45,201 bases of DNA from an uncultured Erysipelotrichaceae bacterium (GTDB lineage: Bacteria > Bacillota_I > Bacilli_A > Erysipelotrichales > Erysipelotrichaceae), in contig CAKMJZ010000032.1 in NCBI GenBank assembly GCA_927435855.1, positions 1 through 45,201 of the forward strand, in the 5' to 3' direction. Within the stretch, counting starts at the first letter, position 1, and every line of letters begins with the position of its first letter. The notes beneath the pieces are model-generated. The model saw only the letters and a list, made by a program, of their open reading frames with translations. It searched no databases and was not told where the DNA came from. A program made the position numbers and the translations under genes. This document shows, in pieces, positions 1 through 45,201 of the stretch.

Positions 1-500
1 GCCCAAATAGGCTCATAAGCGATAACCAGTTTCTTAACATCTTCTACAGAGAAACCATCCAAACAAGCCGCGACTTGTGTACGAACGACTGATTCAGTCA
101 ATCCGGCTTCAAATTGCTCCAATGTTTCTCCACAACATATGATCGGCGTTACACCGGCTGCGAAACATTTTTTGGCTTTTTTATTTATTCCTGCATCTGT
201 TTCATTGAAATACTGACGGCGCTCCGAATGGCCTAAAATGACCCACTGAACACCAATTTCCTGCAACATCGGAAGCGATACTTCTCCTGTATAAGCTCCG
301 GAATCTTCAAAATGAACATTTTGAGCGGCAACGAATACTCCTTTTGCGGCTAAAACAGAATCCTTCAATGCGATAAAAGGAGCACCGATACCGAAATCGG
401 CATCATTATGAATATGTCCCTCAACCCCAGCAAAGAAAGCTGTTGCTTCAGCAATCGTCTTATTCATCTTCCAGTTACCGACAATAATTGGTTTTCTCAT
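1..500 (-). CDS. tpiA: Triosephosphate isomerase, C-terminus truncated by window edge
   Basis: Reverse-strand translation from ATG at 500: MRKPIIVGNWKMNKTIAEA...GHSERRQYFNETDAGINKKAKKC...VIAYEPIWA; GNWKMN, GHSERR and AYEPIWA are TIM signatures. Absent from the ORF track because it has no stop in the window. Confidence 0.96.
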   Translation of the reverse strand, partial: MRKPIIVGNWKMNKTIAEATAFFAGVEGHIHNDADFGIGAPFIALKDSVLAAKGVFVAAQNVHFEDSGAYTGEVSLPMLQEIGVQWVILGHSERRQYFNETDAGINKKAKKCFAAGVTPIICCGETLEQFEAGLTESVVRTQVAACLDGFSVEDVKKLVIAYEPIW

Positions 501-501
501 G

Positions 502-1698
502 TTATTTCTCCTGAATGATTGCAATACCCGGCAATTCTTTACCTTCCATAAATTCCAACGAAGCTCCCCCACCCGTTGAGATGTGAGTGAACTTGTCTTT
601 GAATCCCAATTGGATTGCGGCTGCAGCAGAGTCACCACCGCCAATAACGGTCATAGCTCCCGGCAATTCGGAAATTGCCTTGCATATTTCCAGCGTACCT
701 GTTGCATACGGTTTCATTTCAAAGACGCCCATCGGACCGTTCCAAATAACGGTTTGAGCTCCTAATAATTCATTTTTAAACAATTCAATAGTCTTAGGAC
801 CGATATCCAACCCCATGTAATCAGCTGGGATATGATCATCATCAACAACCAACGTATTCGCTGTTTCAGAAAATGCATCCGCAACCAAATGGTCAAGTGG
901 CAATACCAATTTTTTACCGGCAGTAGCCAAAAATTCCTTAGCCAACTCAATACGATCTTCTTCAACCAACGACTTACCAATTTCCTTGCCTTGCGCTTTG
1001 ACAAACGTATAAGCCATACCGCCGCCAATCAACACTTTATCAGCAATCTTCAATAAGTTTTCAATAACAGCGATTTTATCGGATACTTTCGCACCCCCTA
1101 AAATAGCTACAAACGGACGTTTGGGATTATATACCGCCGCCGTTAACATTTCTACTTCTTTTTCAACTAAGAAACCAAGTGCCGAAGGCAGATATTCAGC
1201 TACACCAACAGTTGATGAATGCGCGCGGTGCACCGATCCAAACGCATCCGTAACAAACATATCAGCCAAAGAAGCCCAATACTTCGCCAAGTCAGCATCA
1301 TTTTTGCTTTCGCCTTTTTCATAGCGGGTATTCTGCATCAAAACAACTTCGCCTTCATTCAACTTAGCAACTGCAACTTCTAACAGTTCACCTTTTGTCT
1401 GATCGACAAACGAAACTTTAGTGTTGACCAATTCTGCCAAACGAGCAGCTACCGGAGCCATATTGTTTTTCGCCATATCGGCGGCTTTTTTCTCCGGATC
1501 TTTATGATCGATTTTCCCTAAATGCGACATCAAAATCACTTTTGCGCCATGCTCAACCAAATAATTAATGGTTGGCAATGCTTGTACAATGCGGTTGTCG
1601 TCTTTGATTTTACCTTCTTTGATAGGAACGTTAAAATCGACACGAACAATCACTTTTTTACCTTTTACATCAAGATCGCGTACGGTCATTTTCGCCAT
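502..1698 (-). CDS. pgk: Phosphoglycerate kinase
   Basis: 398 aa; [39 protein letters not shown] motifs; immediately upstream of tpiA. Confidence 0.98.
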
Positions 1699-1724
1699 AT
1701 TCTAATCCTCCTTTAACCACATGA

Positions 1725-1753
1725 ATTATAGCATTTTATCCTGTGGGTATCAA
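1725..1753 (-). promoter_or_regulatory. Sigma-A-like promoter of pgk-tpiA
   Basis: Reverse strand TTGATA - 17 bp - TATAAT, followed by AAAGGAGG ahead of pgk. Confidence 0.75.
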
Positions 1754-1768
1754 CGATAAACAAACATA

Positions 1769-1800
1769 ATGTGTAAGTATTCACAAATTAAGCGCTTACA
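1769..1800 (-). promoter_or_regulatory. Tandem Rex-like and cre-like sites upstream of the pgk promoter
   Basis: Reverse strand TGTAAGCGCTTAAT (1787-1800, 13/14 to TGWAARCGYTWNCW) directly abutting TTGTGAATACTTACACAT (1769-1786, close to TTGTGAA-N4-TTCACAA). Confidence 0.5.
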
Positions 1801-1804
1801 TTTT

Positions 1805-1832
1805 TCAAGAAAAAAGGGCATTCTAAGCCCTA
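1805..1832 (-). terminator. Intrinsic terminator of glgA overlapping its stop codon
   Basis: Reverse strand TAGGGCTTAGAATGCCCTTTTTTC hairpin plus U-tract. Confidence 0.75.
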
Positions 1833-3266
1833 TTTCAAACAGTCAGAATACACGCTGGCGTATTCGTCCGCCGATTTTTTCCAGCTGACATCTTTGCTCA
1901 TCGCATTGGCCATCAACTGCTTATAACCTTTAGATTTTTGATAATATGTAAAAGTTGCTATCCTTAAAACATGATACAAATCGTCACTGTTAAACTGCGC
2001 AAAACTAAAGCCCGTTCCTTCAAATGTCTCCAAATTAGCCGGGTCTACTGTGTCTTTTAAACCTCCGGTTTCACGGACCAACGGCAATGTACCATAGCGC
2101 ATCGCAATCAGCTGACTAATTCCACATGGCTCAAACAAAGAAGGCATCAATAACAAGTCCGCACCGGCATATATACGATGTGCCAACTCTTCGTTGTAAC
2201 CGCTATAGAATACCATTCGCTGACGATACTTTTCTTCCATATACTTTAACTGAGATTCCATGTGATGTTCACCAGAACCCAGGACCATTAACTGTAAATC
2301 TAATCCCATGATATCAGCCATTCGCTCGATGATTAAATGTACGCCTTTTTGCCAGGTCAACCGTGATACCATCGCAACCACGAAAACATCCTTGGCTTCA
2401 CGTAGGCCCAACTCCCTTTGTATAGCGACTTTATTCTTCGCTTTTCCGGTCAGCTTTTTCGAACTATACTTCTCAGCGAGTGTCTCATCCAATTGAGGAT
2501 CCCAGGCATCAACATCGATACCATTAACAATCCCCACCAGATCCAGTTTTCTAAAGCGCAATACCTCTTCCATCTTTTCTCCAAACTGCGGCGTCAAAAT
2601 TTCTTGAGCATAACTTGGAGATACAGTTGTAATTTTGTTTGCGTATAAGATTCCTGCTTTCATAAAACTGATTCCGTCATTGAAATGTAACGTTCCGTCA
2701 TATAAAAGCGACATTGGCAAGCCCAAACAACTTTGAAGCATTTCTCCTGGGAAGTTGCCTTGATAAGCTAAATTATGAATGGTATAAACATGCTTGATCT
2801 TTTTATAGCGTTCGTCATGTCCGTAATACTGACTGCATAACACTGGAATCATTCCGGTATGCCAGTCATGAGAATGAACGATGTCTGGGAAGTAGTCCAA
2901 AAAGCCAAAGGACATCAATACCGCATGAGAGAAATATGAGAAACGCTCTCCGTCATCTGGATAACCATAGAGTCCCTCGCGCTCAAAATAGCCGGCGTGC
3001 TCAACAAAATTAAATGTTACGCCTTGATGATTATATTCATAAACCGTCGCATACGTGTGAACTGTACCGGCATGGACTTGAAAACCTGTTTTACGCTCCA
3101 TTTTATCACGATACTTCACAGCTACCTTTTGATACATCGGCAAGAATACTCGTACCTCATAGCCCTTCTTAAGAAGTTCTTGAGGAAGTGAACCGACCAC
3201 ATCTGCCAGTCCGCCGCTTTTAATAAACGGCAAGCTTTCCGATGCTACAAAACATATTCTTGTCAT
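1830..3266 (-). CDS. glgA: Glycogen synthase (ADP-glucose), GT5
   Basis: 478 aa; N-terminal KSGGLADVVGSLP and C-terminal SLFEPCGISQL / RETGGLKDTV motifs. Confidence 0.97.
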   Translation of the reverse strand: MTRICFVASESLPFIKSGGLADVVGSLPQELLKKGYEVRVFLPMYQKVAVKYRDKMERKTGFQVHAGTVHTYATVYEYNHQGVTFNFVEHAGYFEREGLYGYPDDGERFSYFSHAVLMSFGFLDYFPDIVHSHDWHTGMIPVLCSQYYGHDERYKKIKHVYTIHNLAYQGNFPGEMLQSCLGLPMSLLYDGTLHFNDGISFMKAGILYANKITTVSPSYAQEILTPQFGEKMEEVLRFRKLDLVGIVNGIDVDAWDPQLDETLAEKYSSKKLTGKAKNKVAIQRELGLREAKDVFVVAMVSRLTWQKGVHLIIERMADIMGLDLQLMVLGSGEHHMESQLKYMEEKYRQRMVFYSGYNEELAHRIYAGADLLLMPSLFEPCGISQLIAMRYGTLPLVRETGGLKDTVDPANLETFEGTGFSFAQFNSDDLYHVLRIATFTYYQKSKGYKQLMANAMSKDVSWKKSADEYASVYSDCLK

Positions 3267-3278
3267 AGTAAAACCTCC

Positions 3279-4394
3279 TTATATCCGATCGCGTCGCTTT
3301 ACGTAGATCGGTTGTCTAAATTCACCCTTCAATTCTTTAACTTCCAACACCTTCGAATTTTTATCGACAATAACATATTCCAAATGACTGTCCGTCCCCA
3401 CGATGACATTTGGCAATAAGATCGAATTAATAACGACAGCGCCTGGTTTGATAACAACACCACGACCGATGACACTATTGATAACAGTGCCTTCGATTTT
3501 ACATCCGTTGGATATCGATGAGTTAACAACGACAGCATCTTCTCCATAATGAGTCGGTGGGGAGTCGGAAGTGCGAGTCATGATTGGCCACATCGGATCA
3601 AACAATTGTTTGGCATTGGCGTAATTAGTCAACTCCAAATTTGCCCTTTGGTATTCTCCCAACGTATTGATTGAGTAAACTAATCCACGAACCATAAATC
3701 CCTTAACGACAAAGCGATCGTAATTATCACGAATAATATCCTTTAACCAGTAAACCGAGCTAGTTTTGTTTGCCAGTCCAATTAATTCAAGGAATAACTC
3801 ACGACTCATCACATAAGCTTCTAATGAGATATTACGACTCTTATTCTTTCCAAGATTGATTTCCGATGCAATGACTCTTTTTTCTTTATCTAAAGAAAGC
3901 ACTGTACATCCGATAAACGATTCCTTAGCCATATCCGTCGGTTTATAAACTATTGTGATATCAGCTTTATTAACTTTATGTGCTGCCAACACCGTCGAAA
4001 AGTCGATGGTATACACCATATAACTTGGAGCGATAATCACGTACTTTGACTTGGCTTCCTCAAGAAACTGGATATTTGAGTTAAATGCGTTTATATCTGT
4101 ATTGTATATTTCCGATTGAATCGGTTCTTCACCATGCATAATGCGAAGCTTGCCTTGCTTAGAATTGATATTATAGTGACGGCCGGTTCCAACGTGTTCA
4201 TACACCGAACGAGGCTTGTTTTTAACATATACTTGAACATTCGAAATACCCGAATTAGTAAAGTTTGACATAACAAAGTCAATCAAACGATAACGTCCCA
4301 TAAAAGTCAGTGATGGAACTGGGCGGTAATTAGCTAATCCCGTAACATCGACTGTAGCATCTTCAAAATTAATAATTCCCAATACTTGATTCAT
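3279..4394 (-). CDS. glgD: Glucose-1-phosphate adenylyltransferase regulatory subunit
   Basis: 371 aa; GlgC-like fold with degenerate N-terminus (MNQVLGIINFED...GRYRLIDFVMSNFTNSGI) and C-terminal left-handed beta-helix; lies between glgC and glgA. Confidence 0.93.
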   Translation of the reverse strand: MNQVLGIINFEDATVDVTGLANYRPVPSLTFMGRYRLIDFVMSNFTNSGISNVQVYVKNKPRSVYEHVGTGRHYNINSKQGKLRIMHGEEPIQSEIYNTDINAFNSNIQFLEEAKSKYVIIAPSYMVYTIDFSTVLAAHKVNKADITIVYKPTDMAKESFIGCTVLSLDKEKRVIASEINLGKNKSRNISLEAYVMSRELFLELIGLANKTSSVYWLKDIIRDNYDRFVVKGFMVRGLVYSINTLGEYQRANLELTNYANAKQLFDPMWPIMTRTSDSPPTHYGEDAVVVNSSISNGCKIEGTVINSVIGRGVVIKPGAVVINSILLPNVIVGTDSHLEYVIVDKNSKVLEVKELKGEFRQPIYVKRRDRI

Positions 4395-4408
4395 AGATGA
4401 CCCCTCCC

Positions 4409-5533
4409 TTACCGATTCTTCGCCACAAGTTCGATAAACTCACTGTGAGCATCACCGACCACGGCGTTTTCTCTGATTTCAATATCCTCCGCAACGATAC
4501 AACGCTGAACGATGGCTCCTTTACGAATGATTGAGTTAGGCATGATGACAGCGTCTTTGACCACAGCACCCTCCTCAACGATAACATTGGTAAACAAGAC
4601 GGAATTAATGATCGTACCATCGATTACACAACCTTGATTAATAATACTGCGCTTGACGGATGCATGTTCTTGAATGAAATGCGGAGGCGCAGCAACGTCT
4701 TCGGTATAGATACGCCAAGAAGGATCCATGATGTCCAACGTATTCGACTCATCCAATAAGTCCATGTTGGACTCCCATAAACTATCGATTGTCCCGACAT
4801 CTTTCCAATATCCTTTAAATCGCCAAGCAAATAAACGTTTGCCCGATTCAAGCATACCCGGAATGATGTTCTTACCAAAGTCATGGGCCGAATCATTTTC
4901 TTTTAAGTCATCAATCAATGCCCGACGCAAAAGTTTCCACGAGAAAATATAGATTCCCATTGAAGCCAGATTACTCTTAGGTTTCTTCGGTTTTTCTTCA
5001 AACTCATAGATTCGATCTTCAGCATCGACATTCATAATTCCAAAGCGTGAAGCTTCCTTCAGTGTTACTTCCAAAACAGCGATCGTCGCATCCGCTTTTT
5101 TTGCTTTGTGCTCAGCTAACATTTGTGAATAGTCCATTTTATAAATGTGATCTCCAGAGAGAATCAGTACGTATTCAGGACTGTACTGATCGATAAAATC
5201 GATGTTTTGTGTGATGGCATCCGCTGTTCCGCGATACATCCCAAAACCATCCGACTTTTCTCTCGGCGGTAAAACGTAAATACCGCTATCCTTGGCATCC
5301 AGTCCCCATCTTTGGTCTTGAGCAACATACGAGTTCAGTAAAACTGACTCATATTGTGTCAATACCCCCACTACATGAACGCCGGAATTAGCGCAATTGC
5401 TTAACGGAAAGTCAATAATGCGGTATTTCCCACCGAAAAAAACCGCAGGTTTCGCAACTTTATTCGTCAGTTCTTCCAACCGCGTTCCACGCCCACCAGC
5501 CAAAATCATTCCCAACATTTGGTTTTGTCGCAT
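4409..5533 (-). CDS. glgC: Glucose-1-phosphate adenylyltransferase
   Basis: 374 aa; [49 protein letters not shown]. Confidence 0.97.
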
Positions 5534-5575
5534 AGCGAATCTCCTCCTATGATGTTTTAATGTCTTCTTATAATC

Positions 5576-5604
5576 ATTATAACTGCTAAACGGTTTAGAT
5601 AAAA
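5576..5604 (-). promoter_or_regulatory. glgC promoter with operator-like palindrome in the spacer
   Basis: Reverse-strand -10 TATAAT (5576-5581); CTAAACCGTTTAG palindrome at 5586-5598; -35 poorly conserved. Confidence 0.5.
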
Positions 5605-5614
5605 GGCAACAAAA

Positions 5615-5645
5615 TTAAAAAAGGCATGAATATGCCTTTTGTGAC
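5615..5645 (-). terminator. Intrinsic terminator downstream of the gamma-glutamyltransferase gene
   Basis: Reverse strand AAAAGGCATATTCATGCCTTTTTTAATTTT. Confidence 0.75.
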
Positions 5646-7259
5646 TTAATAACAAGCAATATTGCTATCCGTACGAGACTCGCATCCCCCTACCAGTGTG
5701 CCATTATTAAGCCTTACGATGACTTGTCCGCGCCCAAACAAGCCTACTTGTTTTGAAAATTCAACTTCATGACCGCGATTGATCAATTGTTTCATCAGCT
5801 TACGATCAAAACTTTCCTCTACCCAAATCTTCTTACCCTCAATCCACTGCCAACGAGGCACATCTAGGGCAGCTTGCGGATTTAAGTGAAAGTCAATAAT
5901 ATGTGAAAGCACTTGAAGGTGAGCCTGAGGTTGCATAAACCCCCCCATGATTCCAAAAGGTCCGATGGCTTCGCCATCCTTCATTAAAAATCCGGGAATG
6001 ATGGTGTGCAAGGTTTTCTTTCTTGGAGCAACGACATTGATATGTCTTTCATTCAGTGAAAACTGGGCACCGCGATTGTTCATGGCGATACCAGTACCCG
6101 GCACGACCATGCCACTGCCAAAACCAGTATAGTTACTTTGAATCAATGAGACCATGTTTCCTTCGTTGTCCGCGGTTGCAAGATATACGGTACCTGAGCT
6201 ATGAGGTGTAAGAGGTGTAAAAATCTGGGCTCTTTTCTTCAACTGTTTCGACCGAGTTATTCCATACTCATCACTCAATAAATCCGCTATATTTGTAACT
6301 GTTGGATCACTGATATGTTCCAGTCCATCCGCGAATGCCATTTTAATCGATTCTATTTGCTTATGAATTGAATCAATGCTTTGATGCTTGTCTAGATTAA
6401 ACTGCTTTAATATGTTAAGCGCCATCAATGTGATAGGTCCTTGAGTGTTTGCCGGTAGTTCTAGGACGTCATACCCACGATAATCCGCAAATATCGGATC
6501 GACCCATTCAACATCATATCCTTCAAGATCAGCCTTTTCAAAGAATCCTGAAAACTTCTTACTTTCCTCAACTATGCGATTCGCAATTTCTCCTTTATAG
6601 AAAACATCTGATCCAAACTTAGCAATTAATCCCAGTGTTTTAGCATGATCGGGTAATCTGACAATATCTCCAAACTCTGGAGCTTTGCCATCGAACAAAA
6701 ACGTATCCTTCCACCCGTCAAAACGCGGATGTTTTTCCTCTTTTTCCAAATATCGAACCACTGAAGCTTTCCATCCCATGGCTAACGTTGAACCGACCGG
6801 ATATCCTTCTTGCGCATAACGGATGGCCGGTTCAAGACATTCACTTAACGACAGCTTACCAAATCTTTGACTTAGCGATTCCCAACCTTTGATCTGACCG
6901 GGAACCATCACAGGTGTCCAATCAACCATGGGCATCTTTTCGATATCTCCATGTTTAGCTCGAACATTATTAAGAGTCAAATTCTCAGGGGAGTACCCAC
7001 TTGCATTCAGACCAAAAATCTTCTTATTCATCCAAACAATCGCAAAACAGTCCCCGCCCAACCCATTGGCCGTTGGTTCAACAACTGTCAAAGCTGCCGC
7101 GGTAGCAATCGCCGCATCAACAGCATTTCCACCTTTTCGCAATATTTCCAATCCTGCTGATGATGCTAAGGTACTCCCGGTCGCAACCATTCCGTTTTTG
7201 GCAAGAATTAAATTGCGATGAGAAACGATTTTCGTCGAATGATGATCAAATGAAATCAT
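5646..7259 (-). CDS. Gamma-glutamyltransferase family protein (no signal peptide, YwrD-like)
   Basis: 537 aa; ILRKGGNAVDAAIATAAALTVVEPTANGLGGDCF and SGTVYLATADNEGNMVSLIQSNYTGFGSG; starts without a hydrophobic leader. Confidence 0.9.
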   Translation of the reverse strand: MISFDHHSTKIVSHRNLILAKNGMVATGSTLASSAGLEILRKGGNAVDAAIATAAALTVVEPTANGLGGDCFAIVWMNKKIFGLNASGYSPENLTLNNVRAKHGDIEKMPMVDWTPVMVPGQIKGWESLSQRFGKLSLSECLEPAIRYAQEGYPVGSTLAMGWKASVVRYLEKEEKHPRFDGWKDTFLFDGKAPEFGDIVRLPDHAKTLGLIAKFGSDVFYKGEIANRIVEESKKFSGFFEKADLEGYDVEWVDPIFADYRGYDVLELPANTQGPITLMALNILKQFNLDKHQSIDSIHKQIESIKMAFADGLEHISDPTVTNIADLLSDEYGITRSKQLKKRAQIFTPLTPHSSGTVYLATADNEGNMVSLIQSNYTGFGSGMVVPGTGIAMNNRGAQFSLNERHINVVAPRKKTLHTIIPGFLMKDGEAIGPFGIMGGFMQPQAHLQVLSHIIDFHLNPQAALDVPRWQWIEGKKIWVEESFDRKLMKQLINRGHEVEFSKQVGLFGRGQVIVRLNNGTLVGGCESRTDSNIACY

Positions 7260-7276
7260 GGTTTTCCCTCCCTAAA

Positions 7277-7298
7277 GAAAAAGGCATTACGCCTTTCG
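7277..7298 (-). terminator. Intrinsic terminator with the folT-like stop codon in its loop
   Basis: Reverse strand GAAAGGCGTAATGCCTTTTTC; the TAA at 7287-7289 is in the loop. Confidence 0.7.
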
Positions 7299-8114
7299 GT
7301 TAGTTAATCGCAAGCGACTCATTAATATTAAAATACCAAAACCAATGACAATCGTAAATGGGACCATAATTGTCGCTTTGACAACACGAAGCAAAAAGCT
7401 GATCCATACAGGGATACCATACATGATAGCCAACCATAACGGTGTCAATATCATTTGAACCACAACTTCAACCAATACTACACTCATCGCCCAAACACTG
7501 ATCGGAAAATCATTTTCATATTTCTTATATTTCTTAGTTAAAAGGTTCAAAAAGACCATCATAGCACCAATCATCAAAACACTACCCGCTGTAAAAATCA
7601 GCTTGATCGTCGTAGTAATTTCAATAACATTACCATCAGACACGATGGATGGTGTAACCCACAAATAAGCCAAAGCTCCTAAAAGGAAACTTAATAATAA
7701 TGCTTGAGAAATCATGTAGGCAACTTTGGGAGTCCACTTAATCTTTTTAGAAAACAATAACGCCGGAATCAAACCGATGATGATTTTATTTAACGTAAAC
7801 CCGAAAAACGGAAATCCGGTCGGAGTTACGATCAATCCTAAGAAGTCTTGGACGATTCCACTGATAAAAGCCCACGATGGACCAAATAAAACTCCGATGA
7901 CCATTAAAGGCAACTGGGAGAAGCCGATGCGCATCGACGGAAAACCAAATAACGGTATCATCAGTGAGAAAAACTGCAAAGCGACTGAAAGTGCAATAAA
8001 CATCGCAATGACCGCGATTTTCTCGCCGGTCACATGCAATGGATCGATCTTAAATACGAAGTACCCGATAATGAGAATTGCCACAATAGCAATGATTTGA
8101 TATGCCAGTGCCAT
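7287..8114 (-). CDS. ECF transporter S component, FolT-like (folate)
   Basis: 275 aa membrane protein; PSMRIGFSQLPLMVIGVLFGPSWAFISGIVQDFLG...FPFFGFTLNKIIIGLIPALLF resembles FolT; immediately downstream of folC. Confidence 0.75.
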   Translation of the reverse strand: MALAYQIIAIVAILIIGYFVFKIDPLHVTGEKIAVIAMFIALSVALQFFSLMIPLFGFPSMRIGFSQLPLMVIGVLFGPSWAFISGIVQDFLGLIVTPTGFPFFGFTLNKIIIGLIPALLFSKKIKWTPKVAYMISQALLLSFLLGALAYLWVTPSIVSDGNVIEITTTIKLIFTAGSVLMIGAMMVFLNLLTKKYKKYENDFPISVWAMSVVLVEVVVQMILTPLWLAIMYGIPVWISFLLRVVKATIMVPFTIVIGFGILILMSRLRLTNRKA

Positions 8115-8132
8115 AAATATCCCTTCCTTTAC

Positions 8133-9362
8133 TTACTTTATTATACACGCTCGAACCATTGATATAAAGTAGAGCGAACCTGTAATCAACAACGTACCCT
8201 CTGTACTACGTGACAATCCTTCTTGATAAGCCTCTAAAAAACTCGGAATCACGGAAACGTTGAACCCTTTACCCAGAAGCTCGGCTTTTTGAGCACGATG
8301 AAAATCAAACTCACTCACAATAACATCATCGGAAACATCAATTAACATTCTTAACATTTTATCGGTTTCCTTATCCATTAGAGCTGAAAATATCGTAACT
8401 AGAGGTCGAGGTAATCCGGATAGTGATTCTGTCAAAGCCTTAACACCCGGTTCATTATGCGCTCCATCGATTATGACCAAAGGATATTCACTCAATACTT
8501 CAAATCGACCTAACCAATTGGCATTCTTGATACCTTCAAGCAATTGCTCATCTGTAAAATCGATCCAACCAGCTTTACTCATAACCATCAACGTCTCGAT
8601 AGCCAGAGCACTATTATTAATTTGATATTTCGCTACCGAGTTTAACTCGATATTCATACCCTTAAAATTATAGGTTTGTTTCCATCCATTGAGTGAAGAA
8701 GGAATATTTGCATCGACGACTGTTAATAAACAGCCCTTATCTCTACAAACCTGTGATATAACCGATAGCGGCTCCTCGTCATTTACAGCCGTTAATACCA
8801 CAGATCCTGGCTTGATAATCCCAGCTTTCTCAAAAGCAATCTTCCCCAACGTATCTCCGAGGTATTCCATATGATCGAAGCCAATGCTCGTTATTAAACA
8901 TACCTTGCCAACAATCACATTGGTCGCATCCAGACGTCCGCCTAATCCAACTTCAAATACCGCCCAATCTACCTGTTGATCAAGGAAATACCAAATCGCA
9001 ATCAACGTATCTATCTCAAACATAGTCAAAGAGTATTGTTGCCAGTAAGGAATAGTGCGGTTGATGTACAACAACAAATCTTCATCCGAAATCGGAACAT
9101 TATTGATTTTAAAGCGATCATTATGCTCAATCAAATGCGGAGAAGTGAAAAGACCGGCTTTGTATCCGGAAGTTTCTAACACACTTCGCAAATAATTCGC
9201 AGTGCTACCCTTACCGTTGGTACCAGCTATGTGAAGACAGTTCAATCGAAGTTGGGGATTACCCAAATCTGCCATCAACTGCGCAAAAAGTTTCAAAGCA
9301 AAAGTATTGGTTGACGTTCTTTTAGATATCGCCTTAATGGCGGATTCAATATCGTGAAACAT
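8133..9362 (-). CDS. folC: Bifunctional folylpolyglutamate synthase/dihydrofolate synthase
   Basis: HIAGTNGKGSTANYLRSVL, TSPHLIEHNDRFKIN, VFEVGLGGRLDATNV, DGAHNEPG. Start set to MFHDIESAI at 9362 because AGGAGG precedes it; the track start at 9401 overlaps ung. Confidence 0.95.
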   Translation of the reverse strand: MFHDIESAIKAISKRTSTNTFALKLFAQLMADLGNPQLRLNCLHIAGTNGKGSTANYLRSVLETSGYKAGLFTSPHLIEHNDRFKINNVPISDEDLLLYINRTIPYWQQYSLTMFEIDTLIAIWYFLDQQVDWAVFEVGLGGRLDATNVIVGKVCLITSIGFDHMEYLGDTLGKIAFEKAGIIKPGSVVLTAVNDEEPLSVISQVCRDKGCLLTVVDANIPSSLNGWKQTYNFKGMNIELNSVAKYQINNSALAIETLMVMSKAGWIDFTDEQLLEGIKNANWLGRFEVLSEYPLVIIDGAHNEPGVKALTESLSGLPRPLVTIFSALMDKETDKMLRMLIDVSDDVIVSEFDFHRAQKAELLGKGFNVSVIPSFLEAYQEGLSRSTEGTLLITGSLYFISMVRACIIK

Positions 9363-9369
9363 AAGCCTC

Positions 9370-10029
9370 CTATAAACGCCAGTTAATCGGCGATCGATCA
9401 TGCTTTTTTAAAAAATCATTTGTCTTACTAAACGCCCGCGAACCAAAGAATCCGTGATACGCCGATAGCGGTGAGGGATGGGGTGCTTTTAATATTAAAT
9501 GACGCTCATTGAAGATCAACGATTCTTTCATTTGAGCATTTCTTCCCCAAAGAACAAAAACGATTGGCAAAGGATGTTGATTGCACCGCTTAAGTACTTC
9601 ATCTGTAAAAATCTCCCACCCTTTATTCTGATGAGAATTGGGTTTACTCTCTTCAACTGTAAGCACGGTATTTAACAACAGTACGCCTTCCTTCGCCCAA
9701 GGAACCAGATATCCGCTTTCAGGAAAGGGTAAGTTTAAGTCATTGCTATACTCCTTGAAAATGTTCTGAAGACTTGGGGGAAAGGGGGTTTTAGGTTTTA
9801 CAGAAAAACACATACCATGAGCTTGATTTGGCTGATGGTAGGGATCTTGACCGAGAATCACAACCTTCAGATCATCATAATCCGTATATCCAAAACAAGA
9901 AAATACATCTTCTTTCTTCGGATAAATGGTTTTTGTGCCATATTCCTTCGTCAGAAAAGCGGAAAGATCTTTAAAATATGGCTTCTCAAATTCATCTTTT
10001 AAAAACTGTGTCCAACCGTTTTGAAACAT
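9370..10029 (-). CDS. ung: Uracil-DNA glycosylase family 1
   Basis: 219 aa; VVILGQDPYHQPNQAHGMCFSV, LLLNTVLTVEESKPNSHQNKGWE, HPSPLSAYHGFFGSRAF. Confidence 0.97.
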   Translation of the reverse strand: MFQNGWTQFLKDEFEKPYFKDLSAFLTKEYGTKTIYPKKEDVFSCFGYTDYDDLKVVILGQDPYHQPNQAHGMCFSVKPKTPFPPSLQNIFKEYSNDLNLPFPESGYLVPWAKEGVLLLNTVLTVEESKPNSHQNKGWEIFTDEVLKRCNQHPLPIVFVLWGRNAQMKESLIFNERHLILKAPHPSPLSAYHGFFGSRAFSKTNDFLKKHDRSPINWRL

Positions 10030-10057
10030 GATTCGCCCCTCCTCGGTTTAATATTGC

Positions 10058-11290
10058 CTAACCTGCGTTTTTGATTTTTTCTGTTTCTCTTTTATTGTGA
10101 TAATTTGTCGCATATATTACCAGAACAATAGGAAACATTGAGCAGAAAATGACGGCTAATGGTAAAAATATTACCTCCGGAAAAATAAATGAAAACGAAA
10201 TGATGGTCAACATTCCTAACAACCTTCCGACTGTAATTCCGATTTCCTTAGAAATTACATATCCTAAAATGTTCTCCGACTCCATATAGTCCGACATGGC
10301 GTTCATCGTAATAATTTGAATTGGAATGACGTAAAATGGCGCGACCAACGAAGCAAGTATACCAAATGCTATAGCCCCTTCTGTTGTAGGGATTAGAACG
10401 AGAATGGTCGTGCTGATTGCTGTGAAGAAAGCCCCAAACTGATACATTCTCAATCGGTTCTCTCGAGTGATGACTTTACCGGCCAAATAGAATGAAGCAA
10501 TACTGATCATCGCAAATACCGCAAGCAAGCGACCATAGGTGCTACCGCTACCACCAGTCGCCCGATAAATCAATAATCCAGTCAACATCAGTACCAAGGA
10601 ATCGCGAACACCAAACAGTACGTGTGAATTAAATATGTAAGACCATTGTTTATCCTTGGTATGAAACACTTTATTTAGTACAGTAAATTTCCCTTTTTGA
10701 CTGATTACGCGTATTGTTGATGCTAAGTAAGCGATAATCAGATAAAGAACAATGACCAATTGAAAAATGCGTAAATATCCTTCGATATCATTGGGTGACC
10801 AGACAACGATCTGAGCTGCCATCAACGGTGCAACGATATTGGTAAGTCCATTGAACATACCCATAAATCCTAAGTATCTTCCACGCGATTCTTTAGATGA
10901 TACCAATTGATTAAGACTAACGGTCGACAGCCAGAAAAATCCCTCACCCATTCCAAAAATCATTCCAATGCCATAAATAGCATAACCCAACTCACCGATG
11001 CTTTCTCTTAATGTTAACAGAACCAGCAGTCCGCACACAATCAACAATAATCCAGCAATCATTGTCAAAGACAAGCGATACTTCCGACCAATATGTGCGC
11101 CAATGGTAAAGGCAATCGGAAAAAAGCCAAATCGCACCATTGCATACGCTGTCATAGTGACTAGCGATCCGGTGAATTTATAAAGGTAAACATTAACGAA
11201 AACCGCTGTCATAGCTGAGGCCATAGCATATGTTCCGTTAATTATGATCATTTTTACTTCTTGCTTGTTTAAAGCGATTGTTTTTTTCAT
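10058..11290 (-). CDS. MFS transporter
   Basis: 410 aa polytopic protein of about 12 hydrophobic segments with MFS-like loop GAHIGRKYRLSL; 6 bp downstream of a MalE-like gene. Confidence 0.8.
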   Translation of the reverse strand: MKKTIALNKQEVKMIIINGTYAMASAMTAVFVNVYLYKFTGSLVTMTAYAMVRFGFFPIAFTIGAHIGRKYRLSLTMIAGLLLIVCGLLVLLTLRESIGELGYAIYGIGMIFGMGEGFFWLSTVSLNQLVSSKESRGRYLGFMGMFNGLTNIVAPLMAAQIVVWSPNDIEGYLRIFQLVIVLYLIIAYLASTIRVISQKGKFTVLNKVFHTKDKQWSYIFNSHVLFGVRDSLVLMLTGLLIYRATGGSGSTYGRLLAVFAMISIASFYLAGKVITRENRLRMYQFGAFFTAISTTILVLIPTTEGAIAFGILASLVAPFYVIPIQIITMNAMSDYMESENILGYVISKEIGITVGRLLGMLTIISFSFIFPEVIFLPLAVIFCSMFPIVLVIYATNYHNKRETEKIKNAG

Positions 11291-11296
11291 ACTGCT

Positions 11297-12649
11297 TTAA
11301 CGATTATTCTCTGATAACCAAGATTCGTATAGACTGATGAATTGTTGTTGAGCATCCGTAGGTGATAGTTCTTGTTTGAAAACAGATTTCAAAATACTCA
11401 TAAAGTCAGCTTCAAGATAAAAGTCAAAGCCAAGCTTCGTGGTATTTTCTGGAAGTGCGACAATCGGTTCAATTTCGCTATACGTAAAAGCAAGACTCAT
11501 CTGACGGCGATTTTCCGACATTTCGAAACTTTCAAGTTGATCTCTTGGTATGACCAACACTTTTTTTGTCGAATCCAATGCGACTTGGGTAGTTTGAGAT
11601 GTTGATAGAATTCTTAAAATTTCTTGAGTAAGAGAAGGTGCTTCATTTTTCAAAGCAACCAATCCAGTTACGATGACCAAGGGTTTTAGTTGTTGGTCTT
11701 GATATGTCGGAAATGCCGAAAATACATAGTCCACACTTTTAAGTTCTTCAATTTCTTCAATAAGCATCCACGGACCGGCCATTCCAAATGGAGATATTTG
11801 ATCATTGATTACCTTTTCGTAACGCCAATTGTCCTTGGGTTGAGGGCTGTAATCCCAAGTTACTTTACCTAATTGAGCAATGAAGTCAAGTGAAGCAAGG
11901 AAATTATCATCTTCAAATCCTGGCTGAGTAGCATCGTTATCACTAAACATATGCCAGTTCCCTGCCGTCAAAAAAGGATAGAATTGCCACCTCTCAACAA
12001 ATGTAATCGGAAAAACGATTTGAACTTTATTATTATTATATAAACCCGGCTGACTTTCCCATTGTTTTGCTAACTCTATCAAGTTTTCCCAACTTGAAAA
12101 CATTTGTGGAAGATTAGTTTCAGTCACCTGACTAAGATCATATCCTAATGATTCAAGCATGGTTCTATTATAGACAAACAGTAATCCCTGATAGGAAAAA
12201 GGGCGAAATATAACTCCGTTTGCGTTGATAACTTCAGTAAACTGTATGATTCCTTCAACGCTTTGATTATTGGAAATCCGAGAATCAAATGGTGTTAGTT
12301 GATCGTAAAGTAAAGCTGCCTGATGAGTATCGGTGTAGAAAATATCTATGCCCAAGTCCAAAGCTTGTTGTGCAGATAGGTTTTCAATAATTCTGAAATC
12401 AAAATTCACGGTATGTCCGGGATGTGCTTGGTAGAACTGGTCTAAAAACCAGTCTAGCATTCCTTTTGAAGGTAAAGCCACAGTGATTTTTGATCGTTCT
12501 TCTACTTTAAAAATTTTACTATCTAAATCGTAACAAATCGTTTCTCCGTCCACACGACAAAAGTCACCACTTATGTAACTCGAATATACATATCCGCCGC
12601 CGACTAATGTCAAAACTGCGATTATAATTCCAATCATCCATTTACGCAC
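11297..12649 (-). CDS. Membrane-anchored extracellular solute-binding protein, MalE-like (family 1)
   Basis: 450 aa; N-terminal TM segment without a clear lipobox; CRVDGETICYDLDSKIFKVEERSKITVAL parallels CDPETMDGTSVCYDSATGTFAVEKGATIRFGV of malE at 30215-31615; further shared blocks (FSSWENLIELAKQW / FDTWEEIFALSTAW; GNWHMFSDNDATQPGFEDDNF / AGWQLFGSGDPTKPGYDDPKF). Confidence 0.85.
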   Translation of the reverse strand: MRKWMIGIIIAVLTLVGGGYVYSSYISGDFCRVDGETICYDLDSKIFKVEERSKITVALPSKGMLDWFLDQFYQAHPGHTVNFDFRIIENLSAQQALDLGIDIFYTDTHQAALLYDQLTPFDSRISNNQSVEGIIQFTEVINANGVIFRPFSYQGLLFVYNRTMLESLGYDLSQVTETNLPQMFSSWENLIELAKQWESQPGLYNNNKVQIVFPITFVERWQFYPFLTAGNWHMFSDNDATQPGFEDDNFLASLDFIAQLGKVTWDYSPQPKDNWRYEKVINDQISPFGMAGPWMLIEEIEELKSVDYVFSAFPTYQDQQLKPLVIVTGLVALKNEAPSLTQEILRILSTSQTTQVALDSTKKVLVIPRDQLESFEMSENRRQMSLAFTYSEIEPIVALPENTTKLGFDFYLEADFMSILKSVFKQELSPTDAQQQFISLYESWLSENNR

Positions 12650-12714
12650 ACTACCACCTCAAAGTACACAGTTATATTATCAAATAGCGAAGGTAAACAC
12701 AAACAAAATCAGAG

Positions 12715-12743
12715 AAAAGAAGACGGGCAGTGCCCGTCTTCGA
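12715..12743 (-). terminator. Strong intrinsic terminator after the transketolase genes
   Basis: Reverse strand GAAGACGGGCACTGCCCGTCTTCTTTTC. Confidence 0.85.
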
Positions 12744-12744
12744 A

Positions 12745-13677
12745 TTATTGTGCTAACAGTTTTCGGATACGATCCAAAACATGTTTATATGTTATACCAT
12801 ACTTTTCCATCAGTGCTGCTGGTGTACCGCTTTCCCCGAAAGTATCTTCGATGCCTAACATTGAAATTTTTATCGGATGATGTTGACTGACGACTTCCGC
12901 AACAGCTGAACCCATTCCACCCATAACATTGTGCTCTTCGCAAGTAAGCAGAACATCATGCGTCTTGGCCAGTTCGATCAATAATTCTTTATCAATCGGT
13001 TTAATCGTATGAATATTGACGACAGTGACTAGAATGCCTTCCTCTTTAAGAATATCGGCAGCCTTTAGAGCTTCTTGAACCAAGATGCCCGTCGCAACTA
13101 CCGCAACATTTTGTCCTTTCCGCAACACAACGCCTTTACCAATTTCAAACACATAATCTTCGGTATTGACTGTTTCAACTGCACTTCTACCCAATCGGAC
13201 ATAGACAGGTCCTTTGTATTTTGCGATTGCCTGAATAGCTTGCATCGTTTCAATGTCATCACACGGCTGAATTACGGTCATATTCGGAATACTGCGCATT
13301 AACGCGAGATCTTCGATAGCCTGATGAGACGCTCCATCTTCACCCAAGGTGATACCGGCATGCGTCGCACAAATCTTTACATTCAATTTTGGGTAGCAGA
13401 TGGAATTACGAACGATTTCAAATGCCCGTCCAGCCGCAAACATTGCAAAACTGGAGGCAAATACAGTGTTTCCACCCGTTGCTATACCGGCAGCGACGCC
13501 CATCATATTACATTCGGCGATTCCCATATTGAAATGTCGTGATTCATTCGCTGCTTTAGCATCCGCAGTTTTCGTTGATTTGGATAAATCCGCATCCAAC
13601 ACAAATACTTTATCATCCTCAACAATCAGTTTTGCTAAGGCTTTTCCATATGCCTCACGAGTTGCCATTTTTGCCAT
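12745..13677 (-). CDS. Transketolase, C-terminal (pyrimidine-binding) subunit
   Basis: About 310 aa; FNMGIAECNMMGVAAGIATGG, THAGITLGEDGASHQAIEDLALMRSIPNMTVIQPCD. Start at MAKMATREAYG preferred over the upstream overlapping codon. Confidence 0.95.
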   Translation of the reverse strand: MAKMATREAYGKALAKLIVEDDKVFVLDADLSKSTKTADAKAANESRHFNMGIAECNMMGVAAGIATGGNTVFASSFAMFAAGRAFEIVRNSICYPKLNVKICATHAGITLGEDGASHQAIEDLALMRSIPNMTVIQPCDDIETMQAIQAIAKYKGPVYVRLGRSAVETVNTEDYVFEIGKGVVLRKGQNVAVVATGILVQEALKAADILKEEGILVTVVNIHTIKPIDKELLIELAKTHDVLLTCEEHNVMGGMGSAVAEVVSQHHPIKISMLGIEDTFGESGTPAALMEKYGITYKHVLDRIRKLLAQ

Positions 13678-13678
13678 A

Positions 13679-14503
13679 TTACTCACCACCTAATTCTTTC
13701 ATAGCTGCTGCGAATTGCTCCGGATTGGTTGCAACGCCATGCCATGCATAATCGTTTTCCATAAAGGTAACACCTTTGCCTTTAACCGTCAAAGCCACGA
13801 TGACCGTTGGTTTGCCTTTGAAATCACGTGCTTTCGCATAAGCTTCTTGAAGCGCATCTATGTCATGTCCATTAACTGTCAAAACGTTCCAACCGAATGC
13901 CTTAAACTTCTCATCGAGAGGTAAGGGATTCATAATCTTTGTAATGTCTCCATCAATTTGTAAGCCGTTTAAATCGATGATAGCCAACAGATTGTCGAGT
14001 TTGTAGTGGGCAGCTGCCATTGCGGCTTCCCAAACGATACCTTCTTGGCTTTCACCATCACCAACTAAAGAATATACTCTAAACGGTAGTCCTTTCGCCT
14101 TATACGATAAGGCCATTCCCACCGCAGCGGAAATTCCTTGTCCAAGTGATCCGGTAGACATATCGACAGAATCTACATAGTTCATGTTGGGGTGTCCTTG
14201 TAAGCGAGAATTGATTTTTCTAAAAGTCATCAGTTCTTCTTGAGGGATAAAGCCTTTTTCAGCATGTACCGCAAATAATAGCGGTGACGCATGTCCTTTG
14301 GACAAGACAAACTTATCTCTTTCAAGATCATTTAAGTTGTCCTGGTTAATATTCATTTCATTGAAGTAGAGTGTCGTCAAGATTTCTACGCCACTCAACG
14401 ATCCGCCGATATGACCGGACTTCGCCTCATTGACCATCTTCACGATATTGATTCGCACTCTTTTAGCGATTTCTTCTATCTGTGTTTTGTTAAGCATTGT
14501 CAT
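13679..14503 (-). CDS. Transketolase, N-terminal (TPP-binding) subunit
   Basis: About 274 aa; SGHIGGSLSGVEILTTLYF, SKGHASPLLFA, GSLGQGISAAVGMALS, GDGESQEGIVWEAAMAAAHYKLDNLLAIIDLNGLQIDG. Confidence 0.95.
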   Translation of the reverse strand: MTMLNKTQIEEIAKRVRINIVKMVNEAKSGHIGGSLSGVEILTTLYFNEMNINQDNLNDLERDKFVLSKGHASPLLFAVHAEKGFIPQEELMTFRKINSRLQGHPNMNYVDSVDMSTGSLGQGISAAVGMALSYKAKGLPFRVYSLVGDGESQEGIVWEAAMAAAHYKLDNLLAIIDLNGLQIDGDITKIMNPLPLDEKFKAFGWNVLTVNGHDIDALQEAYAKARDFKGKPTVIVALTVKGKGVTFMENDYAWHGVATNPEQFAAAMKELGGE

Positions 14504-14610
14504 CACTCCTGTCTTTCTATGTTATTATACAATATTTCACTTGAAAATGAATTGTCTGATACAAATCTAGCAACGTTAAGCGCTTTCTTTGTTTAATTAA
14601 TCATAAAACA

Positions 14611-14667
14611 TTAAGTCGCAGTCAGATAATGTACATAAATCAAAACCATGTAATCGATTCCATACAA
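14611..14667 (-). CDS. Candidate 18-aa small ORF (MYGIDYMVLIYVHYLTAT, TTG start)
   Basis: Reverse strand AAGGAGG (14675-14681), 7-nt spacer, TTG start, TAA stop; an alternative ATG in another frame gives MESITWF. Confidence 0.25.
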   Translation of the reverse strand: MYGIDYMVLIYVHYLTAT

Positions 14668-14688
14668 CCTGGCACCTCCTTATCTAAT

Positions 14689-14702
14689 GCAAAGCGCTTA
14701 CA
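14689..14702. promoter_or_regulatory. cre-like site upstream of the maltosyltransferase-like gene
   Basis: gcaaagcgcttaca, reverse complement TGTAAGCGCTTTGC, 12/14 to consensus; upstream of candidate -10 TAGAAT. Confidence 0.45.
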
Positions 14703-14735
14703 TTCATGATAGAATAACTTGTGAAAGGGGAGAAT

Positions 14736-16829
14736 ATGATGAGCTATCTCGATAAAATCGTTACAAGTCTTGCAAAGCAAGAACAACAAAATAAAGCAAT
14801 ATTCAACTATGTCATCCCAGATTTGTGGGACAGTGCGGATGTGAAAGTCGATAAGATTGATGTTAAAAACGGAAATCTGATTATCAATCCGTATCAGTTT
14901 TTTCAAACACTGATCAAGGATGAGTTTTTAAACATAAACAAAAAGAAAGCTGATTTTTCTAAACCCTATTACTTGGGTCAACCCAAACATAAAATCAAAG
15001 GTTTGAAGAATGGAGATTGGATTCGACAAAGTTTTGCTTATTCAATGATGATTCGCTCTTCTGCCAGTTACGATCATGATCGCAGTGGTCGCTTGGAAGA
15101 GTTTAACCTATATAATCTTAAGGAGACCGGTACTTTTGTCAAAGCATTGGCCTATTTGCCCCTACTTAAGAAAATGGGTGTTGATGTCGTGTATATGTTA
15201 CCCATATCTAAGTATTCACTAAAGGATAAAAAAGGCGAACTTGGCTCTCCGTATGGTGTTTCCAACTTCTTCAAATTGGATGAGGGACTTAAAGATCCGA
15301 TGACTGGTCCCGATTGCACGGTAGAAGATGAATTCAGAGCATTTGTGGAAGCGTGTCATCGATTGGATATGAAAGTTATTATTGATATCATCCCGAGAAC
15401 TAACTCCGTTAATTCCGATTTGATTATTGAACATCCAGATTGGTTCTACTATATCGCACTAGACGACATTCAAGATTATGCTTCTCCTTACTGCCCTGGA
15501 TTAAAGGCGGCTCTTCCCGCAAAGAAAGAGTACTTTGAACAAGTATTCGCATCCCAAGAAGTCATTGCTCATATCAAAAAATTTAAACCCAATCCCAAAG
15601 ACACAAATCCGGAATTATGGAAAAAATTAGTCAAGAAGTGGAAAGATGGCAATGGAAAATATGAAGTACTGGATTTAGTCCAAGAAATGTTTGGTCTGAC
15701 GATTGCTCCTGCTTTCTCCGATTGTATCAATGATCCCCAACCGGCTTGGAGTGATGTAACGTTCTTCCGATTGTACCTTGATCATCCAGCTAATTCTCAA
15801 CCTTACTTAAAGGATTTGGGAGAAGTTCACCCATATATTCTCTTCGATGTAGCGAAGTCCAGTTTAAATCCCGGTACGATTCGTAATACTGAACTATGGA
15901 ACACTCTGGCCGATATCATTCCGTTTTTCCAACGTGAATTTGGTATCGACGGTGCCCGAATTGACATGGGCCACGCCCTTCCAGATGAATTGATCAAAAT
16001 GATTTTGACAAAAGCAAGAGATATCGACCCTAACTTCTGCTTTATCGCCGAAGAACTAGATGTTGAAAACGCCAAAACATCCAAACAAAAAGGTTATAAC
16101 ATGATTATCGGTGACGGATTTATCCGTTTGCCTCGAGTACAGGAAGGTTTGTTTAACTCCTTTGTCTATGGTGCTATGAATCTGGAATCGCCTTTGTTCT
16201 CCGTAGGTGAAACTCACGACACTCCTCGTTTGGCGGCTCGTGACGGTGGTGAAACGTTGGGTAAAATGGTTTCAATCTTCAATCTCTTTGTACCCAATAC
16301 TATTCCATTCTTAAATAGCGGTCAGGAAGTGTATGAGCGTCAGCCGATGAATACTGGATTGGACTGCAGACCCAATGAGTTATATATGTTGGACAAGGAA
16401 GATCCATACTATGGTAAGCTAGCATTATTTGATCGTTACGCTTTCCATTATAATCATAAACATCGCTGGGAAATTCCAACAGCTCTGGAGAAAGCATCGC
16501 ATATCCGCAATGAGTACATTGACGCCATGATGGACATGAGCAATGTCTATCCGTTAGGATTCAGTGCTCCCTGGGATACGGCCGCCGGCTTTGGTTATAT
16601 AAACAAAGATAAAATCCTTTTGGCGATTACAAATACGGATATGCACAATGAAAAGTATCATTATGTTCAGCTGGATAATCTGCCTGAATACTTCTTAGCA
16701 CCTGATAGAAGAATCGTTCAGTTGTTCTCGTCAGAAGACAACCTGCCTAAAGAATTATTAGTCAATGAACATCGCGGATTGAATGTCCACTTTGTTCCCG
16801 GTGAAGTTAAGTTGCTGGAAATCAGATAA
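14736..16829 (+). CDS. GH13 protein similar to Thermotoga-type maltosyltransferase
   Basis: About 697 aa; FGIDGARIDMGHALPDELI, CFIAEELDVE, VGETHDTPRLAARDGGE, PNTIPFLNSGQEVYERQPMNTGLDC; no signal peptide. Track start 14721 is a GTG upstream of the RBS GGGGAG; ATG at 14736/14739 preferred. Confidence 0.7.
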   Translation: MMSYLDKIVTSLAKQEQQNKAIFNYVIPDLWDSADVKVDKIDVKNGNLIINPYQFFQTLIKDEFLNINKKKADFSKPYYLGQPKHKIKGLKNGDWIRQSFAYSMMIRSSASYDHDRSGRLEEFNLYNLKETGTFVKALAYLPLLKKMGVDVVYMLPISKYSLKDKKGELGSPYGVSNFFKLDEGLKDPMTGPDCTVEDEFRAFVEACHRLDMKVIIDIIPRTNSVNSDLIIEHPDWFYYIALDDIQDYASPYCPGLKAALPAKKEYFEQVFASQEVIAHIKKFKPNPKDTNPELWKKLVKKWKDGNGKYEVLDLVQEMFGLTIAPAFSDCINDPQPAWSDVTFFRLYLDHPANSQPYLKDLGEVHPYILFDVAKSSLNPGTIRNTELWNTLADIIPFFQREFGIDGARIDMGHALPDELIKMILTKARDIDPNFCFIAEELDVENAKTSKQKGYNMIIGDGFIRLPRVQEGLFNSFVYGAMNLESPLFSVGETHDTPRLAARDGGETLGKMVSIFNLFVPNTIPFLNSGQEVYERQPMNTGLDCRPNELYMLDKEDPYYGKLALFDRYAFHYNHKHRWEIPTALEKASHIRNEYIDAMMDMSNVYPLGFSAPWDTAAGFGYINKDKILLAITNTDMHNEKYHYVQLDNLPEYFLAPDRRIVQLFSSEDNLPKELLVNEHRGLNVHFVPGEVKLLEIR

Positions 16830-16834
16830 TACAA

Positions 16835-16864
16835 AACAAAAGCAGAGAAATCTCTGCTTTTGTT
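16835..16864. terminator. Bidirectional terminator between convergent genes
   Basis: aacaaaagcagagaaatctctgcttttgtt, near-perfect inverted repeat with A/T flanks. Confidence 0.85.
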
Positions 16865-16866
16865 GT

Positions 16867-17898
16867 TCAATCCGTGATTTTTGTCATTGAAGCAGGAAAA
16901 TCGTAATCTGAGATAGGCAAAATCTGACCAAATGCACTAAATCCAATCTGTGAACCTTTGTGCATTTTCCCATACTTTATGTATAATTGTTTGGCTTGTC
17001 CAGGCTCATACTTTATATATAGAGTTTTGGCATCAAGAAATCTATCCGCAAAAAACTCTATACCTTGTTCATATGTAGATTTAACCCGATATGACTTTCC
17101 ATTTCTGTTAAACGAAACGATTACCTGATCAATATTTTTAATCCAAGTAAAATTTGGGTTAGATTCTGAAACAAGTTCAACAGATGCTATTCTTTCTACT
17201 TTGCCATCGATGGTAACTCTTATCACTTCATCAGCAGTATATTCATCGCTCTTATAGTTTTCCGGATCTTCTTTCGCAATGTCAAAAGCAATATCATAAA
17301 CGCCATTCCAATCCATGATCTCTGAGAAGATGTAACCCTTCCTTACATATTCCCACCCTCGTACGATATCAAATGAAGCGCTGAAAAGTTGTTTTATTTC
17401 ATACTGATATATCCCGTCCTGATACGTTTCCGTGATCACGGCTTCGTATTGTGTATCGGCTATCTTGGTCAGTTCGCTCTTGATTTCACCAGGTATAAAG
17501 ATTCTACGCAAACTTGAATATATTCCTGTTCCCCGTTGAAAAGCCAGAGAGCTCTTTACCATTTCGGCATCAACAGCTTTCGAAGGTATGGTTTGATGAA
17601 TAACTAAATCATTTTGTTGAAGAGTCAGTTTTCCTTTATCCTTAGTATAACTCAATGTTGATACTCCAATAATCATTACTGCATCTGTCGATAAGGTCAC
17701 ATCATACTCAACTAATAGTGTCTGATCGGTTTCTGTTCTAATCTTTTCCACGATATCTTTCGAAACAAATCGAAAATGATTAATCGTCTTATGTGACAAT
17801 AGATCACTAAATATTTGCTCGGAATCATCGGTTTTCTGACACCCGAAAACCGTAGTAATCAGAATCATGATCAGAAATAGCACTTTGATGATTTTCAT
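16867..17898 (-). CDS. Uncharacterised lipoprotein
   Basis: 343 aa; MKIIKVLFLIMILITTVFGCQK lipobox; no family recognised. Confidence 0.75.
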   Translation of the reverse strand: MKIIKVLFLIMILITTVFGCQKTDDSEQIFSDLLSHKTINHFRFVSKDIVEKIRTETDQTLLVEYDVTLSTDAVMIIGVSTLSYTKDKGKLTLQQNDLVIHQTIPSKAVDAEMVKSSLAFQRGTGIYSSLRRIFIPGEIKSELTKIADTQYEAVITETYQDGIYQYEIKQLFSASFDIVRGWEYVRKGYIFSEIMDWNGVYDIAFDIAKEDPENYKSDEYTADEVIRVTIDGKVERIASVELVSESNPNFTWIKNIDQVIVSFNRNGKSYRVKSTYEQGIEFFADRFLDAKTLYIKYEPGQAKQLYIKYGKMHKGSQIGFSAFGQILPISDYDFPASMTKITD

Positions 17899-17974
17899 TT
17901 TATATCCCCCACACTTTTCCCATTAAAAGTATAGCATTATATCTATAACTGCAAAAGAGGGTATTTAATCGACA

Positions 17975-18004
17975 TAAAAAAACTGTCAGATTACGACAGT
18001 TTGA
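17975..18004 (-). terminator. Intrinsic terminator of the PTS/mannosidase operon
   Basis: Reverse strand AAACTGTCGTAATCTGACAGTTTTTTTATG. Confidence 0.85.
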
Positions 18005-18023
18005 CTTAAGTAATATATTATTT

Positions 18024-18506
18024 TTATCTAATCTTTATCTCTAGGACGGGATCTCCTTGAACGACATCCCCTGTCATTTTCACGTATGTGATGTCTTGCG
18101 TCTGGCCACTTGTGACGACGACCATAGTAGTCGATAGATACCCAAGCTTGCGAATTCCATCAAAGTCAACAGTAAGTAAATTTTCCCCTGCTTTTACAGA
18201 TTGTCCTTCAGAAACAAAGGCCTCAAAACACTCTCCTTGAAGCTTTACGGTGTCGATACCCACATGAATCAGAACTTCAATGCCTTGATTACTTATCAGT
18301 CCTATAGCATGTTTGGTTGGAAATACAAATGCGATCTTCCCATCGAAAGGAGCAACGATTTGTTTGCTTGTCGGTTCAATGGCAAAGCCTTCACCCATCA
18401 TCTTTTTCGCGAATACTTCATCACTGACACTGCTTAATTCGATAAGATTACCACAAGTTACTGCAGCAACTTTAAGTTTTTTGTTGTTAAACAGAAATGT
18501 TTTCAT
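18024..18506 (-). CDS. PTS system glucose-type EIIA component
   Basis: 160 aa; IVAPFDGKIAFVFPTKHAIGLISNQGIEVLIHVGIDTVKLQGECFEAFV with the phosphorylatable His. Confidence 0.93.
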   Translation of the reverse strand: MKTFLFNNKKLKVAAVTCGNLIELSSVSDEVFAKKMMGEGFAIEPTSKQIVAPFDGKIAFVFPTKHAIGLISNQGIEVLIHVGIDTVKLQGECFEAFVSEGQSVKAGENLLTVDFDGIRKLGYLSTTMVVVTSGQTQDITYVKMTGDVVQGDPVLEIKIR

Positions 18507-18548
18507 CGTGTCTCCTTTTTGTGCAATGATACAATAAACTAAGACCGA

Positions 18549-20165
18549 CTATCCCTTCAAAGAGTACAGATAATTATCGACGACATTGCGCGCTTTCGTA
18601 ACTCTACCGCCGTAGACGATATGAATGACATTTTTACCCGGACGAACGATTCCATTAGGTTGTGTCTTTTTGATCAATGCTTCATCAACAAGTGAGTCAT
18701 CCTTTAATTCTACTCGAAGTCTGGAAATACAATTATCAACATCTACGATGTTTGCTGCTCCGCCTAAACCATCTACAATCAGCTTTGCCATTTCAACATC
18801 CTTATCCGCCTGAACCACAGTAGCATTGTCTATAGGTTCTTCATCATTGAAATCTGTTTCTCTGCGTCCAACTGTGAATACATTGAACTTACGGATAATA
18901 AACGAGTATGTATAGTAATACATTGCAAAGAATATTGGACCTGCAATTAAGAAAATATACCATTTCGTGTCCATCCCTTGAAGAACACCGAATACTAACC
19001 AGTCAATGATACCACCTTGGATATTTCCGATAGCAACATTGAGCAATGCAGGTACCCAGAATGCCAAGCCAGCAAAGACAGCATTGACTACCCAAAGAAT
19101 CGGAGAAATAAATATAAATGTGAATTCGATTGGCTCAGTGATCCCTGTCAGGATAACTGCAGTAAGACCCGCCATAAAGAATTTTAAGACCCGGTCACGT
19201 TTTTCCGGCAATGCACATTTGTACATAGCGAATACTGCCGCAGGCATACCGAATACCATGTGCAAGATTTTGCCTTGAGCAAGATATTGTGTCGCATTTG
19301 TTGAGAAAGCTAAATTGTTTTCTAATTGATATAAGTAAATCTGTAATGCTCCGACCAAGGACGTACCGTTGATCGTCTCAACACCACCTAAAGCAGTAAA
19401 TCTAAACGTTTGATTAAGAATGTGGTGAAGACCGGTTGGATTGATTACTTTTTCAACGAAACCGTACAAGAAAGCTCCAAGCAGACCTGCATCACTGATC
19501 ATTTTACCAGCAGCGATAATCGCCGTATTAACAAATGGCCAAAGATAGGTTAGTGCAACACCGACCAGAACCATTAATAACGTCGTAATGATTGGTACAA
19601 AACGCTTGCCGCTATAGAACGTTAATGAAGGATGTAGTTCTGTTTGACGGAATCTGTTGTGAATCATTACAGTTGTAACACCAGCGATAATTCCGCCGAT
19701 GACATTCATATTATAAACAAAGATGCCTAATACATTTGTAAACAAAGCATTAGTTAACGTCGCGTCTACCTGGCTAAGTCCTTTGACATCCATCAGACTT
19801 GCAACTGATGTCGTAGCCCCTGTCAGCCCTTGCAATTGCAAGAAGTAGCTCATGCCCATTAGCATTGCAATATATCCAACAAGAGCTGAATAAACAGCTA
19901 CTTCACGATCGCGTTTGACCATTCCCAAAGGAATGGCAAGTGCAAACAGAACAGGCAACTGACCAAACGGTAAACCAGCAATCCGGCGAATCAATCCAAG
20001 AACGTTTTGTATATTTGTATCTGCTAGAAAAGGTAGGGTTTTGATGATATTCGGATTTTGAAATGCTGCTGCCAAACCAAGAAAAATAGCCATAAACGAT
20101 AGTAGTGAAATCGGGAATAATAACGACTTCCCGAAACTTTGGAAGTTCTTTTTGAATTCTGACAT
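18549..20165 (-). CDS. PTS system EIICB component, glucose/maltose family
   Basis: 538 aa; EIIC (LLFPISLLSFMAIFLGLAAAFQNP, GITEPIEFTFIFISP) and C-terminal EIIB (DVDNCISRLRVELKD). Confidence 0.92.
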   Translation of the reverse strand: MSEFKKNFQSFGKSLLFPISLLSFMAIFLGLAAAFQNPNIIKTLPFLADTNIQNVLGLIRRIAGLPFGQLPVLFALAIPLGMVKRDREVAVYSALVGYIAMLMGMSYFLQLQGLTGATTSVASLMDVKGLSQVDATLTNALFTNVLGIFVYNMNVIGGIIAGVTTVMIHNRFRQTELHPSLTFYSGKRFVPIITTLLMVLVGVALTYLWPFVNTAIIAAGKMISDAGLLGAFLYGFVEKVINPTGLHHILNQTFRFTALGGVETINGTSLVGALQIYLYQLENNLAFSTNATQYLAQGKILHMVFGMPAAVFAMYKCALPEKRDRVLKFFMAGLTAVILTGITEPIEFTFIFISPILWVVNAVFAGLAFWVPALLNVAIGNIQGGIIDWLVFGVLQGMDTKWYIFLIAGPIFFAMYYYTYSFIIRKFNVFTVGRRETDFNDEEPIDNATVVQADKDVEMAKLIVDGLGGAANIVDVDNCISRLRVELKDDSLVDEALIKKTQPNGIVRPGKNVIHIVYGGRVTKARNVVDNYLYSLKG

Positions 20166-20192
20166 TTTCTTCTCCTTTTACTTTATAAGTAG

Positions 20193-22754
20193 TTATATGA
20201 TAAATTGTAGGATCTCTTGAGGATTGATTGAATTATTTTTTATAGGTAACAATTGTGATTCCAAGGCGTTGATATAGCGAACATTTTCAGGCAAGCTTAA
20301 TTGTATAGGACTCGTTTCGGGATTAAATATCCTTACTAGAAGATGATTGCCATCAATGGTTCGCTTCACTGCGCTAACTACAGCACCATTCAACTCCAAT
20401 GATAAATTAGATTCCGGTTTATGCAACTGGTTTGGTGTGTTTAGGTTAAATTTGTTGAACTCTTTTTTCTGATACCCAACCAGCGGACATGCATATGTTT
20501 TTGACAGTTTCGAAGGATGGATTTCCTCCAAATCGAAACGCAGTGTAAATTGAAATTTAAACGACTGTCCTAACAGTTGATTGTTCGGTGTTTCAACCTC
20601 AATCCCCGAGGGTCTGCCTGGACGGTTAACTAAGTTGCGCTTACCAAGATGCGAGAAACTGCGGTATAAGGTAAGATATATGCAGTCATCAATAACTTCA
20701 TACTCCTTCAAACCTTGAGTGAAAATCGCTGCTTTTTTATGTTCTTCTTCGATCATGACGTAGCTTTGACACGTTTCTACGCTGATGGGCTTTTCGACCC
20801 AAGCTTCCTGTTCCCATACACCCAACTCTTTTTTGAGATAAATCGGTTTGATTTGCGCTGATAAGTGTCCGTCGACCAGCACGTTTTCTGATCTCCGGTT
20901 TGTTTTAAATACAAGTCTGTATCGAGTGTCCACACTTTGATTCACTGTGCTTAACTCACAATAGATACCTACATCCCCCATAAATAGTCGGATCGATCCT
21001 TGAAACTGATTGGATTGTGAATTGATTCCCTTCAACCTCTCATCCATTGATGAGTAAGCTTTTATGATTATTTCAAAATCAAGCTCTTGCATAAATTCAC
21101 CGCAATTAATCTTTGCCTTAACTTCTCCGGTTTCAAAACTTGATATAACTCTATCTTGTAGCGGTGGTGAATAATCATAGCTATCCCCGGCATCCCCACC
21201 ATTCTCTATGAAAATGAAGTTCTCAATGGTTTCTTTGCTTCGCTTATCCACAAGTATGAAACGATTGTTAAGTACACTGATTCTATAGCGCTCGTTTTCA
21301 ATTGATGAATCAGACAAATCTGAATTCTCGACGGGTCGTTGTGACTCAACCTCTTCATATTTCAGATATTTAACCCCTAAACCTTCAATCTCGTCGATTA
21401 TAAATACTACTTTACTGATATATGCTTGAATATCCAAGAGCTTTGCTGCAACCTGCCTATCGATTTTTCCTGCATCTTCAACAGTTTGCTTAATCAATAC
21501 ATAATCAACATCCTTACCTTTTTCGTCGAACAACCTAAAGTTCGCCGTTCTGGTTTGCAACTCTACTTCTACCCTTTCCTCCTTTCTTTGTTCAGGCAAC
21601 AGATTTGCTACAATTATAGTTTTACTTTCATCCCTATCAGCCATAGCCAACAGTCGTAAGTACAACTCGATTTGGGTATCAACCAGTTCCCTCGCAGTAA
21701 TTAACCTGCTTTTAATATCTTGATTGACTTCATCTGTGTTACATCCGCCGATACTATCATGAGCATGGACTTCAAACAGCGTTTTGAGGATTTTCTCAAT
21801 GACCGCATGGGGATATAGAATACCGGAATCATGTAAGATCGATGCGAGCGGTTCAAGAACATCAAATACCTTGTGTTCAATTTCGCTGTTGAGCATTTTT
21901 ATGTCCATCCTCGTCGAACCAATCGTACGATGTATACGAGAATGCTTACTGTGAGTGAGTTCTCCACTGACCACTTCTAAAGACTTTTTATCAAGTGAGG
22001 CAATATATGACTCAAAATCACTTACTTTTACCTCATCCGATGGATACATTACCCTCAATTTCGATATGATTTCCTCTATATTTTCTTGAATCGGCATCTG
22101 ATCGTGACCATTCATAATCAGTCTTCCCACCCCGGCAGAATATTGATCAAGTACTGACATTATCTTTTCCATTCTGATACGCAGTCGTTCGTCATCATTC
22201 TCAAGGTACTTTGCTCCCTGATATCCGGTTGCTAGATTAATTCCAACAATTCGAGAACCATCTACCCCTTCCCAAATGAAGTCGCTCTTACTTGCTTTTA
22301 GCTCACTGAACCCCCTCCAAAAAACGGTCGAATTGATATCAAACATCTGATAAATCTGCGGCATTTGACTGGCATGTCCGAAAGTATCTGGTGCATATCC
22401 GACCAGCATTGGTTCACCCAAATCCTTTGCCCGTCTGATACCGTAGTAGAGATTGCGGATGATTGACTCACCGGCAACCAGCAATAAGTCGGTTTGCGTA
22501 TACCAAGGCCCTACTCGCAGTTGTTTGTTTGCAACAAAATGCTTCATACGGTCCTCTGCATCCGGTTGAAGTTCGAGATAATCATCGATCATAACACTCT
22601 GACCATCCAGTACATAGATGCATGCCGGATGTGTCTGTAGAAAGTCAAAAACGTTCTCCATGTGATTTCGAAGTAATACTTTTGTCTCATCCTTTGAGAA
22701 ATACCATTCCCGATCCCAGTGCGTGTGCATAATGATATGTAATTGCTTGCTCAT
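20193..22754 (-). CDS. GH38 alpha-mannosidase, MngB/mannosylglycerate hydrolase-like
   Basis: 853 aa; IIMHTHWDREWYFSKDETK, VLDGQSVMIDDYLELQP, RVGPWYTQTDLLLVAGESIIRNLYYG, YAPDTFGHASQMPQIY, DSIGGCNTDEVNQD. Confidence 0.9.
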   Translation of the reverse strand: MSKQLHIIMHTHWDREWYFSKDETKVLLRNHMENVFDFLQTHPACIYVLDGQSVMIDDYLELQPDAEDRMKHFVANKQLRVGPWYTQTDLLLVAGESIIRNLYYGIRRAKDLGEPMLVGYAPDTFGHASQMPQIYQMFDINSTVFWRGFSELKASKSDFIWEGVDGSRIVGINLATGYQGAKYLENDDERLRIRMEKIMSVLDQYSAGVGRLIMNGHDQMPIQENIEEIISKLRVMYPSDEVKVSDFESYIASLDKKSLEVVSGELTHSKHSRIHRTIGSTRMDIKMLNSEIEHKVFDVLEPLASILHDSGILYPHAVIEKILKTLFEVHAHDSIGGCNTDEVNQDIKSRLITARELVDTQIELYLRLLAMADRDESKTIIVANLLPEQRKEERVEVELQTRTANFRLFDEKGKDVDYVLIKQTVEDAGKIDRQVAAKLLDIQAYISKVVFIIDEIEGLGVKYLKYEEVESQRPVENSDLSDSSIENERYRISVLNNRFILVDKRSKETIENFIFIENGGDAGDSYDYSPPLQDRVISSFETGEVKAKINCGEFMQELDFEIIIKAYSSMDERLKGINSQSNQFQGSIRLFMGDVGIYCELSTVNQSVDTRYRLVFKTNRRSENVLVDGHLSAQIKPIYLKKELGVWEQEAWVEKPISVETCQSYVMIEEEHKKAAIFTQGLKEYEVIDDCIYLTLYRSFSHLGKRNLVNRPGRPSGIEVETPNNQLLGQSFKFQFTLRFDLEEIHPSKLSKTYACPLVGYQKKEFNKFNLNTPNQLHKPESNLSLELNGAVVSAVKRTIDGNHLLVRIFNPETSPIQLSLPENVRYINALESQLLPIKNNSINPQEILQFII

Positions 22755-22867
22755 GTGATCCTCCTTTTTAGAAATCGCTTACATACATATTGTAGAATTA
22801 CTAAAATGTTTTGCTTTCCATGAATACGGATAATTATCCGAAAAATTAAATGAATATAAATCACCAT
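22751..22867 (-). CDS. Candidate 38-aa small ORF with ATGA overlap to the mannosidase gene
   Basis: Reverse strand GGAGG-ACGTGAG-ATG; reads MVIYIHLIFRIIIRIHGKQNILVILQYVCKRFLKRRIT; its TGA overlaps the mannosidase ATG. Confidence 0.25.
   Translation of the reverse strand: MVIYIHLIFRIIIRIHGKQNILVILQYVCKRFLKRRIT
22770..22783 (-). promoter_or_regulatory. cre-like site
   Basis: Reverse strand TGTAAGCGATTTCT, 13/14 to cre consensus, just after candidate -10 TACAAT (22789-22794). Confidence 0.5.
22827..22840. promoter_or_regulatory. Perfect 14-bp palindrome, candidate RpiR-type operator
   Basis: CGGATAATTATCCG between the rpiR-family gene and the mannosidase/PTS genes. Confidence 0.45.
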
Positions 22868-22883
22868 CTCACGTCCTCCACAC

Positions 22884-22915
22884 AAAAAAAGGAACTCCTC
22901 AATCAGGAATTCCTT
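22884..22915 (-). terminator. Intrinsic terminator of the RpiR-family gene
   Basis: Reverse strand AAAGGAATTCCTGATTGAGGAGTTCCTTTTTTTG. Confidence 0.8.
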
Positions 22916-22944
22916 TGTCTCAGTATTATGTTGGTTCTATAACG

Positions 22945-23685
22945 TTATACTGCCTTTTTTCTTGCCTTTAACTCGAAATCAATTTGATCTATGATTTCAT
23001 TCAACATGATGATCATATGCAATTGTTGTTCCCTGGAAATTCCGTCAAGCTTATCAACCGGAACATCATGTAGAAATGCTGCATCACAGTATTGAGTAAG
23101 CGTGCTTTTACTCTTAGTTATTGCTAGTACGGTCATGTTCAGCTCTTTGGCTCGCTTCACCAATTGCATACTACGCATCGTCTCCCCTGAACTGGAAATA
23201 ACAATCAAAATATAATCCTTGAAATTCTCCAACATCTTCTCTTGCTCGATGATTATTGTCGGAATTCCGAAATAGAGCAATTGTCTTTGAAAATATTGAG
23301 CAGATATATCGGATGCACCGAGTCCGAAAAGTAATACCTTCCGATTGCCATTAAGAATTTGCTTAACTACCTCTTGAGTTCCCTCGAAAAAAACCTTGCC
23401 TAAAATACTCTCTGTTCTGGATATGTGTCGAGTCGTCACCGTGTTCATGAGTTGGATATCTTGTGCGATCGCAAACTTAAGTTCACTGAACCCGAAAAAC
23501 CCCAACGTCTTGCATGCACGGTTGACTGTTGCTTGGGATGTAAAACTTTTATCCGCCAACTGTGTCACAGTGATTTTAGGTATGGCCTTAAAGTTCTTTT
23601 CCAGATAGTCAAGAACAGCTTGCTCGCTGTTACTTAACGGATGCCCAAAATTTCGTTCTTTGAGTTGATTAATGACTTTGTACAT
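22945..23685 (-). CDS. RpiR/MurR-family transcriptional regulator (HTH + SIS domain)
   Basis: 246 aa; LADKSFTSQATVNRACKTLGFFGFSELK HTH and LFGLGASDISAQYFQRQL...VISSSGETMRSMQLVKRAKELNMTVLAIT SIS domain. Confidence 0.92.
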   Translation of the reverse strand: MYKVINQLKERNFGHPLSNSEQAVLDYLEKNFKAIPKITVTQLADKSFTSQATVNRACKTLGFFGFSELKFAIAQDIQLMNTVTTRHISRTESILGKVFFEGTQEVVKQILNGNRKVLLFGLGASDISAQYFQRQLLYFGIPTIIIEQEKMLENFKDYILIVISSSGETMRSMQLVKRAKELNMTVLAITKSKSTLTQYCDAAFLHDVPVDKLDGISREQQLHMIIMLNEIIDQIDFELKARKKAV

Positions 23686-23721
23686 CGGAATTTCTCCCAG
23701 CTGACTGTTCAGGTTTATTAA

Positions 23722-23750
23722 ATATTATCATGAACACATAGCCTTTACAA
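23722..23750 (-). promoter_or_regulatory. Promoter of the RpiR-family gene
   Basis: Reverse strand TTGTAA - 17 bp - TAATAT. Confidence 0.55.
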
Positions 23751-23791
23751 TGCAATGAAAACTGATTAAGCAAGTAATGTAAGTTAATTAC

Positions 23792-23815
23792 AAAACCTCT
23801 CAATTGAGAGGCTCT
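23792..23815 (-). terminator. Intrinsic terminator after the cytosolic alpha-amylase gene
   Basis: Reverse strand CCTCTCAATTGAGAGGTTTTG. Confidence 0.75.
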
Positions 23816-23820
23816 TGTGT

Positions 23821-25113
23821 TTATTTATGTAAGATGATGGGATACTTTGACAGACGGATAAATCCATCATCAACCCGGATTTTTTTATTGTTGAATAAGT
23901 TATTATACTCTCCCGATGGAAAGTCAATTTTTACATCATCCCGCACTTGCCCGACATTACACAGGAAGATAAGTTTTTCCTCGTTTTTTTGATACTCGAT
24001 ATGCAAAATGTTCAGACCATCATCGATGACACGATACTTTGTGTATTCGCTTGTGATTGGTAGTTTCTTAATCTGTATCAGGTTTTTCAACTGTTCTGTA
24101 AACTCCGTATCGATTTTCGACCAGTCCACCGGATCCTTATCGAATAGATTCGGTAAACGATCAGTCAATGCTTCAATTCCGGCATACAGAAATGCCATTC
24201 CCTTTAGACCAAAGATTGCGGCTACCCAGTTTTTCGTCTTGTATACATCATTTTTCGTCTGTTGCATCAATCGCGCAACATCATGATTCTCATACGCTCT
24301 TGCCTTTAGATAATTCATCGGATAAATCATATCTTGAAGCTGAAGTCGGTCGATAAATGCGGATAACGGCTTCTTACCTTTAAAATAATCTTCTGCTTCC
24401 TGAAAGATGTCGTAGTCATAGCAAACATCAAACGCTGCGTACATCTCACCGTCACTGTGACACAAGAAACCTTCGTCTCTCATGTGCTTTAGAAACTCTT
24501 TATGAACACTTTCCGCTAACCAGATATGGTCAGGATTCAGTTTATTAATCTCATCTCTTGCTTTAAGCCAGAAATCAATGGGTACAAACGGTGCAACATC
24601 ACAACGGAAGCCATCGACTCCAAGCTCAACCCACTCTTTCAACATATCAATCATCTCATCCCACAATGGGAGATGATCAAAATCCAAATCTTGAATGTCC
24701 GACCAATCGCCGACCTTATTACCCATTTTGTCTTCATTGTTTAAATAGTAATACTCGGGCTTTGTTTGAATCCACTCATGATCACGCGATGTGTGATTCA
24801 TGACCAAATCCATCATAACCTTTAGTTCGCGCTTATGTGCTTCACTGATAAGTACTTTAAAATCATCTTTCGTTCCCAATTCCGGGTTAATTGCACGATA
24901 ATCTTTGATTGAATACGGACTGCCCAATATCCCCTTACGCGCAGCCTTACCGATCGGATGAATCGGTAGTAAATACAGGATATCCACACCCAAATCCTTT
25001 ATTCTGTCCATATCCGCAACAATGCCGGCAAAGGTGCCGGCATTGGAGTGATTGCGTGGATACACCTGATATATCACCTGATGACTCAGGGATTTCAATG
25101 TGTCTTTCGCCAT
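23821..25113 (-). CDS. GH13 alpha-amylase family glycosidase, predicted cytosolic
   Basis: 430 aa; VMMDLVMNHT, GVDGFRCDVAPFV, WLAESV, YENHDVAR; no signal peptide. Confidence 0.9.
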   Translation of the reverse strand: MAKDTLKSLSHQVIYQVYPRNHSNAGTFAGIVADMDRIKDLGVDILYLLPIHPIGKAARKGILGSPYSIKDYRAINPELGTKDDFKVLISEAHKRELKVMMDLVMNHTSRDHEWIQTKPEYYYLNNEDKMGNKVGDWSDIQDLDFDHLPLWDEMIDMLKEWVELGVDGFRCDVAPFVPIDFWLKARDEINKLNPDHIWLAESVHKEFLKHMRDEGFLCHSDGEMYAAFDVCYDYDIFQEAEDYFKGKKPLSAFIDRLQLQDMIYPMNYLKARAYENHDVARLMQQTKNDVYKTKNWVAAIFGLKGMAFLYAGIEALTDRLPNLFDKDPVDWSKIDTEFTEQLKNLIQIKKLPITSEYTKYRVIDDGLNILHIEYQKNEEKLIFLCNVGQVRDDVKIDFPSGEYNNLFNNKKIRVDDGFIRLSKYPIILHK

Positions 25114-25115
25114 AA

Positions 25116-26210
25116 TTATCTTATGATCGCTTTTTGCGTTTCCTTATCGAAGAAATGCAATTTTGTAACTTCCATTGCCAAGGGGATTGTATCATGGGCT
25201 TTAACATTAACACGTGAAGGAACTTTGGCCAAAATCGGTTGATTGCCGAATTTACCATGAAGAATAAACTCATGCCCTAGAAGTTCACTAACTTCAACAT
25301 AGAAATCAAACGGTGTTTCAGGGAAAGTTTCCGCGACTATGCCTTCATAATGAATGTCTTCCGGACGGATGCCCAATACGACTTCCTTACCATTGTAATT
25401 TTTTAGTTCATTGTGATACATTTCCGGAATGACGAATGAGCGGCCATCAACTTCGTAACGTCCGTCACGATATACACCGTGAATGAAGTTCATCGCAGGA
25501 GCACCGATAAAGTTAGCCACAAACATATTGACCGGATGATTGTAAACATCACGCGGAGCACCGATTTGTTGGATGTATCCATCTTTCATAACAACGATAC
25601 GACTAGCCATCGTCATAGCTTCGGTTTGGTCATGGGTAACATAAACCGTAGTTGCATCAAGACGTTCATGTAGTTTAATGATTTCCGAACGCATTTGAAC
25701 ACGTAATTTCGCATCTAAGTTAGACAAAGGTTCATCCATCAAGAATACCTTCGCGTTACGAACGATTGCACGACCCAAAGCAACCCGCTGACGCTGACCG
25801 CCGGAAAGAGCTTTAGGTTTACGATCTAAATATTGTTCGATTTCCAAAATCTTCGCTGCTTCACGAACGCGTTGCTCAATTTCATCTTTCGGCATTTTTC
25901 TTAACTTCAAACCAAACGCCATATTATCAAAAACCGTCATATGCGGATACAAGGCATACGATTGAAATACCATCGCTATATCACGGTCTTTTGGAGCGAC
26001 ATTGTTAACCAAACGGCCATCAATGTACAACTCACCACTGGTAATTTCTTCCAAACCGGCAATCATACGTAAAGTCGTCGATTTTCCGCATCCGGAAGGA
26101 CCAACCAAAACAATGAATTCCTTATCTTCAATTTCTAAGTTAAAATCAAATACAGCTTGAACATTGTTATCATAAATTTTTTGAATGTCCGTAAGTTTTA
26201 ATGTTGCCAT
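25116..26210 (-). CDS. Carbohydrate ABC transporter ATPase, MsmX/MalK/UgpC type
   Basis: GPSGCGKSTTLRMIAGLE, LSGGQRQRVALGRAI, VFLMDEPLSNLDAKLRVQMR plus C-terminal TOBE. Start MATLKLTDIQ at 26210 (AGAGGTG RBS) preferred to track start 26270. Confidence 0.95.
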   Translation of the reverse strand: MATLKLTDIQKIYDNNVQAVFDFNLEIEDKEFIVLVGPSGCGKSTTLRMIAGLEEITSGELYIDGRLVNNVAPKDRDIAMVFQSYALYPHMTVFDNMAFGLKLRKMPKDEIEQRVREAAKILEIEQYLDRKPKALSGGQRQRVALGRAIVRNAKVFLMDEPLSNLDAKLRVQMRSEIIKLHERLDATTVYVTHDQTEAMTMASRIVVMKDGYIQQIGAPRDVYNHPVNMFVANFIGAPAMNFIHGVYRDGRYEVDGRSFVIPEMYHNELKNYNGKEVVLGIRPEDIHYEGIVAETFPETPFDFYVEVSELLGHEFILHGKFGNQPILAKVPSRVNVKAHDTIPLAMEVTKLHFFDKETQKAIIR

Positions 26211-26244
26211 AGTTTCACCTCTGCCAATATTATAACTCAAATAA

Positions 26245-26275
26245 ATAAAAATGATTTGTGCATTACGCACAAATC
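26245..26275 (-). terminator. Intrinsic terminator upstream of the MsmX-like ATPase gene
   Basis: Reverse strand GATTTGTGCGTAATGCACAAATCATTTTTATTT. Confidence 0.7.
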
Positions 26276-26277
26276 AA

Positions 26278-26850
26278 CTAATTGTTTCTTGTTTTTATCA
26301 GCCACCACAACTGAAACAATCGAGCATGATGAAAATCTCGGATATCTAGCTGTGTTTTCTCAATGAACTGATTTAGACGGTAGGCGAAAGTGTTTCGATG
26401 AATATATAGTCGAGCAGCAGCAAATGTCGCCTTGCATCCTGAAGTTATAAATGCTTCTGCGGTTTGAACTAACTCTCTAGATAATGGTTCAAATTGCTTA
26501 TCTAATGATGTGAACAAAGTATTCTCACCTTCAATACGCTCATAAAGCAAAGCGTCAGCCAAGTAAATCATACTGCCCTTACTATGACGCACAGCAACAT
26601 TCAACCCCTGATAAGCAACATCATCCCAACGATGAGTGATAACTACCGTCATCACGATGCCAAGTGTCTGATTTAAATGCGACATCAATACTTCAATCAA
26701 TCCCAAATCCTCTTCCTCAAGTTCAAAATAGCCATGACTTTTACTTAATATGGTAACCGTTTTAGTTGAATCAAAAATCAGCGCACAGCTTTCTGAAAAA
26801 GATGTAGAACTTATTCCCTCGGAGAGTTGATATCCAGCGATCTTTCTCAT
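26278..26850 (-). CDS. PucR/CdaR-type helix-turn-helix regulator (short form)
   Basis: 190 aa; C-terminal AARLYIHRNTFAYRLNQFIEKTQLDIRDFHHARLFQLWWLIK typical of PucR C-terminal HTH. Confidence 0.8.
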   Translation of the reverse strand: MRKIAGYQLSEGISSTSFSESCALIFDSTKTVTILSKSHGYFELEEEDLGLIEVLMSHLNQTLGIVMTVVITHRWDDVAYQGLNVAVRHSKGSMIYLADALLYERIEGENTLFTSLDKQFEPLSRELVQTAEAFITSGCKATFAAARLYIHRNTFAYRLNQFIEKTQLDIRDFHHARLFQLWWLIKTRNN

Positions 26851-28448
26851 GGATTTACGCGATAGACGACCATCGCACGAGGTGATAGACTGATTTTATC
26901 TGAATCAATTGAAACACTACCTAATGTAAATAGTGGCTCCACTTTTGCAAGAACTTCCGCATCAAACTCACCGACCATCGGACCGTTATAAAAGTTACTA
27001 ATGATTAAGAAGCGATTCTTTTCATCCGATCGATAGTAACCTAAGACCGAACTGTTTTTCAGAGTTACTTGCTCCATATCCCCCCAGATAAAGGTGTCCG
27101 AATATGTTTTTCGTAATTGAATCAAATCTCGATAATGCGTCCATAACGAATTTTCATCTGCTTGTTGTTCAAGTACATTCGGTGTTTCCCAATTGTATAT
27201 CCATTGATTCCAATAAGCCACCTCACTGGTGATATCATCGTTCCAACGCATCGGTTCTCGAATTCGCTCATCTGGCTTAACCCCAAGCATACCGATTTCT
27301 TCACCATAATAAACAAACGGCAATCCTGGCATGGTCAATAAAAGCCCGGCAGCGATTTTTGCTTTGTCGACACTTCCCGCAAACAGACTCATAACACGGT
27401 TTTGATCGTGATTAGTCAAAAACGGTGAGTCAACGTAATTTGGATTTCGATCCGTCAGTCTTATTACATTATCAAGATGCTTCTGAATCAGATTTCCATG
27501 ATTACCAACATTCAATGCACTAATAACCATCTCACCAAAATCAAAATTAAACATCGTATCATAAGCATGCGCGTAAGGCGCTTGATTTTGTGCCGTATCC
27601 CAAATTTCAGAAACCAAGAAGAAGTCTGATTTGTATTCCTTAATAAACAAACGCAACTCCATCCAGAACTGTAAATTCTTTTCTAACGTTGGTGTTCCAA
27701 CTGGATATTCATCTGGATAATAAGCGTGCTTCGCAGCGTCAAATCGAAATCCGTCTACACCCAAATCAATCCAATATTTCGAAATTTCACGGATTTCATC
27801 ACGAACTGCTTCGTTTTCAAGATTCAGTTCCGGCATTTTATCCCAGAACCACGCATAATAAAACTTACCTCCTGCGTTTTTCCAGGCATTTCTTGTCGGA
27901 TATTCTTGAAGATCAAGTTTTTCTTCGATCCGATAATAATTAACATATGGCTCCTCCCCTCGAAGAGCTGCCTTAAACCAAGGATGGTCATAAGCTGTAT
28001 GATTAAAAACCATATCTAAAATAATCTTAATTCCGCGCTTGTGAGCTTCTTCGAGCAATTCCTTAAAATCATCGATCGTCCCAAACTTTGGATCAATGGC
28101 TTTATAGTCCAAAATATCATACTTATGATATGTTTGAGAAGGATAAATCGGTGTCAACCAAATAGCCTGAATACCCAAATCTGTATCTGTATTGGGATCT
28201 CCATCATTAAGATAGTCTAACTTATTAATGATTCCTCGAATATCGCCTAAACGGTCAGTATCACTAGTCGCAAAAGATATCGGAAAAATCTGATAGGCAA
28301 CACTGACATTCGCCAAAAAATCCGTTGAATCGTAATCTGCTAGTGCTAATCGTAATTCATCGACTGTTTTGCTTTTATTTTCAGGTTCTTTCGGCGCGCA
28401 ACCCAGCACTAACCCCAGGATTAATAAACTGACAAGAATTTTCCTCAT
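26847..28448 (-). CDS. Secreted lipoprotein alpha-amylase (GH13)
   Basis: 533 aa; MRKILVSLLILGLVLGCAPK lipobox; IILDMVFNHT, GVDGFRFDAAKHAY, VSEIWD, FLTNHDQNR. Confidence 0.92.
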   Translation of the reverse strand: MRKILVSLLILGLVLGCAPKEPENKSKTVDELRLALADYDSTDFLANVSVAYQIFPISFATSDTDRLGDIRGIINKLDYLNDGDPNTDTDLGIQAIWLTPIYPSQTYHKYDILDYKAIDPKFGTIDDFKELLEEAHKRGIKIILDMVFNHTAYDHPWFKAALRGEEPYVNYYRIEEKLDLQEYPTRNAWKNAGGKFYYAWFWDKMPELNLENEAVRDEIREISKYWIDLGVDGFRFDAAKHAYYPDEYPVGTPTLEKNLQFWMELRLFIKEYKSDFFLVSEIWDTAQNQAPYAHAYDTMFNFDFGEMVISALNVGNHGNLIQKHLDNVIRLTDRNPNYVDSPFLTNHDQNRVMSLFAGSVDKAKIAAGLLLTMPGLPFVYYGEEIGMLGVKPDERIREPMRWNDDITSEVAYWNQWIYNWETPNVLEQQADENSLWTHYRDLIQLRKTYSDTFIWGDMEQVTLKNSSVLGYYRSDEKNRFLIISNFYNGPMVGEFDAEVLAKVEPLFTLGSVSIDSDKISLSPRAMVVYRVNP

Positions 28449-28452
28449 AGCA

Positions 28453-30144
28453 TTAAACTCCCTTCGCCCTTAAAATACGAAACTCATAGGGCAAAAAATC
28501 ACTTCCAGAATTCTCGAAATTAGAACAAACACAATCATACTTTTTATATTCAAAATCAAACATTACTTTTGTATCTCGGAAATTGGCAATCATGACGACC
28601 TCATCCGTGTCGACATACCGACGATAAGCAAATATATCCGGATGCTCTTTTTGAATCAATCTAAATTTCCCATAAATCAATACATCTTTTAAATCACTGT
28701 TCAATCGTAATTGAGTCAGTCGTTTGTACATAGATAACACTGAATTCTCATCCATTTGTTGATTCTTCACATTAATCGTCTTATAGTTTCCAACAGTCTT
28801 CAAATGCGGTATTCCTGTAGTAAATCCGGCATTTTCACTGTCATCCCATTGCATCGGTGTGCGAGCATTGTCTCGCGATGCCCGACGCAAATGCGTCAAT
28901 ATCTGCTCTTCACTGATGCGCTTGCGAGCTGAAGGAACAAAATTTCTGACCCATACATCTCTAAACTCATCCACTGACTCATAATCGACATTCGTCATCC
29001 CAATCTCTTCACCGTTATAAATAAAGGGTGTTCCTGGTAGAGTTAATAACACCGCTCCTAACATCTGAGCGGAAACACGATGATACTCCCCGATGTCACC
29101 ATATTGAGATACCACACGGGGATGATCATGATTTAGCCAGTACTGAGGCATCCAAACTTTACTTTCACTTCCCAAAATCCACCGTTCAAGCGTTGTCTTA
29201 AGATCAATGACATCCGTCGTTAGTTTGCCTTTAGTTCGGCCCTCATCTTCAAAAGCACCATTTTTCCAACAGTGATCAAAATTGAATACCATATTAAATC
29301 CTTTAGTACGGTAACCGGCATAACGCTCAGCTTCTTCCACCTGAGCACCACCTCCGACCTCCCCTACCGTTACACAGTCATAATGAGCTAATACTTCATC
29401 GTGAAACTCAGCTAAGTAATCAAAAAGACGGTCACGATTTGAAAATTTTCGCCAATCCGGAGCATAATGCCCAGGTTTAACATTCATCGTACTGTCTTTA
29501 AAGGTTGTATCCTTAGCCAGATGAGCGATCGCATCGACTCTAAAACCATCAACACCTAAATCCAACCACCACTTCGACATTTCTGCCATGGCCATTCTCA
29601 ATTTAGGATTTTCCCAATTTAAATCAGGCATCTTATTAGAGAATATCTTCATATAGTACTGGTTGGTATGTTCATCATAATTCCAACAGGATCCCTCAAA
29701 GAAACTCGCCCAATTATTGGGAGGTATCATGTTTCCTGTCTTGTCATATTTTCCATCTTGCCAAATATACCAATCACGTTTTGGATTGTCTTTACTGCTT
29801 CTTGATTCCACAAACCATGGATGTTCATCGGATGTCTGATTCATCACCAAATCCAAGATGACACGAATGCCCCGATCATGTGCTTGCTTGATTAATTCTT
29901 TTGCATCGTCTAACGTACCAAACAATCCATCAACAGTATAAAAATCACTGACATCATATCCATTGTCATCCATCGGTGATTTATAAAATGGGCAAATCCA
30001 AATAAGATTCACACCTAACTGAGCGATATAATCTAACTTTTCGATGATTCCAGGTAAATCACCGATGCCATCACCATTGGTATCTTTATATGAACGAGGA
30101 TAAATCTGATATCCGACGGTTTCCATCCACCATTGTTTCTTCAT
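28453..30144 (-). CDS. Alpha-glucosidase (GH13, oligo-1,6-glucosidase/alpha-glucosidase family)
   Basis: 563 aa; ETVGYQIYPRSYKDTNGDGIGDLPGI, VILDLVMNQTSDEHPWF, GVDGFRVDAIAHL, VGEVGG, WLNHDHPR. Confidence 0.93.
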   Translation of the reverse strand: MKKQWWMETVGYQIYPRSYKDTNGDGIGDLPGIIEKLDYIAQLGVNLIWICPFYKSPMDDNGYDVSDFYTVDGLFGTLDDAKELIKQAHDRGIRVILDLVMNQTSDEHPWFVESRSSKDNPKRDWYIWQDGKYDKTGNMIPPNNWASFFEGSCWNYDEHTNQYYMKIFSNKMPDLNWENPKLRMAMAEMSKWWLDLGVDGFRVDAIAHLAKDTTFKDSTMNVKPGHYAPDWRKFSNRDRLFDYLAEFHDEVLAHYDCVTVGEVGGGAQVEEAERYAGYRTKGFNMVFNFDHCWKNGAFEDEGRTKGKLTTDVIDLKTTLERWILGSESKVWMPQYWLNHDHPRVVSQYGDIGEYHRVSAQMLGAVLLTLPGTPFIYNGEEIGMTNVDYESVDEFRDVWVRNFVPSARKRISEEQILTHLRRASRDNARTPMQWDDSENAGFTTGIPHLKTVGNYKTINVKNQQMDENSVLSMYKRLTQLRLNSDLKDVLIYGKFRLIQKEHPDIFAYRRYVDTDEVVMIANFRDTKVMFDFEYKKYDCVCSNFENSGSDFLPYEFRILRAKGV

Positions 30145-30160
30145 AGTATTCTCCCTATAA

Positions 30161-30186
30161 GAATGAGCATCTTTCGATGCTCATTC
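30161..30186. other. Intercistronic stem-loop between malE and the alpha-glucosidase gene
   Basis: gaatgagcatctttcgatgctcattc, 11-bp stem with short loop; no clean U-tract on the minus-strand transcript. Confidence 0.7.
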
Positions 30187-30214
30187 GCAAATCCATTTGA
30201 TTGTTTAACTAAAA

Positions 30215-31615
30215 TTACTTATTGTCTGCTTCAATAGCAGCATCGGACAGTTCAATCAACTCAGCGACTGCATCAGCGATTGACAGTGTGCCATCCCAGA
30301 TAGCTCTTTCCGTATTGGAAATAAACGGATAGTATGCGGAATCCATCGATTTGCGTGCTTTGTTATTCGGTAACAACAATGCCGGTTCCGGATAGTTGTA
30401 AACGAATGCGCTCATCATTTGTTCTTGAATACCACCAGCCGTCAATGTCGGAACCAAATTGGAACCATCAACCAACGATGGAGCATACGAAGTTCCGGTA
30501 ACCATTGCTTGGAAACCGTCTTTCGAATAAACAAGTCTCATTAATTCGGTAGAAGCCGAACGCCATTTTGTGTAAGCGTTGATTACGAAACCTTTAGTCT
30601 TAACAAACGGACTTTGGTTGATTCCGTTGTACGTCGGAACTGGTGAAATCATAAATGTTGAACCAGTCGTTGTTTGAGCGGCAGCAACATCCATCCATGT
30701 ACCAACTAAACCAAACGGAGCAATTTCTTCATTGATAACATTATCCCAACGCCAGCCCATCGAGTCAGCCGGAGAAACTTCGCCAGATTCTTCAACAGAA
30801 ATCTTAGCAGCTTTTGCGTCAAGAATGAATTGTAAACCAGCAGCAAATTTCGGATCATCATAGCCTGGTTTTGTCGGATCGCCTGAACCGAACAATTGCC
30901 AACCAGCTGATGTCAAGTGATGATAATCAGACCATTGGTTTGTCAAAGACATTGGGAATACAACATTTACCTTTTTGCCTTTGTATTCCGGACGTGTAGT
31001 TGCCCAAGCGGTCGATAATGCGAAGATTTCTTCCCAAGTATCAAATGCATCCGGCAAATTATCGCCATCAGCATCAGCAGTACTTAAACCTAAAGCTTCA
31101 AGCATAGTTTTGTTCCAGATAAATGCCATACCGTCATAAGTCATCGGTGCATAGTGAACGACGCCATCGGTAGCATTACCAGCATTAAAGAAAGATTCAA
31201 CCGAGTTTGCTTTTACGATTTTCGCAAGTTCAGCATGCATCGGCAGTAAGTGAGAAGAGTTACGCGGAGTTTCACCGTCGATAGCCATAAATACATCCGG
31301 CCATTCGCCTTGTTGAACAGCAACACTGTCCGTTGATCCTTGTGAACCGGAGTTAACATATTCAACTGTGCCGGCCAATTCTGGATAAGTCTTGTCCCAC
31401 AAAGCAACGATTGCCTTACCCCAAGTTTCATTATCAACACCAAAACGAATCGTAGCGCCTTTTTCAACTGCGAAGGTACCGGTAGCGGAGTCGTAACAGA
31501 CCGACGTTCCATCCATAGTTTCCGGATCGCAGTCAGGTTCTGTGTTTCTTGGACTGCATGCTGCGACGGAGAACGTCATTGCGATTATAGCCAAGAAAGT
31601 TAAAAATTTTCTCAT
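30215..31615 (-). CDS. malE: Maltose/maltodextrin ABC transporter substrate-binding lipoprotein
   Basis: 466 aa; MRKFLTFLAIIAMTFSVAACSPRN lipobox; family 1 SBP; located with malF/malG and maltodextrin enzymes. Confidence 0.9.
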   Translation of the reverse strand: MRKFLTFLAIIAMTFSVAACSPRNTEPDCDPETMDGTSVCYDSATGTFAVEKGATIRFGVDNETWGKAIVALWDKTYPELAGTVEYVNSGSQGSTDSVAVQQGEWPDVFMAIDGETPRNSSHLLPMHAELAKIVKANSVESFFNAGNATDGVVHYAPMTYDGMAFIWNKTMLEALGLSTADADGDNLPDAFDTWEEIFALSTAWATTRPEYKGKKVNVVFPMSLTNQWSDYHHLTSAGWQLFGSGDPTKPGYDDPKFAAGLQFILDAKAAKISVEESGEVSPADSMGWRWDNVINEEIAPFGLVGTWMDVAAAQTTTGSTFMISPVPTYNGINQSPFVKTKGFVINAYTKWRSASTELMRLVYSKDGFQAMVTGTSYAPSLVDGSNLVPTLTAGGIQEQMMSAFVYNYPEPALLLPNNKARKSMDSAYYPFISNTERAIWDGTLSIADAVAELIELSDAAIEADNK

Positions 31616-31663
31616 TTTTAAAATTTCCCTCCTGAAATTTCTGCTTCTAGTGAAGCTAATTAG

Positions 31664-31700
31664 ATTATATCACTAAGATTTTGCGATGTAAACGGTTACA
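31664..31700 (-). promoter_or_regulatory. malE promoter overlapped by operator/cre-like palindrome
   Basis: Reverse strand TTTACA - 17 bp - TATAAT; TGTAACCGTTTACA (31687-31700) covers the -35. Confidence 0.65.
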
Positions 31701-31793
31701 CCTACCGTCAACGATCGCGATAAGACGCTAGATAAGTATCAAAAATCGCAAAAATATCATCAAAATTGTGTTATAAAGACCGTTTCTTGGATA

Positions 31794-31809
31794 ATAAAAC
31801 GTTTTCGCA
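31794..31809. promoter_or_regulatory. LacI-family-operator-like site
   Basis: ataaaacgttttcgca containing perfect AAAACGTTTT. Confidence 0.35.
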
Positions 31810-31879
31810 ACTCATATCTTGAGTAAATTCACAGTTATTATCAGAAGATTCCAGAGTCCCCAAAAATGTCGGATTTCTA

Positions 31880-31893
31880 TGTAATCGTTTTCA
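31880..31893. promoter_or_regulatory. cre-like site
   Basis: TGTAATCGTTTTCA, 13/14 to cre consensus. Confidence 0.45.
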
Positions 31894-31899
31894 TGAGGT

Positions 31900-32712
31900 T
31901 TATTCTACCGGTTTCTGATCAAGTTGTGTCTTCATCATAGTTCCATACAGAAACACAATGCGCACCACAAAGAAAATCGGGAAAATAATAGAAGCAGTCC
32001 CCGGCATAAACAGTGATAAGAAGGCCATCAAAAGTGCAGGAGAAAACATGGCTAACACAAGCATATTCAATACTTCACCATATTTCCAACGTTGTCCGGT
32101 CTGTTTGGTATTGATAAACATCATAAACATTGAAACGACCAGAATATAAATAGCATATTGAACCATCAAACCTATGTAGATAATGACTAATTCAAAGCTC
32201 AAATTGCTCAAAGCCATATTCCTTAGATAAACACCCGACCACTCCTTAGGATCTATCTGATAAGTTGTAAAGTTTTCTCTTAACTCCTCAAATGATATAT
32301 CTCCAAATGTGTAGAGCCCATATTGATAGTTCGTGCTGGTTTTTGATATTAGAAAAGAATCATTGTAAAAAACGATCACATTTTCCGTTTCTTTTATCTC
32401 AGTATCTGGAAGAAGGTATATTTTGTATGTGTCACCTTCAACAATCAAAGTCTTTTGGTCGCAAAGAAAATATCCTTGTTTGAATTCACATTCTTGCGAT
32501 TGAATCAACTCATAAAAGTCCTCGTGAAAGCCCTCAAAGTTTAATAAAAGTTCTTCCCCGGTCGTACTGAATTTCCCTACAAAGAAAGGTACAGATACAA
32601 TAAATGCTGAGAAAAGAAACAAAATCACAGTTTTATACCAACGGATTTTGCGATGCTTGATTACTGCTTGATTACTAATCAAAACATCCGAAAATTCCTT
32701 AAAGAATCCCAT
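31900..32712 (-). CDS. DUF1189-like maltodextrin-operon membrane protein
   Basis: 270 aa, several TM segments; after malF-malG. DUF1189 proteins (YvdJ, MalA) occur in maltodextrin operons; the call rests on topology and context. Confidence 0.6.
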   Translation of the reverse strand: MGFFKEFSDVLISNQAVIKHRKIRWYKTVILFLFSAFIVSVPFFVGKFSTTGEELLLNFEGFHEDFYELIQSQECEFKQGYFLCDQKTLIVEGDTYKIYLLPDTEIKETENVIVFYNDSFLISKTSTNYQYGLYTFGDISFEELRENFTTYQIDPKEWSGVYLRNMALSNLSFELVIIYIGLMVQYAIYILVVSMFMMFINTKQTGQRWKYGEVLNMLVLAMFSPALLMAFLSLFMPGTASIIFPIFFVVRIVFLYGTMMKTQLDQKPVE

Positions 32713-32721
32713 GCTGCCTCC

Positions 32722-32750
32722 TTAAAAAGGTGCAATTTGCATTGCACCCA
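32722..32750 (-). terminator. Terminator-like hairpin between malG and the DUF1189-like gene
   Basis: Reverse strand GGTGCAATGCAAATTGCACCTTTTTAAGGAGG; the U-tract abuts the next RBS. Confidence 0.6.
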
Positions 32751-32754
32751 AACA

Positions 32755-33624
32755 TTAACCCTTTTCGGCTCCGGCTGTCAATCCGTAGACCATATACTTT
32801 TGCATAAAGAACTGGATAATCATGATTGGAATCGCAATCAAGAGTGCACCTGCCATAAACCTCAATGGATTGTAGAACAGTGTATTGAACGGATCGGTTG
32901 TTCTAAATAACCACACAGCAACTGTCATATTCTCAGGTTGTAAGAATCTGAACTGAAGAATGAAATCTAGCCACGGAGTCATAAAAGCACTAATTGAAAT
33001 AAAACCAATGATCGGAACAATCAATGGAAGCAAGATCATTCGCAATATTTGAAGAGGTGTTGCTCCATCGATTGAAGCAGCTTCATCCAACGACTTAGGT
33101 ATATTTCTCATAAAACCGCGAACCAAGAAGGTATTGTATGGAATAGCCCCGGTCATATAAATTAAAGCAAGGTAATTTGGTTTATTTAAGAAACCAAAGG
33201 TTCTAAATAAAAGGAACAAAGCAACCATTCCCATAAAGGATGGGAACATTTGTAAAACCATCATCGTCAGTAACATTTGCTTCTTACCAGTAAAGCGCAA
33301 TCGAGCAAATGCATAACCAGTCAGTGTTGAAAGTAATGCAACACCGACAGTATTTATAATGGCTATTTGGGCGGTCCGAAGGAATGCACCTGGGAAATCC
33401 GCAAGTACTTGAGCCGCATTGGATTTATATTCAAAAATAAAGTTGTAATGTTCCATGGTAAACCTAGTTGGATCAGGAATTAACGGAACGGAAGTCAATA
33501 AACGTCCCGGTGTAAAAGCTGCGGATATCATCCAAAGGATAGGAACCAACACGATTACACAAGCTATCAACAACCATGCATAGGCCAAAAATCCGAGAAC
33601 GTAATCGATAAATTTGCGTTGCAT
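32755..33624 (-). CDS. malG: Maltodextrin ABC transporter permease
   Basis: 289 aa; EAA loop SLDEAASIDGATPLQILRMILLPLIVPI; C-terminal KYMVYGLTAGAEKG. Confidence 0.93.
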   Translation of the reverse strand: MQRKFIDYVLGFLAYAWLLIACVIVLVPILWMISAAFTPGRLLTSVPLIPDPTRFTMEHYNFIFEYKSNAAQVLADFPGAFLRTAQIAIINTVGVALLSTLTGYAFARLRFTGKKQMLLTMMVLQMFPSFMGMVALFLLFRTFGFLNKPNYLALIYMTGAIPYNTFLVRGFMRNIPKSLDEAASIDGATPLQILRMILLPLIVPIIGFISISAFMTPWLDFILQFRFLQPENMTVAVWLFRTTDPFNTLFYNPLRFMAGALLIAIPIMIIQFFMQKYMVYGLTAGAEKG

Positions 33625-33625
33625 A

Positions 33626-35191
33626 TTAATCCTCCTCCCATAAGCCCTTCGAGCGTGACAGATTGTATACCGAAATGAACCCTACGAAAGCAAAGATCAA
33701 TATGGAATAAACAGCCGCAACGTTGTACAACTGCGCATTATTAGCAAATGACAGGTTATATATCCAAGAAATCAAGATATCCGTTTGACCGGGTATACCT
33801 CCAGATAGTTTCATTGACATCGGAATCAAGGCATCATCCCAACGCGGACCACCTCCGGTCAAGAAGAAAATCGCGCCGAAGTTATTAAAGTTAAAAGTGA
33901 AGGTCATTACAATGGCTGGTACCGTTGCCTTTAAAATCAATGGCAAGGTAATGTTTTGGAAACTCTGCCACTTTGAAGCGCCATCAATCGAAGCAGCCTC
34001 ATATAAATCTTTGGGCAATGTCGTTAACACACCGGTAATCAACATCATGAAGTACGGAGCTCCCAACCACAAGTTAACTAATATGACGACTACCTTAGCC
34101 AGATTGCCATTGTATACAGCCGAGAACCAGAAGATCGGATTATCCAACGCTCCTTGCAAGCCAATTCCATAAAGGAAACTCGAGACACCGTTCATAGTTC
34201 CGGTCATGTAGAGCAATTGATTTGCTAATCCGTTAGTTTCAAAAACATTTCTGAATACCATCAAAGAAATCATCGCTGGAACTGCCCAAGGTACGATCAA
34301 TATTGTACGCCAGAGTTTCTTCACTTTGACATAACGAGATTCAATGATGATGGCTTGAATCATTCCTAAAATATAGCAAGATGCTGATGCCATGATAGCG
34401 TACACGAAAGTCCATCCTAGAACTTGCGAGAAAATCTTAAACCATCCTGCATCTGCAACGATGAGTTTAAACGTATCAAAACCTACCCACTTAATCAATT
34501 GATTAGGAATCGGTATCCGATAGGTATAGTTGGTAAAGGCTAGTAAGAATGAAAATAAAAACGGAATTAACGTAAAGAATAATATCATAATCAACGCCGG
34601 AACCAACACAATATAAGGGAACATGTCGCTCCATAAACGGCGCACATACACTAATCCGGTCTCAATCGTTTCACCGCGTAAATGAGCTTTTCGACTTATA
34701 TAAGCATCCCGAATATTCATAAGCCAGAAAGTTAGGAAGATTCCTGATAATATTAGTGCGATTAACCCTGTTCCTAAAAGAGTTACAGAGTTATCGGCTG
34801 TCAACCAAGGAATGGTCTTATTAAACGTTTCTACAAACTGACCGCGATATAAGATTTGACCAGGGACTTTACCTAAGGTGAACAAACCCCATAGTCCCTT
34901 GGATATCATACCGCCATAATCGCGAAAGAAGTATAACGGTGTTCCCGAATCCGCCGGAAACCGCGATATCTCATCCATTGCATACTGATAGTTCCCTGTT
35001 AATAATTCGGCTAATAGAAAAACGAGAAGTACGCTGAAGAATACAGCTGCTTTTGATTTTTGTTTATTACGGAGTTGACCCAATCCCATAATAAAAAAAG
35101 ACATGATAGCTGACTTTAGCGGATCTGGATTTTTCTTAACGTCAGAGAAAATATTCTTTATCCTTTCGAACAATGATTTTTTCTTCTTCAT
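33626..35191 (-). CDS. malF: Maltodextrin ABC transporter permease with extended N-terminus
   Basis: EAA loop LYEAASIDGASKWQSFQNITLPLILKA, FNNFGAIFFLTGGGP. Start MKKKKSLFERIK at 35191 after GGGAGGATTTCAC preferred to track start 35239. Confidence 0.93.
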   Translation of the reverse strand: MKKKKSLFERIKNIFSDVKKNPDPLKSAIMSFFIMGLGQLRNKQKSKAAVFFSVLLVFLLAELLTGNYQYAMDEISRFPADSGTPLYFFRDYGGMISKGLWGLFTLGKVPGQILYRGQFVETFNKTIPWLTADNSVTLLGTGLIALILSGIFLTFWLMNIRDAYISRKAHLRGETIETGLVYVRRLWSDMFPYIVLVPALIMILFFTLIPFLFSFLLAFTNYTYRIPIPNQLIKWVGFDTFKLIVADAGWFKIFSQVLGWTFVYAIMASASCYILGMIQAIIIESRYVKVKKLWRTILIVPWAVPAMISLMVFRNVFETNGLANQLLYMTGTMNGVSSFLYGIGLQGALDNPIFWFSAVYNGNLAKVVVILVNLWLGAPYFMMLITGVLTTLPKDLYEAASIDGASKWQSFQNITLPLILKATVPAIVMTFTFNFNNFGAIFFLTGGGPRWDDALIPMSMKLSGGIPGQTDILISWIYNLSFANNAQLYNVAAVYSILIFAFVGFISVYNLSRSKGLWEED

Positions 35192-35245
35192 GTGAAATCC
35201 TCCCATCTTTATTATGCACATAACAATAATAAATTTCAACTAAAT

Positions 35246-35259
35246 TGAGAGCGTTTACA
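35246..35259 (-). promoter_or_regulatory. cre-like site in the malF / neopullulanase divergent region
   Basis: Reverse strand TGTAAACGCTCTCA, 13/14 to cre consensus. Confidence 0.5.
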
Positions 35260-35327
35260 TTTTTACAACACAGAATATCATTTGACAAAATCTAGCTTAT
35301 AACTCAAAATGTGAACAGGTGATAAAC

Positions 35328-37049
35328 ATGAATAAATCCGCGATTTTCCATCAGAGCCACGATCAGTGGCAAGCCATCGTTAGTGATACTGAAGTTGAAA
35401 TCCGAATAACGACCGGCAAAGATATTCTAAGTGTTAATGTTGTCTTTGGTGACCCTCACTTAGGGGAAAGGACCCCGCTCGGTTGGCGATGGAAAAGCAG
35501 AACACAAGCGATGGAATTGGCATATATAACTGAACATGCCTATATTTGGAAAACCTTCCTAATACCCGAGAACAAACGATTGAAATATCATTTTATCCTT
35601 CAAGGAGAAGATGAGTTCTTTCAGTTTGGTGAGGATGGATTTACTCCAATTAACGAAGAAGTCGGACTATGGAATAATTTCTTCTTGCCCTATCTTCATC
35701 AACATCAACAATTCAACGCGCCAACATGGGTTAAAGATACAATTTGGTATCAGATATTCCCCGAACGTTTCTGTAATGGTGATAAAACCAACGATCCTAC
35801 AGGAACTCTTGAGTGGCACAGAGGTCCTGTAACCAACAAAGAGATCTATGGTGGTGATATTGCGGGAATCATCGAGAAACTCCCCTACCTGGCGGATTTA
35901 GGTTTCAGCGGCATTTATATGACCCCAATCTTTGAGGCTGTGACAACGCATAAGTATGATACAAGAAATTACTTTGCCATTGATCCTGCTTTTGGAACTG
36001 AGAATGATCTGATTGAACTGGTCAAAAGAGCTCACCAACTCAATATTAAAGTCATGTTAGATGCTGTATTCAATCACTCAGGATCTGACTTCCCTCAATG
36101 GGAAGATGTGAAGAGAAATAAAGAGTTATCCGATTATAAAGATTGGTTTTATATTAACAGTTATGAACCATTTTCATACCAAACTTTCTCATTTGATAAG
36201 AATATGCCAAAACTGAATCTCAACAATCCCAATGCCAAGCAGTATTTTATTGAAGTCGGTAAGTATTGGATTGAAAAAGCCGATATTGACGGTTGGCGTT
36301 TGGATGTCGCAAATGAAATCGATCCCTCATTTTGGAATGATTTTCGAAAAGAAATCAAATCTGTTAAAGAAGATTGTTATATCTTAGGTGAGGTATGGCA
36401 TGATTCGATGCAGTGGCTAAGAGGTGATCGTTTCGATGCGGTCATGAACTATCCGTTGGGCAGATCAATCATTGACTTCGCTTCAGGACAAATCAATACT
36501 ACGCAATTTCGCTTTCGGATGGACAAAGCTTTTGCTCACTATCCCTCAAAGGTAAGTGAGGTACAGTTCAATCTGCTCGACAGCCATGATACCGCAAGAC
36601 TAAGAAACATACTCAACCATGACATCCGCAGCGTGGAACTAGCCTTTGCCTTATTATTCATCAGTTTTGGTTCAATTTGCGTTTATTACGGTAGTGAAGT
36701 CGCTATGGAAGGAAAATATGATCCTGATTGTCGCCGCTGCATGATTTGGCAACCTAATAAAGAGGAGCTCGCATTTCAAAAGAGATTCAAGCGATTGATA
36801 ACATTACGCAATCAATATCCGTGTCTACGCAATGATTCAATATGGACATGGGTGGAAACCGGTAATTTGTTGGTCATTGAGCGCAGCAATAAAGATCAAT
36901 CCGTGTGGATGTTTGTCAACACTGCCGATCATCCATTACCCATCAACATCGAGAAGTATGTAACTGATCCCAAAGACGCCTTTAGCGGTCGTCCCCATGC
37001 GACTGTTGTTAATATTCTGCCTAAACAGTATATCTTTATTACAAAATAA
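35328..37049 (+). CDS. Neopullulanase / cyclomaltodextrinase / maltogenic amylase (GH13_20-like)
   Basis: About 573 aa; N-terminal CBM34-like region, DTIWYQIFPERFCNGDKTNDP, VMLDAVFNHSG, DGWRLDVANEID, LGEVWH, LLDSHDTARL. ATG at 35328 after AGGTG preferred to GTG at 35319. Confidence 0.92.
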   Translation: MNKSAIFHQSHDQWQAIVSDTEVEIRITTGKDILSVNVVFGDPHLGERTPLGWRWKSRTQAMELAYITEHAYIWKTFLIPENKRLKYHFILQGEDEFFQFGEDGFTPINEEVGLWNNFFLPYLHQHQQFNAPTWVKDTIWYQIFPERFCNGDKTNDPTGTLEWHRGPVTNKEIYGGDIAGIIEKLPYLADLGFSGIYMTPIFEAVTTHKYDTRNYFAIDPAFGTENDLIELVKRAHQLNIKVMLDAVFNHSGSDFPQWEDVKRNKELSDYKDWFYINSYEPFSYQTFSFDKNMPKLNLNNPNAKQYFIEVGKYWIEKADIDGWRLDVANEIDPSFWNDFRKEIKSVKEDCYILGEVWHDSMQWLRGDRFDAVMNYPLGRSIIDFASGQINTTQFRFRMDKAFAHYPSKVSEVQFNLLDSHDTARLRNILNHDIRSVELAFALLFISFGSICVYYGSEVAMEGKYDPDCRRCMIWQPNKEELAFQKRFKRLITLRNQYPCLRNDSIWTWVETGNLLVIERSNKDQSVWMFVNTADHPLPINIEKYVTDPKDAFSGRPHATVVNILPKQYIFITK

Positions 37050-37074
37050 AGGAGAGATCGTTTCTCTCCTTTTG
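37046..37074. terminator. Bidirectional terminator between neopullulanase and pullulanase genes
   Basis: aaaggagagatcgtttctctccttt between convergent genes. Confidence 0.85.
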
Positions 37075-37078
37075 CTTA

Positions 37079-39214
37079 TTATTTTCCAACAACGACCATG
37101 GTATTAGGATTGATCGTTAAACTTTGAACCTTTAGACCGCCAATCAATCCTGCTTCATTGGCAATTAAATCGGAATAATCTTCTAGCCGATGATAGACAA
37201 CATGATTCGTCGGATTAAAGAATACCCGAATATGATCATAACTGCCATAGGACTTCACATTTTTCAGACCATAAACCAAAATATGATTGTTCAAATCCTC
37301 GAAATACACATGTCGCCGAATTTCAGCGGTCGTTTTTAATCTGAACGCCCCAATTTGCTTGCGTAGCTTTATCATGTCCTTGGTATATTGAACTACTTCG
37401 TGATAACGATCTTTTCTCAACCAATCTACCTGATTGATATAGTCGCTGCTGCGATAACTGTTATGCACACCGTTTTTGGTCCGACAAAACTCCTGTCCAA
37501 TTTGAAAGAAAGGGATTCCCTGAGAAACCATCAAAGCACCAATCATCAACTTGTGCTTGCGAATGCGTACTTCTCGCGTGTCTTCTTTACAGCATTCCTT
37601 GATTTTATCCCAAGCCGTACGATTATCATGGCATTCCACATAGTTGACACTTTTCTGTGGAGTATCAAACAAATATACAAAATTATCATTCAACGTATTT
37701 GCAACTAAAGCCATCTTCATAGCTTCTGAATAATTGACATCTCCGGTACAATATCCTTTGACCGAAACTTCATTTTCTATGGTCTTTCCTTTGACATGAT
37801 CTCTATAGAAATCATTAAAATGACCGATTTTAGGCATTTGGTGTTGATTGAACATCATAGCTTTCAAAGAATCATCCAAAATGGTCGGCATGTTCCATCC
37901 TTCACCATAAACCATAATATCTTGTTTTAACTTCTGACATTCTTCCTCAACCAGATTCATCGTATCGACATCGATAATTCCCATCAAGTCAAAACGGAAT
38001 CCATCAACGCCATAACTACTGACCCACATTTTACATGAGTCGACGATAAATTTTCTGGCCATTAGTCGGTTGGAATCGAAATCATTGTCGCAGAAAGAAC
38101 CATTAGATACTGCTCCGGTCGCACTTCTGCGAAAAAAGTAATAGGGAACGATTTTTTCAAAACTAGAAGCGTCCATATCATAAACATGATTATAAACCAC
38201 ATCCATGATGACGCGCATACCTTCCTTGTGGCATTGTGAAATCAGTTCTTTCAACTCTACTACTCTTGAAAGCGGATTATGTGGGTCACTGGAAAAGCTT
38301 CCTTCGGGAACATTATATTGATTAGGATCGTAACCCCAGTTATAAAATATCGAAACATTCTCTTCATCGACTGTAGCAAAGTCGAAAATGGGCATCAGCT
38401 GAATATGACTGACTTTCAATGAGCACAAATAATCAAATCCGGTTTTCGTTTTATTAGCACTCATCGTCCCTCGGACAGTGAATCCTTTAAACGTTCCAGG
38501 ATAAGGATTGTTGGATTCTTTGTCCATTGTAAAATCACGGATTGAACATTCTACGATGATTGCATCCGTTTTACTTTTTAATAAAGGCAAACAGTCATCT
38601 CGCTGATCGACTGTGCACTGATGGTCATCAATTACGACGCTAACCGTAGAATTACTTGTAGATGAACGTCCATAAGGATCGATGCTTTCAATCCATTTTC
38701 CATTGACCAATATAAGATAAATGTATTTTGCAAGATGAAGATTCTGAGGGATGGAAATCCGATAAATTCCTTTTTCTTCGCGTTTTAAATCCAAAGTTAT
38801 ACGAATATCCGTGTCTATCTGCAATTTAACAGCAACAGCTGTGGGAGCCCAGAGCACAAATTCAGTGACATCACCGTTTGTTTGAGCACCCAAATCATTT
38901 CCCGGGTAATAAAACTCTTGATCGAATCGTGGCGATTTGACTATCAAACCGATTTGAAGAGGTGTTGACAGACTATGCTCTTCGACGACTTCATATGGAA
39001 CACCAAACAATATGTTTTCACATCCTGCTAGCATATACTTACTATATTCATTGGATGTATTCTCAAAACTCTTGATGACTAGCTTCGAAAGTTTACCCGA
39101 TGGCTCGCGCAAAAAGAAAGATTCGCTCTTCCCTTGATAGAAACGTTTGGATAAATAAACAGTAATACTGTTGTAGTCGTCTAAGTGCGCTTCAAACCGC
39201 TCGACTTTTCTCAT
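37079..39214 (-). CDS. pulA: Type I pullulanase (GH13, cytosolic)
   Basis: 711 aa; YNWGYDPNQYNVPEGSFSSDP, VIMDVVYNHVYD, GVDGFRFDLMGIID, VYGEGWNMP, VECHDNRT. Confidence 0.94.
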   Translation of the reverse strand: MRKVERFEAHLDDYNSITVYLSKRFYQGKSESFFLREPSGKLSKLVIKSFENTSNEYSKYMLAGCENILFGVPYEVVEEHSLSTPLQIGLIVKSPRFDQEFYYPGNDLGAQTNGDVTEFVLWAPTAVAVKLQIDTDIRITLDLKREEKGIYRISIPQNLHLAKYIYLILVNGKWIESIDPYGRSSTSNSTVSVVIDDHQCTVDQRDDCLPLLKSKTDAIIVECSIRDFTMDKESNNPYPGTFKGFTVRGTMSANKTKTGFDYLCSLKVSHIQLMPIFDFATVDEENVSIFYNWGYDPNQYNVPEGSFSSDPHNPLSRVVELKELISQCHKEGMRVIMDVVYNHVYDMDASSFEKIVPYYFFRRSATGAVSNGSFCDNDFDSNRLMARKFIVDSCKMWVSSYGVDGFRFDLMGIIDVDTMNLVEEECQKLKQDIMVYGEGWNMPTILDDSLKAMMFNQHQMPKIGHFNDFYRDHVKGKTIENEVSVKGYCTGDVNYSEAMKMALVANTLNDNFVYLFDTPQKSVNYVECHDNRTAWDKIKECCKEDTREVRIRKHKLMIGALMVSQGIPFFQIGQEFCRTKNGVHNSYRSSDYINQVDWLRKDRYHEVVQYTKDMIKLRKQIGAFRLKTTAEIRRHVYFEDLNNHILVYGLKNVKSYGSYDHIRVFFNPTNHVVYHRLEDYSDLIANEAGLIGGLKVQSLTINPNTMVVVGK

Positions 39215-39229
39215 ATGAATCCCTCTTCA

Positions 39230-39246
39230 ATAACGGTTATATCATA
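39230..39246 (-). promoter_or_regulatory. Candidate operator at the pulA promoter
   Basis: Reverse strand -10-like TATGAT followed directly by palindrome ATAACCGTTAT (39230-39240). Confidence 0.4.
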
Positions 39247-39280
39247 ACACAAAATCACGTTTTTTCACGAGTTCAATTAT

Positions 39281-39305
39281 GAAAAAAGCGGAGATTGCTC
39301 CGCTA
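39281..39305 (-). terminator. Intrinsic terminator of glgP incorporating its stop codon
   Basis: Reverse strand TAGCGGAGCAATCTCCGCTTTTTTC; the TAG is the glgP stop. Confidence 0.8.
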
Positions 39306-41705
39306 ATTGATTGGTTTTATATTCCAAATCTCATTTGCATACTGTGTTATCGTTCGATCGGAAGAGAAGAATCCCGATTTTGCTATATTGACAAGACACA
39401 TTTCAGCCCAATATTTCTGATTGACATACCGCTTTTGAACCTCTTGGTGCGCTTTTACATAACTGTCAAAATCAGCAATCAGGAAATATTCATCATTGCG
39501 ATACATCAACTCATCATATATTGCCTTAAATTCATCACGATTGACATGCCATGATCCGTCAATCAGCGATTCAATGACACGTTTGAGAGGCGGATTGTCC
39601 TTTACGGCTTCCCAAACATCATAACCACTATGACGTAATGCTTCAACTTCTGAAACGGTCATTCCGAATATGACATCATAATCGCGGCCCACTAATTCAT
39701 CGATTTCCACATTAGCTCCATCAAGAGTACCTAACGTCAGTGCACCATTCATCATAAACTTCATGTTGCCAGTACCACTAGCCTCTTTACCAGCAGTCGA
39801 AATTTGTTCAGATACATCCGCTGCATTCATCAACACTTCCGCAACCGAGACATTATAGTTGGGAATAAAGACGACTTTCATAAATTTGTTAACCGTCGGA
39901 TCATTATTGATGACTTCAGCAACACTGTGAATTAGTTTGATGATCTTTTTAGCAAAATAATAAGCAGGAGCTGCTTTCGCTGCAAAAATATAAGTTGTAG
40001 GATGCATCGTAAATTCCGGTTCAACCTTAATTTTTTGATATAAATAGATAATGTGTAGCACATTTAACAATTGACGCTTATATGCATGCAAACGCTTGGC
40101 TTGAACATCGAAAATCGAATTGACGTCAACTTCGATTCCTGTCCACTCCAGTATCTTCTTCGCAAGTATTTCTTTGCGCTGACGCTTAATCGCCAAAAAC
40201 TGCTTTTGTTGACGAGCTTTCTTAGCGAATGGCAATAAATCAATTAATCTCGCCGGTTCATAGACATACTCATCCCCAATGGTTTTAGTTAAAAAATCAT
40301 GCAACTGTGGATTGGAATAAGTCAACCAACGACGGTGAGTTATCCCGTTAGTCTTATTGTTGAACTTTTGATCAAACAACTCATGGAAATCACGCATGAC
40401 ATCTGTTATTAAAATCTCAGTATGTAAACGGGCTACCCCATTGACACTGTGCGATCCCACAACTGCCAAATGAGCCATATGGATCTGACCGTCTTTGATG
40501 ATAGACATTCGATATTGTTTACCCGGATCATTGGGGTAAGATTGACGTAAATAGGTAACAAATCGGCTATTGATTTCTTCGATGATCATAAATACTCTCG
40601 GTAATAGATATTGTACAAACTGAACAGGCCATTTTTCCAATGCTTCCGCTAACACGGTGTGGTTGGTATAGGCCATTGTGTTTGAGACGATATTCCAAGC
40701 CGATTCCCAGTTATATTCATATTCATCCATCAATATACGCATCAATTCCGGAATCGCTAATACCGGATGAGTATCATTCAACTGAATAGCTACTTTTTCC
40801 GCAAAATTATCTAAATTTGGATAGACACGTAAGTGGGCTTTGATCATCGCATTCAATCCGGCAGAAACAAAGAAGTACTGTTGTTTCAGACGTAAATAGC
40901 GACCGTGCTCAGTGGAATCATCCGGATATACGTTTTGACATATTTCATTGACCTCTTGAATATACTGACGGAAGTCTTTATTTTTAGGTAAAATATCCGA
41001 AGCTTCTGCACCCCATAATCGTAATGTATTGGTTGTGTCAGTGCCACGACCGACCACTGGCATATCATAAGGTACCGCACGAACGTGTTCGGCATCAACA
41101 TGATCAAAGAATAAACGTCCAACATCATCTTTGCGCATTTCGATCCGTCCCCAAAACTTAACATCGATTGCATGCTTAGGTTTACGAACTTCCCACACAT
41201 TGCCAAGCTTCATCCATTGATCCGGTACTTCGACTTGGTATCCATCAATGATTTTTTGACGGAATAATCCATATTCATAGCGCAAGCAAATACCGTGCCC
41301 CGGTAAAGATAAAGATGCCAGAGAATCCAAGAAGCATGCCGCAAGACGGCCAAGACCACCATTACCTAAGCCAGCATCTGACTCCAAATTTTCTAGTTCG
41401 TTCAAATCGATGCCTAATTCAGCTAATCCATCTTTAACAACATTGAAAATACCCAGATTCATTAAATTATTGACAAGTAAACGTCCAATTAAAAATTCCA
41501 TGGAGAAGTAATACATTTGTTTGGCACCGATATTAGCCACTTCCTCTTTGGATTGTTTCCAGAGAGTCGAGGCATAGTCTCGAACCATATCGCCTAAAAC
41601 CATATATCGTTCAGTATGGTGAGATTGTTTTACCGAACGACCGTATTTCTCAACAACGCGTTGTGTAAAATCGCGTTTAAAATCGTGTTTGTCTTTAAAC
41701 ATCAA
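39303..41705 (-). CDS. glgP: Glycogen/maltodextrin phosphorylase (GT35)
   Basis: 800 aa; SDAGLGNGGLGRLAACFLDS, IQLNDTHP, PLP site EASGTGNMKFMMNGALTLGTLDGANVEI. Confidence 0.97.
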   Translation of the reverse strand: MMFKDKHDFKRDFTQRVVEKYGRSVKQSHHTERYMVLGDMVRDYASTLWKQSKEEVANIGAKQMYYFSMEFLIGRLLVNNLMNLGIFNVVKDGLAELGIDLNELENLESDAGLGNGGLGRLAACFLDSLASLSLPGHGICLRYEYGLFRQKIIDGYQVEVPDQWMKLGNVWEVRKPKHAIDVKFWGRIEMRKDDVGRLFFDHVDAEHVRAVPYDMPVVGRGTDTTNTLRLWGAEASDILPKNKDFRQYIQEVNEICQNVYPDDSTEHGRYLRLKQQYFFVSAGLNAMIKAHLRVYPNLDNFAEKVAIQLNDTHPVLAIPELMRILMDEYEYNWESAWNIVSNTMAYTNHTVLAEALEKWPVQFVQYLLPRVFMIIEEINSRFVTYLRQSYPNDPGKQYRMSIIKDGQIHMAHLAVVGSHSVNGVARLHTEILITDVMRDFHELFDQKFNNKTNGITHRRWLTYSNPQLHDFLTKTIGDEYVYEPARLIDLLPFAKKARQQKQFLAIKRQRKEILAKKILEWTGIEVDVNSIFDVQAKRLHAYKRQLLNVLHIIYLYQKIKVEPEFTMHPTTYIFAAKAAPAYYFAKKIIKLIHSVAEVINNDPTVNKFMKVVFIPNYNVSVAEVLMNAADVSEQISTAGKEASGTGNMKFMMNGALTLGTLDGANVEIDELVGRDYDVIFGMTVSEVEALRHSGYDVWEAVKDNPPLKRVIESLIDGSWHVNRDEFKAIYDELMYRNDEYFLIADFDSYVKAHQEVQKRYVNQKYWAEMCLVNIAKSGFFSSDRTITQYANEIWNIKPIN

Positions 41706-41762
41706 TGCGACCTCCTATAAAGTCCCTGTAGAATCTTATCAGATATTACCAAAAAACACAAA

Positions 41763-43598
41763 TTATACTTTGCTCACTTCAAACATCATCGCACCGAATG
41801 GAGACACTCGTATGACGATTTTAAATGGCAGATTATGACATAATTCTTCGGTTGCCACTACCGGGACATAGTTACACATGTCATTACCTTCATAAATAGC
41901 TTTTTGCGAATTGATAATCTCTACATATTCACCGGCTAAAGGAACCCCTACGTGAAATTCTTCGATAGCTAGCGGTGTCATATTTAAGACTGTAATGATT
42001 ACACTCTTTTCATCCTCACGATAGTACGAATAGATGCTTTGAGTTGCATTGTCCGCATCGATCCAACGGAATCCGCGCTGTTCATAATCGTATCTGCTTA
42101 AACAAGAATGATGGGTATACACTCGGTTTAAGTCAATCATAAACCGATTGAGAGCGTTATGACGAGAATATTGAAGCAAATGCCAGTCCATCTCGCGGTT
42201 TTCGTCCCACTCTCTGAAATGTGCCAGTTCATTACCCATAAAGTTCAATTTTTTACCAGGATGAGAAAACATGTACAAATACAGGTTCTTTACTTGAGCA
42301 AATTTCTGGTCATAATCGCCCCACATTTTGTTAATTATCGTACCTTTACCATGAACGACTTCATCGTGCGATAAAGGCATGATAAATTTCTCGGAATAGA
42401 AATAAGCCATACTGAATGTCAGTTGGTGATGGTGATAACTACGGAAAACCGGATCCATAGCATAATATCTCAATGTATCATTCATCCATCCTAAATCCCA
42501 TTTGTAATCAAACCCCAATCCCATCTCGAATGTTGGTTGGGTGACTTTTGGATAATCCGACGAATCTTCCGCAATCAAGATCGCACTTGGATATCTTTGA
42601 GATAAGTAATAATTCAGTCGGCGGACAAAGGCCAATGCGCCTTCATTAACACCGCGCTTTTTTTCGCCATGCCAATATATGATATTGGATACTGCATCAA
42701 TGCGCATGCCGTCGATATGATATACATCCATCCAGAAGGACGCGGCTGACATTAAGAAACTTCTGACTTCCTCTTTCCACAAGTCAAAAACCATGGTTCC
42801 CCATTGGCTGTGAGCATCTTGTGGATTAGGATATTCAAATAACGGTGTACCGTCAAACTCAATCAATCCAAAGTAATCTTTTACAAAGTGCACAGGAACA
42901 AAGTCGACGATCACGCCAATATCATGATGATGACATTGATTAATGAACTCCATCAATTGCTTTGGAGTTCCATATCGCGATGTTGCCGAGAAATACCCGG
43001 TTGCCTGATAACCCCATGACCCATCAAAAGGATGCTCATTTAGAGGCATCAATTCAATATGCGTATAACCTTGTTCTTTAACATAAGGAATCAAATCGCG
43101 TGCAAGTTCTTCATAATTGAGCCATTCGACCGCATATTTTTTACGCCAAGATCCTAAGTGAACCTCATAAATACTCATAGGTTCTTTAAAGTGTTTCGTG
43201 CGCTTGTTCATCCACATTTTATCGGTCCACCCAAAATTACGTAAATTCACGACGAGTGACGAGCTTTTAGGCCGCATTTCCGAATAAAAGGCGAAAGGAT
43301 CAGATTTTTCTATCCAATGCCCATGAGCGTTTTCAATAAGATATTTATATAAATCCCATTCATTAACATTAGCAATGAAAATACTCCACACTCCTTGAGG
43401 AGATATTTTTTTCATAAAAGCATCTGATCCATCCCAATGATTGAAGGTACCGACGACTTGAACGTTACGTGCATTCGGCGCATATACGGTGAATCGTACG
43501 CCGCTTATCCCCTCATAAGCAAAATGCGCTCCAAATACATTGTGTGCATCCAAGCAGTGACCGGCAAAAAAACTGTCGAAAATCGATGTTTTTAACAT
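41763..43598 (-). CDS. glgB: 1,4-alpha-glucan branching enzyme (GH13, CBM48)
   Basis: 611 aa; VQVVGTFNHWDG, HIELMPLNEHPFDGSWGYQATGYFSATSRYGTP, VDFVPVHF, GMRIDAVSNIIY, IAEDSSD, LSHDEVVHGKG. Confidence 0.97.
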   Translation of the reverse strand: MLKTSIFDSFFAGHCLDAHNVFGAHFAYEGISGVRFTVYAPNARNVQVVGTFNHWDGSDAFMKKISPQGVWSIFIANVNEWDLYKYLIENAHGHWIEKSDPFAFYSEMRPKSSSLVVNLRNFGWTDKMWMNKRTKHFKEPMSIYEVHLGSWRKKYAVEWLNYEELARDLIPYVKEQGYTHIELMPLNEHPFDGSWGYQATGYFSATSRYGTPKQLMEFINQCHHHDIGVIVDFVPVHFVKDYFGLIEFDGTPLFEYPNPQDAHSQWGTMVFDLWKEEVRSFLMSAASFWMDVYHIDGMRIDAVSNIIYWHGEKKRGVNEGALAFVRRLNYYLSQRYPSAILIAEDSSDYPKVTQPTFEMGLGFDYKWDLGWMNDTLRYYAMDPVFRSYHHHQLTFSMAYFYSEKFIMPLSHDEVVHGKGTIINKMWGDYDQKFAQVKNLYLYMFSHPGKKLNFMGNELAHFREWDENREMDWHLLQYSRHNALNRFMIDLNRVYTHHSCLSRYDYEQRGFRWIDADNATQSIYSYYREDEKSVIITVLNMTPLAIEEFHVGVPLAGEYVEIINSQKAIYEGNDMCNYVPVVATEELCHNLPFKIVIRVSPFGAMMFEVSKV

Positions 43599-43642
43599 AT
43601 TTTTTTCCCCTCCTTTTCTTTATTCTACTCTATTTTGCCAAT

Positions 43643-43673
43643 AAAAAAAACACAAGTGTTTAACTTGTGTTCA
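43643..43673 (-). terminator. Intrinsic terminator of the phosphoglucomutase gene
   Basis: Reverse strand AACACAAGTTAAACACTTGTGTTTTTTTTATT. Confidence 0.85.
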
Positions 43674-43680
43674 CATAACG

Positions 43681-45201
43681 TCATTCAATCGTCTTTTTGA
43701 TAACTTGGCTAAACAAAGCAAATTTCTCTTTTGTCTCGGTTTCGTTATCTCCTTTGATACAATAATAAAATTTGCATTTAGGTTCAGTTCCTGATGGTCG
43801 AACAGCAATCCAAGATCCATCAGAAAGTTTCATTTTTAATACATCGGAAACCGGGAAATCAAGCTCAAATGAATCATCGCCAGATAGAATGATTGATTGT
43901 TTATAATCTTCCCATGCGATTACTTCGTAGCCAGCCACTTCTGTAAGTGGAGACTTTCTCAAGTTCGCCATGATTTCCTCAATTCGTGCACTACCCTCTG
44001 CTCCGGCCAATGTTAGTGATGTTTGTGTCTCAAAATAAGTTCCATGTCGTTGGTATAGTTCTTGCAAAACATCAAACAAGGTCTGCCCTTTTGAATGATA
44101 ATACTGTGTAGCTTCACAGATGATCAGACAAGCTTGAACGGCATCTTTATCTCTGACAAACGGCTGAATCAAATATCCATAACTTTCCTCATAACCAAAA
44201 ACAAATTGTTTTTCTTTGCTTTTTTCATATTTCTCGATTTTTTCACCGATAAACTTGAATCCGGTCAGTGTCTTTTCGACCTCAACACCATGATGAATCG
44301 CAACAGCCTCACCCAAATCTGAAGTAACGACCGTGTTGAACATGACTGGGTTAGATGGCATAATGCCTTTTTCCTTCATCGATGAGAAAATATATTCAAG
44401 TAGTACTGATCCGGTTTGATTCCCGGTCATTAATACATATTCTCCTTGATGTTTAACAACGACCCCAACACGATCCCCATCCGGATCGGTACTGATAGCG
44501 ATTTGCGCATCATGTTTTTTCGCATACTCGATAGCCAACTCATATGCGGCCGGTTCTTCCGGATTTGGTGTCTTGGTATTTGGAAAAGAAGGGTCGGGCG
44601 GACATTGCTCATCGACCAAGATAACATTATATCCTGCTTCTTTCAAGACAATATTTGTGATCGGAAAAGCTGTTCCATGTTGAGGTGTAAATACGACTTT
44701 GATATCTTTATTCAATTCCGGACGTAATTGGATTTGAAGTACACGATTGGCATAGCGAATATCCACGTCCTCATCCAACCAGTGAATGAGTTTTTCTTGC
44801 TCAGCAGTTAATAGAACATCAATCGATAACTCATCTTCAACTTCTTCAACTGCTTGAATGACCTTCTCGATTTCCTCAGGAATCAACTGACAACCGGTCG
44901 GATCATAGACCTTATAACCGTTATATTCCTTGGGATTGTGTGATGCTGTGATAACGATACCGCCAATACAGTTTAACTCCCGAACGGTATAAGATAGTTG
45001 AGGGGTTGTTCGTAATTCAGTGTAGACAAAACTCTCAATGTCAAACATTGCTAACACCCTAGCAGATTCAATTGCAAATTCTTTGGACATAAATCGATTG
45101 TCAAAGGCAATCGCTACACCACGCTTATCTGTGGTTTTAGCGAGTTCTACCAGATACTTCGCAAATCCCAGATTAGCACGACGAATCGTAAAAATATTCA
45201 A
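43681..45201 (-). CDS. Phospho-sugar mutase, alpha-phosphoglucomutase type (5' end beyond window)
   Basis: GGIVITASHNPKEYNGYKVYDPTGCQL, ISTDPDGDRVGV, GYEESYGYL, VRPSGTEPKCKFY; the open frame runs off the window edge, so the listed Met is probably not the real start. Confidence 0.93.
   Translation of the reverse strand: MNIFTIRRANLGFAKYLVELAKTTDKRGVAIAFDNRFMSKEFAIESARVLAMFDIESFVYTELRTTPQLSYTVRELNCIGGIVITASHNPKEYNGYKVYDPTGCQLIPEEIEKVIQAVEEVEDELSIDVLLTAEQEKLIHWLDEDVDIRYANRVLQIQLRPELNKDIKVVFTPQHGTAFPITNIVLKEAGYNVILVDEQCPPDPSFPNTKTPNPEEPAAYELAIEYAKKHDAQIAISTDPDGDRVGVVVKHQGEYVLMTGNQTGSVLLEYIFSSMKEKGIMPSNPVMFNTVVTSDLGEAVAIHHGVEVEKTLTGFKFIGEKIEKYEKSKEKQFVFGYEESYGYLIQPFVRDKDAVQACLIICEATQYYHSKGQTLFDVLQELYQRHGTYFETQTSLTLAGAEGSARIEEIMANLRKSPLTEVAGYEVIAWEDYKQSIILSGDDSFELDFPVSDVLKMKLSDGSWIAVRPSGTEPKCKFYYCIKGDNETETKEKFALFSQVIKKTIE

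Follow-up and report, generated by a model that had tools for sequence, protein, structure and literature searches.

The closest described relative of the protein considered here is the maltosyltransferase (MTase) of Thermotoga maritima (PDB 1gju/1gjw; Meissner and Liebl 1998, doi 10.1046/j.1432-1327.1998.2581050.x, as cited in PMC1851020). Two other enzymes are relevant for comparison. GlgE (alpha-1,4-glucan:maltose-1-phosphate maltosyltransferase) shares the GH13 fold and the transfer of maltosyl units, but it uses maltose 1-phosphate as the donor and belongs to another subfamily. MalQ, or amylomaltase (GH77), has the same presumed job in the cell beside glycogen phosphorylase, although it comes from a different family and its donors vary in length. 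In T. maritima MTase, Lys151 and residues 314-317 are reported (Roujeinikova et al. 2001) to block the donor cleft beyond subsite -2 and thereby to enforce maltosyl transfer. T. maritima differs from the system described below in having other glucanotransferases besides MTase, among them a separate GH13 4-alpha-glucanotransferase (1lwh).

The window, that is, the whole stretch of 45,201 nucleotides that was analysed, is an entire contig from a 1.57-Mb genome (69.7% complete). The nearest named relatives of the protein come from Erysipelotrichaceae MAGs (90-93% identity), which makes the host an uncultured Erysipelotrichaceae bacterium. The initial annotation had reported a GH13 gene at 14736-16829 of the plus strand, among only two long genes on that strand. 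Both observations hold, as an ORF encoding a GH13 protein of 697 aa from ATG 14736 (P0001) was recovered there and just two plus-strand ORFs of at least 150 aa exist in the window. With high confidence, the gene is predicted to encode a 1,4-alpha-glucan maltosyltransferase like that of T. maritima, acting in the cell in place of MalQ; its product appears to be cytosolic, as no signal peptide is evident on reading the sequence. In-frame starts were read at GTG 14721, ATG 14736 and ATG 14739. Translation starts at ATG 14736 or ATG 14739, the latter being better spaced from, and the best fit to, a Shine-Dalgarno-like GGGGAG read directly at 14727-14732 (plus strand).

Downstream, a terminator-like stem-loop of 13 pairs (16835-16864, minus strand) lies between the MTase gene and a convergent gene for a lipoprotein-like protein of 343 aa (16867-17898, minus strand), which has no Pfam match and adjoins MTase only in some congeners. 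Upstream, a cre-like palindrome with two mismatches to TGWAARCGYTWWCA (14689-14702) is weak evidence for catabolite repression and was rejected as a cre site, since 16 such sites occur in the window against a chance expectation of 8.85, which is near chance.

Family assignment and active-site residues

In a phmmer search against the PDB, P0001 matched T. maritima MTase (1gju) best, with E=1.3e-139 and 470 bits over residues 14-599, and the second-best structure scored 58 bits. The two proteins are 42% identical; they have in common full-length homology, the fold, the catalytic residues, Lys151 and the Trp and Asp of residues 314-317, but P0001 exceeds the T. maritima chain (637 residues) by about 60 residues. 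An AlphaFold2 model built from 28 homologues (pLDDT 90.9, pTM 0.92) retrieved 1gju at Foldseek rank 1 (E=1.9e-59, TM 0.85/0.93; next match E=1.9e-20), far above amylases and GlgE. In a 42-protein tree, P0001, T. maritima MTase and their homologues were split from six other GH13 proteins of the window (SH-aLRT 97). T. maritima MTase was nested beside Thermobrachium inside the MTase group, where the position of the root is not settled because the outgroup branches are very long. Pfam and NCBIfam give no family name for P0001, their GH13 matches being partial and low-scoring, and the profile search produced no match to PF02446 (GH77 MalQ). The earlier proposal of an MTase rather than a hydrolase is therefore upheld by sequence, tree, predicted fold and residue table, all of which group P0001 with T. 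maritima MTase, and the GH13 tree that included the latter gave no placement in a hydrolase clade. As the enzyme family is already known and characterised, P0001 simply adds an ordinary member to the T. maritima MTase type.

The sequence blocks that had been quoted as T. maritima-like are all present on the plus strand and match closely, except at one position of region IV. The region I variant DIIPRTNS (residues 217-224; 15384-15407), which is without the usual NH, corresponds to DFIPRTAA in the PDB alignment. Region II, GARIDMGHALP (residues 406-416; 15951-15983), contains Arg408 and the nucleophile Asp410 and reads GARLDMGHALP in T. maritima, and region III, IAEELD (residues 437-442; 16044-16061), contains the acid/base Glu439 and is the same in both proteins. 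The family-specific block C-terminal of region IV is GQEVYERQPMNTGLD (residues 529-543; 16320-16364), the T. maritima block being GQEIGEKQPMNLGLD. In region IV itself (residues 492-498; 16209-16229), where Asp495 is the transition-state stabiliser, the T. maritima sequence ETPDTPR is absent from P0001, which has ETHDTPR like most of its homologues. With His494 in place of Pro the active site is not identical to that of T. maritima MTase, but Pro recurs in members from Clostridium, Caloramator, Thermobrachium and Paenibacillaceae; since both residues are found at this position, it does not define the family.

The GH13 catalytic residues Arg408, Asp410, Glu439 and Asp495 are all present in P0001. 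In the alignment, Lys166 (codon 15231-15233) is equivalent to T. maritima Lys151, and within QPAWSD (residues 335-340; 15738-15755) the residues A337-W338-S339-D340 align with T-W-D-D at positions 314-317. We take Lys166 and residues 337-340 to be the counterparts of the T. maritima elements reported to close subsite -2, and by sequence both elements (Lys166 and AWSD) are found in P0001. Among the active-type MTases of the residue table (active-type being defined by an identity of at least 40% over most of the length), Lys166, Trp338, Asp340 and the four catalytic residues are invariant.

Glycogen and maltodextrin genes of the window

The MTase gene lies in a window rich in glycogen and maltodextrin genes. 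A glycogen/maltodextrin phosphorylase (39303-41705, minus strand; PF00343) is the expected partner enzyme. GlgA, GlgD and GlgC for glycogen synthesis (1830-5533, minus strand) and the branching enzyme GlgB (41763-43598, minus strand) were assigned by reading, as was the pairing of glgD with glgC at 3279-5533 (ADP-glucose pyrophosphorylase and a regulatory-type partner). Further members are a GH13 enzyme of the neopullulanase or maltogenic amylase type (35319-37049, plus strand; 1sma, E=1.9e-148), a GH13 alpha-glucosidase or oligo-1,6-glucosidase (28453-30144, minus strand; 2ze0, E=3.1e-169) and a pullulanase. A lipoprotein amylase at 26847-28448 was rejected as a candidate 4-alpha-glucanotransferase, with 210 bits to 1lwh versus 348 bits to the amylase 1wza; its lipoprotein-type N-terminus suggests that it is probably located outside the cytosol. 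Also by reading, a maltodextrin ABC importer comprises a binding protein, two permeases and a DUF1189-like protein (30215-35239, minus strand) and an ATPase (25116-26270). Three cre-like sites with one mismatch each occur around the importer genes (31687-31700, 31880-31893 and 35246-35259). A solute-binding-like protein of 450 aa (11297-12649, minus strand), for which Pfam gave nothing at E 1e-5, resembles the malE-like protein at 30215-31615 and is kept beside MTase in several congeners.

Within such a pathway, MTase would operate by the retaining double displacement of GH13, with Asp410 as the nucleophile, Glu439 as the acid/base and the assistance of Asp495. The maltosyl unit at the non-reducing end of a donor maltodextrin would be cleaved off and passed to an acceptor, either another maltodextrin or glucose; the donor cleft would be closed after subsite -2 by Lys166 and the loop around Trp338, and for this reason only maltosyl units are proposed to be transferred. 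Phosphorylase would stall on short maltodextrins, from which MTase would rebuild longer chains that phosphorylase can use, and the neopullulanase and alpha-glucosidase would consume short leftovers. This scheme sets out the activity, strict maltosyl specificity and physiological role that we infer for MTase; some transglycosylation could be supplied by neopullulanase-type enzymes of the same cluster.

Distribution of MTase and MalQ among genomes

The initial annotation saw no MalQ in the window and suggested that MTase acts in place of a 4-alpha-glucanotransferase. There is indeed none among the window genes, and PF02446 is absent from the host genome as well; as this genome is 69.7% complete, the absence there rests mainly on the congeners, all six of which lack PF02446, including two that are near-complete (G002, 98%; G005, 99%). 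In a sample of 245 genomes of the family, MalQ (PF02446 above the curated cut-off) was identified in none of the 32 genomes with an active-type MTase and in 194 of the 213 without one. The corresponding numbers in a phylum-level sample of 392 genomes were 0 of 38 and 133 of the remaining 354. Seven MTase genomes are common to the two samples, and among the genomes searched, including 63 distinct ones with an active-type MTase, none has both this enzyme and an above-cut-off MalQ. Fisher tests of the exclusion gave 4e-27 (family) and 8e-8 (phylum), values that ignore kinship. Sub-threshold PF02446 matches were found in three MTase genomes (G101, G107 and G269; E 3.5e-4 to 6.5e-4).

On an RpoB tree of 72 of these genomes, at least eight independent switches between MTase and MalQ fall on branches with good support, and in each independent pair the gain of one enzyme goes with the absence of the other (sign test p=0.008, conditional because the genomes were picked for having MTase or MalQ). 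For instance, one genome of genus g51 (G154) has MalQ without MTase and its sister genomes have MTase; likewise, MTase is found in genus g76 of family f3, and MalQ in the sampled sister genera. Active-type MTases occur in nine family-level groups of the bacterial class, and the enzyme is thus not a Thermotoga oddity. Active-type MTases with 50-52% identity were also seen in MAGs labelled Holophagaceae and Hahella (L060, L061, L062), reflecting either horizontal transfer or mislabelled bins. Because the genomes searched in the class never combine MTase with MalQ, MTase very probably does MalQ's job, and the suggested replacement gains support beyond the window from the exclusion in the 63 genomes and the repeated switches on the species-marker tree. 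This displacement pattern appears to be undescribed in the literature searched, and a literature search of limited reach found no paper on MTase in Erysipelotrichaceae.

The phosphorylase family PF00343 was detected in all 46 active-type MTase genomes tested, in 15 of 15 MalQ-only genomes and 10 of 10 with MalQ and a divergent MTase homologue, and in none of the nine with neither enzyme. At four loci (L065, L067, L081, L116) a phosphorylase gene comes 40-137 bases after the MTase gene on the same strand, and an alpha-glucosidase gene precedes the MTase gene. Of the control genomes, T. maritima has PF00343 with PF02446 undetected, and B. subtilis has PF00343 without PF02446, which means that a need of phosphorylase for MalQ or MTase is not universal. 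A GH57 glucanotransferase was rejected as a hidden MalQ substitute, its matches being confined to 10 of the 46 MTase genomes and all weak and partial.

The replacement of MalQ by the P0001 family across the class would also be expected of a general 4-alpha-glucanotransferase on an MTase scaffold, with MalQ-like products of varied unit length, and the loop AWSD differs in part from the T. maritima TWDD; this explanation is nevertheless unlikely, given that Lys166, Trp338 and Asp340, aligned with the elements reported to close subsite -2 in T. maritima MTase, are conserved in the active-type set. The exclusion of MalQ would not be expected at all of a maltodextrin hydrolase that resembles maltogenic amylases and is related to MTase incidentally. 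The GH13 fold and a distant local similarity to the amylases 3dhu and 4gkl are compatible with such an enzyme, but tree and fold put P0001 with MTase and not with hydrolases, and neopullulanase, alpha-glucosidase and amylase genes are already in the cluster, leaving a hydrolase very improbable. The case for a GlgE-type maltosyltransferase that builds glycogen from maltose 1-phosphate consists of weak local sequence similarity and distant Foldseek matches (ranks 3 and 5-9). Its sequence matches reach at most 28 bits versus 470 for 1gju, its fold matches show 13-15% identity and an rmsd of 4.8-6.2, and the GlgA, GlgC and GlgD of the window already serve glycogen synthesis, so that this possibility is hardly credible.

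Divergent homologues and evolutionary significance

Divergent MTase homologues with 29-33% identity were identified in 10 genomes from six genera of the same family, all of which have MalQ (L117-L126; for example, 7242-9299 of L121, plus strand). The eight sampled proteins form one clade of the 42-protein tree (SH-aLRT 100), as do the six sampled hosts in the RpoB tree (support 91). None of the ten homologues retains Arg408. Six have E, G, Q, S or T at the position of Asp410, and the other four, which keep that Asp, carry N or T instead of Glu439; the Lys166 and Trp338 elements have likewise disappeared. Their dN/dS values (0.06-0.14 for the closer pairs) indicate that they appear to be kept by selection, and judged by their sequences they are candidate pseudoenzymes under purifying selection, for which a role as a glucan-binding regulator is a guess. 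A clade of such putatively dead homologues appears to be undescribed in the literature searched.

Seven of the ten divergent genes lie near ung. Among the active-type loci (L037-L116), ung is found at 38 of 80, always on the opposite strand, within 1 kb in 16 cases and in many families. In the window, this neighbourhood comprises 9370-10029 and 14736-16829, and it is conserved without an obvious functional reason. The proximity of both divergent and many active-type genes to ung suggests that the divergent genes descend from the gene in the old position. On balance, we slightly favour a scenario in which MTase and MalQ are interchangeable and were swapped repeatedly in the class, and in which MalQ took over in one lineage of Erysipelotrichaceae, the old MTase being kept catalytically dead but selected, perhaps as a glucan-binding regulator.

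The interest of the gene lies in the clean, repeated exclusion of MalQ and in the selected, putatively dead clade. MTase, known experimentally from one hyperthermophile, emerges as an alternative to MalQ that is widespread among bacteria storing glycogen, and its hosts include the gut genera Holdemania and Turicibacter as well as wall-less relatives. Pathway predictions that seek MalQ would score such genomes as incomplete. In the Erysipelotrichaceae, natural pairs are available in which enzyme replacement and the origin of a pseudoenzyme can be tested.
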